DNA of 64,000 nucleotides from Pseudonocardia acidicola (GTDB lineage Bacteria; Actinomycetota; Actinomycetes; Mycobacteriales; Pseudonocardiaceae): positions 1-64,000 of the forward strand of contig NZ_JAAXLA010000004.1 of NCBI RefSeq assembly GCF_012911935.1, written 5' to 3'. Shown here piece by piece: positions 1 through 64,000 of the stretch. Every line of letters starts with the position of its first letter. Position 1 is the stretch's first letter. A program made the position numbers and the translations under genes. The notes beneath the pieces were generated by a model, which had not been told where the DNA came from, did not search any database, and saw only the letters and a list, made by a program, of their open reading frames with translations.

Positions 1-1507
1 GGGGCGGGGTGGCCCGGGCCTGCGCACCGGTCCGGTTCTGGCCCTTGGCGAGCCACTGCTGCTGGCGCTGGTTGAGCAGCAGCCGCACCTGGTCGGGCTC
101 GAGCAGCCCGGGCAGCCCGAGGTAGTCCTCCTCGTCGGCGCTGAACGACGTCCCCTCGTAGATCAGCTGGTCGAGCTCGGCGTCGGCGTGCAGCGCGGTG
201 AAGGACTTCTCGTCCTCCCCCGGTTCGTCCTGCTGGCGCTGGGCGGCCGCGAGCTCCTCGTCGTTCCACTTCTCCTCGGCCCGGTGCGGCTTGCCCAGGA
301 CGTGGTCGCGCTGCGCCTCCAGCTCGCTGGCCAGCCCGAGCAGCACCGGCACGCTGGGCACGAACACGCTGGCCGTCTCCCCCGGCCGCCGCGACCGCAC
401 GAACCGGCCGATGGCCTGGGCGAAGAACAGCGGGGTCGACGCGCTGGTGGCGTACACCCCGACGGCGAGCCGGGGAACGTCGACGCCTTCGGACACCATG
501 CGGACGGCGACCATCCACCGGTCGTCGGAGGCGGAGAACTGCGCGATCCGGTCGGACGCGCCCGCCTCGTCGGAGAGCACGACCACCGGCGGCGTCCCGG
601 TGATGTCGGCGAGGATGCCGGCGTAGGCCCGCGCGGTCGTCTGGTCCGACGCGATGACGAGCCCGCCCGCGTCGGGCATGCCGCCGGCCCGGTGCCCGCT
701 CAGCCGCTTGTCCGCGGCGGCCAGCACGGCCGGGATCCACTCGCCACCGGGGTCGAGCGCGGTCCGCCAGGCTCGCGCGGTCTGCTCGGCGGTCAGCGGC
801 TCGCCGAGCCGGGCGGTGATCTCCTCGCCCGCGCTGGTCCGCCAGCTCGACGTGCCGGAGTAGGCGAGGAACACCACCGGCCGGACGACGCCGTCGGCGA
901 GCGCCTCGGCGTAGCCGTAGGAGTGGTCGGCGCGGCTGCGCAGCGCGCCCTCGGCGTCGGGCAGGTAGTCGACGAACGGGATCGGGTTGTCGTCGCTGCG
1001 GAACGGCGTCCCGGTCAACGTGAGCCGCCGGGTGGCCGGGTCGAAGGCCTCCTTGACCGCGTCGCCCCACGACTTCGCGTCACCGGCGTGGTGCACCTCG
1101 TCGAGGATGACCAGCGTCCGCCGGTTCTCGGTGCGGGCCCGGTGCAGCATCGGGTGGGCGGCCACGCCCGCGTAGGTCACCGCGATGCCGGTGTAGTCCG
1201 ACGACGTGCCGCCCGCGGAGTTACGGAACTCGGGGTCGAGCGCGATCCCGACCTGCGCCGCCGACTGCGCCCACTGGTACTTGAGGTGCTCTGTGGGCGC
1301 CACCACGGTCACCGCGTTGATCGTGCGGTCGGCGAGCAGCTCGGAGGCGACGCGCAGCGCGAACGCGGTCTTGCCCGCGCCGGGCGTCGCGACCGCGAGG
1401 AAATCCTGCGGCTTCGCCGCCAGGTAGCGGGCCAGCGCGCTGCGCTGCCAGGCACGCAGCGGCCGGGACGACGGTCCGGTTTCGGGCGGAGTGAGGGCCT
1501 GCGACAC
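1..1507 (-). CDS. DEAD/DEAH box helicase, res-subunit type (3' end outside window)
   Basis: Superfamily 2 helicase of the kind annotated as a type III restriction-like res subunit or DNA repair helicase; acts on DNA in the cytoplasm. About 502 residues are visible and the C-terminus lies beyond the left edge. Walker A (ATPGAGKT) is at about residues 40-47, the DEVHH motif II at about 136-140, and TGTPFRSD (motif III) shortly after. The late region with EGVDVP and AIGRFVRSRR matches the helicase C-terminal motifs. The GTG start at 1507 follows an AGGGGAG ribosome site by about 4 bases. No methylase or specificity gene is adjacent, so a stand-alone repair role is more likely than restriction. 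The motifs are seen; the substrate is not known. Confidence 0.88.
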   Translation of the reverse strand, partial: MSQALTPPETGPSSRPLRAWQRSALARYLAAKPQDFLAVATPGAGKTAFALRVASELLADRTINAVTVVAPTEHLKYQWAQSAAQVGIALDPEFRNSAGGTSSDYTGIAVTYAGVAAHPMLHRARTENRRTLVILDEVHHAGDAKSWGDAVKEAFDPATRRLTLTGTPFRSDDNPIPFVDYLPDAEGALRSRADHSYGYAEALADGVVRPVVFLAYSGTSSWRTSAGEEITARLGEPLTAEQTARAWRTALDPGGEWIPAVLAAADKRLSGHRAGGMPDAGGLVIASDQTTARAYAGILADITGTPPVVVLSDEAGASDRIAQFSASDDRWMVAVRMVSEGVDVPRLAVGVYATSASTPLFFAQAIGRFVRSRRPGETASVFVPSVPVLLGLASELEAQRDHVLGKPHRAEEKWNDEELAAAQRQQDEPGEDEKSFTALHADAELDQLIYEGTSFSADEEDYLGLPGLLEPDQVRLLLNQRQQQWLAKGQNRTGAQARATPP

Positions 1508-1719
1508 ACAACTCCCCTGGTCGGATGAGTACGGCTCGGTCCGGCTCGTGCGGACGGGGCCGGCCACGCGACGCCGCGAGGCACGACTGACTCCCCCGCG
1601 CGGCCGAGTGACCCCCCACCGTGCGGGCGCCGATCAGGGTAACCGGGGCGCATCGTCCGGCGCGTCGTGACCCGCCACGCTGCGATGATCGGCATCGCGT
1701 GGTCCATCCTGATGGGGCG

Positions 1720-2877
1720 ATGGCTACCGAGACGACCGTGTTCCCGGCGACGGACGGCCCCGCCGAGCAGCACGCGGCGCGGGACGATGCGCCTGCCGGC
1801 CCTCCGCCTTCCCCGCGCCGCCGGCGGCGCGGGGTCCGGCGGGTCGTCGCCCGCACCCTGGCCAAGGCGTGGGCCGACGGGATCTTCTCGATGTCCGCGC
1901 AGGCCGCGTTCTGGCAGGCGCTCTCACTGCCGCCGCTGTTCCTGGCCCTGCTCGGCTCGCTGGGCTATGTGGGCGGCTGGTTCGGCCCGGCGACCGTGGA
2001 GATCGTCGAGGGCAAGATCGTCCAGTTCTCCCGGCAGGTGTTCACGCCGGAGGTCGTCGACCAGATCATCGCGCCGACCGCGGCCAGCATCCTGACGATC
2101 GGGCGTGCCGACGTGGTCTCCATCGGGTTCGTGATCTCGTTGTGGGCGGGCTCGTCGGCGATCTCCTCGCTGGTCGACTCGATCACCGAGGCGCACGGGC
2201 AGTACGACGTCCGCCACCCCGTCTGGCAGCGCGTCTTCTCGCTGCTGATCTACCTGTTCGCGCTGGTCGTGGCGGTGTTCACGCTGCCGATCGTGGCGCT
2301 GGGCCCGGACCTGCTGCCCGAGGTGCTGCCGGAGTCGTGGCGGCCGACCGCGATCTCGATCATCGACGCCTTCTACTACCCGGGTGTGGGCCTGCTGCTC
2401 GTGCTGGTGCTGACCACGCTGTACAAGGTGGCGCTGCCGCACAGCCTGCCGTGGCGGCGGCTGTTGCCCGGCGCCCTGCTCGCGATGGTCGTGTTCATCG
2501 TCTCGACCACCGGGCTGCGGGTGTACATCTCGGTGATCACCAGTACCGGCTACACCTACGGCGCGCTGGCCACGCCGATCGCGTTCCTGCTGTTCGCGTT
2601 CCTGCTGGGGTTCTCGGTCGTGCTCGGCGCGCAGCTCAACAACGCGGTCGAGGAGGTGTGGCCGGCCCGGCCGAGCCGGCGCCAACGCCGGCTGGACCGG
2701 CTGCTGTCGATGCGCCGGATCGCGGCGCAGCGGGCCGCCGCCCTGGCCCTCCCCGCCGACGCCGGGCCCGCCACGTCGAGGCCCGATCACGACAGGGTGA
2801 ACCGGGAGTTGCCCGGAGACGGCCGCTCCGCCCATCCTGCAGTCACCCCACCCGCCCGCTCGAAGGAGAGCTCGTGA
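1720..2877 (+). CDS. YihY/BrkB family inner membrane protein
   Basis: Integral membrane protein of 385 residues in the YihY/virulence factor BrkB family, whose transport or structural role is not settled. A basic hydrophilic N-terminal tail (about 45 residues, with an RRRRRG run) precedes an amphipathic helix and about six membrane helices. The tail after the last helix (about residue 310) is polar and proline/arginine rich. ATG 1720 is chosen over upstream in-frame starts because conserved sequence begins only after it. The stop overlaps the GTG of the PHA synthase by 4 bp, so the two are probably translated together, although the functional link is unclear. Confidence 0.82.
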   Translation: MATETTVFPATDGPAEQHAARDDAPAGPPPSPRRRRRGVRRVVARTLAKAWADGIFSMSAQAAFWQALSLPPLFLALLGSLGYVGGWFGPATVEIVEGKIVQFSRQVFTPEVVDQIIAPTAASILTIGRADVVSIGFVISLWAGSSAISSLVDSITEAHGQYDVRHPVWQRVFSLLIYLFALVVAVFTLPIVALGPDLLPEVLPESWRPTAISIIDAFYYPGVGLLLVLVLTTLYKVALPHSLPWRRLLPGALLAMVVFIVSTTGLRVYISVITSTGYTYGALATPIAFLLFAFLLGFSVVLGAQLNNAVEEVWPARPSRRQRRLDRLLSMRRIAAQRAAALALPADAGPATSRPDHDRVNRELPGDGRSAHPAVTPPARSKESS

Positions 2878-4610
2878 CGGCGCAGTACCCCGGCACCGGA
2901 CAGCGTCAGTCCCCGCCCGAGGAGCCGGACGCCGACATCGCGACCGGGCTGGACATGCTGCTGCCCGACGGCGCGCTGGGCCCGTTGCGCCGGATGCTGC
3001 CGGCCGCGTCCGGGATGCGGCTGGCCGCTTCGCTGGCCGCCCGGCCGGCGGCGGTGCTGCGCCGCAGCGCGGGCCTGCTCGCCGAACTGGGCAAGATCGG
3101 GCTCGGCCGCTCCGAGCTCGCACCGCAGGAGAACGACCGCCGGTTCGCCGATCCCGCGTGGTCGCAGAACGGGCTGCTGCGCCGGGCCGTGCAGACCCAC
3201 ATCGCCGCGACCGGCACCGCCACCGGCCTGGTCGACGACGCCGAGCTGGACCGGGCCGACGACGAGCAGGTGCGCTTCGCCGTCTCCGGCCTCTGCGACG
3301 CGCTCGCGCCGAGCAACAATCCGCTGCTCAACCCGCTGGCGTGGCGCGCCGCGATCGACACCCGCGGCCGCAGCGCGGTGGAGGGTCTGCGCCGCCTCGT
3401 CACCGACCTGTCCACCCCGCCGCGGGTGCCGTCGACGGTCGAGCCCGACGCGTTCACCGTCGGCGAGGACCTGGCCGCCACGCCCGGCGCGGTCGTGCTG
3501 CGCACCCCGGTGTTCGAGCTGATCCAGTACCTGCCGCAGACCCGCGAGGTCCGCGACGTGCCGGTGCTGATCGTGCCGTCGACGATCAACAGGTACTACC
3601 TGGCCGACCTCGCCCCGGGGCGCAGCATCGTCGAGCACCTCGTCCGGGGCGGCCAGCAGGTGTTCTCGATGAGCTGGCGCAACCCCGAGGCCGAGCACGC
3701 CGACTGGGACCTGAACACCTACGGCCAGGCCGTCCTCGACGCGATGGACGCCTGCGAGCGGATCACCCGGGTCGACCGGACCGCGCTGATGGCGTTCTGC
3801 TCCGGTGCCACGATCACCTCGATGCTGCTGGCCCACCTGGCGGCGATCGGCCAGCAGCACCGGGTCGCCGCCGTCGCGCTGGCGGCGACGGTCCTCGACC
3901 AGGACACGGCAGGCACAGCCGGGGCACTGCTCGACGAGGCCACCGCCCGCGCCGCGACCGAGGCGTCCGCGGCGCAGGGCTACCTCGACGGCCGCACCGT
4001 GGCCGAGGCGTTCGCCTGGCTGCGTCCCAACGACCTGATCTGGCCCCACTGGGTCGACAACTACCTGCAGGGCAGGGCGCCCAAGCCCGTCGACATCCGG
4101 TACTGGAACGCCGACAGCACCCGGATGACCGCGGCGCTGCACCGCGACCTCATCGACATCGCACTGAGCAATGCGCTGGTCACGCCGGGTGCGGCGACCC
4201 TGCTCGGCACGCCGGTGGACCTGTCCAAGATCGATCGCGATGTGTACCTGATCGCCGGCAGCGCCGACCACCTGTGCTCCTGGCAGGCCTGTTACCGGAC
4301 GACCCAGCTCCTCGGCGGGCGGAGCCGGTTCGTGCTGGCCGGCAGCGGACACGTCGCCGCCATGGTCACCCCGCCGGGCAACGACACGGCGGGCTTCACG
4401 GTCGCCCCGGAACCGGTCACACCCGGACACCCGGCCGAACCGGAGACCTGGCTCGAGGCGGCCGGCACCGAGTCCGGATCGTGGTGGCCCGACCTGCTGG
4501 ACTGGCTGGGCGAACGCTGCGGCGGCCTGCGTGACGCGCCACCGGAGTTGGGCGGGCGAGGGCTGCACGCCGTGCATCCGGCGCCGGGTGAGTACGTCTA
4601 CGCCCGATGA
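2874..4610 (+). CDS. phaC: Poly(3-hydroxyalkanoate) synthase (PhaC family), copy 1
   Basis: Polymerises hydroxyacyl-CoA into PHA storage polyester at the granule surface. It is 578 residues, the usual length for class I/II synthases. The nucleophile elbow reads AFCSG with Cys about 309 (families usually have G-X-C-X-G). The Asp of SADH and the His of GSGHVA complete a C-D-H triad. The conserved FELIQYLPQT and SMSWRNP blocks are present. GTG 2874 has a GAAGGAG ribosome site and overlaps the upstream stop; the gene in turn overlaps the hydrolase at 4607. Two other PhaC-like proteins lie at 14.7 and 16.8 kb, so this copy may prefer different chain lengths. That preference is inference. Confidence 0.9.
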   Translation: MTAQYPGTGQRQSPPEEPDADIATGLDMLLPDGALGPLRRMLPAASGMRLAASLAARPAAVLRRSAGLLAELGKIGLGRSELAPQENDRRFADPAWSQNGLLRRAVQTHIAATGTATGLVDDAELDRADDEQVRFAVSGLCDALAPSNNPLLNPLAWRAAIDTRGRSAVEGLRRLVTDLSTPPRVPSTVEPDAFTVGEDLAATPGAVVLRTPVFELIQYLPQTREVRDVPVLIVPSTINRYYLADLAPGRSIVEHLVRGGQQVFSMSWRNPEAEHADWDLNTYGQAVLDAMDACERITRVDRTALMAFCSGATITSMLLAHLAAIGQQHRVAAVALAATVLDQDTAGTAGALLDEATARAATEASAAQGYLDGRTVAEAFAWLRPNDLIWPHWVDNYLQGRAPKPVDIRYWNADSTRMTAALHRDLIDIALSNALVTPGAATLLGTPVDLSKIDRDVYLIAGSADHLCSWQACYRTTQLLGGRSRFVLAGSGHVAAMVTPPGNDTAGFTVAPEPVTPGHPAEPETWLEAAGTESGSWWPDLLDWLGERCGGLRDAPPELGGRGLHAVHPAPGEYVYAR

Positions 4611-5446
4611 CGTTCCCGGAGACCGACGACCTGTTCGAGACCACCGTCCGCGGCCGGCGCCTGCGGGTGTCGGTCCGGCGGGCGACCGCCGGGACCGGAC
4701 CGATCAGGACCCCGTTGCTGCTGCTCAACGGCATCGGAGCGAGCCTGGAGCTGCTGCAGCCGTTCGTCGACGAGCTGCCGGGCGATCTCGAGGTCATCCG
4801 GTTCGACGTGCCGGGAATCGGCGGCTCCCCGCTGCCGGTCGTGCCGTACCACATGTCGACGTTCGCGCCGCTGGTCGGGACGCTGGTCACGCGGCTGGGC
4901 CACCGCGAGGTCGACGTGCTGGGCTTCTCCTGGGGCGGCGGGCTCGCGCAGCAGTTCGCGGTGACGCAGCGCCGTCAGTGCCGCAGGCTGGTGCTCGCCG
5001 CGACCGGTACCGGCTCGCTGATGGTGCCCGCCCGCCCGCAGGTGCTCGGCCGGATGCTCACCCCGCGCCGGCACCGCGACCCGGCCTACGCCGCCCGGAT
5101 CGCCGGGGAGATCTACGGCGGTACCATGCGCACCCACCCGGAACGGGCGGCCGATGTGCTGCACGCCTACACCCGGGGCGGCCCCCAGCGCGGCTACTAC
5201 TACCAGCTGCTCGCCGGCGCGGGCTGGAGCAGCCTGCCGTTCCTGGGCCTGATCCGCCAGCCCACGCTGATCGTGGCCGGCGACGACGATCCGATCGTCC
5301 CGGCCGTCAACGCCCGGATCATGAACCGGGGCATCCCGCGCTCGCGGCTGCACCTCTACTCCGGTGGCCACCTGGCGCTGCTCACCGAGGCGCACGAGCT
5401 GGCCCCGGTGATCGACGGCTTCCTCACCGGGCCCGACCCGCGCTGA
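4607..5446 (+). CDS. Alpha/beta hydrolase, intracellular PHA depolymerase-like
   Basis: A 279-residue alpha/beta hydrolase. The nucleophile motif GFSWGG (Ser about 108), an acidic GDDDPIVP turn and a C-terminal GGHLAL histidine give a complete Ser-Asp-His triad. The oxyanion region NGIGAS and the SWGG elbow resemble intracellular medium-chain PHA depolymerases (PhaZ) of pseudomonads. The gene overlaps the PHA synthase by 4 bp (ATGA), which fits co-translation of polymer synthesis and turnover. No signal peptide is visible, so it should act on native granules inside the cell. A general esterase is the alternative. Confidence 0.78.
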   Translation: MTFPETDDLFETTVRGRRLRVSVRRATAGTGPIRTPLLLLNGIGASLELLQPFVDELPGDLEVIRFDVPGIGGSPLPVVPYHMSTFAPLVGTLVTRLGHREVDVLGFSWGGGLAQQFAVTQRRQCRRLVLAATGTGSLMVPARPQVLGRMLTPRRHRDPAYAARIAGEIYGGTMRTHPERAADVLHAYTRGGPQRGYYYQLLAGAGWSSLPFLGLIRQPTLIVAGDDDPIVPAVNARIMNRGIPRSRLHLYSGGHLALLTEAHELAPVIDGFLTGPDPR

Positions 5447-5450
5447 CGCA

Positions 5451-5497
5451 CGCATGGCGCTTCAGGTGCGCGTGCTGCACACGCGAAGCGCCACGCG
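5451..5497. terminator. Hairpin repeat between convergent genes
   Basis: An inverted repeat with 13-bp arms (5451-5463 and 5485-5497, core GGCGCTTC/GAAGCGCC, one G-U pair) begins a few bases after the hydrolase stop. A second palindrome, GCCACGCGTGGC, overlaps its right arm at 5490-5501. Placement between convergent genes suggests a bidirectional terminator. No T-run follows, which is common in GC-rich genomes. It could also be a dispersed repeat. Confidence 0.5.
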
Positions 5498-5521
5498 TGG
5501 CGTTCGGAGCTCGTGCTGGCC

Positions 5522-5773
5522 TCAGTCCTTGTCGCCGCCGGACGGCAGCGAGTCGTAGATCTTCTTGCACTCCGGGCAGACCGGCGAGCCGGGCTTCGGC
5601 GACTTGGTCACCGGGAAGGTCTCGCCGCACAGCGCCACCACGAGGTTGCCCAGCACCGCGCTCTCCGCGATCTTGGCCTTGCGTACGTAGTGGAACATCT
5701 TGGGCTCGTCGTTGCCCGTCGTGTCGGTGCCCTCGGGGCGGGTCTCGACGTCGGGCAGCACCTGGGTCGCCAT
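5522..5773 (-). CDS. DUF3039 domain-containing protein
   Basis: An 83-residue actinobacterial protein of the DUF3039 family, function unknown. The N-terminus (MATQVLPDVETRPEG) and the central FHYVRKAKIAESAV stretch are the recognisable family core. A Cys at about 49 and a CPEC pair near residue 66 could form a small zinc ribbon; that is inference. ATG 5773 gives the family-like start; an in-frame ATG at 5782 would add three residues. Neither start has a clear ribosome site. It is convergent with the PHA hydrolase and divergent from psuG, with only about 46 bp in between. Confidence 0.85.
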   Translation of the reverse strand: MATQVLPDVETRPEGTDTTGNDEPKMFHYVRKAKIAESAVLGNLVVALCGETFPVTKSPKPGSPVCPECKKIYDSLPSGGDKD

Positions 5774-5819
5774 GTCGTCCATGATGCCGCACGTGCCGCA
5801 CACCGTCCGCTCCACCGCC

Positions 5820-6719
5820 GTGTCTCCCGAGCTGTCCGCGGATGTCGCCGCCGCCCTGGCCGACGGCCGCGCGGTCGTCGCGTTGGAGAGCACGCTGCTG
5901 GCCCACGGCCTGCCCGCCCCGCGCAACCGCGCCGCGGCGGACGAGCTGGAGGCGGCGGTCCGCGCGCACGGCGCGGTGCCGGCGACCGTGGCGGTGCTCG
6001 ACGGCGTGCCGCGGGTCGGCCTGAGCCCCGACGAACTGGACCGGGTCTGCGGCGCCGGCCTGGCCAAACTGTCGGTGCGCGACCTCGGGGTGGCGGTCGG
6101 CCTGCGTCGCGACGGCGCGACGACCGTCGCCGCCACCGCGGCGCTGGCCGCCGCCGCGGGGGTGGTCGTGTTCGCCACCGGGGGACTCGGCGGCGTGCAC
6201 CGCGGGGCGCGGGAGTCCTGGGACGTCTCCGCCGACCTCGCGGCGCTCGCCGGGACCGGCATCGTCGTGGTCTGCTCCGGGGTGAAGTCGATCCTCGACG
6301 TCGCCGCGACGCTGGAGGTGCTGGAGACCGGGTCGGTGCCCGTGCTGGGCTACCGGACCGACTCGTTCCCGGGTTTCTACCGCCGCGACTCGGGCCATCC
6401 GGTGCCATGGCGGGTGGACGACCCGGCGCAGGTCGCCGCCGTGTGGCGGGCGCACCGCGGGCTGGGCTCGGCCGCCGGCCTCGTTCTCGCCCAGCCGGTG
6501 CCGGCGGCGGACGAGCTCGACGGCGCGCTGCACGACCGGCTGCTCGCCGACGGGCTCGCGCTGCTGGCCGAGCGCGGCATCACCGGCAAGGACGTCACCC
6601 CGGCGCTGCTCGAGCATTTCCACGCCGGCAGCGGCGGCGCGAGCCTGGCCACGAACCTGGCCCTGGTGAAGGCGAACGCCGAGCTCGCCGCCCGGGTGGC
6701 CGTCGAGCTGTCCCGGTGA
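5820..6719 (+). CDS. psuG: Pseudouridine-5'-phosphate glycosidase
   Basis: Cleaves pseudouridine 5'-phosphate to uracil and ribose 5-phosphate, the second step of pseudouridine breakdown. At 299 residues it is near the usual length. Family blocks seen are ALESTLLAHGLP near the start, FATGGLGGVHRGA around the middle, VVCSGVKSILD, and the C-terminal ITGKDVTPALLE...SLATNLALVKANA. GTG 5820 is chosen because homology starts there; earlier in-frame starts would run into the divergent DUF3039 gene. No pseudouridine kinase (PsuK) is adjacent, so the kinase must be elsewhere or the substrate arrives already phosphorylated. Confidence 0.92.
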   Translation: MSPELSADVAAALADGRAVVALESTLLAHGLPAPRNRAAADELEAAVRAHGAVPATVAVLDGVPRVGLSPDELDRVCGAGLAKLSVRDLGVAVGLRRDGATTVAATAALAAAAGVVVFATGGLGGVHRGARESWDVSADLAALAGTGIVVVCSGVKSILDVAATLEVLETGSVPVLGYRTDSFPGFYRRDSGHPVPWRVDDPAQVAAVWRAHRGLGSAAGLVLAQPVPAADELDGALHDRLLADGLALLAERGITGKDVTPALLEHFHAGSGGASLATNLALVKANAELAARVAVELSR

Positions 6720-6767
6720 CCGGGCCGGCCGCCGTGCTCGTCGCCGGTCAGCGCGGGCCGCGCCCGG

Positions 6768-7082
6768 TCAGTTCTCGATGACCGGGTGCGGCCGGGCCTC
6801 CAGCTCGGGGCGCTCGCCCCGGTAGCGGTTGGCGTTCTCCGCCTTCTTCGGCAACCGGTCGTTCGCGATCAGCACCGCCATCCAGGGCAGTGGCACCGAG
6901 AGCAGCAGCATCGTGACGGCGAGCCACGGGATCTGGTAGAACACCCCGGCCAGGATCAAGCAGGGCACGCGCATGCCCATCATCAGCGCGTAACGCTTCT
7001 TGCGGACCGCCAGCTCCTCCTCGTAGGAGAGAGCCGCGTCCGTGATCAGAACAGGATCGGGCTCGCGCTGCGGGTCGGCCAC
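6768..7082 (-). CDS. DUF3099 domain-containing membrane protein
   Basis: A 104-residue small membrane protein of the actinobacterial DUF3099 family, function unknown. The N-terminal cytoplasmic part has LITDAALSYEEELAVRKKRY. Two membrane helices follow (about residues 40-55 and 60-80), linked by a short IPW loop and ending with PLPWMAVLIANDRLP, the family hallmark. The C-terminal tail is hydrophilic. GTG 7082 is preferred because GGAGG lies 7 bases upstream; an ATG at 7103 would lengthen it by seven residues. A second DUF3099 protein occurs at 56366-56671. Confidence 0.85.
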   Translation of the reverse strand: MADPQREPDPVLITDAALSYEEELAVRKKRYALMMGMRVPCLILAGVFYQIPWLAVTMLLLSVPLPWMAVLIANDRLPKKAENANRYRGERPELEARPHPVIEN

Positions 7083-7107
7083 GGGACCACCTCCGCGGTC
7101 CATCGTG

Positions 7108-7992
7108 TCACTCGGCTCCGGTGCGCGCCTGCCGACCCTCGGTCCAATCCCTGCCACTCGGCGCACCGCCGGTGTCCAGCGCCGCGTACAACTCGGCGGC
7201 GGTCCGCGGCCGAGGCCCGGCGCCGAGCCCGGCGCGCTCCAGCAGCCGGTGCGCGGCGGGGGCCCAGGCCGGCCCGAGCCGGGCCGAGCGCAGCAGCTGC
7301 GGATCGCCGAGCACGGTGTCGGCGCCGGCCACCCGGACCCGGCCCCCGGCCACGACGGCGACGTCGTCGGCCCACCGGTAGGCCAGGTCGACGTCGTGCG
7401 TGGACACCACCAGCGTCGTCCCCGCCGCGTGCAGCTCGGCCAGCGTGACCAGCAGCTCTTCGACACCGGCCGGGTCGAGTCCGGCGGTGGGCTCGTCGAG
7501 CACGAGCAGCCGTGGGCGCATGGCCACCGCGCCGGCGATCGCGGTCCGCTTCTTCTGCCCGAACGACAGCAGGTGCGTGGGCCGGTCGGCCAGCTCGGCG
7601 ATCCCGAGCGCCTGCAGGGCCGCCGCGACCCGCGACCGGACCTGGTCGGGCGGCAGCCCCAGGTTGACCGGGCCGAACGAGACGTCCTGCCCGACGCTCG
7701 CCGCGAACAGCTGGTCGTCGGGATCCTGCAGCACCAGCTGCACCTGCTCGCGCAGCTCGGCGAGGCCGCGGCGGGTGCGGCTCACCGCGGCGCCGTCGAG
7801 CAGCACCTCCCCGGCGTCCGGCACCAGCGCCCCGACGAGCAGCCGGAACAGCGTGGTCTTGCCCCCGCCGTTCGGGCCGAGCACGGCGAGCCGGCGCCCG
7901 GCGTGCAGAGCGAGGTCGGCACCGGCGAGCACCGGGCGGCCGGCCTCGTACCCGAAGTGCAGCCCGCAGGCCTGCAGCAGCGGCGGGCTCAC
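7108..7992 (-). CDS. cbiO: Cobalt/nickel ECF transporter ATPase CbiO
   Basis: ATP-binding subunit of an energy-coupling factor importer for Co2+ or Ni2+. It is 294 residues with Walker A GPNGGGKT at about 39-46, a Q-loop within LQDPDDQLF, the variant signature LLSFGQKK at about 141-148, Walker B LLVLDEP at about 162-168 and the switch His in STHDVD. The GTG start overlaps the cbiQ stop by 4 bp. It is last in the operon cbiM-cbiN-cbiQ-cbiO, downstream of an ArsR metal sensor. CbiO and CbiQ energise the metal-binding CbiMN unit. Confidence 0.93.
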   Translation of the reverse strand: MSPPLLQACGLHFGYEAGRPVLAGADLALHAGRRLAVLGPNGGGKTTLFRLLVGALVPDAGEVLLDGAAVSRTRRGLAELREQVQLVLQDPDDQLFAASVGQDVSFGPVNLGLPPDQVRSRVAAALQALGIAELADRPTHLLSFGQKKRTAIAGAVAMRPRLLVLDEPTAGLDPAGVEELLVTLAELHAAGTTLVVSTHDVDLAYRWADDVAVVAGGRVRVAGADTVLGDPQLLRSARLGPAWAPAAHRLLERAGLGAGPRPRTAAELYAALDTGGAPSGRDWTEGRQARTGAE

Positions 7993-8735
7993 GCGAGCGT
8001 CCCGTGCAGCGCCCACGTCCCGGCGACGACCGCCACCAGCAGCGCCGCCACGGCAGCGACGAACGGCCGCGACACCGGCCGCGGTTCCACCTCGACCCGC
8101 AGCGACCCGGTGTAACCGCGCAACGCCAGCCCTTCCTCCATCCGCCGGGCCCGGTCGAACGACCGCACGAAGATCGCCCCCGCCTGGCCGGCGAGCGACC
8201 GGTACGACGTCACCCAGGTGCGGAACCCGAGCCGGCTGGCCTGGGCCTCCCGCACCGTCCGCACCGACTCCAGCAGCAGGAACAGGAACCGATACATCAG
8301 GGCGGCGACCTCGGTGATCGCCGGCGGCACGCCGAGCCTGGTCAGCCGCGGCAACGTGTCGGCCAGGGGCGTGGTCGCGGCGAACAGCAGCAGGCACAGC
8401 AGCGCCGCGGTCGCCCGTCCGGCGACCTGCAGCGCGGTCGGGAGGCCGGAGGGCTCGAACCTGATCCACGGCGAGCCGCCGACCGCCACCAGCAGCGGCA
8501 CGGATCCCACCGTGACGAATCCGAGCGGCACTCTCGTCGCCCGCCACGCCTGCCGAGGCGCGACCCCGGCGGGACCGAGCAGCACCGCGCCGGCCACCGC
8601 ACCCACGACGAGCGCGCCGGGCCATGGCGGCAGCGCGACCGCGCAGGCCAGCAGCCCGAGGGCGAGGAAGGCCTTCTCCGCCGGATGCCGCGGGCGCCAG
8701 CGGTTGGTGTAGGCGACCGCGTCCAACGGCAGCAT
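7989..8735 (-). CDS. cbiQ: Cobalt/nickel ECF transporter transmembrane subunit CbiQ
   Basis: T-component of the ECF cobalt/nickel importer, 248 residues with about five membrane helices. The cytoplasmic coupling region carries the two family motifs for ATPase contact (near EAQASRLGFR and RMEEGLALRGY), each with an A/E-R-G or A-S-R core. The start ATG (8735) shares bases with the cbiN stop, and the stop overlaps the cbiO start, so the operon is tightly coupled. Metal identity cannot be read from this subunit. Confidence 0.92.
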   Translation of the reverse strand: MLPLDAVAYTNRWRPRHPAEKAFLALGLLACAVALPPWPGALVVGAVAGAVLLGPAGVAPRQAWRATRVPLGFVTVGSVPLLVAVGGSPWIRFEPSGLPTALQVAGRATAALLCLLLFAATTPLADTLPRLTRLGVPPAITEVAALMYRFLFLLLESVRTVREAQASRLGFRTWVTSYRSLAGQAGAIFVRSFDRARRMEEGLALRGYTGSLRVEVEPRPVSRPFVAAVAALLVAVVAGTWALHGTLA

Positions 8736-9064
8736 CAGGTGGTGTCGCCCGTGGGCGGCGCCGGCTCGGCGGCCGTGCTGCGGCCCGTACCGAGTCGACG
8801 CTTCGTGCGGGCGGCCCCGAAGTAGTAGCCGAGGAACCCGGCACCGACCGCGGCCTGCAGCGCGAACAGGCCCGAGGCCACCTCCGCCGAGGGGGAGAAC
8901 AGCGGGGCGAACCAGGGTCGGTAGTCGGGGTGGTCGGCGGCGATCTGCTCGGCTGCGACACCGTCGGCGCCGCCGAACTCGCCATCGACGACCAGCAGCG
9001 GCAGCCCCGCCAGCGCGACGACGGCGAGCACCAGCAGCCAGTTGACCAGCGTGGACCGCTTCAC
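8735..9064 (-). CDS. cbiN: Cobalt transporter accessory protein CbiN
   Basis: A small (109 residue) two-helix membrane protein that helps CbiM load metal. One helix spans about residues 8-24 and the second about 65-85. Between them lies an extracytoplasmic loop with the [14 protein letters not shown] block typical of CbiN, including a [16 protein letters not shown] transition. The GTG start overlaps the cbiM stop by 4 bp. Separate cbiM and cbiN genes, rather than a PDGLE fusion, match the classic cbiMNQO arrangement for cobalt. Confidence 0.9.
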
Positions 9065-9759
9065 GCGCCGACCTCCTTCGCAGCGGCGGGTGCCGGGGCC
9101 GCCGTGCGGAATCCGAGCCGGGTGAGCTCGGCCGGGCTGACCCGGATGAGCAGCCGCACGATCAGCACGGTGAGCAGCCCCTCGCTGACCGCCAGCGGGA
9201 TCTGGGTGACCGCGAAGATCGCCCCGAACTTGGCGACCGCGCCGAGCACGCCCGACGACGCGTCCGGGAACGCCAGCGCGAGCTGCGCGCTGGTCACGCA
9301 GTAGGTGGCCAGGTCGCCCACCGATGCGGCCAGGAACACCCCGAGCGCGAGCCCGCCACCGAGCCTGCGGGTCGCCGCGAACACCCCGTACGCGACCCAC
9401 GGCCCGACGATCGCCATGGAGAACACGTTGGCACCCAGGGTGGTCAGCCCGCCGTGCGCGAGCAGCGTGGCCTGGAAGAACAGCACGATCGTGCCGAGCA
9501 GGGCCATCACCGGTGGCCGGAACAGGACGGCGCCGAGCCCGGTGCCGGTCGGGTGCGAGCAGGACCCGGTGACCGACGGGATCTTCAGCGCGGAGAGCAC
9601 GAAGCTGAACGCTCCGGCCGCGCCGAGCAGCAGCTTCGAGTCGGGTTCGGCGCGCACCCGGCGGACCACGGCGCGGCCGCCGTGGATCACGAAGGGCGCG
9701 GCGGCGACCGTCCAGGCCACCGCGTGCACCGGGGGAAGGTAGCCCTCTGCGATGTGCAT
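9061..9759 (-). CDS. cbiM: Cobalt/nickel ECF transporter substrate-binding subunit CbiM
   Basis: S-component that binds Co2+ or Ni2+ in the membrane, 232 residues with about six to seven helices. The N-terminus MHIAEGYLP is diagnostic: in this family the free amino group and His2 coordinate the metal. A second conserved motif, [15 protein letters not shown], follows. The gene is first in cbiMNQO. The 124-bp gap to the upstream ArsR gene holds two small inverted repeats that could be metal-sensor operators. It is too short for a full cobalamin riboswitch, so control is more likely through the ArsR protein. Confidence 0.93.
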
Positions 9760-9816
9760 CCCGTTCCTCCCGCCGTCGCCGATGTCGTGCGGAATCTACG
9801 GTGCGACCGGATTCGG

Positions 9817-9830
9817 GTTCAAGACTGAAC
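9817..9830. promoter_or_regulatory. Inverted repeat, candidate ArsR operator 1
   Basis: GTTCA-AGAC-TGAAC, perfect 5-bp arms around 4 bases, lying between the ArsR gene and cbiM. It is 57-71 bp upstream of the cbiM start, where a promoter would be. Its AT content is higher than its surroundings. Confidence 0.4.
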
Positions 9831-9835
9831 AGGTA

Positions 9836-9848
9836 ATCAATCTTTGAT
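9836..9848. promoter_or_regulatory. Inverted repeat, candidate ArsR operator 2
   Basis: ATCAA-TCT-TTGAT, perfect 5-bp arms around 3 bases, in the AT-richest stretch of the ArsR-cbiM gap. AT-rich short palindromes upstream of metal transporter genes are the usual targets of ArsR/SmtB sensors. Operator function is inferred. Confidence 0.45.
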
Positions 9849-9883
9849 GTCCGGCGCGGCGCCGGTGACCGGGCGCGCCGGGA

Positions 9884-10306
9884 TCAGGGGGTGGCGAGCG
9901 AGGTGTCGTCGGGGTCGGCGTGCCCGTGGGCGTGCAACCGGACCGGGTGCACGGCCTCCTGCGAGACCACCTCGAGGAGCCGGCGGGCCAGGCCGCCGGC
10001 GATCCGGTAGCGGACCAGCCGGCCCTCCCGGTGCGCGGTGACCAGGCCGTGGGCGCGCAGCAACCGCAGCGCGTGCGACACGGCGCTGTCGCTCATCCCG
10101 ACCGCGACGGCCAGATCGGACACGCACAGGTCACCGGCGTGGTACAGCGCGAGCAGGATGCTCAGCCGGTTGACCTCACCCAAGGCGTCGAGCACCGTCG
10201 CCGAGTGCTGCACCTGCTCGCTGTCGGCGAGCACCGCCGTGGCGTCACACACCTGGTCCGGGTCGATCACCCGGAGGCCGCGGCGAGGGATCGGGACCTT
10301 GTGCAC
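9884..10306 (-). CDS. ArsR/SmtB-family metal-sensing repressor
   Basis: A 140-residue winged-helix repressor, probably Co/Ni-responsive. The core runs from about residue 35 to 120, with the recognition helix in MSDSAVSHALRLLRAHGLV. A Cys sits in GDLCVSDLA at the alpha-3 metal position used by several sensors. The C-terminus (HPVRLHAHGHADPDD) is rich in His and Asp, as in NmtR-like sensors. It lies just upstream of cbiMNQO on the same strand, so it probably represses the importer when metal is plentiful. The GTG start at 10306 has no ribosome site, but a possible -10 (TAGCAT) lies close upstream, so the mRNA may be leaderless. The metal is inferred. Confidence 0.82.
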   Translation of the reverse strand: MHKVPIPRRGLRVIDPDQVCDATAVLADSEQVQHSATVLDALGEVNRLSILLALYHAGDLCVSDLAVAVGMSDSAVSHALRLLRAHGLVTAHREGRLVRYRIAGGLARRLLEVVSQEAVHPVRLHAHGHADPDDTSLATP

Positions 10307-10329
10307 GAGCCCGATGCTAGCCCTACGCG

Positions 10330-10905
10330 CTACTTCCCGGCCTTGGCCGCCGCCTTCATCTGCTGCTTGTACTCGCGGACCTTCGCCAGCGAGCGCCCGT
10401 CGAGCACGTCGGCCACCGACTTGTACACATCCGCCTCGCCGTAACCGCCCGCGGCCTCACGCCAGCCGTCCGGGGTCACCCCGCGCTGCTTGCCCAGCAG
10501 GGCGACGAAGATCTGCGCCTTCTGCTTGCCGAACCCGGGCAGCGCGCCCAGCCGGCGCAGCAGTTCCTTGCCGCTGTCCACGTCGTTCCAGACCGCGGTG
10601 ACGTCGCCGTCGTACTGCTCGACCAGGGCCGCCGCAAGCGCCTGCACCCGACCGGCCATCGACTTCGGGAAGCGGTGCAGCGCGGGCTGACGGCTGAACA
10701 GCTCGACGAGCTCGTCGGGGTCGTGACCGGCCAGCTCGTGGGCGTCGAGGGTGTCGGCGCCGAGGCGGCGCGCCAGCTCGGCCGGGGCGGCGAACGCGCG
10801 CTCCATGGGGATCTGCTGGTCGAGCAGCATGCCGATCAGCAACGCCAGCGGGTCCCGGTCGAGCACGGCGTCGGCGTCGGCGTCCTGGGCCAGGCTGATG
10901 CTCAC
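10330..10905 (-). CDS. HhH-GPD-type base excision DNA repair protein
   Basis: A 191-residue helix-hairpin-helix protein of the actinobacterial HhH-GPD group related to DNA glycosylases. An N-terminal helical half with LLIGMLLDQQIPMERAF precedes the HhH element LGALPGFGKQKAQIFVALLG at about residues 120-140. The C-terminus is lysine/alanine rich. A clear catalytic Lys/Asp pair as in EndoIII is not obvious by eye, so activity and lesion specificity remain open. It is 23 bp upstream of the ArsR gene on the same strand and divergent from the methyltransferase. GTG 10905 lacks a strong ribosome site. Confidence 0.8.
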   Translation of the reverse strand: MSISLAQDADADAVLDRDPLALLIGMLLDQQIPMERAFAAPAELARRLGADTLDAHELAGHDPDELVELFSRQPALHRFPKSMAGRVQALAAALVEQYDGDVTAVWNDVDSGKELLRRLGALPGFGKQKAQIFVALLGKQRGVTPDGWREAAGGYGEADVYKSVADVLDGRSLAKVREYKQQMKAAAKAGK

Positions 10906-10969
10906 CGGGGCAGCTTAACGGCGGGGGCGAACGAGGGGCGCCCGAGCGGGATCGGGGAGGATCGACGGT

Positions 10970-12487
10970 GTGCTCCCCCGTTTCGAGCCCGCCCTGACCG
11001 ATGCGCTGCGCACCGCCCTGACCCGAGCCGGTTACACGACCGACGGCGTGCGCGGGCTGCTCGGCCCCGACGCGCACGCTGCGCTGAGCCGCGGCGAGCC
11101 CGAGGCCGCGTCCCGGGCCACCCGCGACGCCGGTGATCTCGGGGTCATCGTCCGGCTGCTGCTGCTCGGCGAGTCCGAACCGGAGGCGGCGGTGGCCGCG
11201 GCGTTCGCGCCGGCCCCGGCCGCCGATCTGGTCGGCGCCGGGCTGCTGCGGCGCGACGCCGAGGGGTTGGTCGCGGGACTGGACCTGCGCCCCTACGCCG
11301 ACGAGGACGGCGAGTGGTGGGTGCTGTCGGACCTGGACACCCCAGCCGCGCGGCAGGACCGCGACCACGTGACCGGCGTCGGCGGGGCGTCGCTCACGCT
11401 GGCCGCGGCCACCGCGCGCAGGCCGGTCGGCACGTTGCTCGACCTCGGCACCGGTTGCGGCGTGCAGGCCCTGCACGCCGCCCGGCACGCCGGCGCCGTC
11501 ACCGCGACCGACGTGGCGCCCCGCGCGCTGGCCCTGGCCGCGGCCACCTTCGCGCTCAACGAGGTCGACGTCGAGCTCCTGGACGGCCCGTGGCTGGAGC
11601 CGGTCACCGGGCGCCGGTTCGACCAGATCGTCTCCAACCCGCCGTTCGTGCCCGGCCCGGCCCGGGTCGACTACGTCTACCGCGACTCCGGGCAGGCGGG
11701 TGACGCCGCGCTGGCCGGGCTGATCCGGGCGCTGCCCGAGCACCTCAACCCCGGCGGAGTGGCCCAGCTGCTCGGTTCCTGGCTGCACGTGCGCGGCGAG
11801 GACTGGCCCGACCGGGTGCGCTCCTGGCTGCCCCCGGGCGTCGACGCGTGGATCGTGCAGCGCGAGGTCACCGATCCGGCGCTGCACGTCGGCACGTGGC
11901 AGCGCGACGCCGGGCTCGACCTCAGCTCGCCCGAGGCCCGCCGGCAGGCCGGCGAGTGGCTGGACTGGCTCGAGGAGCAGGACGTCGAGGCCGTCGGGTT
12001 CGGGTACCTGCTGCTGCGCCGGCTCGAGGACCCCACCGCGGAGCCGACGGTCGTGGTCGAGGACATGCTCGGCGCAGTGGACGACCCGCTCGGCCCCGAG
12101 ATGGCGGGCTGGCTCGAGCGCGTCGACTGGCTCCGCGCGCACGCATCCGACGAGGCCCTGCTCGGTGCCCGGCTGGCGCTCGCCCCGACCGCGGTGCTGG
12201 AGCGCTACGCGGTGCCGGGCGACGAGGGCTGGGCCGACGCCGGCGCCGCCGTGATGCGCTCCGACGGACCACGCTGGCGGCACGAGATCGACGCGCCGGC
12301 CGCGGCGCTGCTGGCGGGCTGCCGCGGCGAGCTGCCGCTGGAGGAGCTGCTGACCCTGCTCGCCTTCGCCCACGACGTGCCGCTCGACGCACTGGTCGCC
12401 GCGACGCTGCCGGCCGTCCGCGAGTTCGTCCGGCACGGCATGCTGCTGCCCGTCGACGGGTGGCCGGCTGCGGACCGGTCGCGATGA
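10970..12487 (+). CDS. Class I SAM-dependent methyltransferase (PrmC/TrmN6-like)
   Basis: A 505-residue protein with three parts. An N-terminal helical domain (about 1-130) is followed by a Rossmann methyltransferase core with [12 protein letters not shown] (SAM loop, about 157-168) and SNPPFVPGP (about 220), and then a C-terminal region of about 180 residues. The NPPF tetrad marks amino-methylating enzymes acting on N5/N6 groups of protein, DNA or RNA. The extra domains match a conserved actinobacterial family rather than PrmC itself, so the substrate is unknown. GTG 10970 follows a GGGGAGG site. It overlaps dtd by 4 bp, hinting at a tRNA or translation link. Confidence 0.82.
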
Positions 12488-12909
12488 GGGCGGTCGCGGC
12501 GCGGGTCGGCCGGGCGGCGGTGCGGGTGGACGGCGCAGTCGTCGGCGAGATCGAGGGTCCCGGGCTGCTGGTGCTGCTGGGCGTGCATGTCGACGACACC
12601 GCCGACACCGCGCGCACCATGGCCCGCAAGCTGCACGAGCTGCGCATCCTCGACGGCGAGCGGTCCAGCGCCGAGGCCGGCGCGCCACTGCTGGTGGTCA
12701 GCCAGTTCACCCTCTACGGCGACACCCGCAAGGGCCGCCGGCCGTCGTGGTCGGCGGCCGCGCGCCCGGAGCAGGCCGAACCGCTGGTCGACGCGGTGGT
12801 CGCCGAGCTGCGGGGTCGCGGCGCGCACGTCGAGACGGGCGTGTTCGGCGCGCAGATGGCCGTCGAGTCGGTCAACGACGGCCCGTTCACGGTGATCGTG
12901 GAGGTCTGA
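12484..12909 (+). CDS. dtd: D-aminoacyl-tRNA deacylase
   Basis: Hydrolyses D-amino acids (and glycine) mischarged on tRNA, a translation quality step. The 141 residues match the compact DTD fold. The two active-site signatures are present: SQFTLYGD at about residue 74 and NDGPFT near the C-terminus, which carries the cis Gly-Pro that excludes L-amino acids. ATG 12484 overlaps the methyltransferase stop. The downstream gene is convergent with only 8 bp between them. Confidence 0.94.
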
Positions 12910-12917
12910 CCGGACAG

Positions 12918-13493
12918 TCAGCCGTGGGCCTGGACCAGGCCCATCACCTCGGTGCGCCAGTCCTCGTACTGTTTGGCGCTGATCTGCTCGCTGGGCTCGG
13001 CGACGAGCCGCGCGGCCGGGTCCTCTCCCCCGCGCAGCGCGAACCGGACCAGCTCGAGATCGGTCCGCGAACCGCTCGCCACGGTGACCCGGACGCCGCG
13101 GGCGGCGAGCTCCGCACGGGTGGCATGGGCGAGCACGTGCAGCAGCGCGAGCCGGGAGTGCTGGTCGTCGGGGAGGGCAGCGCCCGCCGGGACGTTGCCC
13201 GAGACCAGCACGACGCTGGCCCCGTCGGCGAGCGCCGGCAGCACCCGCTCGACCAGCGCGAACCGGCCGAGCAGGCCGTCGGAGAGGAAGGAGCGCACCC
13301 TCCCGACCAGGGTGTCCCCGATCGGGCGCACGGTGACCGGCAGCTGCACGTAGTGATCGATGGGGCCATCGAGATCGAGGTCGTCGAGCTGCGCGGCGTC
13401 GGCCGCCGTCAGCACCTCCAGCCCCTCGGCGGACAGCCGGTCGGCCACCTCCGCCACCCGGTCTCCGGACCCGGTCACCAGTGCGCGCACCAT
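12918..13493 (-). CDS. Hypothetical Rossmann-like protein
   Basis: A 191-residue soluble protein not recognised with certainty. The N-terminus MVRALVTGSGDRVAEVADRL has a beta-strand plus glycine loop like a short-chain dehydrogenase nucleotide site. The middle has ASVVLVSGNVP followed by a long helix with LLHVLAHATRAELAARGVRVTVA, which imitates the SDR layout. There is no YxxxK catalytic pair, so it is probably a degenerate, non-catalytic SDR relative. ATG 13493. It lies downstream of the phasin, separated by a hairpin, and is convergent with dtd. Confidence 0.7.
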   Translation of the reverse strand: MVRALVTGSGDRVAEVADRLSAEGLEVLTAADAAQLDDLDLDGPIDHYVQLPVTVRPIGDTLVGRVRSFLSDGLLGRFALVERVLPALADGASVVLVSGNVPAGAALPDDQHSRLALLHVLAHATRAELAARGVRVTVASGSRTDLELVRFALRGGEDPAARLVAEPSEQISAKQYEDWRTEVMGLVQAHG

Positions 13494-13554
13494 GGAGTGA
13501 CCCTAGGTGATCTGCACCACTGGCCGCATCACCGACGGTCCCCGACGACGACGG

Positions 13555-13597
13555 CGGCCCCGCCCGGCCTCCTCGGACGAGGGACCAGGCGGGGCCG
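13555..13597 (-). terminator. Hairpin downstream of the phasin gene
   Basis: CGGCCCCGCC (13555-13564) pairs with GGCGGGGCCG (13588-13597) around a 23-base loop. It lies 19 bases after the phasin stop on the minus strand. It is likely to end phasin mRNA and insulate the next gene. Confidence 0.5.
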
Positions 13598-13615
13598 TCG
13601 GCACCCCCTGCGAGA

Positions 13616-14017
13616 TCAGCTCTTGGCGGCGTTGCGCGCGGTGCGCGCGGTGGAGGCGGCCTTGTCGCCGGCCTCGTCCACAACCGTGGCGGCCTTGTCG
13701 GCCGCGGTCTCGGTGGCGTTCACCGTGTGCTGCGTGACCGACTGGGCGGCCCGGGCCGCCTGGTCGGTGACGGTCTCGACGGTCTGGAAGCCCGCCGTGA
13801 ACAAGGTGTGCGCGAACTGGCGCTGGTTCTCCAGCACCTTCTCGGCGAAGTCGAAGGTGCGGTCGACGACCGCGTGTGCGTCGGGCAGCTTCGGCTGGCC
13901 GCCGGTCAGGCTGCCGGTGTAGGACTGCACGGTGTCGGCCCAGGTACGGACGGCGGCGGTGACCGCCTCCTGGCTGCGCTTGGCGAAGTCGACGAACTGG
14001 TCGGTAGGCGCGGTCAT
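13616..14017 (-). CDS. Phasin-like PHA granule-associated protein
   Basis: A 133-residue helical protein resembling phasins, the amphipathic proteins that coat PHA granules. The N-terminal part (TDQFVDFAKRSQEAVTAAVRTWADTVQSY) and the FDFAEKVLENQRQFAHTLF block match phasin helices. The C-terminal third is an Ala/Thr-rich repeat region (about residues 90-133) like the low-complexity tails of actinobacterial phasins. ATG 14017 has AAAGGA upstream. It has its own promoter with a perfect TTGACA and lies next to an XRE regulator and a PHA synthase, which supports the call. Confidence 0.82.
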   Translation of the reverse strand: MTAPTDQFVDFAKRSQEAVTAAVRTWADTVQSYTGSLTGGQPKLPDAHAVVDRTFDFAEKVLENQRQFAHTLFTAGFQTVETVTDQAARAAQSVTQHTVNATETAADKAATVVDEAGDKAASTARTARNAAKS

Positions 14018-14057
14018 CAACTCGTCCTTTCGTGACTCGGTTGGATGTCCGCTACCT

Positions 14058-14086
14058 AAACTAAGCAGGGCCGTTAAGTATGTCAA
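14058..14086 (-). promoter_or_regulatory. Sigma-70-type promoter of the phasin gene
   Basis: On the minus strand a perfect -35 TTGACA (14081-14086) is followed 17 bases later by TAGTTT (14058-14063) as a weaker -10. It sits about 40-70 bp upstream of the phasin ATG in an AT-rich island unlike its surroundings. Such a strong box is unusual in this window and fits an abundant structural protein. The spacer holds CTTAA/GCTTAG words that may bind the neighbouring XRE regulator. Confidence 0.6.
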
Positions 14087-14105
14087 GCAGTCCGGGGGCC
14101 GGAAC

Positions 14106-14540
14106 CTACTGTGACCCCGATCCCTCCACGAAGCTGCGGTACACACCCAGCAGCGCGGTGCGCTGCTCCTCGGTGAGCCGCGGGTCCGAGCGGATCGCCT
14201 CCTCGGTGCCGGCGGCCCGGGGCTCGTCGGCCCGCTCCCGCTCCACGGCGCCGTTCATGGGCGCGCCCGAGGCCCACCCCGCCTGCTTGAGCATCTGCTC
14301 GGTGGACAGTTGCAGAGCGTCGGCAATGGCCTGCAGCACCTTCAGCGAGGGCTGGTGCAGGCCACGCTCGATCTGGCTCAGATACGCGTTGGACACACTC
14401 GTCAGCGAGGCCATCTCGCGCAGCGACAGCTTCGCCATCTGCCGTTGCGCGCGGATGAACCCGCCCAGCGCGTTGATCTGCGCCGACCAGCCCTGCTGAT
14501 CCCGCTCGGATGATCCGTCAGTCGACTGCGACGTGCTCAC
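14106..14540 (-). CDS. XRE-family transcriptional regulator of the PHA locus
   Basis: A 144-residue regulator. The Cro/CI-type helix-turn-helix spans about residues 28-85 (LREMASLTSVSNAYLSQIERGLHQPSLKVLQAIADAL). An acidic C-terminal part ends in LTEEQRTALLGVYRSFVEG. It lies directly upstream of the phasin (88 bp) and downstream of phaC on the same strand, so it probably controls PHA genes much as PhaR does in proteobacteria, though it is a different family. Target sites and effector are unknown. ATG 14540 is used; no strong ribosome site is visible. Confidence 0.8.
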   Translation of the reverse strand: MSTSQSTDGSSERDQQGWSAQINALGGFIRAQRQMAKLSLREMASLTSVSNAYLSQIERGLHQPSLKVLQAIADALQLSTEQMLKQAGWASGAPMNGAVERERADEPRAAGTEEAIRSDPRLTEEQRTALLGVYRSFVEGSGSQ

Positions 14541-14630
14541 GCCGCGACCTCGACACCGACGCCTTGTGGGCCCATGGCCGCATTGTCCCGCCGATCACCC
14601 GCCGCGTCGCCCAGGGCACGCCGGAAATTT

Positions 14631-14651
14631 GGCGACGTCGGGCACGTCGCC
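14631..14651 (-). terminator. Hairpin downstream of the second PHA synthase
   Basis: GGCGACGT-CGGGC-ACGTCGCC, perfect 8-bp arms with a 5-base loop. On the minus strand it is followed by AAATTT. It lies 56 bp after the phaC stop and before the XRE gene, so it may terminate or attenuate read-through. Confidence 0.4.
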
Positions 14652-14706
14652 GGCCACGCCGCCGGCGCGCCCCTGCGCCGCACCGCCGCGGACCGGCGAA
14701 CAGCCC

Positions 14707-16506
14707 TCAGCCCCGCAGCACGTAGCTGCCGGGCGCCGACTCCAGCACGGGGTGTGCCGAGCTGCCCATCGGCGGCGGGATCCGCTGCTCCCCGGCGCGC
14801 TCCGCGATCCACGGCGTCCAGTCCTCCCACCAGCTCTTCTTGTGCTCGACGGCATTGTCGCGCCACCCCTGCGCGCCCTCCGGCAGGTGGTCGGACTCGC
14901 CGAACCGGTGCGTGGACCTCGGCGACGGCGGGTTGACCACGCCGGCGATGTGCCCCGAGTTCGACAGCACGAACCGGACGATGCCGCCGAGCCGCCGGGC
15001 TCCCTCGTAGACCGAGGTCCACGGCGCGATGTGGTCGGCCTCCGCACTGACCACGTAGGCGTCCTGACGCACCGCGGACAGATCGAGGCGCTCCCCGGCC
15101 AGTTCCATCGTGCCCTCGGCGAGCTGATTCTCCAGGTAACAGGTCCGCAGGTACTCGACCTGCATGGCAGCCGGCATCCGGGTGGAATCGGAGTTCCAGC
15201 TCAGCATGTCGAAGGGCGCCGGGTCCTCGCCGAGCATCCAGTCGTTGACCACGTAGTTCCACACCAGGTCGGTCGCCCGCAGCAGGTCGAACGTGGTCTT
15301 CATGCTCTCCGAGGGCAGGTAGCCGTCGCGGGCCATGGAGCGCTCGAGACGCTGCACCGTCTTCTCGTCGGTGAAGACGCCGAGCGGGCCGGGCTCGGTG
15401 AAGTCCAGCAGCGTGTTCATCAGGGTCAGCGAGTGGATCCGGTCGTCTCCGCGCGCCGCGAGCCAGGCTGCGGCCGCGGTGGCGAGCGTTCCGCCGAGAC
15501 AGAGCGCGGCGACGTTCACGGTGGGCGAGCCGGTGATCTCCTCGACGACGTCGAGCGCGGCGAGCGGGCCCTCGCACAGGTAGTCGCTCATCGTCACCTC
15601 GCGCAGCCCGCTGTCCGGGTTCCGGTAGCTGATCATGAACGCGGTGTGCCCGTGCTGCACCGCCCACTCGACGAGGCTCTTCTGCGGGGCGAGATCCATG
15701 ATGTAGTACTTGTTGATCCACGGCGGGCTGAGCAGCAGCGGGATCGCGTGCACCCGCTCGGTCTGCGGCTCGTACTGGATCAGCTCGATGAGCCGGTTGC
15801 GGAACACGACCTTGCCCGGGGTGGCCGCCAGATCCCTGCCCACCTCGTGCTGTCCCGGTGCCACCTGGCGCGGCATGCCGTTGTTGGTCACCGCGTCGCG
15901 CAGCATGTTGCGGACCCCGCGGACCAGGCTGTGCCCGCCGGTCTCCAGGGCCTTCTTCAGCAGGGCGGGGTTGGACCACGGCCAGTTCACCGGCGCGGTG
16001 GCCTCGACCACCTGCCGGACCATGAAGTCGATCTTGCGACGGGCCGTCGGACCGAGCTCCAGCTCGCCGGACACCGCCCGCAGGTGATCGGCGAACAGCG
16101 CGTGCTCCTGGCGACAGAGGTAGTACCAGGCGTTCTGCTCCCAGGCGGGGTCGGCGTACCTGCGGTCCTCGGGGGTCAGCTCGGCAGGCCCCTCGGACGT
16201 CGCCCCGGCGCCGCGGAGCAGTGCCGCGAGCGCGGCTCTCCCGGTGTCGCCGCCGAAGGCGATCGTCGCGCGGACCGCGGCCGCCGGGCTCGAGGCGAGC
16301 GCGCGGAGCGCCTCGAGCCCGGCGCCGGCGAGGCCCACCGGATCGACCTGAGCCGCCGCCTCCCGGGGATCCAGCAGATCGCGCAGGCTCGTCACCATGT
16401 CGGCGGCGGTCCGGCGCAGCGCTGCGGCGGCATCGTTCGCCCTGCCGTCGAGGACGTCGCCGAGGACGTCGCCGAGGGCGTCGTTCAGGTCGGTCGACCG
16501 GACCAC
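14707..16506 (-). CDS. phaC: Poly(3-hydroxyalkanoate) synthase (PhaC, class I type), copy 2
   Basis: The most canonical PHA synthase in the window, 599 residues. An N-terminal helical domain (about 1-220) is followed by the alpha/beta catalytic core. Nucleophile Cys about 336 lies in AALCLGGT, the catalytic Asp in EADHIAPW and the His in NSGHIAG; the PWINKYYIMDL, SYRNPDSG and WNSDSTRMP family blocks are intact. GTG 16506 follows a GGGAGG site by 6 bases. No phaE or phaR subunit of class III/IV is adjacent, so it should work without a partner. It is divergent from the third PhaC-like gene, with the phasin and XRE regulator downstream, making this the main PHA locus. Confidence 0.93.
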   Translation of the reverse strand: MVRSTDLNDALGDVLGDVLDGRANDAAAALRRTAADMVTSLRDLLDPREAAAQVDPVGLAGAGLEALRALASSPAAAVRATIAFGGDTGRAALAALLRGAGATSEGPAELTPEDRRYADPAWEQNAWYYLCRQEHALFADHLRAVSGELELGPTARRKIDFMVRQVVEATAPVNWPWSNPALLKKALETGGHSLVRGVRNMLRDAVTNNGMPRQVAPGQHEVGRDLAATPGKVVFRNRLIELIQYEPQTERVHAIPLLLSPPWINKYYIMDLAPQKSLVEWAVQHGHTAFMISYRNPDSGLREVTMSDYLCEGPLAALDVVEEITGSPTVNVAALCLGGTLATAAAAWLAARGDDRIHSLTLMNTLLDFTEPGPLGVFTDEKTVQRLERSMARDGYLPSESMKTTFDLLRATDLVWNYVVNDWMLGEDPAPFDMLSWNSDSTRMPAAMQVEYLRTCYLENQLAEGTMELAGERLDLSAVRQDAYVVSAEADHIAPWTSVYEGARRLGGIVRFVLSNSGHIAGVVNPPSPRSTHRFGESDHLPEGAQGWRDNAVEHKKSWWEDWTPWIAERAGEQRIPPPMGSSAHPVLESAPGSYVLRG

Positions 16507-16648
16507 GTCTCGCCTCCCTGCTCGATGTCACCGTTCCGACCGCCGCTCGGCCGAACGGTCCCGGCCGGATGAGCACCCCATCGTCTCGAGGGACTCCCCG
16601 GTAAGGGTGCATGCCCGTTCCCGGTCAGGTGTATGCCCCGTCACCTGC

Positions 16649-16664
16649 GCTTGAAAAAGCAAGC
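16649..16664. promoter_or_regulatory. Inverted repeat in the divergent phaC control region
   Basis: GCTTG-AAAAAG-CAAGC, perfect 5-bp arms around a 6-base A-rich centre, midway between the two divergent PhaC genes. It is a plausible regulator site. The TGCTTG word also occurs at the -35 of the phasin promoter, which suggests the same regulator could bind both. That is inference. Confidence 0.4.
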
Positions 16665-16757
16665 ACTACCCGGCAGTAACTCAGCTGTTGCTCGGGATGT
16701 GCACCGACCCTAACGTTGGATCTCCGAGTTTCGGACATCAGTGTTGATGGGAGATGC

Positions 16758-18077
16758 ATGCCCCCCGTGGCTTTCCCCGCGCCGACCGCCGCGTCCGGCG
16801 GCGACATCGCATCCGCCGACCCGCTGCGGTACCTGTTCGGCTACAACGCGAGGAGCACCGCACGCAGCCTGGCCGAGTTCACCCGGGCCGCAGGCACCGC
16901 CTGGGTCGACACCCTCACCCGGGCCGCAACTCCCCTCGAGGCGGCCACCCGCGGCCTGCTGTGGCTCACCGCGATGCGCGACCGGCGGGCGCCGGACTGG
17001 CACCTGCCCAACGACATCGTGCTCAGCACCCCGTTCGCCCACCTGCGCGACTTCACCGACGACGCCCATCGCGCCACCGACGTCGTCCCCACCCTGGTGC
17101 TGCCGCCCCAGGCCGGCCACTCGTCCACCGTCGTCGACTTCTCCCCCGCCCAGAGTCAGCTCGCCGTGATCAAGGCGGCCGGCCTGACCCGGCTGTACTC
17201 GCTGGAATGGCGGGCGGCGACCGCGGCCACCCGGCACGTCACCATCACCGACTACCTCGACGTCATCGACCGCTCGATCCGCCGGATGGGCGGGCGGGCC
17301 AACCTGGTGGGCAACTGCCAGGGCGGGTGGCTCGCCGCGATCTACGCGGCGCTGCACCCGGAGCGGGTGCACACCCTGACCCTGGCCGGCGCACCGATCG
17401 ACTTCCACGCAGGCGAGTCCGTGATCGCGGCGTCGACGATCGCGCTGACCAGGGCATTCGGCCTGGCCCCCTACCGGGCGCTGGTGGCGGTGGGCGGCGG
17501 GAACATGCCGGGCCGCGCGGTGCTGGGCAACTTCATCGGCATCCAGCCGCACTCGGAGATCGCCCGCCAACTGCAGCTGCTGGAGAACATCGACGACCCG
17601 GCGCACGTGGAGCGCTACCGGGTGTTCGAGGACTGGTTCAAGCACACCCAGGACATCCCCGGGAGCTTCTATCTGTGGCTCGTCGAGCACCTGTTCCGGC
17701 GCAACCAGCTGATCTCCGGCGATCTCGTGATCGACGGCCGCCGCGCCGACCTGGCCGCGATCACCTGCCCGCTGTTCCTGCTGGCGGGGTCGACCGACCA
17801 CATCACCCCGCCGGCCCAGCTGTTCGCCGCCGCGGACGCCGTCGGCACCCCGCGCGAGCAGATCACCCGGCGCACGGCCAACGGCGGGCACCTGGGCCTG
17901 TTCATGGGGCGGGACGCGCTGCGCGAGGACTGGCCGCCGCTGCTCGAGGCCGTCTACGAGCACTCGGTGCCACGGGCCGACCCGGCCGCGGGCGGGGCGG
18001 GAGCGGCCGAGCGCACGCTGGCCGCCGCGACCGCCGTCGCCGACCCGCGCGGCACCCGCCGGGTGCCGGCTCCCTGA
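16758..18077 (+). CDS. PhaC-like alpha/beta hydrolase (DUF3141/PHA synthase relative), copy 3
   Basis: A 439-residue alpha/beta protein with a cysteine nucleophile: LVGNCQGGW (Cys about 187), the Asp of GSTDHITPP and the His of NGGHLGLF. The Cys elbow and triad place it with PHA synthases and their DUF3141 relatives, but it is about 150 residues shorter than a true PhaC and lacks much of the N-terminal domain. It may hydrolyse or transfer PHA-type acyl groups rather than polymerise. ATG 16758 is preached by GGGAG; an in-frame TTG at 16716 is less likely. The C-terminal 40 residues are Ala/Gly rich. It is divergent from phaC copy 2 and upstream of the sigma factor. Confidence 0.75.
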   Translation: MPPVAFPAPTAASGGDIASADPLRYLFGYNARSTARSLAEFTRAAGTAWVDTLTRAATPLEAATRGLLWLTAMRDRRAPDWHLPNDIVLSTPFAHLRDFTDDAHRATDVVPTLVLPPQAGHSSTVVDFSPAQSQLAVIKAAGLTRLYSLEWRAATAATRHVTITDYLDVIDRSIRRMGGRANLVGNCQGGWLAAIYAALHPERVHTLTLAGAPIDFHAGESVIAASTIALTRAFGLAPYRALVAVGGGNMPGRAVLGNFIGIQPHSEIARQLQLLENIDDPAHVERYRVFEDWFKHTQDIPGSFYLWLVEHLFRRNQLISGDLVIDGRRADLAAITCPLFLLAGSTDHITPPAQLFAAADAVGTPREQITRRTANGGHLGLFMGRDALREDWPPLLEAVYEHSVPRADPAAGGAGAAERTLAAATAVADPRGTRRVPAP

Positions 18078-18134
18078 TCGATTCCGGGCGGGGAATGTGA
18101 TCCACGTTCACCCGCCCGGCGGATGCGCGCGGGC

Positions 18135-18161
18135 GGGAACGTTTACCGATGGCCGTGCGTT
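18135..18161 (+). promoter_or_regulatory. Stress-sigma (SigE/SigH-type) promoter of the sigma factor gene
   Basis: GGGAAC (18135-18140) followed after 18 bases by GTT (18159-18161, preceded by C) matches the GGAAC/T and CGTT boxes used by ECF sigma factors of the SigE/SigH/SigR group. It lies 73 bp upstream of the sigma factor ATG. In mycobacteria sigB is transcribed from such a promoter, so the architecture fits. The boxes are seen; use is inferred. Confidence 0.6.
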
Positions 18162-18233
18162 CAACCCTATGAGAGCCCCGGCGGGAGGCCGCCACCAGCG
18201 CCACCGCCCGGGTCCCGTAGGGGAGGAACGCAG

Positions 18234-19256
18234 ATGACAGCGCCGCAGACCATTCCCGGCCAGCGGACCGCGCCCGACGAGGCTGCAGCCGCCACTGCCG
18301 TCGAGTTGTCCGCCGAGGACCTCGACGCCCAGAGCCCGGCCGCCGACCTCGTGCGGGTCTACCTGAATGGTATCGGAAAGACCGCGCTGCTGACGGCAGC
18401 GCAGGAGGTCGAGCTCGCGAAGCGGATCGAGGCGGGCGTGTTCGCCAAGCACGTCCTCGACACCGCGCGCGAGGACGACACCCAGCTCGACAAGCAGTAC
18501 GCCGCCGATCTGCGGGCGATCGTCCGCGACGGCGAACGCGCCCGGAACCACCTGCTCGAGGCCAACCTGCGCCTGGTGGTGTCGCTCGCCAAGCGCTACA
18601 CCGGCCGTGGCATGCCGCTGCTGGACCTGATCCAGGAGGGCAACCTCGGGCTGATCCGCGCCGTGGAGAAGTTCGACTACGCCAAGGGCTTCAAGTTCTC
18701 CACGTACGCGACCTGGTGGATCCGCCAGGCCATCACCCGCGGCATGGCCGACCAGGCCCGTACCATCCGGCTGCCCGTGCACCTGGTGGAGCAGGTCAAC
18801 AAGCTGGCCCGGATCAAGCGGGACCTGCACCAGCGCCTGGGCCGCGAGGCCACTCACGAGGAGCTGGCCGAGGAGTCGGGCCTGGCCGTCGAGAAGATCG
18901 CCGACCTGCTCGACCACGCGCGCGACCCGGTGAGCCTGGACATGCCGGTGGGCTCGGAGGAGGAGGCCCCGCTCGGCGACTTCATCGAGGACGCCGAGGC
19001 CACCGACGCCGAGAACACGGTGATCTCGCACCTGCTGCACGACGACCTGCGCCGGGTGCTGGCCACCTTGGAGGACCGCGAGCAGTACGTGATCCGGATG
19101 CGCTACGGCCTGGACGACGGGCAGCCGCGCACGCTGGACCAGATCGGCCGCCGCTTCGGGCTGTCCCGTGAGCGCGTCCGGCAGATCGAGCGCGAGGTCA
19201 TGGCCAAGCTGCGCATCGGCGAGCGGGCCGACCGGCTCCGCGCCTACGCCAGCTGA
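18234..19256 (+). CDS. sigB: RNA polymerase sigma factor, group 1/2 (SigB-like)
   Basis: A 340-residue sigma-70 protein lacking the long acidic N-terminal region of the housekeeping SigA, so a SigB/HrdB-relative of group 2. Region 1.2 begins at [29 protein letters not shown]. Regions 2.2-2.4 are [20 protein letters not shown] and [16 protein letters not shown]. Region 3 is [13 protein letters not shown], and region 4.2 is the C-terminal [32 protein letters not shown] 18234 follows GGGGAGGAACGC. It probably directs general stress and stationary-phase transcription. A strong hairpin ends the gene. Confidence 0.93.
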
Positions 19257-19304
19257 GCTGACCGACACGGCCGGTCCACCCCGCCCGGCCCGCCGGTGAC
19301 ATCA

Positions 19305-19354
19305 GGCCGGCGCCACCCGTGGGCTCCCCACGATCTCAACGGGTGGCGCCGGTC
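19305..19354. terminator. Bidirectional terminator between sigB and aldehyde dehydrogenase
   Basis: A perfect 14-bp stem (19307-19320 with 19339-19352, core GGCGCCACCCGT) around an 18-base loop, extendable by a G-U and a G-C pair. It sits between convergent genes, 51 bp after the sigma factor stop. It is the strongest hairpin noted in this part of the window. Confidence 0.75.
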
Positions 19355-19427
19355 CGATCATCTTCTCCGGAGTCCGGTCCCGACGACCGGCCCGACAGGC
19401 TCCCCGATCGGGCGAGCGGGTGTGACG

Positions 19428-20903
19428 TCAGCCGAGGGTGAACGGGTCCCGGGTGCCACCGGTCAGCTCGACCCACACCGACTTGTTCTCGGTGTACTCG
19501 TTGACGGCCTCGATGCCGTTCTCCCGGCCCAGCCCGCTGGCCCCGAACCCGCCGAACGGCACGCTGGGGGCGACGACCCGGTAGGCGTTGATCCACACCG
19601 TGCCGGCCCGCAACTTCGCCGCGACCCGGTGCGCCCGGTGCACGTCCTTCGTCCACACCGCTGCGGCCAGCCCGTACGGGGTGTCGTTGGCCAGCTTCAG
19701 CGCCCCGGCCTCCTCGGTGAACGTGTACGCCGAGAGCACCGGGCCGAAGATCTCCTCCTTGACCACGGTCGAGTCCGGGCCGACACCGGTGAGCACGGTC
19801 GGCTTCACGAAGTAGCCGCCCAGGCCCTCGTCGGCGGTGCCACCGTAGGCCACCGTGGCGCCCTCGGACTGTGCCGTCTGCAGGTAGCCGAGGACCTTTT
19901 CGTACTGCGGCCGGTTGGCCACCGGCCCCATCTCGGTCTCCGGGTCGTTCGGGTCGCCCAGCTTGATCTGCGCGGCCCGCTCCGCGACGAGCCGGACCAG
20001 CTCGTCGTGCACGCTCTCGTGCACGATCAGCCGGGACCCGGCCATGCAGGTCTGCCCGGTCGCGGCGAACACCCCGGCGACCAGCCCGTTCGCGGCGGCC
20101 TTGAGGTCGGCGTCGGGGAACACGATCTGCGGGGACTTCCCGCCCAGCTCCAGGGTGACCTTGTTGATGTTCTCCGCGGCCGCCTTGGCGACCGCCCGGC
20201 CGGTGGCCGTGGAGCCGGTGAACGCGACCTTGTCCACCCCGGGGTGGCCGGCCAGCGCGGCCCCGACCTCGCGGGACAGCCCGGACACGACGTTGACCAC
20301 CCCCGGCGGGAACCCGGCCTGCTCGATCAGCTCGGCGAACCCCAGCGTCGAGGCCGGCGAGTGCTCCGACGGCTTGATCACGAACGTGCAGCCGGCGGCC
20401 AGCGCGGGCGCCAGCTTCCAGGTCATCAGCAGCAGCGGCGAGTTCCACGGCGTGATCGCCGCGACCACACCGACCGGCTCCCGGCGGGTGTAGACGAGGT
20501 AGTTCGGGTTCGGCGACGGGATCTGCCGGCCCTCCAGCTTGTCGGCCAGGCCCGCGTAGTAGTGGTACCAGGCGCCCAGCCCGTTGAGCTGGCCGATCAT
20601 CTCCCGGTAGAGCTTGCCGGAGTCCTGCACCTCGAGCCGGGCCAGCCGCTCGGCGTTCTCGGTGACCAGATCACCCAGCCGGCGCAGCAGCGCGGCGCGG
20701 GCGAAGCCGGTCATCTCGCCCCACTCACCCTCCAGGGCCGCCCGGGCCGCGGCGACGGCGGCGTCGACGTCCTCCGGGCCACCGTCGGGCACCACCGCCC
20801 ACGGCTTGCCGGTGTAGGGGTTCTGCGACTCGAAGGTCTTCCCGGAGATCGCATCGACGGCCTTGCCGCCGATCAGCATCCGGAACTGCTCGAGATCAGC
20901 CAT
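19428..20903 (-). CDS. NAD(P)-dependent aldehyde dehydrogenase
   Basis: Oxidises an aldehyde to its acid; 491 residues, standard length. Catalytic Glu lies in TLELGGKSP and catalytic Cys in ATGQTCMAGSR. The cofactor-binding TPWNSPLLLMTWKLAPALAAG and VAFTGSTATG blocks are present, as is the C-terminal PFGGFGASGLGRENG. ATG 20903 has GAGGAGG upstream. It lies downstream of an AraC regulator and a flavin monooxygenase on the same strand, so it probably handles an aldehyde produced by that oxygenase. The substrate is not determinable from sequence. Confidence 0.92.
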   Translation of the reverse strand: MADLEQFRMLIGGKAVDAISGKTFESQNPYTGKPWAVVPDGGPEDVDAAVAAARAALEGEWGEMTGFARAALLRRLGDLVTENAERLARLEVQDSGKLYREMIGQLNGLGAWYHYYAGLADKLEGRQIPSPNPNYLVYTRREPVGVVAAITPWNSPLLLMTWKLAPALAAGCTFVIKPSEHSPASTLGFAELIEQAGFPPGVVNVVSGLSREVGAALAGHPGVDKVAFTGSTATGRAVAKAAAENINKVTLELGGKSPQIVFPDADLKAAANGLVAGVFAATGQTCMAGSRLIVHESVHDELVRLVAERAAQIKLGDPNDPETEMGPVANRPQYEKVLGYLQTAQSEGATVAYGGTADEGLGGYFVKPTVLTGVGPDSTVVKEEIFGPVLSAYTFTEEAGALKLANDTPYGLAAAVWTKDVHRAHRVAAKLRAGTVWINAYRVVAPSVPFGGFGASGLGRENGIEAVNEYTENKSVWVELTGGTRDPFTLG

Positions 20904-21028
20904 TGGTCCGTCCTCCTCGACTGCACACTCAGGCCTGCTCTGGCTGGTCACGCTACGAGTGCCGCCCACCCCGCGGCTATCCGTGTGCCGCATCGCGACA
21001 GCCGCCGCGCGCCGGCGTCCCGCCGGGT

Positions 21029-22027
21029 TCAGCCGGTGCAGCGGCGCACGGTGGCCGAGGGAAGCTCGCCGAAGCGCTTCCGGTACTGCTGGGCGAAGCG
21101 GCTGGGATGGAAGAACCCCCAGCGCATCGCCACGTCGGTGATCCGCACATCCGGGTCCCGGCCTCCGGTCAGCTCGGCGCGTACGTGGTCGAGCCGGATC
21201 CGCCGCAGGTAGGCCATCGGCGATTCGCCGAACGCCTGCTGGAACGACGCGTGCAGGGTGCGCACCGACATGCAGCCGACCCGGGCCAGCTCGCCGGGGG
21301 TCAGCGGGTCGTCGGCGTTGCTCTCCATGTACTCGACCACCGCCCGCAGCCGGCCGGGGCGGGCCGGCTCGACCGGGCGGTGCAGCTCGTCGGCCCACCG
21401 GTGGCCGACCGCGCTGAGCAGCTGGGTGAGCACGAACGCCTCCAGTTGCTCGCGGGCAAGCGGCATGTCGGCCAGCCCGCCGGGGCGGTCCAGTTCGGCG
21501 GCGAGGAACTCCACCGAGGCCAGCAGGCCGCGCCCGCGCGGAGTGGTCAGGTCGATCTGGAAGTCGAAGTCGACGACCTCGTGCACCGGCCGTCCCAGCA
21601 GGCCGCCGAGATGACATTCGAGCGCGGTGCGGGGGATCTTGAGGATGAGCTGCTCGGCGTCGGGGGTCCAACGGACCCGGTTGAGCTGGTCGGGCAGCAG
21701 CACCACACCGCTGGACCGCGCCGCCGTCTTGGCCCGTTTGCCGTCCTGCCGGTCGGCGTGTGTCCGGCCCCGGATGGTGAGGTTGACGTGATAGCAGTTC
21801 TCGGTGGCCGGCATGGACAGCCGGGTCGGAGCCCCGTAGGTCAGGAAGCCGAGGGTGAAGTTCCGGTCCTCGATCGCGTTGAGCACCATGCCCAGCCGGT
21901 CGCCGCTCCCGCCGCCGGCCCGGTCGGGGACCAGTTCGTGGGGCAGGTAGACGCGGGTCACCGCGTCCCGCGCCTGCTCCAGGTCTCCGGTCTCCAGCAC
22001 GGGGAACGAGCTGAGCGGAACGCTCAC
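21029..22027 (-). CDS. AraC-family transcriptional activator
   Basis: A 332-residue regulator. The N-terminal effector domain (about 1-205) is of the AraC-binding type seen with FeaR-like and aromatic catabolism regulators. The C-terminal domain holds two helix-turn-helix units (about 225-325), the first with GELARVGCMSVRTLHASFQQAFGESPMAYLRRIRL and the second with ITDVAMRWGFFHPSRFAQQYRKRFGE. It sits between the monooxygenase and aldehyde dehydrogenase genes and probably activates them in response to the substrate. GTG/ATG choice at 22027 gives the natural N-terminus. The ligand is unknown. Confidence 0.88.
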   Translation of the reverse strand: MSVPLSSFPVLETGDLEQARDAVTRVYLPHELVPDRAGGGSGDRLGMVLNAIEDRNFTLGFLTYGAPTRLSMPATENCYHVNLTIRGRTHADRQDGKRAKTAARSSGVVLLPDQLNRVRWTPDAEQLILKIPRTALECHLGGLLGRPVHEVVDFDFQIDLTTPRGRGLLASVEFLAAELDRPGGLADMPLAREQLEAFVLTQLLSAVGHRWADELHRPVEPARPGRLRAVVEYMESNADDPLTPGELARVGCMSVRTLHASFQQAFGESPMAYLRRIRLDHVRAELTGGRDPDVRITDVAMRWGFFHPSRFAQQYRKRFGELPSATVRRCTG

Positions 22028-22106
22028 CCGGCCACCTCCACCACGGCGTTGTGATGCACGGCTGACGGGACCGAACGATAGCCACCCGACGCCGCGGGTT
22101 GCAGCC

Positions 22107-23273
22107 TCAGTGCCGCAGACCGGCCTGCTTGAGCAGCGGCATCACGTTGGCGTCGAAGTACTTCATCTCCTCGTTGTAGTCGATCAATCCCATGATCATG
22201 CCCTCCATGCCGGCCGCGTGCAGCCGGCCGAGCTCCTCGGTGACCTGCTCCGGGGTGCCCACGATCGGGTAGCCCGCCCAGCCCGCGATGAAGCGCTCCT
22301 GGAACTGCTTGATCTGCTCGTTGAACGACTGCGACTGCATCCCGGCGATCTTCATGACGTTCTCCGCCGCGCCCCAGTCGCCCTTCTCGATCACGTTGTC
22401 GAAGGCCGCCTTGGCCTCCTTCTCGGTGTCCCGGCAGACGATCAGCCCGTAGGTCATGGTCGTGATCTCGCGCTGGTGGTCGTCGCGCGCCTTGGCCCGG
22501 ATCGTGTCGGTGTAGGCCTTCATCTCCTCCAGCGTCGTCAGCGACGCGAAGTTGATGTCCACGTTGCGGGCGGAGAACTCCACGCCCGCCTTCGAGTTGC
22601 CCGCGTTGATCAGGATCGGCCGCGGGGCCTGGTGCGGCTTGGGGTAGGACTCGACACCGGTGCAGGTGAAGAACTCGCCCCTGTGGTCGAACGAGCCCTC
22701 CTCGCTCCACAGCTTGAGCACCAGGTCGAGCCACTCCTGGCCGAAGACGTAGCGCTCGTCGTGCTCGCGCTGCGAGCCGTCGAACATCTCCATTTCGGGG
22801 GAGAACCAGCCCATCACCAGGTTCAGCCCGAACCGGCCGCCGGAGATGTGGTCGATCGTGGTCGCCGCCTTGGCCGCGACGATCGGGTGCATCGTCGGCA
22901 GGTGGGAGGTGGCGAAGATGCCGATCCGCTCGGTGGCCTGCGCGAGCCCGGCAGCCCAGGCATAGGTCTCGAAACAGGTGCCGTTGAAGTTCGTGGTGCC
23001 GCCGAAGCCACGCCACCGGGCGATCGGCACCAGCGCCTCGAAGCCGATGGCCTCGGCGGTGCGGGCCACCTGCAGGGTGTGTTCCCAGGTCGCCTTGTAG
23101 GTGCTCTCGGCGTGGCTCATGATCAGCCCGTAGGAGCAGTTCGTGCCGAACAGGCCCAGCTTCATCTTCTGGTCGTTGTAGAGCGGGTGGGTCTGCCGGC
23201 CGTCGACCAGCGGCCGGGACTCCTCCACCGGGCGCGGGGCCGTCGGATTCAACTCGAGCGCTGCCGCAGTCAT
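22107..23273 (-). CDS. LLM-class FMNH2-dependent monooxygenase (RutA/SfnG-like)
   Basis: A 388-residue bacterial luciferase-type monooxygenase that uses reduced FMN supplied by a separate reductase. The core resembles pyrimidine monooxygenase RutA and dimethylsulfone monooxygenase SfnG. Similar blocks are WRGFGGTTNF, TIDHISGGRFGLNLVMGW (flavin region) and GNSKAGVEFSARNVD. The first about 35 residues are an extra proline-rich tail. ATG 23273 has AGGAGGTGCC upstream. Two flavin reductase genes diverge from it at 23.5 kb, and aldehyde dehydrogenase plus AraC follow it. Likely substrates are a sulfone, sulfonate or N-heterocycle; the exact one is not readable. Confidence 0.87.
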   Translation of the reverse strand: MTAAALELNPTAPRPVEESRPLVDGRQTHPLYNDQKMKLGLFGTNCSYGLIMSHAESTYKATWEHTLQVARTAEAIGFEALVPIARWRGFGGTTNFNGTCFETYAWAAGLAQATERIGIFATSHLPTMHPIVAAKAATTIDHISGGRFGLNLVMGWFSPEMEMFDGSQREHDERYVFGQEWLDLVLKLWSEEGSFDHRGEFFTCTGVESYPKPHQAPRPILINAGNSKAGVEFSARNVDINFASLTTLEEMKAYTDTIRAKARDDHQREITTMTYGLIVCRDTEKEAKAAFDNVIEKGDWGAAENVMKIAGMQSQSFNEQIKQFQERFIAGWAGYPIVGTPEQVTEELGRLHAAGMEGMIMGLIDYNEEMKYFDANVMPLLKQAGLRH

Positions 23274-23424
23274 GGCACCTCCTCGTCGCCCCGCGCCGAC
23301 CTGCGGGGTTCCCGCGCGATGTGGCCTGTGCCACCCGCCTGCCGGGAGGAGACGGTAGGCAGGCCGGCGAAACGGATCTATCCGCCCAGCGCAGCCGGGC
23401 AGCCGCCGAGTGCAGACCCGCCGG

Positions 23425-23463
23425 CCGTTCCGCGCACCAGCAACCGGCTACTGCGCGGAACGG
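23425..23463. promoter_or_regulatory. Perfect 12-bp inverted repeat upstream of flavin reductase
   Basis: CCGTTCCGCGCA (23425-23436) and TGCGCGGAACGG (23452-23463) are exact inverted copies separated by 15 bases, ending 38 bp before the flavin reductase ATG. The position in a divergent control region suggests an operator. A hairpin acting in RNA is the alternative. A shorter CGGAT-CT-ATCCG repeat lies at 23373-23384. Confidence 0.5.
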
Positions 23464-23501
23464 ATGGTCAAGAACGCCGGACCGTGCCTAACCTGGCGTC
23501 C

Positions 23502-24044
23502 ATGTCTGGTTCCCCGTCGAGTGCCAGCGCGCCCCCCGGTCCGGTCGACCCGGCCGTCATGCGCGAGGTCCTGGGCCACTTCGTCTCCGGTGTCGTCGTG
23601 ATCACCGCGCACGGCCCCGACGGGCCGATCGGCTTCACCTGCCAGTCCTTCGCCTCGCTGTCGCTGGATCCGCCACTGGTCAGCTTCTCGCCGTCGCGCA
23701 CGTCGTCGACCTGGCCGAGGATCCGCGAGATCGGCACGTTCGCCATCAATGTGCTGGCCGAGGACCACGAGCACTACAGCGCCGGGTTCGCCCGCTCCGG
23801 CGTGGACAAGTTCGCCGGCGTGGACTGGACCCCGGCCCCGTCCGGGGCGCCCGTGCTGAACGGGGTCAGTGCCTGGATCGATGGCGCGCTGTGGAACGAG
23901 TACGACGGCGGCGACCACACCATCGTCGTGGCCCGCGTATCCGACCTCGGCGCCGACTCGGCCCGGCTGCCGCTGCTGTTCTACCGCGGCCGCTACGGCA
24001 TCACCGCGCCCGATGCCCTCGCCACCGAGGAGGAGAGCCGATGA
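23502..24044 (+). CDS. Flavin reductase (RutF/HpaC-like)
   Basis: A 180-residue flavin reductase domain protein that makes free FMNH2 from NAD(P)H for a partner oxygenase. The split-barrel core has FVSGVVVITAHG, GFTCQSFASLSLDPPLVSFSPS (flavin site) and FAINVLAEDHE, with the late RGRYGI typical of the family. ATG 23502 is preceded by no clear ribosome site, while CCTAAC lies a few bases upstream, so a very short leader is possible. It overlaps the next reductase gene by 4 bp and is divergent from the LLM monooxygenase, its probable client. Confidence 0.88.
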   Translation: MSGSPSSASAPPGPVDPAVMREVLGHFVSGVVVITAHGPDGPIGFTCQSFASLSLDPPLVSFSPSRTSSTWPRIREIGTFAINVLAEDHEHYSAGFARSGVDKFAGVDWTPAPSGAPVLNGVSAWIDGALWNEYDGGDHTIVVARVSDLGADSARLPLLFYRGRYGITAPDALATEEESR

Positions 24045-24583
24045 GCGTCGTGCTGGGGGTGGTCGGCGGGCCCGACCCGGGTGGCCGCACCAGCACCGCC
24101 GTCGCGGGCATCCTGGCCGGCGCCGAGGCGGCCGGAGCGACCACCTCGCTGATCGAGCTGAGCCAGGCCGAGCCGGCCGCCGTCACAGCGGCCCTCGAGG
24201 CCGCGGACGCCGTCGTGTTCGGCAGCCCGGTCTACCGCGCCACCTATACCGCCCTGCTCAAGGACCTGCTGGAGCGCACCGAGCGTGGCAAGTGGGGCGA
24301 GACCACCGCCCCGCTGCAGGGCAAGGCCGCGGCCACCGTGCTCACCGGCGCGAGCGGGCACCACTTCCTCGCGATGAACGACCTGCGCAACGTGCTGGCC
24401 GGGTTCTTCGCGATGCAGGTCCTCTCCCCCGGCCTGTACGTCGACCACTCCGGCTACGCCGACCGCTCCACCCTGACCGAGGACAGCGCCGCGCTGGCCG
24501 CCACCCACGGGGCCGCGCTGGTCGACCTGGCCACGGCGGTCCGCGGTTCGAAGGCACTGTCCGCGATCACCCCGCAGGTCTGA
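24041..24583 (+). CDS. NADPH-dependent FMN reductase (flavodoxin-like)
   Basis: A 180-residue flavodoxin-fold reductase (SsuE/ChrR-type). The FMN phosphate loop lies near VGGPDPGGRTSTAVAGIL and the second flavin contact in DAVVFGSPVYRATYTALLKDLLER. ATG 24041 overlaps the upstream flavin reductase stop, with GGAGAG as ribosome site. Having two unrelated flavin reductases in one two-gene operon is unusual. One may feed the RutA/SfnG-like enzyme here and the other another oxygenase. That division is inference. Confidence 0.88.
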   Translation: MSVVLGVVGGPDPGGRTSTAVAGILAGAEAAGATTSLIELSQAEPAAVTAALEAADAVVFGSPVYRATYTALLKDLLERTERGKWGETTAPLQGKAAATVLTGASGHHFLAMNDLRNVLAGFFAMQVLSPGLYVDHSGYADRSTLTEDSAALAATHGAALVDLATAVRGSKALSAITPQV

Positions 24584-24664
24584 CCCGGCAGGTCCGGGCG
24601 CGCCACCGCCGTTCGCGCCGCGGGGCCGAATCGCCGTCGGTGACCGGTTCTGCAGCATGGGCCG

Positions 24665-25183
24665 ATGCCGAGCGTCACGCTGAGCATCGGGCTGTTGGCG
24701 CCTCCATGGGCGGCGGTGCCACCACCGACCTACGGAGGAACCGAATCGGTCATCGACCAGTTGGCTCGCGGGCTCTCCGCCGCGGGGCACCAGGTCACGT
24801 TGTTCGCGACCGGCGACAGCACGGCCCCGGTGCCGACCGCCTACACGCGCGACGACGCGGCCGGCGATCAGATGGGCCGGACCCCGGTCGAGCTGCACCA
24901 CGTGATGCACGGGTACGAGGCGCTCGCCGGCTGCGACATCGTGCACGACCACACCCTGGCCGGCCCCGCCTGGGCTCTCGCCGGTGGCCACGACCGGGTG
25001 GTGACCACGTGCCACGGCCCGTTGGACGGCGATTTCCGGCAGATCTACCAGCGCTACGGCACGCGGCTGCCGGTCAGCGCGATCTCGAACGCGCAGGTGG
25101 CCCGCGCCCCGGACATCACGGTCTCCACCTCGCGAATGGTCGCCGACCATCTGGCCCTCTATGAGGATGTGGTGTGCCGATGA
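24665..25183 (+). CDS. Glycosyltransferase family 4 remnant with internal deletion
   Basis: A 172-residue protein. Residues 1 to about 152 are the N-terminal half of a GT-B glycosyltransferase (IGLLAPPWAAVPPPTYGGTE, CDIVHDHT, VVTTCHGP, VSAISNAQ). It then jumps straight to STSRMVADHLALYEDVV, which looks like the extreme C-terminus of the same family. About 180-200 residues holding the nucleotide-sugar domain are missing, but the frame is kept. It is probably inactive unless the acceptor domain has another role. It overlaps the downstream debranching-type gene by 4 bp. The junction is near 25111-25125. Confidence 0.75.
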   Translation: MPSVTLSIGLLAPPWAAVPPPTYGGTESVIDQLARGLSAAGHQVTLFATGDSTAPVPTAYTRDDAAGDQMGRTPVELHHVMHGYEALAGCDIVHDHTLAGPAWALAGGHDRVVTTCHGPLDGDFRQIYQRYGTRLPVSAISNAQVARAPDITVSTSRMVADHLALYEDVVCR

Positions 25184-27333
25184 CCCTGGTCGACGCCGAG
25201 ACCTCCGACGCGTGGGCGACCGGAGCCGGGCCGCCCGTGCCGCCCGCCGAGACCGGCACCGTCACCGCCGTCGAGGGCTCCACGTTCTGCGTGTCCTCGA
25301 CCTCCGGAGACATGCTGCGCGACTTCCCGCACGGGCTGTTCGTCGCCGACACCCGGATCGTGTCGTGCTGGAAGCTCGCAGTCGACGGCCAGGCCGTGGA
25401 GACCCTCACCGCGCTCGAGGACCCCACCGAGCCCTACCGGGTGACCTTCGTGGGCCGCACCGCGCCGCACAGCGGGCACGCCGACAGCACGGTGCTCGTC
25501 CTGCGCCACCGCTACGTCGGCGACGGTATGCGCGAGGACGTCGTGCTGCGCAACCTGGGCCGGGAGGCGACGGGGGTGACCCTGTCCCTCACCGTCACCA
25601 CCGACTTCGCCGACCTGTTCGAGGTGAAGCAACGCCGCGTGAACCCCGCGCACGGGGTCGTCGTCGACGTCGGCGCGGACGCCCTGACCTACCAGCTCGA
25701 GACCCCCACCGACGTGCGCGGCTCCCGGATCACCGCAACCGGCGACCCCGGCATCTCGCCGGGCCGGTTCACCTTTCACCTGGTGATCCCGGCCCGCTCG
25801 GAATGGTCGACCTGCCTGAGCGTCGAGGCCTTGGTCGGGGGACGCCGCATCCCGCCGCGGCACCGCTGCGGGGCACCGGTGCAGACGAGCCCCCCGGCGC
25901 GACGGATGCAGGCCTGGCGGCTGGCCGCCCCGAGCATCCGGACCCCGGACACCGTCCTCGCCGACACGCTGCGGGCCAGCGCCCGGGACCTGGGTGCGCT
26001 GCAGATCGAGGACCCGGATCACCCCGACTGTCCCGTCGTCGCGGCCGGGGCGCCGTGGTTCATGGCCCTGTTCGGCCGCGACTGTCTGCTGACCAGCTGG
26101 ATGGCGCTTCCGCTTGACCCGCGGCTGGCTCGGTGCAGCCTGCGCACGCTGGCCCGGCTCCAGGGCCGGAAGTCCGATCCACTCACCGAGGAGCAGCCCG
26201 GCCGGATCCTGCACGAGGTGCGCATGGGCCGGGAGGCCGGGCTCGCCCTGGGTGGCGGCAACGTCTACTACGGCACTGTCGACGCGACCCCGCTGTTCGT
26301 CATGCTGGTCGGCGAGCTGCACCGCTGGGGCGAGCTGCCCGACGAGGACCTCAGGGCGCTCCTGCCGGCGGTCGACCGGGCGCTGACCTGGATCGCCGAC
26401 TACGGCGATCTCGACGGCGACGGGTTCGTCGAGTACCGCAGGCACACCGACCGGGGGTTGGCCAACCAGGGCTGGAAGGACTCCTTCGACGGGGTCAATC
26501 ACGCGGACGGCCGGCTCGCGGTCCCACCCATCGCACTGTGCGAGGTGCAGGGCTACGCCTACGCCGCGTTCCGCGCCCGCGCCGCCATCGCCACGACGCT
26601 CGGCGACCCGGCGGCGGAGTCGTACTGGCGAGGCCGGGCGGCCACGCTCAAGTCGGAGTTCAACCACTGGTTCTGGATGGACGACCGGGAGGCGTTCGCG
26701 ATCGCACTCGACGGGGACAAGGAGCAGGTCGACGCGGTCACGTCCAACATGGGGCACTGCCTGTGGACCGGCATCGTCGATGACGAGAAGGCGCCCGCGG
26801 TGGCCCGGCACCTGTCCGGCGAGCGGCTCGACAGCGGGTTCGGCGTGCGCACGCTGGCGAACGACATGGGCGCCTACAACCCGATGAGCTATCACAACGG
26901 CTCGGTATGGCCGCACGACAGCGCGATCGCGGTGGCCGGGCTGGCCCGCTACGGCTTCGTCGAGCAGGCTCAGCGGATCGCGCTCGAGGTGCTCGACGCC
27001 TCGGCCCGGTTCGGCGACCGGCTGCCCGAGCTGTACTGCGGCTTCGACCGCGAGCAGTTCTCCCGCCCGGTCCCCTACCCCACCTCCTGCTCGCCGCAGG
27101 CGTGGGCGGCCGCCTCCCCGCTGCTGCTCACCCGCAGCCTGCTGCGGCTGGACCCGGACCTACCGGCCGCGCGGGTCGGCTTCGACCCGGTGCTGCCCGA
27201 GCGGATGCTCCCGTTGCGGATCGAGAACGTGCCGCTGGGGGGCGGGCGGATCGACCTGGAGATCCGGTCGGACGGTTGGGAGCTCGACGGGCTGCCCGAC
27301 GAGGTGGCTCTCGACGCCGGCCCGCAGGACTGA
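25180..27333 (+). CDS. Glycogen debranching enzyme-type protein (amylo-alpha-1,6-glucosidase family)
   Basis: A 717-residue protein. An N-terminal glycogen-debranching beta domain (about 20-210) is followed by an (alpha/alpha)6-barrel glycosidase domain (about 260-660). The barrel carries PWFMALFGRDCLLTSW, GWKDSFDGVNHADG and NPMSYHNGSVWPHDSAIAV, with acidic residues that fit catalysis. It probably trims or remodels alpha-glucan, or a related storage or osmolyte sugar. ATG 25180 overlaps the glycosyltransferase stop; an in-frame GTG at 25174 would add two residues. A terminator-like hairpin follows the stop. The pairing with a GT4 gene is recurrent in actinobacteria. Confidence 0.87.
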   Translation: MTLVDAETSDAWATGAGPPVPPAETGTVTAVEGSTFCVSSTSGDMLRDFPHGLFVADTRIVSCWKLAVDGQAVETLTALEDPTEPYRVTFVGRTAPHSGHADSTVLVLRHRYVGDGMREDVVLRNLGREATGVTLSLTVTTDFADLFEVKQRRVNPAHGVVVDVGADALTYQLETPTDVRGSRITATGDPGISPGRFTFHLVIPARSEWSTCLSVEALVGGRRIPPRHRCGAPVQTSPPARRMQAWRLAAPSIRTPDTVLADTLRASARDLGALQIEDPDHPDCPVVAAGAPWFMALFGRDCLLTSWMALPLDPRLARCSLRTLARLQGRKSDPLTEEQPGRILHEVRMGREAGLALGGGNVYYGTVDATPLFVMLVGELHRWGELPDEDLRALLPAVDRALTWIADYGDLDGDGFVEYRRHTDRGLANQGWKDSFDGVNHADGRLAVPPIALCEVQGYAYAAFRARAAIATTLGDPAAESYWRGRAATLKSEFNHWFWMDDREAFAIALDGDKEQVDAVTSNMGHCLWTGIVDDEKAPAVARHLSGERLDSGFGVRTLANDMGAYNPMSYHNGSVWPHDSAIAVAGLARYGFVEQAQRIALEVLDASARFGDRLPELYCGFDREQFSRPVPYPTSCSPQAWAAASPLLLTRSLLRLDPDLPAARVGFDPVLPERMLPLRIENVPLGGGRIDLEIRSDGWELDGLPDEVALDAGPQD

Positions 27334-27363
27334 AATCGCCCTGACCGACGTCTCGGGCGTCCT

Positions 27364-27382
27364 CGGGCCCATGCGGGGCCCG
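27364..27382 (+). terminator. GC-rich hairpin after the debranching-type gene
   Basis: CGGGCCC (27364-27370) and GGGCCCG (27376-27382) pair around a 5-base loop, enclosed by flanking GACGTC copies that could extend the structure. It lies 31 bp after the stop and before the convergent coxE gene. Confidence 0.5.
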
Positions 27383-27498
27383 CGACGTCAGGAGCCCCGT
27401 GGGCGACATCCGCACCGAACTGCGGGTGGAGCAGCTCGCCCCACCGGCGGGCGCGGCCTCCTCGCGATGCTGCTCGGTGTGATGTCGGGACACGTCTT

Positions 27499-28704
27499 CT
27501 AGCGGCCACCGCCGGCTGTCGACCGGGAGAACCGGTTCGGGGTGGTGTCGGCCAGCGCGGCGAGCAGGTCGTCGATCGCGGCCAGGCTGTGCGCGCTGAC
27601 CACGGCGTCGCAATACGGCCAGGCCGCGGCCATGCCGCCGACCAGCGGCCGGTACCCGGGCACGCGGGTCCGCGGGTTGGCCCACACGATGCGGTGGGCC
27701 AGCCGGGACAGCCGCGCCATCTGGGTCCGCAGCAGCGCCGGGTCCCCGGTCTCCCAGCCGTCGGAGATGATCAAGACGACCGCGCCGCGGGCCATCCCGC
27801 GGGCGCCGTGCGCGTCCAGGAACTCCTTGAGCGCCTCCCCGATCCGGGTCCCGCCGGACCAGTCCGGAGCGAGCCGGCCGGCCCGCCGCAACGCGATCGC
27901 CGGGGTGCTGGGGGCGAGCACCGGGGTGAGCCGGGTCAGCCGGGTCGCGAACGTGAAGACCTCGGCGCCGGCGCCGCCGCCCGCGCAGTAGAGCAGCTGC
28001 AGCAGGGCGCGGGCGAAGGGCGCCATCGATCCGGAGATGTCGCACAGCACGACGAGCAGGCGCGGCCGCTGCCGCGGGGTGCGACGGACCAGGGTGATCG
28101 GGACACCCGTGGTGCGCCGGGCGGTGCGCAGGGTCGACCGCAGGTCCACCCGCGGGCCGTGCGAGGCGCGCCGGGTGCGCCGGGAGCGCCGCGGCGGAAT
28201 GGCCACCCGCAACCGGCTCATCGCCGTGGACAGCGTCAGCAGTTCCGCGGGCGACAGCTCGTCGAAGTCGCGGCCGGCGAGCCGTTCGGCGGCGCTCGCG
28301 ATCGCCGGCAGTGGCGCCTCGACGCCGCCTGCGGCCGCGGCCGTGCCGGGCGCGAGGTGCAGCACGCCGCCGCCTCGGGTGTCACCGCCGCGGGGCTCGC
28401 CACGACCTGGCCCACCGGCCGGCGCCGGCGCGTTCGGGTCGCCGCGGGACTCGGCCACGTCGACCGGTCCGCCGAACACCGCACCGAAGACCCGGTCGAA
28501 CACGGGGATCTGCGCCGGGTCGGACACGACGGTGGCCAGCGCGCACCAGTACAGCCGGCGCACCGTCCGCGGCGCCACGAGGACGACGGCCCGGGCCAGC
28601 CGCTCCGCGCGTTCGGGGCCGACGGGCAGCCCGGCGTCGTGGCAGGCGGCGGCGAACCGGGCGACCAGCGCCGGCAGGTCACCCCACACCGGCGACTCGC
28701 TCAC
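27499..28704 (-). CDS. coxE: VWA-domain protein CoxE, CO dehydrogenase set 1
   Basis: A 401-residue von Willebrand factor A protein of the CoxE type, which works with the CoxD AAA+ ATPase in maturing the CO dehydrogenase active site (sulfur and copper insertion in Oligotropha). The MIDAS motif DISGSM begins at about residue 222. SGGTRIGEALKEF and VVLIISDGWETGD complete the metal site. The middle (about 85-130) is a Gly/Pro-rich linker. The GTG start at 28704 lies inside a dispersed repeat copy, so the first five residues come from it and the true conserved start may be slightly later. It is the last gene of the set 1 operon. Confidence 0.85.
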   Translation of the reverse strand: MSESPVWGDLPALVARFAAACHDAGLPVGPERAERLARAVVLVAPRTVRRLYWCALATVVSDPAQIPVFDRVFGAVFGGPVDVAESRGDPNAPAPAGGPGRGEPRGGDTRGGGVLHLAPGTAAAAGGVEAPLPAIASAAERLAGRDFDELSPAELLTLSTAMSRLRVAIPPRRSRRTRRASHGPRVDLRSTLRTARRTTGVPITLVRRTPRQRPRLLVVLCDISGSMAPFARALLQLLYCAGGGAGAEVFTFATRLTRLTPVLAPSTPAIALRRAGRLAPDWSGGTRIGEALKEFLDAHGARGMARGAVVLIISDGWETGDPALLRTQMARLSRLAHRIVWANPRTRVPGYRPLVGGMAAAWPYCDAVVSAHSLAAIDDLLAALADTTPNRFSRSTAGGGR

Positions 28705-28728
28705 CCGAAACCGCCGACTCGCGGGTCA
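28693..28728 (-). repeat. Dispersed repeat copy at the coxD-coxE junction
   Basis: On the minus strand it starts at the coxD stop, reads TGACCCGCGAGTCGGC, and is followed by a second GCGAGTCG that forms the coxE start region. Related copies lie at 39881-39935 and 45308-45346, both also beginning at a stop codon. Confidence 0.6.
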
Positions 28729-29622
28729 GGCATGGGGGATCAGGGTGGCGAGGCCCGCTGCGCGGGCGGTGGCCGCGTCCTCGTCGTACTTGAGCACCGC
28801 ACCCAGCGTGCGCTCGGCGGCAGCGACGTCGAGGTCCGCCACACCGAGCACGTGCAGCGCGGTCGTCCAGCTGATCGCCTCCGCGACCCCGGGCGGTTTC
28901 AGCAGGTCCAAGGCCCGGAACCGCTGCACCGCCGGGGCGACCCGGCTCGCGAGCCAGCCCGCCGCCTCCGGTACCCGTCGGCGGATGATCTCCTCCACTC
29001 GCCGCGGGTCCGGGTACCCGATCCAGTGGTAGAGGCAGCGCCGCTTCAGCGCGTCGTGCAGGTCGCGGGTGCGGTTGGAGGTGAGCACCGCGACCGGTGG
29101 CACGATCGCGCGCCGCGTGCCCAGCTCCGGAATGGTCACCGCCGACTCGGCGAGCATCTCGAACAGGAACGCCTCGAACTCGTCGTCGGCGCGGTCGATC
29201 TCGTCGATGAGCAGCACCGCGGGCCGCGGCCCCGGATGGCTGATCGCGGCCAGCAGCGGCCGCGCCAGCAGATAGTCCTCGGTGAACAGGTCGGCGTCGC
29301 GGAGCTGCTCCCCGCGGCTCTCCGCCAGCCGGATCGACAGCAGCTGGCGCGGGTAGTTCCACTCGTAGAGCGCCTCCCCCGCGGTCAGCCCCTCATAACA
29401 CTGCAGCCGCAGCAACGTGGTGTCGAGCGCCTCGGCGAGCGCCGTCGCCGCGCGGGTCTTGCCGACCCCGGGCTCGCCCTCGAGCAGCAGCGGCTGGCCG
29501 ATGCGCATGGCCAGGAACAGGGCGGTGGCCAGCGCGTCGTCGGCCAGGTACCCGACGTCGTCCAGCGCGGCACGCAGGGCGTCCACGTCGGGAACGGCGG
29601 GCAGATCGGGCACCCGGGTCAC
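28726..29622 (-). CDS. coxD: MoxR-family AAA+ ATPase CoxD, CO dehydrogenase set 1
   Basis: A 298-residue MoxR-type AAA+ chaperone required for assembling the sulfur- and copper-loaded molybdenum site of CO dehydrogenase. Walker A GEPGVGKT is at about 49-56, Walker B VLLIDEIDRADDEFE near 125-139, sensor 1 in VLTSNRTRDL and an arginine finger region in LKRRCLYHWIGYPDP. GTG 29622 overlaps the XdhC-YHS stop by 4 bp. A paralogue (42969-43880) is alike throughout, so each CO dehydrogenase may have its own maturation pair, or the pairs may be shared. Confidence 0.9.
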   Translation of the reverse strand: MTRVPDLPAVPDVDALRAALDDVGYLADDALATALFLAMRIGQPLLLEGEPGVGKTRAATALAEALDTTLLRLQCYEGLTAGEALYEWNYPRQLLSIRLAESRGEQLRDADLFTEDYLLARPLLAAISHPGPRPAVLLIDEIDRADDEFEAFLFEMLAESAVTIPELGTRRAIVPPVAVLTSNRTRDLHDALKRRCLYHWIGYPDPRRVEEIIRRRVPEAAGWLASRVAPAVQRFRALDLLKPPGVAEAISWTTALHVLGVADLDVAAAERTLGAVLKYDEDAATARAAGLATLIPHA

Positions 29623-30605
29623 CCCGTGAACCGTGCCGGGTCGTCGAGGAACGCCTGCCGGCAACCGGTGCCGCAGAACCAGTAGCCCTGCCCGCCGTGC
29701 CGGGCCGACACGCCGGCGGGCGTCAGCGCGACCTCCATCCCGCACACCGGGTCGATCGCGATCTGCAACGGCGCGGGCTTCGCCGGCGGCGGCTCGTCAG
29801 GGACCGGGACCTCGAGCGCCCGCTCGGCAGGCGGCTCGGTGCGCAGCGTGTCCGGCACCGTGACGCTGCTGCGGGGCCGGCGGGCCACGATGTCGGCGAA
29901 CACCGACAGCGCGATCTCCGGGGCCGTCCGGGCCCCGATGTCCAGCCCGGCCGGGGCGTGGACCCGGTCGAGCTGCTCGGCGGGCACGCCGAGCGCGGCG
30001 AGCTCCTCGCGCACCCCGGCCGCCCGTCTGCGGCTGGCCACCAGCGCGATGTAGGGCACCTCCGCGCGCAACGCCGCGCGCAGCACCGCGGCCTCGTCGC
30101 GCCCGTGCGAGGCGACGACGACGGCGGCGGTGTCCGCCGCGACGGGAACGCTCGGGTCGGCCCCCGCCCGGACGTCGTAGTCCAGCGCGGTGCCGACCCG
30201 GACCAGGGCCCGGGCCACCGGGGCCTCGCCGAACACCGAGATCAGCGTGGGCGGGACCATCGCCTCCAGGAAGATCTCCAGGGTGCCGCCGGACAGGCAC
30301 GGGTTGCCGACCGTGCGCACCCCCTCCACCGGGGCGTCGTCGCCACCGGCGCTCGGGGTGATCCGCAACAGCCCGGACTCACCGGCCGCCAGCAACCGCA
30401 GCCCCTCCAGCCGCACGGTCGACTCCGCGCACACCCCGCCGACGAAGCCGTCGATGGTGCCGTCGGGCAGCACGAGCGCACAGTCCCCCGGCTTCGCACT
30501 GGTCGGGCGTTCGGCACGGACCACCGTCGCGAGGACGAACGGCGTCCGGCCGGCCCGCAGGTCGTCGACCCGCGCCAGCAGCTCGCCGCGGCTCACGGTG
30601 ATCAC
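29619..30605 (-). CDS. XdhC/CoxF-family chaperone fused to a YHS metal-binding domain
   Basis: A 328-residue protein. The XdhC part (about 1-235) has TSAKPGDCALVLPDGT and GFVGGVCAE near the start and a Rossmann half with LISVFGEAPVARAL. XdhC proteins bind and sulfurate molybdenum cofactor for the large subunit. After a proline-rich linker (about 245-283), a C-terminal YHS domain begins at DPVCGMEV and contains YWFCGTGCRQAF. YHS/TRASH domains often bind copper or other soft metals, so this fusion could help deliver the copper of the CO dehydrogenase cluster. That role is a hypothesis. It overlaps coxL and coxD by 4 bp each. Confidence 0.85.
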   Translation of the reverse strand: MITVSRGELLARVDDLRAGRTPFVLATVVRAERPTSAKPGDCALVLPDGTIDGFVGGVCAESTVRLEGLRLLAAGESGLLRITPSAGGDDAPVEGVRTVGNPCLSGGTLEIFLEAMVPPTLISVFGEAPVARALVRVGTALDYDVRAGADPSVPVAADTAAVVVASHGRDEAAVLRAALRAEVPYIALVASRRRAAGVREELAALGVPAEQLDRVHAPAGLDIGARTAPEIALSVFADIVARRPRSSVTVPDTLRTEPPAERALEVPVPDEPPPAKPAPLQIAIDPVCGMEVALTPAGVSARHGGQGYWFCGTGCRQAFLDDPARFTG

Positions 30606-33007
30606 CGGATCGCCAGGTCGGGACGGATCGGGCGGCCCTGCACGGCCCGCCAGACGTGCGCCGGGGTCAGCGGCATGTCCGCGTGCCGGACCCCGATCGC
30701 GTCGAGCACGGCGTTGACCACGGCGGCGGGTGACCCGACGGTGGCCGACTCACCGACCCCCTTGGCGCCGATCGGATGGTGCGGTGACGGTGTCACGGTC
30801 TCTCCCAGTTCCCAGGACGGGCATTCCATCGACGTCGGAAGGAGGTAGTCCATGAACGAGGCACCGAGATGGTTCCCGTCGTCGTCGAAGGCCATCAGCT
30901 CCATCAACGCCATCCCGATCCCGTCGGCCAGCCCCCCGTGCACCTGGCCCTCGACGATCATCGGGTTGATCCGGACCCCGCAGTCGTCCACCGCGACGAA
31001 CCGGCGGACCTTCACCTGCCCGGTGCCCGGGTCGACGTCCACCACGCAGATGTAGGCGCCGAACGGATAGGTCAGGTTGGGCGGGTTGTAGACGCAGCTC
31101 GCGTCGAGATGGCCCTCCACGCCGTCGGGCAGCTCCAGGTCGGAGTGTGCGGCCAGCGCGATCTGCGCCATCGTCGCCCCGGCGGCCGGGTCGCCGGCGA
31201 CCTGCCAGCGCCCCTTGTGCCACTCCAGGTCGTCCGCAGACACCTCGAGCATCGCCGCGGCCACGATCCGGGCGCGCTCGCGGACCTTGCGGGCCACCAT
31301 GACGGCGGCCGCCCCGGACACCGGGGTCGAGCGGGAGCCGTAGGTGCCCAGCCCGAACGGGGTCTGGTCGGTGTCGCCCTGCACCAGTTCGACGTCGTCG
31401 GGTGAGACGCCCAGCTCTTCGGCGACGATCTGGGCGAACGTGGTCTCGTGGCCCTGCCCCTGGCTCATGCACGACACCCGCAGCACCGCGGTGCCGGTGG
31501 GGTGCACCCGCAGTTCCGCGCCGTCGGCCATGCCCAGGCCCATGATGTCCATCGTCCGGCGTGGGCCGGCGCCCACGGCCTCGGTGAAGAAACTGATCCC
31601 GACACCCAGCAGCTCACCGCGGCCGGTCTCGGCGTAGGCCGCGCGCCTGCGGGCCTGCTCGCGGCGCAGCTCGTCGTAGCCGGCCATCTCCAGGGCGAGC
31701 GCCAGGGTGCGCGGATAGTCACCGGAGTCGTACTCCCATCCCGTCGCGCAGGCGTACGGGAACTGTTCCGGGCGCAGCAGGTTGCGCATCCGGACCTCGG
31801 CGGGGTCGAGCCCGAGGTCGTGGCAGAGCACGTCGACCAGGCGCTCGACCAGATAGGACGCCTCGGTGATGCGGAACGAGCACGCATAGGCCACGCCGCC
31901 GGGCGCCTTGTTGGTGTAGACGCCGGTGACCCGGCAGTGCGCGGCCGCCACGTCGTAGGAGCCGGTGAAGATGGTGAAGAACCCGGCCGGGAACTTCGAC
32001 GGCTGCGCGGTCCCGTTGAACGCGCCGTGGTCGGCCAGCACCCGGACCCGCAACCCGAGGATCCGCCCGTCGCGCGTCGCCGCGATCTCCCCGTGCATGT
32101 GGTAGTCGCGGGCGAACGACGTGCTCATCAGGTTCTCCGAGCGGTCCTCGGTCCACTTCACCGGAGACCCGGTCAGCACCGAACCCACCACCGCGCACAG
32201 GTAGCCGGGGTACATGCCGACCTTGTTGCCGAATCCGCCCCCGATGTCCGGGGCCACGATCCGGATCTTGTGTTCCGGGATGCCGGCGATGCGCGCGTAG
32301 AGCATCCGGTGGGTGTGCGGGGCCTGGGTGGTGGCGTGCACGGTGAGCTTGCCCGAGATCCGGTCGGCGTCGGCGACGATGCCGCAGGTCTCCAGCGGGG
32401 CCGGGTGCACCCGCGGGTAGAGCAGGTCGCACCCGGAGACGTGCTCGGCCGCGGCGAACACGGCATCGGTGGCCGCGGCGTCGCCGGCCTCCCAGTCGAA
32501 GACGTGGTTGTCGGTGCGCCCGTCGATCTCGTCGCGGATCAGCGGCGCGTCCGGGTCCAGGGCGCGGCGGGCGTCGATCACCGGCGGCAACGGTTCGTAC
32601 TCGACCTCGATCAGGCTCAGCGCGTCGCGCGCGGCGTAGCGGTCCTCGGCGACGACGAAGGCGACCTCCTGCCCCTGGTAGCGCACCTTGTCCGTGGCCA
32701 GCACCGCCGCGACGTCGTGCGACAGCGTCGGCATCCAGGCCAGCCCGCGCCCGGCGAGGGTCTCGCCGGTGATCACCGCCCGGACCTTGGGGTGCGACTC
32801 GGCGGCGCTGGTGTCGACCGCGGTGATCCGGGCGTGCGCGTACGGGCTGCGCAGGATCGCGCCGTGCAGCATCCCGGGCAGCCGCAGGTCGTCGACGTAG
32901 CGGCCGCGGCCGCGGACGAACCGCGCGTCCTCCTTGCGCAGCATCCGCCCGTGCCCCATCGGCGTCGGGACGTCGCTGAACCCGCTGAACTCCCCGAGCG
33001 CGCTCAC
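30602..33007 (-). CDS. coxL: CO dehydrogenase large subunit CoxL, form I type, set 1
   Basis: Molybdopterin cytosine dinucleotide-binding subunit that oxidises CO to CO2; 801 residues. The active-site loop reads AYACSFR (about 373-379). This fits the form I signature AYXCSFR, whose Cys (here about 376) binds copper of the Mo-S-Cu centre; form II would read AYRGAGR. QGQGHETT (about 516-523) and the general-base Glu in KGVGES (about 753) are intact. GTG 33007 overlaps coxS. Alanine at the X position differs from the Arg of the best-known enzymes and from set 2, so kinetic behaviour could differ. Confidence 0.9.
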   Translation of the reverse strand: MSALGEFSGFSDVPTPMGHGRMLRKEDARFVRGRGRYVDDLRLPGMLHGAILRSPYAHARITAVDTSAAESHPKVRAVITGETLAGRGLAWMPTLSHDVAAVLATDKVRYQGQEVAFVVAEDRYAARDALSLIEVEYEPLPPVIDARRALDPDAPLIRDEIDGRTDNHVFDWEAGDAAATDAVFAAAEHVSGCDLLYPRVHPAPLETCGIVADADRISGKLTVHATTQAPHTHRMLYARIAGIPEHKIRIVAPDIGGGFGNKVGMYPGYLCAVVGSVLTGSPVKWTEDRSENLMSTSFARDYHMHGEIAATRDGRILGLRVRVLADHGAFNGTAQPSKFPAGFFTIFTGSYDVAAAHCRVTGVYTNKAPGGVAYACSFRITEASYLVERLVDVLCHDLGLDPAEVRMRNLLRPEQFPYACATGWEYDSGDYPRTLALALEMAGYDELRREQARRRAAYAETGRGELLGVGISFFTEAVGAGPRRTMDIMGLGMADGAELRVHPTGTAVLRVSCMSQGQGHETTFAQIVAEELGVSPDDVELVQGDTDQTPFGLGTYGSRSTPVSGAAAVMVARKVRERARIVAAAMLEVSADDLEWHKGRWQVAGDPAAGATMAQIALAAHSDLELPDGVEGHLDASCVYNPPNLTYPFGAYICVVDVDPGTGQVKVRRFVAVDDCGVRINPMIVEGQVHGGLADGIGMALMELMAFDDDGNHLGASFMDYLLPTSMECPSWELGETVTPSPHHPIGAKGVGESATVGSPAAVVNAVLDAIGVRHADMPLTPAHVWRAVQGRPIRPDLAIR

Positions 33008-33483
33008 GCGGCACCGTCCCGGGCGTTCTCGGCCGCCGCGGCGTGCCGGATCGAGCGCACGATGTTCTCGTAGCCGGTGCACCGGCAGGTCTGGCCCGCG
33101 ATCGCCTCACGGATCTCGGCCTCGGTCGGGTCCGGGTTGTGGTCGAGCAGCCAGCGGGCGGTCATCAGCATCCCCGGTGTGCAGAAGCCGCACTGCAGGC
33201 CGTGGCATCGGATGAACGACAGCTGCACCTGGTCCAGGCCGAAGGGACCCTCGAGGCCCTCCACGGTGCGCACCCGCCGGCCGCCGGCCATCACCGCCAG
33301 CACCGTGCACGACTTCACCGGCACGTCGTCCATCCACACCGTGCACGCGCCGCAGTTGGACGTGTCGCAGCCCCAGTGCGTCCCGGTCAAGCCGAGTTCG
33401 TCGCGCAGCAGATGCACCAGCAGCAACCGGGGCTCGACCTCGCGGACGTGCTCGACTCCGTTGACCCACACCGTGATCTGCAC
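33004..33483 (-). CDS. coxS: CO dehydrogenase small [2Fe-2S] subunit CoxS, set 1
   Basis: A 159-residue iron-sulfur subunit passing electrons from the Mo-Cu site to FAD. The N-terminal plant-type [2Fe-2S] cluster uses Cys about 39, 44, 47 and 59 (GCDTSNCGACTV). The C-terminal cluster uses Cys about 98, 101, 133 and 135 (QCGFCTPG and CRCTGY). GTG 33483 lies 4 bp after the coxM stop. The M-S-L gene order matches known cox operons. Confidence 0.93.
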   Translation of the reverse strand: MQITVWVNGVEHVREVEPRLLLVHLLRDELGLTGTHWGCDTSNCGACTVWMDDVPVKSCTVLAVMAGGRRVRTVEGLEGPFGLDQVQLSFIRCHGLQCGFCTPGMLMTARWLLDHNPDPTEAEIREAIAGQTCRCTGYENIVRSIRHAAAAENARDGAA

Positions 33484-33487
33484 GCGA

Positions 33488-34378
33488 TCAGGCCTCCCCG
33501 CCCCGGGCCCGGGCCGCGGCCCGGCGCAGCGCCCGGACGGTCAGCTCGTCCGCGAGGTGGCGCTTGTAGTCGACCGGCCCACGCTGGTCGGCCACCGGGC
33601 TGCAGTGCTCGGCGGCGATCCGCCCGGCCTCGGCGAAGGTCTCCTCCGTGGCCGGGCGGCCACGCAGGTACTCCTCGGCCTGCACCGCGGTGAAGTCCGG
33701 GGCCCCGACGGCGGTGAGACCGAGACCGACCTCGGCGACGGTGCCGTCAGGGGCGAGCCACAGCGCGGCAGCGGCCGCGGCGACGGCCCAGTCCCCGGCC
33801 CGGCGGTCGACCTTGAGGTAGGTGCTGCCCCCGCCTGGGCGCAGCGGGACGCGCAGCTCGGCCAGGATCTCCGCCGGGCCGACCACGGTCTGGTAGGGCC
33901 CGGTGAAGAACTCGCGCACCGGCACGGTGCGTTCGCCGTCGAGGCCGCGGATCACCGCGGTGGCCCGCAGCGCGGTGAACGCCCCGGACAGGTCCTCGGA
34001 CGGGTCGGCCTGGCAGACCGAGCCGCCGACGGTGCCGCGGTTGCGCACGAGCGGATCGGCGATCATGCGCTCGGCGTCGTGCAGCATCGGGTAGTGCTCG
34101 CCCGCGACCGCGGAGCCGAGCAGGTCGGCATGCCGGGTCATCGCGCCGATCCGCAGCTCAGCGCCCTCGTCACCGACCTCGACACGGATCTCGCCGAGCT
34201 CGTCCAGGTCGTTGATGTCGATGAGCATCTCCGGCTGGGCCAGCCGCAGTTTCATCATCGGGATCAGGCTGTGCCCACCGGCCACGATGCGCGCCTCGGG
34301 GCCGTACCGGGCCAGCAGCGAGATGGCGTGATCGACGCTCGTCGCCCGCTGGTACTCGAAGTGGGCGGGCACCTGCAT
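33488..34378 (-). CDS. coxM: CO dehydrogenase medium FAD subunit CoxM, set 1
   Basis: A 296-residue FAD-binding subunit. The two flavin motifs are AGGHSLIPMMKLR near residue 37 and RGTVGGSVCQADPSEDL around 115. ATG 34378 follows GGGAG by 7 bases; a longer in-frame start at 34462 has no such site. It is first in the leftward operon coxM-S-L-xdhC/YHS-D-E, which has stop/start overlaps or tiny gaps throughout. The start lies 106 bp from the LysR-type box at 34484-34497. Confidence 0.92.
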   Translation of the reverse strand: MQVPAHFEYQRATSVDHAISLLARYGPEARIVAGGHSLIPMMKLRLAQPEMLIDINDLDELGEIRVEVGDEGAELRIGAMTRHADLLGSAVAGEHYPMLHDAERMIADPLVRNRGTVGGSVCQADPSEDLSGAFTALRATAVIRGLDGERTVPVREFFTGPYQTVVGPAEILAELRVPLRPGGGSTYLKVDRRAGDWAVAAAAAALWLAPDGTVAEVGLGLTAVGAPDFTAVQAEEYLRGRPATEETFAEAGRIAAEHCSPVADQRGPVDYKRHLADELTVRALRRAAARARGGEA

Positions 34379-34472
34379 GGGCACTCCCGGGTCGGCCGCG
34401 ACCGGCGCCGTCGACCTGTCCGGCGGCGTCGCTCGTATCGAGGCCATCGTGGTCCCGATCACAGCGCCTCAG

Positions 34473-34499
34473 CAAATCGGACTTAAGTCTTCGCTTAGG
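34473..34499. promoter_or_regulatory. Candidate LysR-type operator in the divergent cox control region
   Basis: A 27-bp block nearly repeated upstream of the LysR gene at 44301-44327 (22 of 27 positions equal by eye). Its core (34484-34497) is TAAGT-CTTC-GCTTA, an inverted repeat with one mismatch. The AT-rich palindrome with a T...A pattern is typical of LysR sites. It stands between coxM of set 1 (leftward) and set 2 (rightward). Regulation by the 44.4-kb LysR protein is inferred. Confidence 0.65.
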
Positions 34500-34599
34500 G
34501 CGTGGATGTGCTCTGCGTCTCCACGCGGCAGCATGGCGGCACTTGACACGCCAGTCGAAACAGGTGTGAGGTTGCCCACCACCTCAGGGTGGTCATCTC

Positions 34600-34614
34600 G
34601 TCACACCGTGTGAC
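34600..34614. promoter_or_regulatory. Perfect 7-1-7 palindrome upstream of cox set 2
   Basis: GTCACAC-C-GTGTGAC, 62 bp before the ATG of the first set 2 gene. GTCACAC-T-GTGT recurs at 44349-44360 before the LysR start. A possible -35 TTGACA is at 34543-34548, but no convincing -10 follows. It could be a second regulator site or part of the LysR activation site. Confidence 0.5.
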
Positions 34615-34675
34615 GCACTGGCACCCGGACCGACCAGCGGTACTTCCGCACCACCGCCGAAAGGGCGAGCCGACG

Positions 34676-34948
34676 ATGGCCATCGAGTCCAGTGGGCACA
34701 GCCGACGCAATCCACGCATGTTCGAACTGATCGAGAACGCTCCGAAGACCGGGAAGAGCCCGACGATCTGGTCCTTCCCCGCCATCGTCGACTTCATGAA
34801 GGTGGCCGGCCAGCCCGTGGCCGGACCGTGGCCGCCGCACCAGCAGCCGCGCCCCGACCCCGAGGAGGAGTCACTCCCCGTGGCGATCAGTGAGCCCGCC
34901 CAGCCCGAGCGGGCCGCCCGGCACCGCGCCGCAGAAGAGGAGATCTGA
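34676..34948 (+). CDS. Unknown 90-residue protein heading cox set 2
   Basis: A small soluble protein not recognised. After MAIESSGHSRRNPRMF it has a possible amphipathic helix (FELIENAPKTGKSPTIWSFPAIVDFMKVAG), then a proline-rich stretch and a charged, alanine-rich C-terminus. No cysteine, signal peptide or membrane helix is seen. ATG 34676 has AAAGGGCGAG upstream. It ends 1 bp before coxM, so it is almost certainly co-transcribed with CO dehydrogenase set 2. Set 1 has no counterpart. It may be an assembly or docking factor; that is a guess from position. Confidence 0.72.
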   Translation: MAIESSGHSRRNPRMFELIENAPKTGKSPTIWSFPAIVDFMKVAGQPVAGPWPPHQQPRPDPEEESLPVAISEPAQPERAARHRAAEEEI

Positions 34949-34949
34949 G

Positions 34950-35819
34950 ATGTACCCGTCTCGTTTTCGCTACGAGGCTCCCCACTCGCTCGACGAGGCG
35001 TGCGCACTGCTGGCCGAGTACGGCGACGAGGCCAAGGTCCTCGCCGGCGGGCAGAGCCTCATCCCGTTGCTGAAGCTGCGCTTCGCGGCACCGGGAGTGC
35101 TCGTCGACATCAACGACATCCCGGAGCTCGCCTACCACCACGAGGACGCCGACGGCACGCTGCGGGTCGGCGCGCTGTGCCGGCACGCCGACCTGGAGCG
35201 GTCGACGCTGCTGGCCGGCAGGTACCCCACCATGGCCGCGGCGGCGCCGCTGGTCGCCGACCCGATCGTGCGCACCCGCGGCACCCTGGTCGGGTCGCTG
35301 TGCCACGCCGATCCGCAGGGCGACTGGGCCTCCGTGATGCTGGCCCTGAACGGCGAGATCGTCGCCCAGGGCCCACGTGGCCGGCGCACGATCCCGGCCG
35401 CGGACTTCGTCGTCGGGCCGTTCCAGAACGCGCTCGCGCCCGATGAGATCGCGGTCGAGGCCCGCGTCCCGGCGGCTCGCGGCGCGGTGTCGGGCACCTA
35501 CCTCAAGCTCGAGCGCCGGGTCGGTGACTTCGCGACGGCGGGCGTGGCGGTGGCGCTCGAGACCGCGAACGGCCAGGTGATCCGAGCCGGCATCGCGCTG
35601 ACCGGGGTGGGCGCCAACAACATCAAGGCCGTCGAGGCCGAAGCGGCCCTCACCGGCAATGCCCTCGACCCCGACGTGATCGCCCGCGCGGCCCGGCTCG
35701 CCGCCGGGGCGGCCCGGCCCAAGCCCGACCACCGCGGCAGCGCCGAGTACAAGCGCCACGTCATCGAGACCTTCGTCAGCCGCGCACTCGGCGGCCCCCG
35801 GACCGCGCTGGCGGCCTGA
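34950..35819 (+). CDS. coxM: CO dehydrogenase medium FAD subunit CoxM, set 2
   Basis: A 289-residue FAD-binding subunit close in length to the Oligotropha protein. Flavin motifs are AGGQSLIPLLKLR near residue 32 and RGTLVGSLCHADPQGDW near 110. In the second motif the family T-V/I-G-G-S reads TLVGS, a small departure from set 1. ATG 34950 follows GAAGAGGAG. It starts 1 bp after the unknown 90-residue gene and is followed directly by coxS. Confidence 0.92.
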   Translation: MYPSRFRYEAPHSLDEACALLAEYGDEAKVLAGGQSLIPLLKLRFAAPGVLVDINDIPELAYHHEDADGTLRVGALCRHADLERSTLLAGRYPTMAAAAPLVADPIVRTRGTLVGSLCHADPQGDWASVMLALNGEIVAQGPRGRRTIPAADFVVGPFQNALAPDEIAVEARVPAARGAVSGTYLKLERRVGDFATAGVAVALETANGQVIRAGIALTGVGANNIKAVEAEAALTGNALDPDVIARAARLAAGAARPKPDHRGSAEYKRHVIETFVSRALGGPRTALAA

Positions 35820-35850
35820 CATGTCCACTGTGAACTCCAAGGAGGGCGGC

Positions 35851-36366
35851 GTGGACGAGCGCCGGATCACCGTCACGGTCAATGGCGAGCCCAGGACCGC
35901 CGAGATCGAGCCCCGGTTGCTGCTGGCCCACCTGCTGCGGCAGGGCCTCGGGCTGACCGGCACGCACATCGGGTGCGACACCACCAACTGCGGCGCCTGC
36001 ACCGTGCTCTACGACGGCCGCCCGGTGAAGTCGTGCACGATGCTCGCGGTCCAGGCCGACGGGCACGAGGTCACCACCGTCGAGGGGCTGGGTACGCCCA
36101 GCGAACTCGACCCGGTGCAGGAGGGCTTCACCAGCGAGCACGCCCTGCAGTGCGGCTTCTGCACCCCCGGGATGATGCTCGCCGCCAAGGCCCTGATCAC
36201 CGAGAACCCGGACCCCACGGAGGAGGACGTCCGCTGGGGGCTGTCCGGGAACCTCTGCCGGTGCACCGGCTACCAGAACATCGTCAAGGCAGTGCTGTGG
36301 GCCGCGCAGAAGCAGCGGGCCGAGGCGGCAGCCGCCGGCACCAGCGACAACGCCGTCGCGGTCTGA
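35851..36366 (+). CDS. coxS: CO dehydrogenase small [2Fe-2S] subunit CoxS, set 2
   Basis: A 171-residue iron-sulfur subunit. The N-terminal cluster uses Cys about 42, 47, 50 and 62; the C-terminal cluster uses Cys about 101, 104, 136 and 138 (QCGFCTPG and CRCTGY). GTG 35851 is preferred because AAGGAGG lies just upstream. An in-frame ATG at 35821, right after the coxM stop, would add ten non-conserved residues encoded by the ribosome site itself. The C-terminus has an Ala-rich extension of about 15 residues. Confidence 0.9.
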   Translation: MDERRITVTVNGEPRTAEIEPRLLLAHLLRQGLGLTGTHIGCDTTNCGACTVLYDGRPVKSCTMLAVQADGHEVTTVEGLGTPSELDPVQEGFTSEHALQCGFCTPGMMLAAKALITENPDPTEEDVRWGLSGNLCRCTGYQNIVKAVLWAAQKQRAEAAAAGTSDNAVAV

Positions 36367-36377
36367 GGAGGCAGGGA

Positions 36378-38762
36378 ATGTCACAGGCACTGGACGAAGT
36401 GAAGATCGGCGGTCTCGGCGCGAGCCGGCAGCGGGTGGAGGACGCCCGCTTCATCCGCGGCCGGGGCAACTACGTCGACGACATCGTGCTGCCCGGCATG
36501 CTGCACATGGAGATCCTGCGCAGCCCGCTCGCGCACGCCCGGATCACGTCGATCGACACGTCGGCGGCGTGGGCGATCCCCGGGGTGCGACTGGTACTCA
36601 CCGGCGAGATGGCCGCGCAGCGCAACCTGGCGTGGATGCCGACGCTGTCCTACGACACGCAGGCGGTGCTGGCCACCGACAAGGTGCGCTTCCAGGGCCA
36701 GGAGGTGGCGTGTGTCGTCGCCGACGACCCCTACATCGCCCGCGACGGCGTCGAGGCGATCGTCGTCGAGTACGAGCCGCTGCCGCCGATCGTCAACCCG
36801 ATGCAGTCGCTCGAACCCGGGGCGCCGCTGATCCGGGACGACAAGGAGGGGCAGACGGACAACGTCTGCTACCGCTGGGAGGTCGGCGACAAGGAGGCCA
36901 CCGATCGGGCCTTCGCCGGGGCCGACCAGATCTCCGAGCTGAAGCTGCACTACCCGCGCAGCCACCCGTCGCCGATCGAGAACTGCGGTTCGGTCGCCGA
37001 CTACAACTCCGCGACGGGCAAGCTCACGGTCTACATGACCACCCAGGCCCCGCACATCATCCGGGCCGCGGTGTCCCTGGTGGCGGAACTGCCCGAGCAC
37101 ATGATCCGGATCATCTCCCCGGACATCGGTGGCGGCTTCGGCAACAAGGTCCCCGTCTACCCCGGCTACGTGTGCTCGATCCTGTGCTCGATCCTCACCG
37201 GCAAACCGGTGAAGTGGATCGAGGACAAGACCGGCAACCTGGTCTCCACCGGGTTCGGCCGCGACATGTACCTGACCGGTGAGATGGCGCTGCGCTCCGA
37301 CGGCAAGATCCTCGCCATCCGGTTCCACGCCGACACCGACCAGGGTGCGTTCTTCTCCGACGCCCAGCCCAGCAAGTTCAAGATCGGGCTCGTGCACTCC
37401 GCGTTCGCCTGCTACGACATCCCGTACGGCCACATCACCGCGCAGGGTGCGTACACCAACAAGGCGCCCGGTGGGGTCGCCTACCGGTGCTCGTTCCGGG
37501 TCACCGAGGCGATGTTCTTCCAGGAACGCATGATGCACGCGGCGGCCGCCGATCTGGGCATGGACCAGGCCGAGTTCCGGCGCATCAACCTGCGCTCCGA
37601 CGACTCGTTCCCGGCCCGCACGCCCTTCGGGTTCCTGGTCGACTCCGGGCAGTACGGCACGTGCCTGCAGATCGGGCTGGACGCGATCGGCTACGAGGAC
37701 TTCACGCGCGAGCAGGCCGAGGCCCGCAAGCGCGGCAGGCTGCTGGGCATCGGGATCTCGACGATGACCGAGCCGCTCGGGGCCGGCAACAGCCGCGAGT
37801 ACGACATCCTCGGCATCAAGATGTTCGACTCCGCCGAGCTGCGGGTGCACCCCACCGGCAAGGCGCTCCTGCGCACCGGCGCGAAGACCCAGGGCCAGGG
37901 GCACGAGACGACCTGGGCGCAGATCGTCAGCCACGAGCTCGGCATCCCGGCCTCCGACGTCCTCGTCGAAGAGGGCGACACCGACACCGCGCCGTTCGGG
38001 ATGGGGACCTACGCCTCGCGCAGCACGCCGGTCGCGGGGGCGGCGGTCTCGATGGTGTCCCGCAAGGTCCGCGCGAAGGCCCGCAAGCTCGCCGCGCACC
38101 TGCTGGAGGTGTCCGAGGAGGACGTCGAGTGGGAGCTCGGCCGGTTCTACGTGCGAGGGGCGGAGAGCCGGGGCGTGACGATCCAGGAGTGCGCGATGGC
38201 CGCGTACACCAACATGCCCGACGGCATGGAGCCCGGCCTGGAGAACAACGCCTACTACGACCCGCCCAACCTGACCTGGCCGTTCGCCTGCTACATCGCG
38301 ACGGTCGAGGTCGACCCGGAGACCGGCGTCTGGGACGTGCTGCGGCTGGTCGCGGTCGACGACTGCGGGGTGCGGATCAACCCCATGATCGTCGAGGGGC
38401 AGATCATGGGCGGGCTCACCGAGGCCTACGCGATGTCGAACATGCAGTTCCAGACCTATGACGCCGAGGGCAACATCGTCGGCGGGAACTACATGGACTA
38501 CCTGCTGCCCACGGCCTGGGAGACCCCGGGCTTCGAGTTGCACGAGGTCGTCACCCCGTGCCCGCACCACCCCATCGGTGCCAAGGGCGTCGGTGAGTGC
38601 GCGGCGGTCGGCGGGCCGGCCGCGTTCGTCAACGCCGTCATGAACGCCATCGAGCACAGCGGTGTGCGCAACATCGACATGCCGCTGCTGCCCGACCGGG
38701 TCTGGGACGCCATCCGGACCGGCAAGGACATCTCCGGCGCGCCGCCGTTGCGGAACGAGTGA
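36378..38762 (+). CDS. coxL: CO dehydrogenase large subunit CoxL, form I type, set 2
   Basis: A 794-residue Mo-Cu catalytic subunit. The active-site loop is AYRCSFR (about 368-374), identical to the classic form I signature, with the copper-binding Cys at about 371. QGQGHETTWAQ and the base Glu of KGVGEC (about 740) are present. ATG 36378 has GAGGAGGCAGG upstream. It is followed by coxG and the run of small membrane proteins. Set 2 looks like the more typical CO dehydrogenase of the two, and alone has coxG. Substrate identity is inferred from the loop. Confidence 0.93.
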   Translation: MSQALDEVKIGGLGASRQRVEDARFIRGRGNYVDDIVLPGMLHMEILRSPLAHARITSIDTSAAWAIPGVRLVLTGEMAAQRNLAWMPTLSYDTQAVLATDKVRFQGQEVACVVADDPYIARDGVEAIVVEYEPLPPIVNPMQSLEPGAPLIRDDKEGQTDNVCYRWEVGDKEATDRAFAGADQISELKLHYPRSHPSPIENCGSVADYNSATGKLTVYMTTQAPHIIRAAVSLVAELPEHMIRIISPDIGGGFGNKVPVYPGYVCSILCSILTGKPVKWIEDKTGNLVSTGFGRDMYLTGEMALRSDGKILAIRFHADTDQGAFFSDAQPSKFKIGLVHSAFACYDIPYGHITAQGAYTNKAPGGVAYRCSFRVTEAMFFQERMMHAAAADLGMDQAEFRRINLRSDDSFPARTPFGFLVDSGQYGTCLQIGLDAIGYEDFTREQAEARKRGRLLGIGISTMTEPLGAGNSREYDILGIKMFDSAELRVHPTGKALLRTGAKTQGQGHETTWAQIVSHELGIPASDVLVEEGDTDTAPFGMGTYASRSTPVAGAAVSMVSRKVRAKARKLAAHLLEVSEEDVEWELGRFYVRGAESRGVTIQECAMAAYTNMPDGMEPGLENNAYYDPPNLTWPFACYIATVEVDPETGVWDVLRLVAVDDCGVRINPMIVEGQIMGGLTEAYAMSNMQFQTYDAEGNIVGGNYMDYLLPTAWETPGFELHEVVTPCPHHPIGAKGVGECAAVGGPAAFVNAVMNAIEHSGVRNIDMPLLPDRVWDAIRTGKDISGAPPLRNE

Positions 38763-38777
38763 GCGGGGGAATCACTG

Positions 38778-39359
38778 ATGCTGATCGAGAACGAGTTCCG
38801 GGTCACCGCACCGGTGGACGAGGTGTGGGACTACATGCAGGACCTGCCGGGCCTCGCGCCCTGCCTGCCCGGTGCCGAGCTGACCGACGACCTCGGTGAC
38901 GGCACCTACCAGGGCAAGGTCATCACCCGGCTCGGGCCGGTGAAGCTGGGATTCACCGGCACGGCGAGGATGGTCGAGGCCGACGAGGCCGCGCGGCGGA
39001 TCGCGATCCACGCGGTCGGCTCGGAGGACAAGGGCAAGGGCACCGCGGACATGACGGTGACCGCCACCCTGGTGCCCGCGAGCGGCGGGGCGACCACCGT
39101 CAAGGTCACCCAGGACCTGCAGGTCTCCGGCGCGGCCGCGCAGTACGGCCGCGGGATGATCTCCGACGTCAGCAGCGTGCTGATGAAGAGCTTCGCGGAG
39201 TGCATCTCCTACAACATCGACGCCGGTCGCGGCGGCGGTACCGCCACCATGACCCGGACCGCGAAACCGGCCAGCGGTCTGGGCATCGGCCTGTCGGCCG
39301 CGGTGATGGCGCTCAAGCGGGTCATCCGCCGGTTCTTCGGCCCGAGCACCCGCCCCTGA
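38778..39359 (+). CDS. coxG: CoxG-type SRPBCC membrane-docking protein
   Basis: A 193-residue protein. The N-terminal SRPBCC (START-like) lipid-binding fold spans about 1-150 (MLIENEFRVTAPVDEVWDYMQDLPGLAPCLPGAEL is the family opening). A C-terminal hydrophobic/basic segment (about 168-187, LGIGLSAAVMALKRVIRRFF) probably anchors it. CoxG recruits CO dehydrogenase to the membrane and more recent work links it to quinone extraction. ATG 38778 has GGGGGAA upstream. No second coxG occurs with set 1, so both enzymes may share it. Confidence 0.9.
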   Translation: MLIENEFRVTAPVDEVWDYMQDLPGLAPCLPGAELTDDLGDGTYQGKVITRLGPVKLGFTGTARMVEADEAARRIAIHAVGSEDKGKGTADMTVTATLVPASGGATTVKVTQDLQVSGAAAQYGRGMISDVSSVLMKSFAECISYNIDAGRGGGTATMTRTAKPASGLGIGLSAAVMALKRVIRRFFGPSTRP

Positions 39360-39372
39360 GAGAGGAGCAGTC

Positions 39373-39627
39373 ATGACGCTGTGGTGGATCGGCAACGCGA
39401 TCCTGCTGTTCGTGGTGTTCCCGGTCGTGGTCGCGCTGCTCAACCGGGTGTTGTCCGCGGTCGAGCGGATCCGCTGGGCCGCCGACGACATCCTGGCCGG
39501 CGGCGGGCGCCTCGCCGGGCAACTGGAACCGGTGCCCGGCCTGCTGGCCACGACCGACGCGACCGTGCACCAGGTCGCGGTCGGCGCGACCCGCTACGCG
39601 GGCAGCGTCGCGAAGTTGCTGCCGTGA
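39373..39627 (+). CDS. Small single-helix membrane protein 1 of the cox set 2 operon
   Basis: An 84-residue protein not recognised. One hydrophobic helix spans about residues 4-24 (WWIGNAILLFVVFPVVVALL). It is followed by a polar, probably helical part with ADDILAGGGRLAGQLEPVPGLL. No cysteine or known motif. ATG 39373 has AGAGGAG upstream and starts 13 bp after coxG. It is the first of five similar-looking but unequal small proteins in a row, so it probably belongs to a membrane assembly connected with CO oxidation. Confidence 0.75.
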   Translation: MTLWWIGNAILLFVVFPVVVALLNRVLSAVERIRWAADDILAGGGRLAGQLEPVPGLLATTDATVHQVAVGATRYAGSVAKLLP

Positions 39628-39655
39628 TGACCACCGATCGAGGAAGGAACCAGCC

Positions 39656-39883
39656 ATGCCCGCAGCCGCCTGGGCGACGCTGATCATCTCAGGCCTGATC
39701 ATCGCCATCACCGGCGTGGGCCTGCTCCGGGTGATCCTGCATCTGCGCCACGTCAGCACGACCCTCGCCACCCTCACCGGCGGGGTGCAGGCCATCGCCG
39801 CCTCGACGTCCACCGTGCCGGTCGTGCTGCCGTCGGTGAACGCCAACCTCAAGCCGGTCCGCGACTTCTGCGAGTCGGTATGA
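39656..39883 (+). CDS. Small single-helix membrane protein 2 of the cox set 2 operon
   Basis: A 75-residue protein. One membrane helix lies at about residues 6-27 (ATLIISGLIIAITGVGLLRVIL). A soluble tail with regularly spaced hydrophobics (LRHVSTTLATLTGGVQAIAAST) suggests an amphipathic helix. It has a single Cys near the C-terminus (RDFCESV). ATG 39656 follows GAGGAAGGAACC. The stop codon is also the first base triplet of a dispersed repeat. No known family was recognised. Confidence 0.72.
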   Translation: MPAAAWATLIISGLIIAITGVGLLRVILHLRHVSTTLATLTGGVQAIAASTSTVPVVLPSVNANLKPVRDFCESV

Positions 39884-39935
39884 CCCCGCGAGTCGGCACT
39901 TTCGGGAGCGCGAGTCGGCACTTTCCGGCGCACGA
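39881..39935 (+). repeat. Dispersed repeat copy inside the cox set 2 operon
   Basis: Two near-tandem units of CGCGAGTCGGCACTTT (39887-39902 and 39909-39924), then a partial CGAGTCG. It starts at the stop codon of small membrane protein 2 and fills most of the 97-bp gap to the next gene. It splits an otherwise tight operon. Related copies are at 28693-28728 and 45308-45346. Confidence 0.65.
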
Positions 39936-39980
39936 GTCGTCGGATTCGGGCGGCCGGGTCGCCGTAGCGAGGAGGACGTC

Positions 39981-40250
39981 ATGACGCTCGCGCAAGCCGC
40001 CGAGCCGGACATGTTCGGGTGGTACCTGGGTTTCGGGATCGGGATCGTCGTGGTCCTCGTCGTCGTCGCCCTGGTCGTCCCGATCCTGGTCCTGGCCCAC
40101 AGGATCGGTGAGCAGGCGCAGGTCATCAACTCAGGCCTGCAGCAGTCCGAGCGCAACACCCGGCCACTGGCCGCGCTGCGCCAGACCATCGACCACGCCG
40201 AGGTCATCACCGCCGGGCTGCGCCGCGGCCGCGAGAGGCTGGGAGGGTAA
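39981..40250 (+). CDS. Small single-helix membrane protein 3 of the cox set 2 operon
   Basis: An 89-residue protein. A short polar lead (MTLAQAAEPDMFG) precedes a strong hydrophobic helix (about 14-40, rich in Val/Ile/Leu). After it comes a soluble helix with HRIGEQAQVINSGLQQSERNTRPLAAL. No cysteine. ATG 39981 follows GAGGAGG, right after the repeat. It is 2 bp from the next gene. Function unknown; by position and shape it groups with its four neighbours. Confidence 0.74.
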   Translation: MTLAQAAEPDMFGWYLGFGIGIVVVLVVVALVVPILVLAHRIGEQAQVINSGLQQSERNTRPLAALRQTIDHAEVITAGLRRGRERLGG

Positions 40251-40252
40251 CC

Positions 40253-40555
40253 ATGAGCGATCAGGAGATCACCGCCTGGTGGATCGCCATCATCGCCGGG
40301 TTCGTCGTGGTGCTCGCCGTGGCGGCACTGCTGAGCCTGCTGGTGTGGTTCGTGAAGATCATCGACAGGCGCGTCGCGGAGATCCGGGACACGTTGTCGG
40401 CCATCACGCGGAACACCGCGTCCACGGCGCTCATCCCACAGACCGGTGACGCCGTCGACGCGGTGCTGGCCGAGGGCCTGCAACACCATCTGTTCCTCGG
40501 TCGGGTGCTGCCGAGCATCCCGACCCCGGCCACCACGAACGGAGGGGCGGCATGA
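40253..40555 (+). CDS. Small single-helix membrane protein 4 of the cox set 2 operon
   Basis: A 100-residue protein. One hydrophobic helix at about 10-34 (AIIAGFVVVLAVAALLSLLVWFV) is followed by KIIDRRVAEIRDTLSAITRNT, whose heptad-like spacing suggests a short coiled coil. The C-terminal tail has GLQHHLFLGRVLPSIP and ends polar. ATG 40253 follows GGGAGGG. It overlaps the next gene by 4 bp. Topology resembles DUF948-type proteins, but no family could be assigned. Confidence 0.75.
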   Translation: MSDQEITAWWIAIIAGFVVVLAVAALLSLLVWFVKIIDRRVAEIRDTLSAITRNTASTALIPQTGDAVDAVLAEGLQHHLFLGRVLPSIPTPATTNGGAA

Positions 40556-40905
40556 CCACCCTGGTCGTCCTCACCGTCGTCGTCATCGCCGCGCTCATCG
40601 CCGGACTCGCGTTCTACCTGTTCTGGGTCGGATCGCTGCTCGGCCGGATCGCGACGAACCTCGAGGCGTGCGAGGACAGCGTCCGGCAGATCAACGCCGA
40701 CGCCGCGCTGATCGGACCGGGCGTCGAGCACATCAACCGCTCCGGCGGCACGGTGGCCGGCGCGCTGCCGCTGCTCTACGGGTTCGCCGAGAAGATCGTC
40801 GTCAAGGCCTCGCCGAACGTCGAGCGGCCGAAGGTGGCCGTCCCCGCCTCCGGGCGGCGGCGGTCACGTCTGCACGAGGCCGTCGGGTTCGCTCCGGTGG
40901 ACTGA
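40552..40905 (+). CDS. Small single-helix membrane protein 5 of the cox set 2 operon
   Basis: A 117-residue protein, the longest of the five. A membrane helix at about 3-28 precedes LLGRIATNLEACEDSVRQINADA, a probable amphipathic helix, then GPLVEH-like turns and a basic tail (SGRRRSRLHEAV). It has one Cys about residue 41. ATG 40552 has GGAGGGG upstream. A strong hairpin follows the stop, marking the operon end. The soluble part could contact CoxG or the dehydrogenase; that is inference. Confidence 0.75.
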   Translation: MTTLVVLTVVVIAALIAGLAFYLFWVGSLLGRIATNLEACEDSVRQINADAALIGPGVEHINRSGGTVAGALPLLYGFAEKIVVKASPNVERPKVAVPASGRRRSRLHEAVGFAPVD

Positions 40906-40918
40906 CGGCCATCCGGAC

Positions 40919-40951
40919 CGGCGCCGCACCCCTGCCCCGGGTGCGGCGCCG
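40919..40951. terminator. Strong terminator between convergent cox operons
   Basis: A perfect 13-bp stem (40919-40931 with 40939-40951, core GGCGCCGCACCC) around a 7-base loop. It begins 14 bp after the stop of small membrane protein 5 and lies before the convergent gene ending at 41074. It probably ends cox set 2 transcription. Confidence 0.75.
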
Positions 40952-41073
40952 TGTCGCGTCCGGTGTCCACGAGCGGGCGGCCCAGGGCCGCCGAACGCTG
41001 CGCTACGGCAGGCGATCACCGCACCGGAGCGCCACATCGCAGCGTCCGGCATCCGGGCCAGCAGCGGAGGCCC

Positions 41074-41514
41074 TCAGCGCGGGCGCTTCTCCGGCGGACG
41101 CGGGGGCGGGAGCGGGGCGGTGTTGGGGGCGTCGGAGTACTCCCCGATCCACTCGGCGCGCCACGCCGTGTCGTACTTCTGCTCGTTGCAGTGCGGGTCG
41201 TAGACGGAGATCAGCTCGTTCGTGACCATCTCCCGGTGCCCGCGCCCGCCGCCGGGGATCTGCAGGGTCGCGATGTGCACCTTCCACTTCGACCCCGCGC
41301 GCTGCACCCAGCAGTGCGCCCGGCGGTGCTTGAACGGAAAGCCCTCCGCGGACAGGTCGTCGGCGTGCCCGACGTAGATGACCGCGTACTTCTCCCGCTC
41401 CGGGTCCGGCTTGTACAAGATCGCGTAGACGCCCGGCTCGGCCGGTGGGGTCCACCCGCCCAGCAGCCGGGGGCCGGAGAACGCGTACCCGGCGAGCGAG
41501 CCGAGCCGGATCAC
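41074..41514 (-). CDS. GIY-YIG-like protein of unknown role in the coxDE operon
   Basis: A 146-residue protein. The N-terminal half resembles the GIY-YIG nuclease core, with PGVYAILYK at about residue 27 and VIYVGHADDLS at about 45, but the catalytic Arg and Glu cannot be placed with confidence. The C-terminal half has MVTNELISVYDPHCNEQKY and ends in a proline-rich tail. GTG 41514 overlaps the upstream 94-residue gene by 4 bp. It is the last gene of the leftward operon with coxD and coxE, an unexpected companion for CO dehydrogenase. The nuclease activity is unproven. Confidence 0.68.
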   Translation of the reverse strand: MIRLGSLAGYAFSGPRLLGGWTPPAEPGVYAILYKPDPEREKYAVIYVGHADDLSAEGFPFKHRRAHCWVQRAGSKWKVHIATLQIPGGGRGHREMVTNELISVYDPHCNEQKYDTAWRAEWIGEYSDAPNTAPLPPPRPPEKRPR

Positions 41515-41795
41515 GCGTCCCCGTCCTCGTCCTCACTCATGGCCTCGACCCGTACGATCGGGAACTCCGGAAGGCCGGCCGTGCGCACGGCGTCGGAGAA
41601 CGTCGCGGCGCCGCGTTCGATGGCCTCGTCCCGGGTCTCGGCGACCACGACGACCTGGGCGCCGTAGCGGTTCGTGCCGATTCCGGTGGCGATGCCGCCA
41701 TGGGGCGCCACGGCATCGGCCAGCTCGACGACCTCGTCGTGGGAGAAGATGCGGTCGCCCTCGGCCTCGACCCCGACGCTCCAGCGGATCGTCAT
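41511..41795 (-). CDS. Unknown 94-residue protein downstream of coxE set 2
   Basis: A small acidic soluble protein, not recognised. MTIRWSVGVEAEGDRIFSHDEVVELADAVAPHGG starts a beta-alpha pattern, VVVVAETRDEAIERGAATF continues it, and the C-terminus is very acidic (MSEDEDGD). ATG 41795 has AAGGAGAG upstream and lies 17 bp after the coxE stop. Overlap with the GIY-YIG-like gene suggests the two products act together. No cysteine or membrane helix. Confidence 0.72.
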   Translation of the reverse strand: MTIRWSVGVEAEGDRIFSHDEVVELADAVAPHGGIATGIGTNRYGAQVVVVAETRDEAIERGAATFSDAVRTAGLPEFPIVRVEAMSEDEDGDA

Positions 41796-41812
41796 CGGCT
41801 CTCCTTCTCTCG

Positions 41813-42949
41813 CTAGCCCAGCTCGGGGAGCAGTGCGGCCAGCTCTTCCAGGCTGCCCAGGTCGTGACCGGACAGCAACACGTCGATGTGCGGGTCGGCG
41901 ACCATCATGCCGACGGTCTGCGGGCGGTAGTCGGGGTTGTTTCCCTTGTGCGGGTTCATCCACACAATGCGGTGGCACAGTCGCGACAGTCGCTCCATGG
42001 CGGTGGCCAGGACGTCGGGGTCGCCGCGGTCGAGGCCGTCGGAGCAGATCACGACGACACCGCCGCGGGCCATCCCCCGCCGCCCCCAGTGCCGGACGAA
42101 CGCGTCGAGCGACTCCCCGATCCGGGTGCCGCCCTCCCAGTCGACGACGAGCCGGGCGGCCCGCTCGAGCGCGTCGTCGGGCTTGCGTGTCTGCAGCGAC
42201 TTCGTCAGATGCGTGAGCCGGGTGCCGAAACAGAACACCTCGACCGTGAACGACCCCGACGACGCGCGCTTGGCCGAGTACGCGAACTGCAGCAGCGCGC
42301 GTGAGTAGTCGGCCATCGACCCGGAGATGTCCAGGATGAGGATCAGCGGGCGCAGCCGGAGCCGGCGGCGGCGCCAGTGCAGGTCGATCATCTCACCGTG
42401 CATCCGCAGCGACCGGCGGATCGTGGCGCGCAGGTCGGGCCGGCGACCCCGGCGCGCCGCGCGGGTGCGGCGGGTCCGCCGCCGCGGCGGGGCCAGCCGG
42501 ATCCGGGCCATGATCCGGCGCACCGCCTCGAGTTCGGAGTCGGTGCAGGCGGAGAACTCCTTGGCCTTCAACGTCTCGGCGTTCGACGCCATCAGCCCGA
42601 GGACGGTCTCCTCGTCGGGCTCCTCGGCCCCCGGGTCGGCGGCGACCTCCAGCACCGTCTCCGCCTCGGACTCCGCCCGGGCCTTGATCTTCACCAGTTC
42701 CTGCACCGGGTTGCCGGCGTCGAGGAAGAACTCCCGGAACACCCGGTCGTAGGTCACGATGTCGTCGCGGCGGCTGACCAGCGAGACCCGCCCGCCCCAG
42801 TACAGGTCCACCAGGTCGGTCGGGTCCAGCGGGGTCATCGCGGCGCAGAAGGTGAGGATGTCGCCCGAGCCGACGGACACGCCCTCGGCACGCAGGGCCC
42901 GGCCGAAGTCGACGAGCACCCCGGTCAGCCCGGCCGGGGCCGCCGTCAC
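41813..42949 (-). CDS. coxE: VWA-domain protein CoxE, second copy
   Basis: A 378-residue von Willebrand factor A protein. The MIDAS motif DISGSM lies in the middle (LILILDISGSMADYSR), with EGGTRIGESLDAF and VVVICSDGLDRGD as partner loops. Upstream is an acidic insert (about 110-140) and an Arg-rich stretch ([17 protein letters not shown]), also present in the set 1 copy. GTG 42949 is the only start in frame after the coxD stop, 19 bp away. It works with CoxD in active-site maturation. Identity with 27499-28704 is clear across the VWA half. Confidence 0.87.
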   Translation of the reverse strand: MTAAPAGLTGVLVDFGRALRAEGVSVGSGDILTFCAAMTPLDPTDLVDLYWGGRVSLVSRRDDIVTYDRVFREFFLDAGNPVQELVKIKARAESEAETVLEVAADPGAEEPDEETVLGLMASNAETLKAKEFSACTDSELEAVRRIMARIRLAPPRRRTRRTRAARRGRRPDLRATIRRSLRMHGEMIDLHWRRRRLRLRPLILILDISGSMADYSRALLQFAYSAKRASSGSFTVEVFCFGTRLTHLTKSLQTRKPDDALERAARLVVDWEGGTRIGESLDAFVRHWGRRGMARGGVVVICSDGLDRGDPDVLATAMERLSRLCHRIVWMNPHKGNNPDYRPQTVGMMVADPHIDVLLSGHDLGSLEELAALLPELG

Positions 42950-42968
42950 AGCGCAGTCCCCGTCATCG

Positions 42969-43880
42969 CTACCGCGAGGTGATCTCGTCGAGCCGGCTGC
43001 GCACCAGTTCGGCGTCGTCGTGGTCCTTGACGACGGAGCCCAGGGTGAGGTCGGCGGCCTCGGCGTCGAGCTCGGTCTCACCGAGGAAGTCCAGCGTGCG
43101 GGCCCAGTCGATGGTCTCCGCCACGCCGGGCGGCTTGGCCAGGTCCAGCTCACGCAGCCGGTTGACCGCGGCGACGACCTTGGCCGCCAGCTCCGCGGAC
43201 ACGCTCGGCTCGCGCACCGTGACGATCTCGACCTCGCGCTGCGCCGCCGGGTACCCGAGCCAGTGGTAGAGGCAGCGGCGCTTGAGCGCGTCGTGCAGCT
43301 CGCGGGTGCGGTTGGAGGTGAGCAGCACCAGCGGCGGGCGCTCGGCCCTGATCGTTCCCACCTCGGGGATGCTGATCTGGAAGTCCGAGAGCACCTCCAG
43401 CAGGAACGCCTCGAACTCGTCGTCGGCGCGGTCGACCTCGTCGATGAGCAGCACCGCGCCGTCGCCTGCCTTGATCGCCTCCAGCAGCGGGCGTTCGAGG
43501 AGGAACCGGGGCCCGAACAGCTTGTCGACGGCCTCCTCGCCCTCGACACCGCGCTCGGACAGCGCCCGGATGTGCAGCAGCTGGCGGGCGTAGTCCCACT
43601 CGTACATGGCCTGGTTGGTGTCGATGCCCTCGTAGCACTGCAGCCGGATCAGCTTGCGGCCCAGGACCGCGGCGAGCGTCTTGGCCAGCTCGGTCTTGCC
43701 GACGCCCACCTCGCCCTCCAGCAGCATCGGGCGATTCAGCGACAGTGCGACATGGACCGCGGTGGCCAGTCCGCGGTCGGCCAGGTACCCGCCCGCGCGC
43801 AGCGTCTCGGTCAGCTCGGCGACCGAGCCCGGTTGGTTCACGAAAGGGATCTCCTCGAGGTGCGGGCGGGTCGGCCCCAT
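42969..43880 (-). CDS. coxD: MoxR-family AAA+ ATPase CoxD, second copy
   Basis: A 303-residue AAA+ ATPase. Walker A GEVGVGKT is at about 55-62, Walker B VLLIDEVDRADDEFE near residue 140, and sensor LLTSNRTREL follows. It closely parallels 28726-29622 (shared RLQCYEG, DDEFEAFL, RRCLYHW blocks). It lies 3 bp after the 113-residue hypothetical and upstream of coxE. Physical separation from set 2 coxMSL by a convergent layout means its expression depends on the control region at 44.3 kb. Confidence 0.9.
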   Translation of the reverse strand: MGPTRPHLEEIPFVNQPGSVAELTETLRAGGYLADRGLATAVHVALSLNRPMLLEGEVGVGKTELAKTLAAVLGRKLIRLQCYEGIDTNQAMYEWDYARQLLHIRALSERGVEGEEAVDKLFGPRFLLERPLLEAIKAGDGAVLLIDEVDRADDEFEAFLLEVLSDFQISIPEVGTIRAERPPLVLLTSNRTRELHDALKRRCLYHWLGYPAAQREVEIVTVREPSVSAELAAKVVAAVNRLRELDLAKPPGVAETIDWARTLDFLGETELDAEAADLTLGSVVKDHDDAELVRSRLDEITSR

Positions 43881-43883
43881 CGA

Positions 43884-44225
43884 TCAGCGCGCGGCGTCGC
43901 GGCGGATGGTCTCGCCGATGCTGACGGCGTGCGGGTGCAGCTTGCCTTCGCGCTCGAGCCGGTTCCGCCAGGCCGAGCGCAGGTCGGAGCCCACCGGGGT
44001 GTTGGTGCCGTCAGGCCCCTCGGCGACCGCGTCCGGCGCCATCCCACCGAAGCCGATGTCCTTCATGTTCTTGCAGACCTTGGTGTGTCCGGTGCCGAAG
44101 CGTTCCTCGAGCTCGGCGCTGGTCTGCCCCTGGGCCGACCAGATCCCACGAAGCACGGAGAGTGCCTGCTCTCCGTCGTCGGCGCGGTCCTCGGCCGGGC
44201 GTCGGTTCTGCGGTTCTCCGGTCAT
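43884..44225 (-). CDS. Unknown 113-residue protein heading the coxD-coxE operon
   Basis: A soluble protein, not recognised. A disordered start (TGEPQNRRPAEDRADDGEQ) precedes a helical core with ALSVLRGIWSAQGQTSAELEERFGTGHTKVCKNMKDIGFGGM. The rest is a charged C-terminus with WRNRLEREGKLHPHAVSIGE. The core could be a small helix-turn-helix, but this is weak. ATG 44225 has AAGGAG upstream. It is first in the leftward operon with coxD-coxE and divergent from the LysR gene. Confidence 0.7.
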   Translation of the reverse strand: MTGEPQNRRPAEDRADDGEQALSVLRGIWSAQGQTSAELEERFGTGHTKVCKNMKDIGFGGMAPDAVAEGPDGTNTPVGSDLRSAWRNRLEREGKLHPHAVSIGETIRRDAAR

Positions 44226-44300
44226 CCCCGAGCTCCTTCCCGCTGCACGCTCGCGCGTCGGTTGTGGTCTGCGCATCGTGGACCAGCCGGCAGCGAGGCA

Positions 44301-44327
44301 CAAATCACAAATAAGCCTTCGCTTAGG
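44301..44327. promoter_or_regulatory. Candidate LysR operator upstream of its own gene
   Basis: The second copy of the 27-bp block. Its core (44312-44325) is TAAGC-CTTC-GCTTA, a perfect 5-bp-arm inverted repeat. It lies 38 bp before the LysR ATG and 76 bp from the divergent coxD operon start. That is the usual place for an autoregulated LysR site serving a divergent target. Confidence 0.7.
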
Positions 44328-44348
44328 TCCAGATGGGCGGTGCTGCAG

Positions 44349-44360
44349 GTCACACTGTGT
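44349..44360. promoter_or_regulatory. Second shared motif at the LysR start
   Basis: GTCACACTGTGT, matching 11 of 12 bases of the palindrome at 34600-34614 (which has C in the centre). It lies 3 bp before the LysR ATG, so protein binding here would block translation start or transcription. Confidence 0.4.
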
Positions 44361-44362
44361 TC

Positions 44363-45310
44363 ATGACGTTGACACAGCTGTCTGCGTTCGTGCTGGTCGC
44401 CCGCCTCGGTTCGGTGAAGGCGGCGGCCAACGCACTCTCGGTCAGCGAGCCCGCTGTGTCCCAGGCCCTGGCGGCCCTGCGCAAGTACCTGGGCGATCCG
44501 CTGCTCATCCGTGGTGGGAACGGGATGACGATGACCGCGGGCGGCAGCCGGTTGCTGACGATCGCGGCGCAGATGGTCGCCCTCGGCGCGGAGGCCGAGG
44601 CCGCGGTCCGGTCGGCCAAGGGTGCCCCGGAGCAGCTGCGGCTGGCCGCCCCGAGTTCGATCGTGGAGTTCGTGGCCGGCCCGCTGACCGACGCCTTCAC
44701 GGCACGGTCCTCGGGGTCGATCGAGGTCTCCGCCGGGGTGGCGGCCACCGACGAGATGGCGGTGCTGGTCTCGCAGCGGCTGGCCGACCTCGCGCTGGGC
44801 CCGTATCTCGGCGGCGACCGCAGCCTCGGCCTGGTCAGCGAGGCGATCTTCCGGTGCCGGCTCGTGGTGCTGGGCGCCCCGGACGCCCGCTTCCGCGGGT
44901 CGCCGGCGCAGTGGCCGTGGCTCGTCGAGTCCGCGGCGACCGACCCGGGCAGCGACGTGAGCCGGCTGCTGCGTGGGCTCGGCGTGCCGGAGTCACGGCT
45001 GCGGGTGTTCCCGAACCAGACCGCCGCGTGGGACGCCGCCGCGCGCGGGGCGGGCGTCGCACCGGCGATCGCGCACCTGGCCGTGCACCAGTTGCGCCGC
45101 CGCGAACTGCAGGTCGTCGACGTGCCGGGCACGCCGCTGGACATCGTCTGGCACGCCACCACGCTGCCCACCGACCGGCGCTCGGTCGCGGCCGGCTCGC
45201 TGCGGCACTTCCTCGGCACCCCGGAGGCGATGCGGCTGCTGCGCGCGCCCGGCGCCGGGGTGCCGCCGTCGCGGTTCCGCCCACCGGTGTACGTGACGAT
45301 CTGGAGCTGA
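44363..45310 (+). CDS. LysR-family transcriptional regulator of the cox genes
   Basis: A 315-residue LysR regulator. The N-terminal winged helix-turn-helix (about 1-60: LTQLSAFVLVARLGSVKAAANALSVSEPAVSQALAALRKYLG) leads into a substrate-binding domain (about 90-300). ATG 44363 is used; the in-frame start at 44333 would overlap the operator. A LysR protein (CutR) is known to control CO dehydrogenase genes in Mycobacterium sp. JC1, so a similar role here is likely. Its operator-like block is shared with the cox set 1/2 control region. The inducer is unknown. Confidence 0.87.
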   Translation: MTLTQLSAFVLVARLGSVKAAANALSVSEPAVSQALAALRKYLGDPLLIRGGNGMTMTAGGSRLLTIAAQMVALGAEAEAAVRSAKGAPEQLRLAAPSSIVEFVAGPLTDAFTARSSGSIEVSAGVAATDEMAVLVSQRLADLALGPYLGGDRSLGLVSEAIFRCRLVVLGAPDARFRGSPAQWPWLVESAATDPGSDVSRLLRGLGVPESRLRVFPNQTAAWDAAARGAGVAPAIAHLAVHQLRRRELQVVDVPGTPLDIVWHATTLPTDRRSVAAGSLRHFLGTPEAMRLLRAPGAGVPPSRFRPPVYVTIWS

Positions 45311-45346
45311 CCCGCGAGTCGGCGCTCTTCGGTGCGCGAGTCGACC
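45308..45346 (+). repeat. Dispersed repeat copy after the LysR gene
   Basis: Starts at the LysR stop codon: TGACCCGCGAGTCGGCGCTC, then a second GCGCGAGTCGAC. It nearly fills the short gap to the convergent dhaM-ptsI gene. It is the third copy of the family in the window. Confidence 0.6.
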
Positions 45347-45355
45347 CCATCCGCG

Positions 45356-47821
45356 TCAGTGACCGGCCACCAGGGTGCGGACCGCGTCCGCGGTGCCCAC
45401 CCGGAGGGCCTGCGCGGCGAGCGCGGCCGCCCGGCCCGCGTCGAGCTCGCGCACGACGTCCTTCACCCGGGGCACCGCGGGCGGCGCCATGCTGAGCTCG
45501 CGCACCCCGAGGCCGGTCAGCAGCGCCACCGCGTGCTCGTCGGCGGCCAGCTCGCCGCAGACCGCGACGAGCACGTCCGGGCCTGCGCCCCGGCAGACCG
45601 CGTCCACCAGCGCCAGCACGCCGGGGTCGAGCGGGTCGGCGATCCCGGCGACGGCGTCGTTGCCGCGCTCGGCGGCCAGCGCGTACTGCGTGAGATCGTT
45701 GGTGCCGATGCTCAGGAAGTCGACGTACGGGGCGAAGGCGGCGGCCTTCAGCGCGGTGGCCGGCACCTCCACCATGATCCCGACCTGCAGCCCGGCCGGC
45801 CGCCCACGCCCGGCGCGCAGGATCGCCTCGTCGAGCATCCGGCGGGCGGCCAGCAGTTCGTCGAGCGTGCTGACCATCGGGAACATCAGGCTCACCGGCA
45901 CGTCGTGGGCCACCCGGACCGCGGCCAGCAGCTGATCGGCCAGCAGCGCCGGGCGGGCGAGGGCGAGCCGGATCCCGCGGAGCCCGAGGAACGGGTTCGC
46001 CTCCGCGGGCATCGGCAGGTAGTCCAGCGGCTTGTCCCCGCCGACGTCCAGGGTGCGCAGCGTGATCCGCCGTCCGGCGAGGGCGTCGGCGACGTCACGG
46101 TAGGCCGCCTCCTGCTCCGCGACATCCGGTGCCCGCTCCCGGTTCAGGAACAGGAACTCGGTGCGCACCAGCCCGGCGAGGTCGGCCCCGGATGTGGACG
46201 CGGCCACGGCGTCGGCCACCGACCCGACGTTCGCACCGACGAGGACCCGGACGCCGTCGTGGGTGGTCGCCGGTTCGCCCGCGCGGATCCGGGCGCGCCG
46301 TTCCCGTGCGGCGAAGGTCTCGGCCCGGGCCCGGAAGTCGCGCAGGACCGCCTCCGGCGGGTCGACGACGAGCTTCCCGTCGCCCCCGTCGAGGGCGATC
46401 GGGGTGCCGTCGGCGACGTCCAGCACAGCCGGGCCCGCGCCGACCACCGCCGGGACACCGCGGGCCCGCAGCAGGATCACGCTGTGCGCGGTCGGGCTGC
46501 CGCCGGCGAGCACCACGCCGGTGACGGTCTGCGGATCCAGCCCGGCCGCCTCGGCGGGGGTGAGGTCAGGGGCCACCAGCACCCCCGGTCCGGGCGCGGG
46601 GGGCGCCGCGGCCGCGGCGCCGAGCAGCGCGTGCAGCACCTGGGCCCCGACCGCCCGCACGTCGGCCGCCCTGGCCTGCATGTAGGGGTCGGGCAGCGCC
46701 GCGAACTCCCCCGCCACCCGGCCGACGGCGCCCGCCCATGCCGGGGCCGCCGCCTCGCCGGCCTCCACCCGGGCGCGGACGTCGTCGAGCAGGCCGCTGT
46801 CGTCGAGCAGCAGCAGGTGTGCGTCGAAGATCGCGGCCTCGGCCGGTCCGGCGTCCCGCGCCGCGCGCGCCCGCACCCCGGTGATCTCGTCGCGCACCGC
46901 GGCCAGGGCGCTGCTCAGCTCCCGCCAGGCCCCGGCCGGGTCGTCGGTGCGCGCGGTGGGAACGTCCAGCGCGGGCTGCCGCACCGGGCGCGCCGGCCCG
47001 ACCACGACGCCCGGGGACGCGGGCACCGGGCCGCGCGCGGGCCGCGGCTGCGCGACCTCGGCGGTCCCGGTGCCGTGGGTGTCCTCGTCGAAGTGCCGCC
47101 CGGCCAGGGCGAGCAGCCGGTCCAGCGTGCCCCGGGCCCCGTCTCCCGCGACCTCGACCTCCACCTCGTGTCCCTGCTGGGCGCCCAGGGTCGCGACCCG
47201 CGACAGGCTGCCGGCCGGCACCCACCCGGAGCCCGTGCTCCTGTTGCGCAGCCGGACCTGCCCGCCGGCGGCCCGGACCTCCTGCACCAGGCGGGCCGCC
47301 GGGCGGGCGTGCAGCCCGTGCGGGTTGGTCACCGTGAACGACGCGGTCAGCGCGTCCGCCCCACCGGTGGGGATCGCCCCGGCAGCCCTGTCGTCCGTGG
47401 CGGGCGCGCCGAGCTGCGCCGTCTTGCCGGCCAGGGCACCGCCCGCCTCCGCGGCCACCTCCGCCCGGTCGGCCCCGCCCGCCGCGGCGACGGCCGCGAC
47501 GACCAGGCCCTCGACGAGGGGTGCCGGGCAGAGCTGCACCCGGGCGCGCGCGTTGTCGTCGAGCAGTTCCAGCGCGAGCTCGGCGGAGAGCACCGCGCTG
47601 CCCAGGTCCATCAGGACGACCACCCCGGCGCCGGTGTCCGCGGCGGTGATCGCGTCCAGGATCGCGGTGGCGTCGGTGCCGAACGTCGTTTCGTCCAGGC
47701 CGGCCGCGACGGCGATCGGCACCCGCCCACCGTGCAGCATCTCCTCGGCCAGCGCGACCGCGGCCCGGGCCAGCGGCCTGCTGTGCGCGACGACCACCAG
47801 CCCGACCGGCGCCTCGCTCAC
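45356..47821 (-). CDS. dhaM: DhaM-HPr-Enzyme I fusion (dihydroxyacetone kinase phosphotransferase)
   Basis: An 821-residue phosphotransfer protein that moves phosphate from PEP to dihydroxyacetone kinase. Domain 1 (about 1-135) is a mannose-type EIIA with VVVAHSRPLA (His about 13). Domain 2 (about 157-245) is HPr with NPHGLHARPAARL. Domain 3 (about 265-815) is Enzyme I with the phospho-His loop LAGGSPTAHSVILLRARGVP, LVRTEFLF and the PEP-site blocks GGDKPLDYLPMPAEANPFLGLRGIR and FLSIGTNDLTQYALA. The GTG start overlaps dhaL. All three phosphocarriers on one chain make the kinase independent of the general sugar PTS. Confidence 0.92.
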   Translation of the reverse strand: MSEAPVGLVVVAHSRPLARAAVALAEEMLHGGRVPIAVAAGLDETTFGTDATAILDAITAADTGAGVVVLMDLGSAVLSAELALELLDDNARARVQLCPAPLVEGLVVAAVAAAGGADRAEVAAEAGGALAGKTAQLGAPATDDRAAGAIPTGGADALTASFTVTNPHGLHARPAARLVQEVRAAGGQVRLRNRSTGSGWVPAGSLSRVATLGAQQGHEVEVEVAGDGARGTLDRLLALAGRHFDEDTHGTGTAEVAQPRPARGPVPASPGVVVGPARPVRQPALDVPTARTDDPAGAWRELSSALAAVRDEITGVRARAARDAGPAEAAIFDAHLLLLDDSGLLDDVRARVEAGEAAAPAWAGAVGRVAGEFAALPDPYMQARAADVRAVGAQVLHALLGAAAAAPPAPGPGVLVAPDLTPAEAAGLDPQTVTGVVLAGGSPTAHSVILLRARGVPAVVGAGPAVLDVADGTPIALDGGDGKLVVDPPEAVLRDFRARAETFAARERRARIRAGEPATTHDGVRVLVGANVGSVADAVAASTSGADLAGLVRTEFLFLNRERAPDVAEQEAAYRDVADALAGRRITLRTLDVGGDKPLDYLPMPAEANPFLGLRGIRLALARPALLADQLLAAVRVAHDVPVSLMFPMVSTLDELLAARRMLDEAILRAGRGRPAGLQVGIMVEVPATALKAAAFAPYVDFLSIGTNDLTQYALAAERGNDAVAGIADPLDPGVLALVDAVCRGAGPDVLVAVCGELAADEHAVALLTGLGVRELSMAPPAVPRVKDVVRELDAGRAAALAAQALRVGTADAVRTLVAGH

Positions 47822-48481
47822 CGCTGCCCCGGTGTGCCCAGCACCGTGGCCGCCGCGGTCACCAGCAGCGCCACCGACGTCGCTCCCGGATCCTGGTGCC
47901 CGATACTGCGCTCGCCGAGGTAGCTGGCCCGGCCCTTGCGCGCCAGCATCGGGATCGTCGCGTCCCGGCCGGCGTCGGCCGCCGCCTGCGCGGCCGCGAG
48001 CGCCGCGCCGAGCGAGGTGTCGGCGGCGAGACCCGCGTCGAGGGCGTCGACCGCGGGGGCCAGCGCGTCGACCATCGTCTTGTCTCCGAGTTCGGCCTTG
48101 CCGCGCTGGACCACCCCGTCCAGACCTGCGCGCAGCGCCGTGGCGAACGTCGCGGCGGTCAGCTCGCCGACCTCGCCCGCGGCCGTGCCGAACCGCAGGA
48201 ACAGCGTGCCGTACAGCGGGCCGCTCGCCCCGCCGGTCGTGCTCACCAGCGTCATCCCGACCTTCTTGAACATCCCGGCGGCGCCGGCCGGCGTCGCGGC
48301 GTCCAAGGCGGACACCGCCGCGGTCATGCCGCGGTCCATGTTGATGCCGTGGTCGGCGTCGCCGATGGCGGAGTCGAGCCGGGTCAGCTCGTCGCGGTTC
48401 TCGGCGACGAGCCGGGCGAACTCGCGCATCCAGCCGTCCAGGGCCGCCAGGTCGATGGTGCCGGAGGTGTCGGCCACCGGC

Positions 48482-48489
<8 letters not shown>
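47818..48489 (-). CDS. dhaL: Dihydroxyacetone kinase ADP-binding subunit DhaL
   Basis: A 223-residue all-helical subunit that holds ADP as a tightly bound phosphate relay between DhaM and DhaK. The nucleotide/Mg site is in [18 protein letters not shown] near residue 40, and [20 protein letters not shown] and [12 protein letters not shown] follow. GTG 48489 overlaps the dhaK stop; an in-frame GTG at 48477 is equally possible. It overlaps dhaM by 4 bp, completing the operon. Confidence 0.92.
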
Positions 48490-49483
<994 letters not shown>

Positions 49484-49666
49484 TGATGCTCCTCCAGACG
49501 TTGACGTGCGTGCAGACCAGAGTGCGGGGAGCGCGCCGAGGGCGCCAGGGCCGGGAGTGTGGGCGGACGGGTGCTCAGCAGGCAGGATGGGTAGGCGTCG
49601 GCGCGGTATCCGGCCGCCCGTGTCCGCCGAAGGGAGCAGCGCTGTGATCCGGACGGCCACGGGGCC

Positions 49667-50620
49667 GTGAGCGCCGGGCTGGGGATCGGGCTGGCTGCCG
49701 TCGGGCGGCCCGCCTACATCAACTCCGGGCGGGCCGCCGACCTGGGTGACCGGCGCGACGCCGCCGACCTACGCGCCCGCACCGCGACCGTGCTCGACGC
49801 CGCCTACGCGGCGGGCATCCGCTACCTCGACGCCGCCCGCTCCTACGGCCGCGCCGAGGAGTTCCTGGCCGCCTGGCTGGCCGCCCACCCGGAGATCGAC
49901 GACGTCGAGATCGGGTCCAAGTGGGGCTACCGCTACGTCGGCGACTGGCGCCTCGACGCCGAGGTGCACGAGATCAAGGACCACTCGCTCGCCGCGTTCA
50001 CCGAGCAGTACGCGCAGACCCGGGCGCTGCTGGGTGACCGGCTCGACGTCTACCACGTGCACTCCGCGACGCCGCAGACCGGCGTGCTCGACGACGCCCC
50101 GCTGCACCGGGCGCTCGCCCGGCTGCGCGACGCCGGGGTGCGGATCGGGGTGTCGACGTCGGGGCCCACGCAGGCCGACACGGTGCGCCGGGCGGTGGAG
50201 ATCGAGGTCGACGGCGCGCCGTTGTTCACCTCGATCCAGTCGACCTGGAACGTGCTGGAGACCTCGGCCGCCCCGGCTCTGGCCGAGGCGGCCGCCGCGG
50301 GCGCGCGGGTGATCGTCAAGGAGGCGGTGGCCAACGGGCGGCTCGCGCCGGGTGGGCAGGACGGCTCGCCCGGGGCGACGCGGGCCGCGGAGCTCGCCAC
50401 CGAGCTGGGGGTGCCCGTCGACCAGCTGGCGCTCGCCGCCGCGCTCGCCCAGCCGTGGGCCGGGATCGTACTGTCGGGCGCGGTCGACCCGGCGCAGCTG
50501 GCCAGCAACGCCGCCGCCCGGGCGCTCGACGTGCCGCCTGCGGTGCGCGACGAGCTGGCCGCGCTCGCCGAGCCGCCGGCGGACTACTGGCGCGCCCGTT
50601 CCGCGCGCGCCTGGGCCTGA
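49667..50620 (+). CDS. Aldo/keto reductase
   Basis: A 317-residue NADPH-dependent oxidoreductase of the AKR family. The TIM-barrel active site is present: LDAARSYG (Asp and Tyr about 50-57), SKWGYRY (Lys) and the VYHVHS histidine. It reduces carbonyls; the natural substrate is unknown, but a position next to the dihydroxyacetone kinase operon (divergent, 183 bp) suggests triose or glycerol-type sugars. GTG 49667 has only a weak ribosome site. It is convergent with the tautomerase. Confidence 0.88.
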
Positions 50621-50624
50621 GTGC

Positions 50625-50999
50625 TCAGTCCTCGCCGGCCTCCGGCAGGATCACGCCCTCCTCCATGACCTGGTGGCCGGGCACCTCCTGCAGGAACAAC
50701 GCGAATCCTTCCTTCGGCTCCCCGGTCACCTCGCTCCATGCCTCGGCCAGGGCGGTGATCAGCTCCTTGCGCACCTCGACGGTGCGTCCGGCGCGGATGA
50801 TCCCGACCATGCGGCCGTGCTCCACCGGCCGGCCGGCGACGAAGATGCTGCCCGCCGGGACCTCGACGAACGAGCAGTTGACGTACTGCGCGGGCGCGCC
50901 GGTGACCGTCGTGTGCACCTTCGTGAACGCCGCGGCGATCTCGGCCTTGTACCGCGCGCTGGGGCTGTCGGCGGGAATCGTGAACTGGTAGTACGGCAT
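50625..50999 (-). CDS. Tautomerase-superfamily protein
   Basis: A 124-residue protein. Removal of Met would expose Pro1 in MPYYQFTIPA, the catalytic base of the tautomerase superfamily. Length and the central YVNCSFVEVPAGSIFVAGRP point to the Tautomerase_3 group, which includes cis-3-chloroacrylic acid dehalogenase relatives. ATG 50999 has GGAGGAGATC upstream. The natural substrate is unknown, and dehalogenation cannot be claimed without the exact catalytic set. It is divergent from the winged-helix gene. Confidence 0.82.
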   Translation of the reverse strand: MPYYQFTIPADSPSARYKAEIAAAFTKVHTTVTGAPAQYVNCSFVEVPAGSIFVAGRPVEHGRMVGIIRAGRTVEVRKELITALAEAWSEVTGEPKEGFALFLQEVPGHQVMEEGVILPEAGED

Positions 51000-51081
51000 G
51001 GATCTCCTCCGGTCCGATGCACGGGCGGTCAGGAGGATTGTCGCCGCCGGGCGGCATCGGCACAGCACACGGGGGACGGCG

Positions 51082-52257
51082 ATGGCGGGTGCGGTACGGC
51101 GGGTCGGGGTGGCCGGGCGGCGGGCCCGGCTGACCGTGCGGCACCGGCTCTGCCCCACCGCATGGGCGGCCGACTCGGTGGCCGGTGCGACGGCGGTGGC
51201 GGCGTCGTTGGTCGCGCTGCACGCCACCGACGCGGCCTCGGTGTTCCTGTCGGTGCTGGCCCGGACCCGCGACGGGCGGGTCGGCACGGTCGAGCGCGCC
51301 CTCTACGACGACCGCGCGCTGATCCGAATGCTCGGGATGCGCCGGACCGTGTGGGTGCTCGACCGGGACGTGGCCCCGATCGTGCAGGCCGCGTGCGCCC
51401 GGGCGGTGGCGGCGACCCAGCGCAAACGCCTGGTGGCCCACCTCGCCGACTCCGGTGTGGACGAGGCGGCCGCGTGGCTGGCCGACGTCGAGGCGGCCAC
51501 CCACGCGGCGCTGGCGGCGCGCGGCGAAGCCGCCGCCACCGAGCTCGCCGCCGACGAGCCACGGCTGCGTACCCGGATCGCGGCCACCGGACAGAACGCG
51601 ACGGCCCGGGTGCTGCTGCAGTTGGCCGCCGACGGGCACATCGTGCGCGGCAGGCCGCGGGGCTCGTGGACCTCCACCCGGTACCGCTGGTCGCCGATGA
51701 CGACGTGGCTCGGCGCCCCGCTCGCCGAGCTCGCGGTCGAGGCCGCGCAGATCGCGCTGGCCGGGCACTGGCTGGCCACGTTCGGTCCGGCGCCGGTGAG
51801 CGATCTGCGCTGGTGGGCCGGGTGGGGGATCCGCGAGACCAGCCGCGCGCTGGCCGCGCTGGACACCGTCGAGGTGGACCTGGAGGGCACCCCCGGGCTG
51901 ATGCTCGCCGAGGACGCCGACCCGGTGCCGGCGCCGGAACCGGCCGCCGCGCTGCTGCCGGCGCTGGATCCGACGCCGATGGGGTGGCAGGAGCGTAGCT
52001 GGTTCCTCGGCCCCCACGGGCCGGCACTGTTCGACCGGACCGGCAACATCGGCCCGACGGTGTGGTGGGACGGCCGGATCGTCGGCGGCTGGGCGCAACG
52101 GCCGGACGGCGAGGTCGCGGTGCGGCTGCTCGACGACATCGGGGCCGACGGTGAGAAGGCGGTGCAGGCCGGCGCCGAGCGGCTGGCCGGGCACCTGGGC
52201 GAGGTCCGGGTGACGCCGCGCTTCCGCACACCGCTGGAGCGCGAGCTCTCCACCTGA
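51082..52257 (+). CDS. Winged-helix DNA-binding domain protein (HTH_42/AlkZ-like)
   Basis: A 391-residue protein of the HTH_42 family, which includes the DNA glycosylase AlkZ that unhooks interstrand cross-links. Blocks seen are LVALHATDAASVFLSVLART near the start, LIRMLGMRRTVWVL, and WFLGPHGPALFDRTGNIGPTVWWDGRIVGGWAQR in the last third. ATG 51082 is chosen because the upstream in-frame stretch overlaps the tautomerase start region. A glycosylase role is plausible from the family only. Neighbours give no hint. Confidence 0.82.
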   Translation: MAGAVRRVGVAGRRARLTVRHRLCPTAWAADSVAGATAVAASLVALHATDAASVFLSVLARTRDGRVGTVERALYDDRALIRMLGMRRTVWVLDRDVAPIVQAACARAVAATQRKRLVAHLADSGVDEAAAWLADVEAATHAALAARGEAAATELAADEPRLRTRIAATGQNATARVLLQLAADGHIVRGRPRGSWTSTRYRWSPMTTWLGAPLAELAVEAAQIALAGHWLATFGPAPVSDLRWWAGWGIRETSRALAALDTVEVDLEGTPGLMLAEDADPVPAPEPAAALLPALDPTPMGWQERSWFLGPHGPALFDRTGNIGPTVWWDGRIVGGWAQRPDGEVAVRLLDDIGADGEKAVQAGAERLAGHLGEVRVTPRFRTPLERELST

Positions 52258-52274
52258 GGGGGCGGCCTGATGGG

Positions 52275-52949
52275 TCAGGAGGGCAGGCCGAGCAGCGCGG
52301 GCAGGTCGGCGACCGAGTCGATGACGTCGTCGGCGCCGGCGGCCCGCAGCGCCCGCTCCCCGTGTGCCCCCGTGCGCACCCCGATCGCCAGCCCGGTCCC
52401 GGCGCGGCGGGCCGCCAGCATTCCGGACGTCGCATCCCCCGCGGCGACGACCTCGGCCGGGTCGGCGTCGACACTCGCCGCCGCGGCCAGCAGCATCGCC
52501 GGATCGGGCAGCCCACGACCGTCCACATCGGCCGGGCACACGAGCAGGTCGACGACGTCCGACCAGCCCAGCGCGGCGATCAGCGCGTCCCGCACGGCCG
52601 GGGCGAACCCGCTGCTCAGGACGACGGTCAGACCGGCCGCACGCAGGGCCGACATGGCGGCACGGGCGCCGGGGACCTCGTGGATCCGCCCGGCGCGCAG
52701 CTGCGTCTCGAAACAGGCCTCGAACGCCGCGTTGGCCCGGCGGGCACGGTGCATGTCGCCGTCGAGCAGCTCGCCGAACACCGCGATCGTCGACCGGTCC
52801 ATGGTCGCCTCGGCCTGTCGGCGCAGTGCCGGGAACCGTGGGCCCTCCGGCACGATGCGCACCGCGCGCAGCGCCGTCCGCACGGCGTCGAAGACCATTC
52901 CGTCGTCAGCCACCGTGGTACCCGCCATGTCCAGGACGGCCACTCGCAT
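52275..52949 (-). CDS. HAD-family hydrolase (phosphonatase-like)
   Basis: A 224-residue haloacid dehalogenase-type phosphatase. Motif I DMAGTTVADDG supplies the nucleophile Asp and uses the A-G-T-T form of phosphonoacetaldehyde hydrolases. Motif II is LSSGF and motif III/IV lies in PAMLLAAAA...VVAAGDATSGM. The cap is of the short helical C1 type. The phosphonatase cap lysine is not evident, so substrate remains open. ATG 52949. It is convergent with the winged-helix gene, 17 bp apart. Confidence 0.85.
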   Translation of the reverse strand: MRVAVLDMAGTTVADDGMVFDAVRTALRAVRIVPEGPRFPALRRQAEATMDRSTIAVFGELLDGDMHRARRANAAFEACFETQLRAGRIHEVPGARAAMSALRAAGLTVVLSSGFAPAVRDALIAALGWSDVVDLLVCPADVDGRGLPDPAMLLAAAASVDADPAEVVAAGDATSGMLAARRAGTGLAIGVRTGAHGERALRAAGADDVIDSVADLPALLGLPS

Positions 52950-53031
52950 CCGGGCTAGCTCAGTCCCCTCGGGTGTCCGTCGGCACACGTCCGGGTGGCC
53001 CGCAGGTGAACCCGTCGCACACGCCCGGTGC

Positions 53032-53394
53032 TCACCACAGCGCGAGCCAGGCCCACCATCCGCCGGCCTGCGCCGTCACCGTGACCGGGGCCCCGGCCAC
53101 CTGAACGTGGTGCTCGCCGGGGGCCTCCGCCCGTCCCACCGCATAGCGGTAGTGGGTGGTCTCCCCGTGATCACCGACGCCGACCGGCGGAATGTAGACC
53201 CCGGAACTGCTGCCCGGCCGCCAGCGCCCGGTGTCGTCGAGCCACAGGTGGTCGATGTCGATCTCGCTCTCGTCGCCGTTCGTGTCGATCAACGCGACGG
53301 CGAACGGCCCGGTGGCCGCGATGGCCAGCACCCGGGCGTAGCGCGGGTTCCACCCGCCTAGGCCGATCACATCCGCAGCCGTCGGCTCCGACAT
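53032..53394 (-). CDS. Hypothetical protein
   Basis: A 120-residue soluble protein, not recognised. It appears beta-rich (YARVLAIAATGPFAVALIDTNGDESEIDIDHLWLDDTGRW and HYRYAVGRAEAPGEHHVQVAG) with several Trp near the C-terminus (GGWWAWLALW). No signal peptide or cysteine. ATG 53394 has no strong ribosome site. It lies downstream of an about 330-bp stretch with no sure gene and upstream of the HAD hydrolase. Confidence 0.68.
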   Translation of the reverse strand: MSEPTAADVIGLGGWNPRYARVLAIAATGPFAVALIDTNGDESEIDIDHLWLDDTGRWRPGSSSGVYIPPVGVGDHGETTHYRYAVGRAEAPGEHHVQVAGAPVTVTAQAGGWWAWLALW

Positions 53395-53729
53395 GGGGTC
53401 CAGAATGGACGAGGGGTCGACGGCGCCGGCCGCCGGGTCGGCGTGCCGGGCGCGACGTGCTCGCACGGGCAGCCGTCAGGCCGAGGGCGAGCAGCTGCTC
53501 TCCCGGTTCTCCCGGGGCGCGGTGACCGGCGCCGAGAGCACCCCGCCGGCGAACGGCATCCCGCAACAGCCGGCAGCGGGGTAGCCGGCGGCTCGGGCCT
53601 CGCCGATCGCGCCCGGAGGGCCGCCGGCGCGATCGGCGGGGTGGCCCGCCGCGTCGCACATCGAGGCACCCGCCGAGTGGCTGCCGTGGCTACGCTCGTC
53701 GCCAGTCCCCTCGTGTGGAGGTGCCGCCG
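53395..53729. other. Intergenic stretch with no certain gene
   Basis: 335 bp between the hypothetical (-) and the amidohydrolase (+). It contains one doubtful minus-strand ORF (53476-53661) and GC-rich repeats (GCCGGC and CGCCGGCG words) that form weak hairpins. No promoter could be placed with confidence. The GGAGG ribosome site of the amidohydrolase lies at its right end. Confidence 0.4.
53476..53661 (-). CDS. Doubtful 61-residue ORF
   Basis: MCDAAGHPADRAGGPPGA begins a Gly/Pro/Ala-rich protein with a CCGMPFAGG segment. Composition is close to what random high-GC DNA gives, and there is no good ribosome site. The paired cysteines and PF turn are the only sign it might be real. Confidence 0.25.
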   Translation of the reverse strand: MCDAAGHPADRAGGPPGAIGEARAAGYPAAGCCGMPFAGGVLSAPVTAPRENRESSCSPSA

Positions 53730-54800
53730 ATGGTGGCCGCGATCGACGTCGACGTGCACCACGCCGTGCCGGGCATCTCCGCGCTGTTCCCGCACCTGCC
53801 GGACCGCTGGATCGACTACTGCGTCGAGGGCCGCATCGAGGGCTTCGCACCGGCCTTCTACCCGCCGGGGATGCCGCTGTCCGCCCGCCCGGGGGCCCGC
53901 CCGGCCGCCGGCCCGCCCGGCTCGGACGTCGACCTGCTGCGGGACCGGGTGCTCGACGGTCCCGGGGCCGCCGTCGCGGTACTGAACTGCCTCTACGCGG
54001 TCGGGGCCCTGCACAACACCGACTGGGCCGGTGCGCTGGCGAGCGCGGTCAACGACTGGCAGGCCGCGACCTGGCTCGACGCCGACCCGCGGTTGCGGGC
54101 CGCGATCGTCGTCGTCCCGGACGACCCGGCGGGCGCCGCGGCGGAGATCGAACGCTGCGCCGCGGACCCACGGTTCGTGCAGGTCCTGCTGCCGGCCCAG
54201 ACCACCACCCCGCTCGGCCGCCGGGTGCACCGGCCCATCTACGCCGCCGCGGAGCGCGCCGGGCTGCCGGTGGCGATACACCCCGGCGTCGCCGGGGCGA
54301 ACGCGCTGTCCCCGGTGGGCTGGCCGTCGCACTACATCGAGGACTATGCGAACGCCGCCCTCGCGATCCAGTCGCAGCTGACCAGTCTCGTCGCGGAGGG
54401 CGTGTTCACCGAGCACCCGGGGCTGCGGGTCGTGCTGCTGGAGAGCGGCGTGACCTGGCTGCCCCCGCTCATGTGGCGGTTCGACAAGAACTGGAAGGCG
54501 CTGCGACGCGAGGTGCCCTGGGTGGACCGGCCGCCCTCCCAGGTGATCCGCGAGCACGTCCGGTTCGCGATCGCGCCGTTCGACGGGCCGGTGGATCCGC
54601 CGCGGGACTGGATCGACCGTTTCCTCACCCAGGTCGGCTCGGTCGAGCTGCTGCTCTACGCCAGTGACCATCCGCACTGGCACGACCGCGACCCGCACGA
54701 GGCGCTGCTCGACCACCTCTCCCCCGCCGAGCGGGAGCGGGTGCTGCGGGCCAACGCGGCCGAGCTCTACCGGTTGGACGTGCCGGAGGTGACCCGATGA
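53730..54800 (+). CDS. Amidohydrolase-2 family protein, tandem copy 1
   Basis: A 356-residue TIM-barrel metal hydrolase/decarboxylase of the ACMSD-type group. Metal ligands appear as D-V-H in IDVDVHH at the start, His in VAIHPG and Asp in YASDHPHWH. The mid region NDWQAATWLDADPRLRAAI is shared with the next protein. ATG 53730 has GGAGGTGCC upstream. Stop/start overlap with copy 2 suggests the products are made together, perhaps as partners. It could be a decarboxylase or lactone hydrolase of an aromatic pathway; no pathway genes confirm this. Confidence 0.85.
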   Translation: MVAAIDVDVHHAVPGISALFPHLPDRWIDYCVEGRIEGFAPAFYPPGMPLSARPGARPAAGPPGSDVDLLRDRVLDGPGAAVAVLNCLYAVGALHNTDWAGALASAVNDWQAATWLDADPRLRAAIVVVPDDPAGAAAEIERCAADPRFVQVLLPAQTTTPLGRRVHRPIYAAAERAGLPVAIHPGVAGANALSPVGWPSHYIEDYANAALAIQSQLTSLVAEGVFTEHPGLRVVLLESGVTWLPPLMWRFDKNWKALRREVPWVDRPPSQVIREHVRFAIAPFDGPVDPPRDWIDRFLTQVGSVELLLYASDHPHWHDRDPHEALLDHLSPAERERVLRANAAELYRLDVPEVTR

Positions 54801-55906
54801 CCGGCACGACGGAATCGCCGGCCGCAGGCCGGTCGCACCGGGCACGCACCACGTTGATCGACTGCGACGTGCACAACGCCGTCCCGTCCGATGCCGCGCT
54901 GATCCCGTACCTGTCCGCCCGCTGGCGTCGGCACCTGGAGCTGGTCGGCTCCCGGACGTTCAGCCCGTTCACCACCGGCTACGCGTATCCCAAGGCCGCG
55001 CCGTTCGCCAGCCGGCACGACGCGTGGCCGCCGGGCGGCGCGCTGCCCGGTTCCGATCTGGACTTCATGCGCGCGCAACTGCTCGACGCCTACGACATCG
55101 AGTTCGCCGTGCTCAACTGCCTGTACCGGGCCCCCGAGCAGCGCTACGACGCCTACGCCGCGGCGCTCGCGGCGGCGGTCAACGACTGGCAGGTCGAGCA
55201 CTGGCTCTCCCGGGACCGGCGGCTGCGGGCGTCGATCACGGTGTCGTTCGAGTCGCCGGAGCTGGCCGCCGCGGAGATCCACCGGGCCGCCGCGGACCCC
55301 GGCTTCGTGCAGGTGCTGCTCTACCCGCGCACCCGCGACCCGCTGGGCCGCCGGGCGTACTGGCCGATCTTCGAAGCGGCCGCGGAGACGGGGCTGCCGG
55401 TCGGGTTGCACGCCGCGTCGACCACACCGGGCCCGATCACCTCGGCGGGCTGGCCGTCGTACTACATCGAGGACCACACGTCGCTGGCCGTCGCGTTCCA
55501 GGCCCAGGTCACGAGCCTGATCTTCGAAGGCGTCTTCGACCGCTTCCCCGACCTGCAGGTCGTGCTCATGGAGGGCGGGTTCGCCTGGGTGCCCGGCCTG
55601 ATGGCGCGGCTCGACGGGCTGCACCGGCGCCTGGGGGCGGAGGTGCCCGACCTGGTGCACCCGCCGTCGCACTACCTGCGGCACCGGATCCGGATCACCA
55701 CCCAGCCCATGGAGGAGCCGGAGGACCCGGCCGATCTGATCCCGCTGATCCGCGACGTCGGCCAGGACGTGCTGATGTTCTCCACCGACTACCCGCACTG
55801 GGACTTCGACGACCCGCACCGGGCGTTCCAGACCCGGGTGCCGTCCGACCTGCACCGCAGGATCATGTACGACAACGCCCGCCGCCACTACCGTTTCACC
55901 ACGTGA
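54797..55906 (+). CDS. Amidohydrolase-2 family protein, tandem copy 2
   Basis: A 369-residue paralogue of the preceding protein (shared FVQVLL, GWPS.YIED and SDxPHW-type blocks). Metal ligands appear as D-V-H in IDCDVHNAV, His in VGLHAAST and Asp in STDYPHWD. An extra N-terminal tail of about 18 polar residues distinguishes it. ATG 54797 overlaps copy 1, and its stop overlaps the VOC gene by 4 bp, so the three form one operon. Substrate unknown. Confidence 0.87.
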   Translation: MTGTTESPAAGRSHRARTTLIDCDVHNAVPSDAALIPYLSARWRRHLELVGSRTFSPFTTGYAYPKAAPFASRHDAWPPGGALPGSDLDFMRAQLLDAYDIEFAVLNCLYRAPEQRYDAYAAALAAAVNDWQVEHWLSRDRRLRASITVSFESPELAAAEIHRAAADPGFVQVLLYPRTRDPLGRRAYWPIFEAAAETGLPVGLHAASTTPGPITSAGWPSYYIEDHTSLAVAFQAQVTSLIFEGVFDRFPDLQVVLMEGGFAWVPGLMARLDGLHRRLGAEVPDLVHPPSHYLRHRIRITTQPMEEPEDPADLIPLIRDVGQDVLMFSTDYPHWDFDDPHRAFQTRVPSDLHRRIMYDNARRHYRFTT

Positions 55907-56328
55907 CGACTCCCCCGGGATTCACCGGCGTGGCCCATCTCGCGATGACGGTCGTGGACATGGAGGCCACCGCCGCGTGGTGGGAGCGGACCTTCGGTTT
56001 CGAGCGGCTGCGCCGCGTCGACGAGCCCGAGGGCGAGCAGCGGCACCCGCGGATCCTGATCCGGCACCCCGGGTCGGGCCTGGTGTTCGGGATCCACGAG
56101 CCGCACGAGCGCTCTGGCGACCGCTTCGATCCGGACCGCACCGGCCTGGACCACATCGCGCTCGCCGTCACCGAGCGCACCGACCTCGACCGCTGGAGCG
56201 AGCACCTCGACGCGCTGGGGGTGGAACACTCCCCGGCGCGCGACGCCGGGTACGCCGAGTTCGTGTCCTTCACCGATCCGGACGGCATCCAGGGCGAGCT
56301 GTGGTGGGTGAAACCGGCTACCGGGTGA
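55903..56328 (+). CDS. VOC family protein (glyoxalase/dioxygenase fold)
   Basis: A 141-residue vicinal-oxygen-chelate protein with two beta-alpha-beta-beta-beta halves. Likely metal ligands are His in GVAHLAMTV, His in LDHIALAV and Glu in QGELWW. These folds host glyoxalases, extradiol dioxygenases and resistance proteins. GTG 55903 overlaps the second amidohydrolase, so it probably acts in the same unknown catabolic step. Single-domain size favours a glyoxalase-like or isomerase role. Confidence 0.87.
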   Translation: MTTPPGFTGVAHLAMTVVDMEATAAWWERTFGFERLRRVDEPEGEQRHPRILIRHPGSGLVFGIHEPHERSGDRFDPDRTGLDHIALAVTERTDLDRWSEHLDALGVEHSPARDAGYAEFVSFTDPDGIQGELWWVKPATG

Positions 56329-56365
56329 GCGCAGCGGCGCCGCGACACGACGGGCGGGGCCCGCC

Positions 56366-56671
56366 GTGAGGTTCCGCCGCCGGCCACCGCCGGTGATCAC
56401 CGACGTGCCGATGTCGCCGGCCGAGGAGCGGCGCCACCGTGAGCGCGTCTACGCCGCGCTGATGGTCGTGCACCTGGTCGGGTTGCTCGTCGGCGGTCTG
56501 CTCTACCTCAAGGCCTGGGGAGTCGGCCTGGCGCTGATCATCCTGACCGGTCCGCTGCCCTGGGTCGCGGTCGTGCTGGCCAACGACCCGGTGCACCGCC
56601 GGAGCCGCCGCCGGCGCACGGACCCGGGCGAGGTTTCAGAGCCCCCTGGGAAGGGCATCACGGACACGTGA
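56366..56671 (+). CDS. DUF3099 domain-containing membrane protein, second copy
   Basis: A 101-residue membrane protein of the DUF3099 type. VITDVPMSPAEERRHRERVYAALM parallels the ITDAALSYEEE opening of the 6.8-kb copy, two helices follow (about 32-50 and 52-70) and PLPWVAVVLANDP is the hallmark. GTG 56366. Its stop overlaps the ligase start by 4 bp. Function unknown; the link with a DNA ligase could be accidental. Confidence 0.82.
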   Translation: MRFRRRPPPVITDVPMSPAEERRHRERVYAALMVVHLVGLLVGGLLYLKAWGVGLALIILTGPLPWVAVVLANDPVHRRSRRRRTDPGEVSEPPGKGITDT

Positions 56672-57675
56672 CGCACCCGGCGCTGGATGCGCTGCACCCG
56701 GACGAGCGCGCGCAGGTGCGCCCCGCGGGACCACCGCAGTTCCGGCCGCCGATGCTGGCCACGCTCACCGACGAGCACTTCTCCGATCCCGGCTGGATCT
56801 ACGAACGGAAGTTCGACGGCGTGCGCGCGATCGTGGTGCGCCGCGACGGCCGCACCGAGTTGTACTCGCGCAACCGCAAGGACATGACCGGCACCTACCC
56901 CGAACTGGCCGAGGCGCTCGACGGGCAGGACCTGCCCGATCTCGTCGCCGACGGCGAGGTCGTGGCGTTCGACGACGGCCGCACCAGCTTCGAGCGGCTC
57001 CAGGCCCGGCTCGGGCTGACCGACCCGCAGCGCGCCCGGGAGACCGGCGTCACGGTCTACCTGTACCTGTTCGACCTGCTCGCCTTCGACGGTGCCGACC
57101 TCACCGAGGTACCGCTGCGCGGGCGCAAGCGGGTGCTGCGCCGGGCGTTGCACTGGGACGACCCGGTCCGGTTCACCACCCACCGCAACGGCGACGGCGA
57201 GCGCTACCTGGACTACGCGTGCGCGCACGGCTGGGAGGGGGTGATCGCGAAGCGGGCGGACTCGCCGTACCGGCCGGGACGCACCAAGGACTGGCTGAAG
57301 TTCAAGTGCGTCCGCGACCAGGAACTCGTCATCGGCGGCTGGACCGACCCGGGCGGGGCCCGCAAGGAGTTCGGCGCGCTGCTCGTCGGGTACCACCCGA
57401 CGGCCGGCGACACCCGGCTGCGCTACGCCGGGAAGGTCGGCACCGGCTTCACCGAGGCGACGCTGCACGCGCTGCGGGAACGCTTCGCGGGGCTGGACCG
57501 CGCCGACTCGCCGTTCGACCGGCCGGTGCGCGAACGCGGGGCGCACTGGCTGGCGCCGGAGCTCGTCGCGCAGATCGGGTTCACCGAGTGGACCCGCGAC
57601 GGTCGGCTGCGCCACCCCCGTTACCTGGGGTTGCGCGACGACAAGCCCGCGACTGAGGTGGTGCGCGAGGGATGA
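56668..57675 (+). CDS. ligD: ATP-dependent DNA ligase (LigD ligase-domain type)
   Basis: A 335-residue ATP-dependent ligase of the LigD type. Motif I is YERKFDGVRAI (Lys at about 48 is adenylated), motif III YLFDLLAFDG, motif IV WEGVIAKR and motif V DWLKFKC. The C-terminal OB-fold has IGGWTDPGGARKEFGALLVGYH. It seals breaks in bacterial end joining. GTG 56668 overlaps DUF3099, and the stop overlaps the polymerase-domain gene. The usual LigD fusion is split here into separate ligase and polymerase genes. No Ku gene lies in the window. Confidence 0.9.
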   Translation: MTHPALDALHPDERAQVRPAGPPQFRPPMLATLTDEHFSDPGWIYERKFDGVRAIVVRRDGRTELYSRNRKDMTGTYPELAEALDGQDLPDLVADGEVVAFDDGRTSFERLQARLGLTDPQRARETGVTVYLYLFDLLAFDGADLTEVPLRGRKRVLRRALHWDDPVRFTTHRNGDGERYLDYACAHGWEGVIAKRADSPYRPGRTKDWLKFKCVRDQELVIGGWTDPGGARKEFGALLVGYHPTAGDTRLRYAGKVGTGFTEATLHALRERFAGLDRADSPFDRPVRERGAHWLAPELVAQIGFTEWTRDGRLRHPRYLGLRDDKPATEVVREG

Positions 57676-58550
57676 CCCGGACGACGATCACGCACCCGGA
57701 CAAGGTGCTCTACCCCGAGCCGGGGGTGACCAAGGCCGATCTGGCCCGGTACTACGAGCGGGTCGCGGACGTGATGCTGCCGCATCTGGAGGGCCGGCCG
57801 CTGTCGCTGGTCCGGTTCCCCAACGGGCTGGCGGCCTCGGGGTTCTTCCAGAAGCAGGCGCCGGCCGGGGCGCCGGTGCACACCGTCGAGGTACCGGCGG
57901 ACAACGACCGCGGGCAGGTCGAGCACATCGTGGTCACCGACGCCGACGACCTGCGCTACCTGGCGAACCAGTCGGCCCTGGAGGTGCACCGGGCGCTGTC
58001 CCGGGTCGGCGCCCTGGACCGGCCCGATCTGATGGTGATCGACCTCGACCCGCCCGAGCACCGTGACCTGACGGTGCTGCGCCGCGCCGTCCGCGCCACC
58101 CGGGACCTGCTCGACGAGATCGGCCTGGTCCCGTTCCTGATGGCCACCGGCAGCAGCGGCTACCACGTGGTGACGCCGCTGGACGCGACCGCGGACTTCG
58201 ACGAGGTCCGGGGACTGGCCCGGGCCGTCGCGGCCCGGCTGGAGGCCGCCGACCCGGCCGGGTTGACCACCGCGCACCGGATCGCCGACCGGGGCGACCG
58301 CATCTACCTCGATGTCGGTCGCAACGCCTACGGGCAGACGGCGATCGCGCCCTACTCGCCCCGGGCCCGCCCCGGCGCCCCGGTGGCGACGCCGCTGCGG
58401 TTCCGGGAACTGTCCCGCGTCGCCCCGGACGGGCACACCGTCGCCAGCATCGGCCGCCGGTTGGCGCGCACCGGCGACCCGTGGGCCGACATCGGCTCCC
58501 ACGCCCGGTCCGCAGCGGCGGCGCGCGGGCGCCTCGACCGGCTCGGCTGA
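57672..58550 (+). CDS. LigD polymerase-domain protein (primase-like, NHEJ)
   Basis: A 292-residue stand-alone polymerase domain (archaeo-eukaryotic primase fold) that adds nucleotides at break ends. ITHPDKVLYPEPGVTKADLARYYE opens the family. DLDPP carries the catalytic Asp pair, and TGSSGYHVVTPLD completes the site. ATG 57672 overlaps the ligase stop (ATGA). Ligase first, polymerase second, and no nuclease domain is visible. Confidence 0.9.
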   Translation: MTRTTITHPDKVLYPEPGVTKADLARYYERVADVMLPHLEGRPLSLVRFPNGLAASGFFQKQAPAGAPVHTVEVPADNDRGQVEHIVVTDADDLRYLANQSALEVHRALSRVGALDRPDLMVIDLDPPEHRDLTVLRRAVRATRDLLDEIGLVPFLMATGSSGYHVVTPLDATADFDEVRGLARAVAARLEAADPAGLTTAHRIADRGDRIYLDVGRNAYGQTAIAPYSPRARPGAPVATPLRFRELSRVAPDGHTVASIGRRLARTGDPWADIGSHARSAAAARGRLDRLG

Positions 58551-58749
58551 GCGCGCCCCGACCACCGGGCGACGGTGAGGGACCTCACCGCCGCCGCGGG
58601 CTGCGCCGGAGCCGCACGGTCGGGAGCATGGGATGCGGTGCCCGTGGTCGTGTGCCGTCCCCCAGCCCGCCGTCATCCGACGGCGCAGCACCGATCTGAA
58701 TCGATCCCGCACCCATCTGGTGCCCCCGCTCGCCACCGGAGGAACCGCC

Positions 58750-60195
58750 GTGCCCGTTCCCGTCCTCGCTCCCCGTGCCCCCACCCTCAGCGGAATCGCA
58801 CACCGGCTTCGCCCCCCGGCCGAACCGCCGTCATGGCGCCGGCTTCGCCTCGCCGTCACCGCCCTGTTCGCTCTCGACGGGTTCGTGTTCGGCAGCTGGG
58901 CCGCCCGGATCCCGGACGTCACCACCCAGGTCGGTGCCACCGCATCGACGCTGGGCGTCGCACTGCTGTGCGTCTCCCTCGGCGCACTGGCAAGCATGCA
59001 ACTGACCGGCGCGCTGTGTGCCCGGCTCGGCTCCGGGATGGTCGCCGCGATCGGCGCGCTCCTGCTCTGCGCAGCCATCGCACTGCCCGGACTGGCCACG
59101 TCGGTGCCGGCCCTGGCCGCGGCACTACTGGTGTTCGGCGCGGTGACCGGCACCGTCAACGTCGCCGCGAACAGCCTCGGCGTGCTGGCCGAGCGGCGCC
59201 GCGCCCGCCCCGTGATGCCGTCGCTGCACGCCGGGTTCAGCTTCGGCGGCCTGGCCGGCGCCGCGATCGGCGGCGTGGCCTCATCGCTCGGCCCCGTCGC
59301 TGCGCACCTGCTCGTCGTCGCGGGCGCCGGGCTGCTGGTCAGCGCATCGATCGGGCCGACCTTGGCGGCCGCCGACCCGGCCCGGCCGCGGGCCGCCCGC
59401 ACGACTCCGGACGGTCCGCACCGGGGCCCGTTCCCGCGCGGGCTCATCGTTCTGCTGGGCCTGATCGCGGGCTGCACCGCGTACGGCGAGGGCGCCCTCA
59501 CCGACTGGGGCGCGTTGCATCTGCGCGACACCCTGCACGCCTCCCCCGCCCTCGCCGCCGCCGGATACGCCGGGTTCTCCCTGGCGATGGCCTGCGGGCG
59601 GCTCGGCGGCGGCCGGCTGCTCGGCCTGTTCGGCGAGACGCGACTGCTCAGCGGCGGGGCGTTGCTGGCCGCGATCGGGATGCTGTTCGCCGTGCTCTCC
59701 TCGACCGCGACGGTGGCCGTGGGCGGGTTCGTGCTGGTCGGACTGGGGCTGGCGAACATCTTCCCGATCGCGATCGCCCGGGCGGGCGGGTCCGGCGGCG
59801 CGTCCGGGGTCGCGCTGGCCTCGACCGTCGGCTACAGCGGGCTGCTCGGCGGCCCACCGGTCATCGGCTTCCTCGCCGCGCACGCCGGGTTGCCGCTCGC
59901 GCTGAGCACCGTCTCGGTCCTCGCGACGGCCGCCGCGGGCCTGGCCGTCGTGGTGGCCGCCGGACGGGCCGGGGTCCGCGATCGGATCGCGACGGTGACG
60001 ACACGGGTCAGCGGGGCCCGCGGCCGGCTCGCAGCCGTCGCCGACCGGCTCGCCGACAACCTGAGCCCGGCGCTGCGCGCGGCCGCGGACCGGTACGCCC
60101 GCGACCTGCCGATCCTCGCCGAGCAGGGCGCCGGCCGCGGTCCGCGCGAGTCCACCCTGCAGCCGTACCCGGGCCTGGAGATGCTGCTGCGCTGA
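58750..60195 (+). CDS. Major facilitator superfamily transporter
   Basis: A 481-residue transporter with about twelve hydrophobic helices between residues 35 and 400. The helix 2-3 loop has CARLGSGMV, and the pattern FALDGFVFGSWAARIPDV followed by ASTLGVALLC resembles the MFS subfamily of YbjJ-type exporters or sugar-like permeases. The C-terminal 80 residues (RDRIATVTTRVSGARGRLAAVADRLADN...) form a soluble helical tail not typical of the family. GTG 58750 has GGAGGAACC upstream. The cargo is unknown. Confidence 0.83.
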   Translation: MPVPVLAPRAPTLSGIAHRLRPPAEPPSWRRLRLAVTALFALDGFVFGSWAARIPDVTTQVGATASTLGVALLCVSLGALASMQLTGALCARLGSGMVAAIGALLLCAAIALPGLATSVPALAAALLVFGAVTGTVNVAANSLGVLAERRRARPVMPSLHAGFSFGGLAGAAIGGVASSLGPVAAHLLVVAGAGLLVSASIGPTLAAADPARPRAARTTPDGPHRGPFPRGLIVLLGLIAGCTAYGEGALTDWGALHLRDTLHASPALAAAGYAGFSLAMACGRLGGGRLLGLFGETRLLSGGALLAAIGMLFAVLSSTATVAVGGFVLVGLGLANIFPIAIARAGGSGGASGVALASTVGYSGLLGGPPVIGFLAAHAGLPLALSTVSVLATAAAGLAVVVAAGRAGVRDRIATVTTRVSGARGRLAAVADRLADNLSPALRAAADRYARDLPILAEQGAGRGPRESTLQPYPGLEMLLR

Positions 60196-60358
60196 CCCGC
60201 AGCGCCGCAGCCCGACCGGTGGCCGGGGTAACCCACGTCACCCGGGCCGCCCCGATCCCCCACCGATCGCCTGATGACCCACGCCCGCCCGGCCGCACAT
60301 CCTGCAGAGGTGGCCCTGACCGGGCCTGTGGAGCGCACCGCGGAGGGACTGCACCCCG

Positions 60359-61900
60359 ATGCTGATGACCGCCGAGGACCACCCCGACTTCCCGCAGCCC
60401 GCGCCGCGACCCCGCCGCGGACTGCGCCGCCGGCTGCGCGACCTGCTGGGCGAGCTGCGCTCGTGGCCGACGCTGCTGCTGATCGCGACGTGTCTGCTGG
60501 CCGGGATCCCGGCGACCATCGCACTCACCCCGAACCAGGAGCTGGTCACCCTCGGCCAGCACATCTCGGTGGGCGCCCGCACGCCCGACCTGTCGCTGTC
60601 CGGCCCCGCGCAGTTGGTGCAGATCGGCAACACCGAGCTGGACATCCCGCGACTGCAGGTCTACGGGCCGCTGCGCCCGCAGCTCACGCTGGGGCCGGTG
60701 CAGCGCAACGAGGCGGCGGCCGAGGTGCTGCACCCCGGCACCACCCGGCAGGCCCGCGCCGACGCGGTCACGACGCTGGGCAACGGGTTCCTGCGCTGGT
60801 ACGCGTGGGGCGCCGCCGGGCTGATCGTGCTCACGCTCGCGTTCTGCGCGGTGGCCGGCTGCGCCCGGATCCTGGTCCTGCTGCGCCGGCAGAGCCGGGC
60901 CGGGCACGAGCACGTCACCGTCGCCGAGGTCTTCCCCCGCTGCGTCGGCACGATCGGCCGGATGACGGTGCTCGCGGTGACGGCGTCGGTGCTGGCCTGG
61001 GGCGCCGCGGGGGCGCTCGTCTACACCGGGGCGGCGCGCGGGCTGCAGAACGTGCGCTCGCTGTCCGAGCTGGTCGGGGCCTATCACCTGTCCCCGTCCC
61101 CGGTCGGGCCGCGTGTCTTCGGCTACTCCGGCGCCGTCATCGGGGACTCCCGGCTGGCGCGCGTCGGTGGACCGGCACCTGCCGGCGCCACCGCGGACGA
61201 CCAGGCCTGCGAGCGCAGCACCGACTCGATGGCCGGTGAGCTCGGCCGGCTGCTGCCTGCGCAGGTGCTCAACCTCGCCTGCTCCGGAGCCACCATCGCG
61301 CAGGGTCTGCGCGCGCCGCAGCAGCGCGGCGCCACCAGCGTGCCCGCGCAGATCGGGCTGCTCAAGCAGGTCGAGGGCCTGCGCTTCGTGGTCGTCGGAA
61401 TCGGTCCGAACGACCTGGGCTGGGGTGATTTCCTGACCTACTGCTACGGCGCGGCGGACTGTGCGGACAACCTCACCCAGGGCGAGTTCGACTACCGGCT
61501 GGCGGCCTTCGACCGCGAGTACGGCAACCTGCTGCAGGACCTCGCCGAGCTGCCGGGCCACCCCCAGGTGGTGATCATGACGTCGTACGACGTGTTCGCT
61601 CCCGGCGCCGACTGCCCGGATTCCCGGGGCCCGGCCGGTGCCGCCGGGCTGAACCCGGCGAAGATCAGGCTGCTGGCGGACCGGAACGCCCAGCTCAACG
61701 CGATCCTGGCGGGCGGCGCCGAGAAGTACGGCTTCGCCGTGGCTCGCCCGGCCCTCGCGACGCTCTGCAGCGCGGGCCACGACGGGCTCGGTCCGGACCT
61801 GCAGGGCCTGGCCGACCCCCACCCGTTCCACCCGACCGGCATCGGCTCGATCCGGATGGCCGCCGCAGTCGCCCGGCTGATCACCCCGGCCCCGCGGTAG
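60359..61900 (+). CDS. Membrane-anchored SGNH hydrolase
   Basis: A 513-residue protein. Three membrane helices lie in the first half (about 38-56, 148-172 and 205-225). A large non-cytoplasmic loop lies between the first two, and an extracytoplasmic SGNH esterase domain follows. Block I is VIGDSRLARVGG (Ser about 263), block III GIGPNDLGW, and block V DPHPFHPTG with Asp and His. Such proteins remove acyl groups from cell-envelope lipids or glycans, or cleave esters outside the membrane; the target is unknown. ATG 60359, with an alternative ATG at 60365. Confidence 0.82.
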   Translation: MLMTAEDHPDFPQPAPRPRRGLRRRLRDLLGELRSWPTLLLIATCLLAGIPATIALTPNQELVTLGQHISVGARTPDLSLSGPAQLVQIGNTELDIPRLQVYGPLRPQLTLGPVQRNEAAAEVLHPGTTRQARADAVTTLGNGFLRWYAWGAAGLIVLTLAFCAVAGCARILVLLRRQSRAGHEHVTVAEVFPRCVGTIGRMTVLAVTASVLAWGAAGALVYTGAARGLQNVRSLSELVGAYHLSPSPVGPRVFGYSGAVIGDSRLARVGGPAPAGATADDQACERSTDSMAGELGRLLPAQVLNLACSGATIAQGLRAPQQRGATSVPAQIGLLKQVEGLRFVVVGIGPNDLGWGDFLTYCYGAADCADNLTQGEFDYRLAAFDREYGNLLQDLAELPGHPQVVIMTSYDVFAPGADCPDSRGPAGAAGLNPAKIRLLADRNAQLNAILAGGAEKYGFAVARPALATLCSAGHDGLGPDLQGLADPHPFHPTGIGSIRMAAAVARLITPAPR

Positions 61901-61946
61901 CGCGGCGGCCACGACGCGCCACCGCACAGGAGCGGAAGCGCCGTTG

Positions 61947-63440
61947 TCAGTGGCTGCCGGAGAGATGGCCGGCCAGCGCGTCGTGGCGTTGCCGGCTGTT
62001 CTCGTTCATCCCGACGATGGTCACCGTGGTGCCGCGGGCGGCGTACCGGGTGGTGATGGCCTCGAGCGCGGCCACGGTGGAGGCGTCCCAGACGTGCGCC
62101 GCGGACAGGTCGATGACCACGTCGGCGGGGTCGCCGGCGTAGTCGAAGGCCGACACCAGGTCGTTGCTGGAGGCGAAGAACAGCTGCCCACTGACCCGGT
62201 AGATCTTCCTGGTGCCGTCCGGGTCGAGCACTCCGGTGACCTCGACCAGGTGCGCGACGCGGCGGGCGAACAGCACCATCGCGACCAGCACCCCGACCCC
62301 GACGCCGTAGGCCAGGTTGTGTGTGAGCACGGTGACCGCCACCGTGGAGAGCATCACAGTGGTCTCGCTCCGCGGCATCCGGCGCAGCGTGGCCGGGCGG
62401 ATGCTGTGCCAGTCGAACGTGCCGACCGAGACCATGATCATCACCCCGGCCAGCGCGGCCATCGGGATGAGCGCCACGATGTCCCCCAGGGCCACCACCA
62501 GCACCAGCAGGAAGACGCCGGCCAGGAACGTCGACAGCCGGGTGCGTGCCCCGCCGGCCTTCACGTTGATCATGGTCTGGCCGATCATGGCGCAGCCGCC
62601 CATCCCGCCGAAGAAGCCGGTGACGATGTTGGCCACGCCCTGGCCCCAGGACTCCCGGGTCTTGTCCGAGCGGGTGTCAGTGACCTCGTCGACGAGCTTT
62701 GCGGTCATCAGCGACTCGATCAGCCCGACGAGCGCGACGGCCAGTGCGTAGGGCGCCACGATCTGCAACGTCGTCAGGTCCAGCGGGACCCCAGGCAGGC
62801 CGAACACGGGCAGGCTGTCCGGCAGCGCCCCCTGGTCCCCCACGTTCGGCACGACCAGGCCCGCGGCGACGGTGAACGCGGTCAGCACGACGACCGCCAC
62901 CAGCGGCGCCGGGACCACCGTGGTGAGCCGCGGCAGCCCCACCATGACCGCGAGCCCGGCGGCGAGCAGTGCGTAGACCGTCCACGGCACGTTCACCAAG
63001 TACGGCAGCTGCGCGGAGAAGATCAGGATGGCCAGCGCGTTGACGAACCCGACCATCACGCTGCGGGGCAGGAACCGCATCAGCCGGGCCACCCCGACGG
63101 CGGCCAGCAGCACCTGCAGCACCCCGCCGAGGATCACCGCGGCCAGCAGGTAGGGCAACCCGTGCTCGCGCACCAGTGGCGCGACGACGAGCGCGACGGC
63201 GCCGGTGGCCGCCGAGATCATCGCCGGGCGCCCGCCGGTGAACGCGATGGTCACCGCCATCGTGAACGACGCGAACAGCCCGACCCGCGGATCGACCCCG
63301 GCGATGATCGAGAACGAGATCGCCTCCGGGATGAGCGCGAGCGCGACCATCAGCCCGGAGAGGGTCTCGGTGCGCAGCACGCGCGGGGACGCCCAGGAGG
63401 GACGAGACGGTCGGCGGGACAGCGCAGCAGGCAGCGACAT
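61947..63440 (-). CDS. SulP-family anion transporter with STAS domain
   Basis: A 497-residue inorganic anion transporter. About ten to twelve membrane helices (residues 25-390) include the family signature FASFTMAVTIAFTGGRPAMISAATGA, and GFFGGMGGCAMIGQTMINVKAGG. The C-terminal STAS domain (about 405-490) has RVSGQLFFASSNDLVSAF and VIDLSAAHVWDAS. Such proteins move sulfate, bicarbonate or similar anions. No carbonic anhydrase or sulfur gene is adjacent to settle the cargo. ATG 63440. Confidence 0.9.
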   Translation of the reverse strand: MSLPAALSRRPSRPSWASPRVLRTETLSGLMVALALIPEAISFSIIAGVDPRVGLFASFTMAVTIAFTGGRPAMISAATGAVALVVAPLVREHGLPYLLAAVILGGVLQVLLAAVGVARLMRFLPRSVMVGFVNALAILIFSAQLPYLVNVPWTVYALLAAGLAVMVGLPRLTTVVPAPLVAVVVLTAFTVAAGLVVPNVGDQGALPDSLPVFGLPGVPLDLTTLQIVAPYALAVALVGLIESLMTAKLVDEVTDTRSDKTRESWGQGVANIVTGFFGGMGGCAMIGQTMINVKAGGARTRLSTFLAGVFLLVLVVALGDIVALIPMAALAGVMIMVSVGTFDWHSIRPATLRRMPRSETTVMLSTVAVTVLTHNLAYGVGVGVLVAMVLFARRVAHLVEVTGVLDPDGTRKIYRVSGQLFFASSNDLVSAFDYAGDPADVVIDLSAAHVWDASTVAALEAITTRYAARGTTVTIVGMNENSRQRHDALAGHLSGSH

Positions 63441-63558
63441 CGCTTCTTTCGCAGATGAGGGAAGGGCGAGCCACGCTCATCGGGGCTCCGGCCCGCCGCA
63501 CACTACGCGACGATCCGCCCATGGCGAGACGAATGAGAGGAGATCGACGTCCCGGCGA

Positions 63559-64000
63559 TCAGGCCGGATCGTTCACCGAACCGGCGAGCAGCGGCTCCAG
63601 CACGAGCTCGGGGTAGCGCCGCCGGATCGTCTCCAGCCGCCACTTGTTCGCGAACACCGCGAGCAGGTCGCCGTCGGCCCGGCGGGTGAGCACCTCGACC
63701 TCGCTCTGCCGCGCCAGCACCTCCGCGCCCTCGGCGTCGGTGCGCCGGGTCACCGAGTAGCCCAGCGGCTCCAGCGTCACCGGGGCCCGGAACTCGGACT
63801 CCAGCCGGTGGGTGGCCACCTCGAACTGCAACGGGCCGACCGCGGCCAGCACCGGGGCCTGGTCCCCGCGCAGGTCCGAGCTCAGCACCTGGACCACGCC
63901 CTCGCTGTCGAGCTGGTCGATCCCGCGCCGGAACTGCTTGTGCTTGCCCGCCTCGGCGCAGCGCACCACCGCGAAGTGCTCCGGGGCGAAGCTGGGGATC
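63559..64000 (-). CDS. prfC: Peptide chain release factor 3, C-terminal part (5' end outside window)
   Basis: The last about 147 residues of RF3, a GTPase that recycles RF1/RF2 after termination. Visible text includes FAPEHFAVVRCAEAGKHKQFRRGIDQLDSEGVVQVL and QFEVATHRLESEF, typical of domain III. The GTPase domain lies beyond the right edge. The stop is at 63559. A spare GTG at 63969 is internal, not the real start. Confidence 0.9.
   Translation of the reverse strand, partial: IPSFAPEHFAVVRCAEAGKHKQFRRGIDQLDSEGVVQVLSSDLRGDQAPVLAAVGPLQFEVATHRLESEFRAPVTLEPLGYSVTRRTDAEGAEVLARQSEVEVLTRRADGDLLAVFANKWRLETIRRRYPELVLEPLLAGSVNDPA

Follow-up and report, generated by a model that had tools for sequence, protein, structure and literature searches.

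Five small membrane proteins downstream of coxG in Pseudonocardia acidicola have homologues beside certain [NiFe]-hydrogenases

Introduction

HucM and CoxG give only partial answers to the open question of how the soluble enzymes that oxidise atmospheric CO and H2 pass electrons to the respiratory chain. HucM is the tetrameric scaffold of Huc, the group 2a [NiFe]-hydrogenase found in Mycobacterium smegmatis (PMC10017518); it is a peripheral protein attached through its C-terminal end, and its tube, which reaches 94 Å from the membrane, is the proposed menaquinone route to Huc. CO dehydrogenase has CoxG as a membrane partner that binds quinone (Kropp et al. 2025, as cited in PMC13240472). Small membrane proteins also occur in two hydrogenase clusters: PMC9561532 presents HylTM1-5 as a five-protein set of the group 1l [NiFe]-hydrogenase, encoded between the small- (S) and large-subunit (L) genes, and gives the group 1m cluster two small single-transmembrane (TM) proteins of 82-92 aa.

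Here we analyse five small genes, sm1 to sm5, that come after coxG in an operon for CO dehydrogenase in Pseudonocardia acidicola. Like HylTM1-5, their products are five short single-TM proteins; unlike HylTM1-5, they are not encoded between hydrogenase S and L genes. The likeness to HylTM1-5 itself is one of published anatomy (PMC9561532); the homologues of sm1-sm5 are the sets that we found between hydrogenase S and L genes.

Results and discussion

The window, by which we mean the whole 64,000-nucleotide stretch analysed, carries coxM1 (34950..35819, +), which encodes the FAD subunit and lies upstream of coxS1 and coxL1 in 17/17 fetched loci of the genus, followed by coxS1 (35821..36366, +; 2Fe-2S subunit, Pfam Fer2 and Fer2_2), coxL1 (36378..38762, +; molybdenum-copper catalytic subunit, Pfam Ald_Xan_dh_C, MoCoBD_1 and MoCoBD_2) and coxG (38778-39359, +). 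The coxL1 product contains AYRCSFR, which fits the pattern AYXCSFR and which we take to be the form I CO dehydrogenase motif; with this motif, the Mo-binding domains, CoxS and CoxG all present, we assign the operon to form I. The CoxG protein matches Pfam COXG (E 7.6e-15) and also Polyketide_cyc2, and ends in a short amphipathic helix with no transmembrane-grade segment. Beyond the five small genes, a perfect GC-rich 13-bp hairpin (40919-40951, +) closes the operon and faces convergent genes; the fold of 40906-40975 reaches -44 kcal/mol (z -3.25). An earlier sequence-only reading had called this a strong terminator; the hairpin has no T-run and is for that reason missing from the terminator scan. 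The convergent reading frames (41813..43880, -) are of the vWA and MoxR AAA types and, from these family features, are presumably coxE and coxD; their position is kept in most module-bearing cox loci that extend that far. Upstream and divergent lies a second cox set (M2, S2, L2, xdhC-like, MoxR and vWA genes; 27499..34378, -). Eight genomes of the genus have only this second type of CoxL, and a close sm5 is found in none of the eight.

The five genes are sm1 (39373-39627, +; 84 aa), sm2 (39656-39883, +; 75 aa), sm3 (39981-40250, +; 89 aa), sm4 (40253-40555, +; 100 aa) and sm5 (40552-40905, +; 117 aa), the last two reading frames sharing 4 bases. Sizes and positions agree exactly with the sequence-only reading, as do its single strong N-terminal helix per protein and its ribosome site per gene: each protein has one hydrophobic segment starting within residues 3-20 (Kyte-Doolittle 19-residue mean 2.38-3.49, against only 0.54-1.30 for the best later window), and a purine-rich site precedes each of the five ATG codons. 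Codon log-odds classify all five as coding, and dN/dS against four relatives is 0.03-0.51; the genes are under purifying selection. That reading had recognised none of the proteins, and none reaches a curated cut-off in Pfam or NCBIfam; ten hydrogenase-side counterparts likewise gave no Pfam match above cut-off. DUF948 recurs among the matches, always below threshold. The sm proteins cross-match one another in two groups, {sm1, sm3, sm4} and {sm2, sm5}, sm3 being a paralogue of sm1 and sm4, and sm2 a paralogue of sm5. Outside the operon, the P. acidicola genome holds no second copy of sm1, sm4 or sm5 (one match at 0.0135 was taken as chance). Carriage of the module on plasmids was also considered and rejected: a search of 72,556 plasmid records with sm1, at E up to 1e-3, found nothing.

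Lys and Arg are more numerous behind the TM segment than ahead of it in 90-100% of the members of each sm family, an N-out/C-in pattern by which the tails are predicted to lie in the cytoplasm. These tails are amphipathic (hydrophobic moment 0.49-0.55 versus 0.40-0.46 when shuffled). The sm5 model is a continuous 85-residue helix (residues 2-86), predicted to be followed by a flexible tail; sm1, with its TM helix at about residues 9-27 and helices after it, is modelled as helices 2-51 and 54-82, and this model found no match in a PDB fold search. In the CO-side sets, near-invariant columns include no Cys, and near-invariant His residues stand just behind the TM helix of sm2 and in sm4. We consider the proteins unlikely as redox carriers, although these His residues make metal or heme binding by sm2 and sm4 possible.

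The block is a conserved unit that is tied to one type of CO dehydrogenase. In the genus sample, a close sm5 was present in 17/17 genomes whose CoxL is at least 84% identical (18/18 loci) and in 0/43 others (Fisher 2.6e-15, the genomes being related), and sm1-sm5 stood in the same order after coxG in all 17 fetched loci. Across a sample of 396 Actinomycetota genomes, sm1 occurred in every genome with a CoxL at least 71% identical (12/12, P. acidicola included). A CoxL tree of 49 sampled rows, with the two window rows added, places the coxL1 clade with module genes nearby in 9/9 rows, window included, and a second clade (L150, L152 and L200) with them in 3/3, the contig of genome G195 having been read further. 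The window's CoxL2 was set to "none" by hand, with the module of the neighbouring operon lying within 12 kb; when both window rows are dropped, the association is 8/8 versus 3/41 (Fisher 3.7e-7). Outside the tree are 14 of the 63 non-window CoxL rows: four mycobacteria-like sequences, four fragments, G302:C45, two each from G219 and G284, and that of G240, a genome of 51% GC whose cox operon and module were confirmed by tblastn. In a genome scan that rests on a single peptide pattern, all 40 titles were Actinomycetota lineages.

The linkage has its limits. The earlier statement that cox clusters lack such genes is right for many of them (38 of the 49 tree rows show no module gene nearby) but not for all; many form I loci have no module, some with CoxG adjoining, and family f59 has a split module, part of which does not lie by cox genes. 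CoxG itself shares an operon with sm1-sm5 and probably the same job of connecting CO dehydrogenase to the quinone pool; it belongs to Pfam families, whereas the sm proteins match none. None of the 62 CoxG-labelled genes in module loci encodes a TM-grade C-terminus, compared with 4 of 17 in module-free loci. That the module takes the place of a TM anchor on CoxG is only a hint from these sequences, as most module-free CoxG proteins also lack one and the 17 include poor calls.

All five sm proteins have homologues that accompany certain [NiFe]-hydrogenases. Within the 396-genome sample, sm1 occurs in 18 of the 19 genomes with a hydrogenase of the type found at locus L049 (at least 50% identical). 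At five loci the whole five-gene run lies between the S and L genes, and at two others the run is the same but the contig ends before one of the subunit genes. The sequence-only reading had set homologues lying mostly away from cox genes against its own idea, and this is partly what we see. The phylum sample gave 40 fetched sm1 loci (a weak sm1 row, G383:C9, lies outside them): 11 have CoxL or CoxG genes of CO dehydrogenase beside them, and 20 have hydrogenase genes, 15 of the 20 with a structural gene and 5 with maturation or accessory genes only. We read the hydrogenase-side homologues as generalising the idea of membrane coupling instead of refuting it; specificity for CO is refuted, as the same set is present in hydrogenase loci. 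The earlier description of the five as an undescribed part of CO respiration is not supported, given these homologues and the published HylTM1-5 set (PMC9561532). One complete set stands alone (L142), and the L049-type hydrogenase loci L202 and L209, both on long contigs, have no module gene nearby. The module is also absent from nine fetched group 1h-like hydrogenase loci (of 37 rows at 37-42% identity), and no module gene accompanies the hydrogenase locus of P. acidicola itself on contig C11 (38% in the gene call and 40% in the genome search). Given the nine 1h-like loci and the many form I CO dehydrogenases without it, the module is not needed for such chemistry in general.

Loci L049 and L051 fit the group 1m description of PMC9561532, with adjacent S and L genes and with NifU, TPR, BirA-type, DUF1059 and small TM genes, and both contain homologues of sm1-sm5; this fit is one of gene content, the L049 domains being Pfam assignments of which the BirA-type one is barely at cut-off. 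The paper counts two small TM proteins, whereas L049 has five (87, 79, 87, 111 and 88 aa), flanking S and L on both sides. The closest solved relative is 5aa5, which the same paper also names as its best model.

The two kinds of set correspond gene by gene, less certainly so for sm5, the order 1-2-3-4-5 of the window becoming 3-4-5-1-2 on the hydrogenase side. With genes labelled by order, reciprocal best matches join all five CO genes to the hydrogenase genes a-e by this single rotation: a is the best match of sm3, b of sm4, d of sm1 and e of sm2, and sm5 matches the third gene, c, nearly tied with e. After removal of six contaminated loci, which carry a DUF1059-like gene inside the run, four of the five remained reciprocal and sm5 became ambiguous (42 for e, 38 for c). 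This second comparison retained the shifted loci L045 and L058; the conservation lines leave these two out besides the six. A comparison of post-TM profiles only failed for sm3 and sm5, and with the tails reversed the scores were still 41 (sm3-a) and 44 (sm4-b), so part of the homology signal is the TM segment. On these profiles, the CO set and the hydrogenase sets are homologous: four proteins pair one to one, and the pairing of sm5 is less certain.

Three motifs distinguish the CO versions: RVxxHL directly behind the TM helix of sm2 (56/60 CO dehydrogenase versus 1/30 hydrogenase versions), HHLFLGR at the C-terminus of sm4 (57/60 versus 0/27) and PAxGxRRSR in the flexible tail of sm5 (54/58 versus 0/25). 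Such enzyme-specific motifs and the purifying selection, and the fact that the module goes with two enzymes that are unrelated to each other and with no fewer than two distinct CoxL clades, make it very improbable that sm1-sm5 are ordinary genes for small hypothetical proteins that linkage alone keeps in place and that have nothing to do with CO or H2, as their lack of known domains, the stand-alone L142 set and the split sets of f59 might otherwise suggest.

We moderately favour the view that sm1-sm5 assemble into a hetero-oligomer that serves soluble trace-gas dehydrogenases as an exchangeable anchor or stalk in the membrane. The TM helices would bundle in the membrane and the long cytoplasmic helices would hold the dehydrogenase there (CoxMSL in this operon, a hydrogenase elsewhere), with the sm4 and sm5 tails as putative enzyme-specific contacts. 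Docked in this way, the enzyme could pass its electrons on to menaquinone. For CO dehydrogenase, CoxG would remain the quinone carrier, with the module docking or supplying it. The membrane platform for CO dehydrogenase proposed earlier is retained here insofar as a membrane link fits the anatomy, but not as a CO-only device. The proposed use resembles that of HucM, likewise a helical stalk that joins a soluble dehydrogenase to the membrane for menaquinone reduction (PMC10017518).

A stronger form of the anchor reading, overlapping with it in probability, holds that the helices form a lipophilic tube that brings menaquinone to the enzyme. The amphipathic tails, the single long sm5 helix and the HucM tube as precedent speak for such a conduit; we regard it as somewhat doubtful, since HucM is one peripheral protein in four copies attached by its C-terminal end, whereas sm1-sm5 are five different proteins anchored by N-terminal TM helices, and since a quinone role is already proposed for CoxG.

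Module genes often adjoin coxE/coxD or hypC/D/E, an sm1-sm2 pair at L144 adjoins coxE/coxD, and coxD-like genes occur in 3 of 30 hydrogenase-side module loci (L138, L147 and L154), so the maturation kit may be partly common. These three loci and the His of sm2 led us to move weight from the anchor to a membrane-bound assembly platform, which would tether the apo-enzyme during metal insertion by CoxD/E/F or Hyp proteins and transfer no electrons. We still judge this fairly unlikely: CO dehydrogenase and [NiFe]-hydrogenase have different metal centres, related CO dehydrogenases have coxD/coxE genes but no module, and in five loci the module lies inside the structural operon.

RuBisCO genes adjoin module copies in L050 and L140, and the module of L139 has a prk-like gene nearby; in some loci the module is accompanied by longer repeat proteins with a single TM (cc3-5). 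A scaffold that does no more than gather dehydrogenase, terminal oxidase or carbon-fixation enzymes in a membrane patch would account for such neighbours, but L050, L140 and L139 are three of the mapped module loci and the module is linked far more tightly to the two dehydrogenases, which renders this reading improbable.

Returning to the exchangeable anchor, we put forward tentatively, and with clearly less confidence, a history for it as a plug-in quinone port: two ancestral single-TM helices may have been duplicated into a five-part stalk, recruited by at least two unrelated soluble dehydrogenases, Mo-Cu CO dehydrogenase (twice) and [NiFe]-hydrogenase, as an interchangeable route for electrons to menaquinone, and then adapted to each enzyme chiefly at the cytoplasmic ends of sm4 and sm5.

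Conclusions

A five-protein TM set was already known for the group 1l hydrogenase (PMC9561532), and none of the papers listed by our literature search reports HylTM-like proteins together with a CO dehydrogenase. Being common to CO and H2 enzyme types in Actinomycetota, the five-gene block offers a compact genetic target for a shared membrane port, and a marker, tied to function, for small genes of soil genomes that would otherwise go without a name. The presence of the same five-protein set beside both enzymes suggests a reusable part that ties them to the respiratory membrane.

Results

The five short open reading frames after coxG, sm1 to sm5 (84, 75, 89, 100 and 117 residues; 39373-40905, plus strand), which a sequence-only reading had proposed to encode single-helix membrane proteins, are real and lie where it placed them. 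They end the plus-strand operon coxM1-coxS1-coxL1-coxG-sm1-sm2-sm3-sm4-sm5, in which CoxG is identified by a Pfam match (E 7.6e-15) and CoxL1 by three Pfam molybdenum-enzyme domains, and whose 3' end carries a GC hairpin that lacks a T-run. Codon log-odds favour coding for each of the five, and against four relatives their dN/dS is 0.03-0.51, compared with 0.34-0.55 for coxG and 0.14-0.26 for coxL1. Homologues of coxE and coxD face the operon on the opposite strand, and a second cox set, whose form I-type CoxL is 57% identical to CoxL1, is divergent to it. Between sm2 and sm3, GCGAGTCGGCACTTTC occurs twice, 22 bp apart (39888-39925); this exact 16-mer is an interspersed repeat, with 25 genomic copies (several in pairs 22 bp apart) versus none for a control read backwards. 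Between the module and coxE lies an uncharacterised minus-strand gene pair (146 aa, 41074-41514; 94 aa, 41511-41795), conserved in the window and in the genus relatives that reach that far, and other module-bearing cox loci have similar-sized genes at this position. The 146-aa product looks GIY-YIG-like by eye (GVYAILY...YVGHADDL) and matched no Pfam family above the cut-off.

Among 100 genomes searched for relatives (60 of the genus, our own included), strong sm5 matches (E 2.6e-38 or better) were found in 17 genomes (18 loci), and a CoxL at least 84% identical in the same 17 (18 rows, same contigs); the remaining 43 genus genomes lack both. Eight of these 43 have only the 57-59% CoxL type. 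Two of the 43, G004 and G017, gave weaker sm5 matches and carry a distant set of relatives of the five around a [NiFe]-hydrogenase operon, with no CoxL of at least 84%; weaker matches also led to G081, from another family, in which five such genes adjoin Calvin-cycle genes. All 17 fetched genus loci other than the window have the five genes complete and in the same order after coxG.

Across 396 evenly drawn Actinomycetota genomes, the sm1 profile matched 38 and the sm4 profile 39, with 35 shared. sm1 was present in 12/12 genomes with a CoxL at least 71% identical (our own included) and in 18/19 with a hydrogenase of the L049 type, which resembles group 1m (at least 50%); 30 of the 38 sm1 genomes have one or the other. 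The other eight comprise G116 and G305 (hydrogenase small-subunit genes beside sm3-5), G302 and G355 (another CoxL clade), G487 (RuBisCO), G198 and G347 (family f59), and G468, probably a chance match. The 40 sm1 loci fetched, covering 43 of 44 non-own rows, were labelled automatically by context: 20 lie by hydrogenase genes (15 with a subunit gene, five with maturation or accessory genes only), eight by the CoxL clade or CoxG, two by another CoxL clade, and ten were unlinked. Of the last, L128 was reassigned to CO dehydrogenase after tblastn, and the contig of L135 also carries hydrogenase locus L148. The eight still unlinked are L140 (RuBisCO neighbour), L142 (a complete stand-alone set), five f59 loci with a split set (L141, L144, L145, L146 and L149; L144 adjoins coxE/coxD) and L161, probably a chance match. 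In f59 loci L223, L225 and L226 the module is dispersed, sm3-4-5 adjoining a ~1600-aa gene and sm1-2 lying elsewhere; among genomes with this arrangement, G219 and G262 have a 71-74% CoxL. A separate scan of genome contigs gave 40 loci, several repeating genus loci and all with Actinomycetota titles; 37 are near CO dehydrogenase genes and three near hydrogenase genes. To the question whether the five always accompany coxL, the answer is divided: they are tied to one CoxL type, but half of the 40 sm1 loci lie by hydrogenases.

We built a CoxL tree from 51 form I-like sequences, of which 49 came from the sample and two from the window, and added five outgroup rows. In one clade (SH-aLRT 100) the module lies within 12 kb in 9/9 rows, complete in eight and as sm1 alone in L181. 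Outside it, L150 and L152 carry four of the five, and their clade-mate L200, scored as empty, has the same four ~8 kb from coxL, further along the contig. Counting sample rows only, the module accompanies 8/8 clade members versus 3/41 others (Fisher 3.7e-7, not a clean probability because CoxL rows share ancestry).

The large subunit of a module-bearing hydrogenase locus is closest in the PDB to 5aa5 (E 4.7e-139), HofG of Ralstonia eutropha. The subunit genes are adjacent, with neighbours encoding NifU, TPR, BirA-type and DUF1059 domains, a neighbourhood that fits the group 1m cluster as described in PMC9561532. In the fetched loci, module genes lie near 18 of 24 large-subunit genes of at least 50% identity, and four of the six without them end on short or cut contigs. 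None was found near nine distinct group 1h-like loci (37-41%), fetched as a subset of 37 rows of 37-42% and including that of our own genome (contig C11:36727-38448, L221; about 40% to L049). L148 and L208 hold shorter 39-41% large-subunit genes alongside the module and a hydrogenase of at least 50%. Module presence therefore follows enzyme type, for CoxL and hydrogenase alike. coxD-like (MoxR) genes occur in three hydrogenase-side module loci (L138, L147 and L154), so some of the genes for CO dehydrogenase maturation are also found next to hydrogenases.

In seven loci the five small genes follow the hydrogenase small-subunit gene or precede the large-subunit gene (both present in L153, L155, L156, L157 and L160; one lost at a contig end in L158 and L159). 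We labelled genes blindly, by order alone and without similarity: 1-5 after coxG (56 loci) and a-e on the hydrogenase side. When the profiles were compared, the reciprocal best matches were 1-d, 2-e, 3-a, 4-b and 5-c, a single rotation. Once six loci whose run includes a DUF1059-like gene had been removed, four pairs remained reciprocal; sm5 scored 42 with e versus 38 with c, whose own best match was sm5. Against L049-kind loci the on-diagonal scores stand out (91-147, the runner-up at most 61), in a matrix that is not blind because profiles built up from the CO set were used to label its families. The parts after the transmembrane segment, compared alone, support 1-d, 2-e and, more weakly, 4-b, and leave 3-a and 5-c unsupported; with tails reversed, all five paired scores fall (58, 54, 54, 68 and 38 to 24, 18, 41, 44 and 29). 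Cross-matches within {sm1, sm3, sm4} and {sm2, sm5} suggest duplication within the set.

The DUF1059-like gene lies within the run at CO-dehydrogenase loci L043, L044, L060, L065, L073 and L074, and PMC9561532 also lists DUF1059 for the group 1m cluster. Some CO and hydrogenase loci with the module (L050:3199-5143; L138, L139, L143, L146, L147, L148, L151 and L222) also encode three longer proteins, about 180-230 aa in length, that may be a further stalk component; in those of L050 an N-terminal stretch resembling a TM helix and repeats like INxxAxx can be made out by eye.

Discussion

The module appears tailored to its enzyme. The motif PA.G.RRSR of sm5 occurs in 54/58 CO-dehydrogenase versus 0/25 hydrogenase members, and HHLFLGR of sm4 in 57/60 versus 0/27, counts that include near-duplicate genomes; both motifs are absent from two other-clade CO members and three unlinked members. 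RV..HL of sm2 occurs in 56/60 versus 1/30. Those of sm4 and sm5 are found close to, or at, the C-terminal end, which the charge pattern places in the cytoplasm; in M. smegmatis, CO dehydrogenase is reported to be mainly in this compartment (PMC6794299).

Single-chain models predict one helix (2-86) and a flexible tail for sm5 (mean pLDDT 82.5) and helices 2-51 and 54-82 for sm1 (78.2), consistent with a transmembrane helix continuing as a long cytoplasmic helix. No conserved Cys was found in the five. Given this, two unrelated partner enzymes and the tailored tips, the simplest reading is an anchor or stalk that would dock the dehydrogenase for quinone reduction; docking, the oligomeric state and coupling to quinone are all proposed, and the His residues of sm2 and sm4 could have a cofactor role. 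The published precedent is HucM, a helical stalk through which menaquinone is supplied to an enzyme of trace-gas oxidation (PMC10017518). For CO dehydrogenase, CoxG is reported to bind quinone (PMC13240472).

The proposal that the five may form a platform linking CO dehydrogenase and CoxG to the quinone pool, as a candidate undescribed part of CO respiration, is partly supported: a membrane role fits, and the claim of an undescribed, CO-specific part did not hold, with relatives in hydrogenase loci and a comparable published set. PMC9561532 describes, citing an earlier study, HylTM1-5, five short predicted transmembrane proteins between the subunit genes of group 1l hydrogenase; for group 1m it gives two small proteins with one TM segment each. 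Literature searches on small or membrane proteins of cox or such hydrogenase clusters, in a library without preprints or subscription papers, gave among the matches listed no title or abstract that ties such proteins to CO dehydrogenase. Such sets are thus already known from hydrogenase clusters, and what the present finding adds is a HylTM-like set recruited by CO dehydrogenase.
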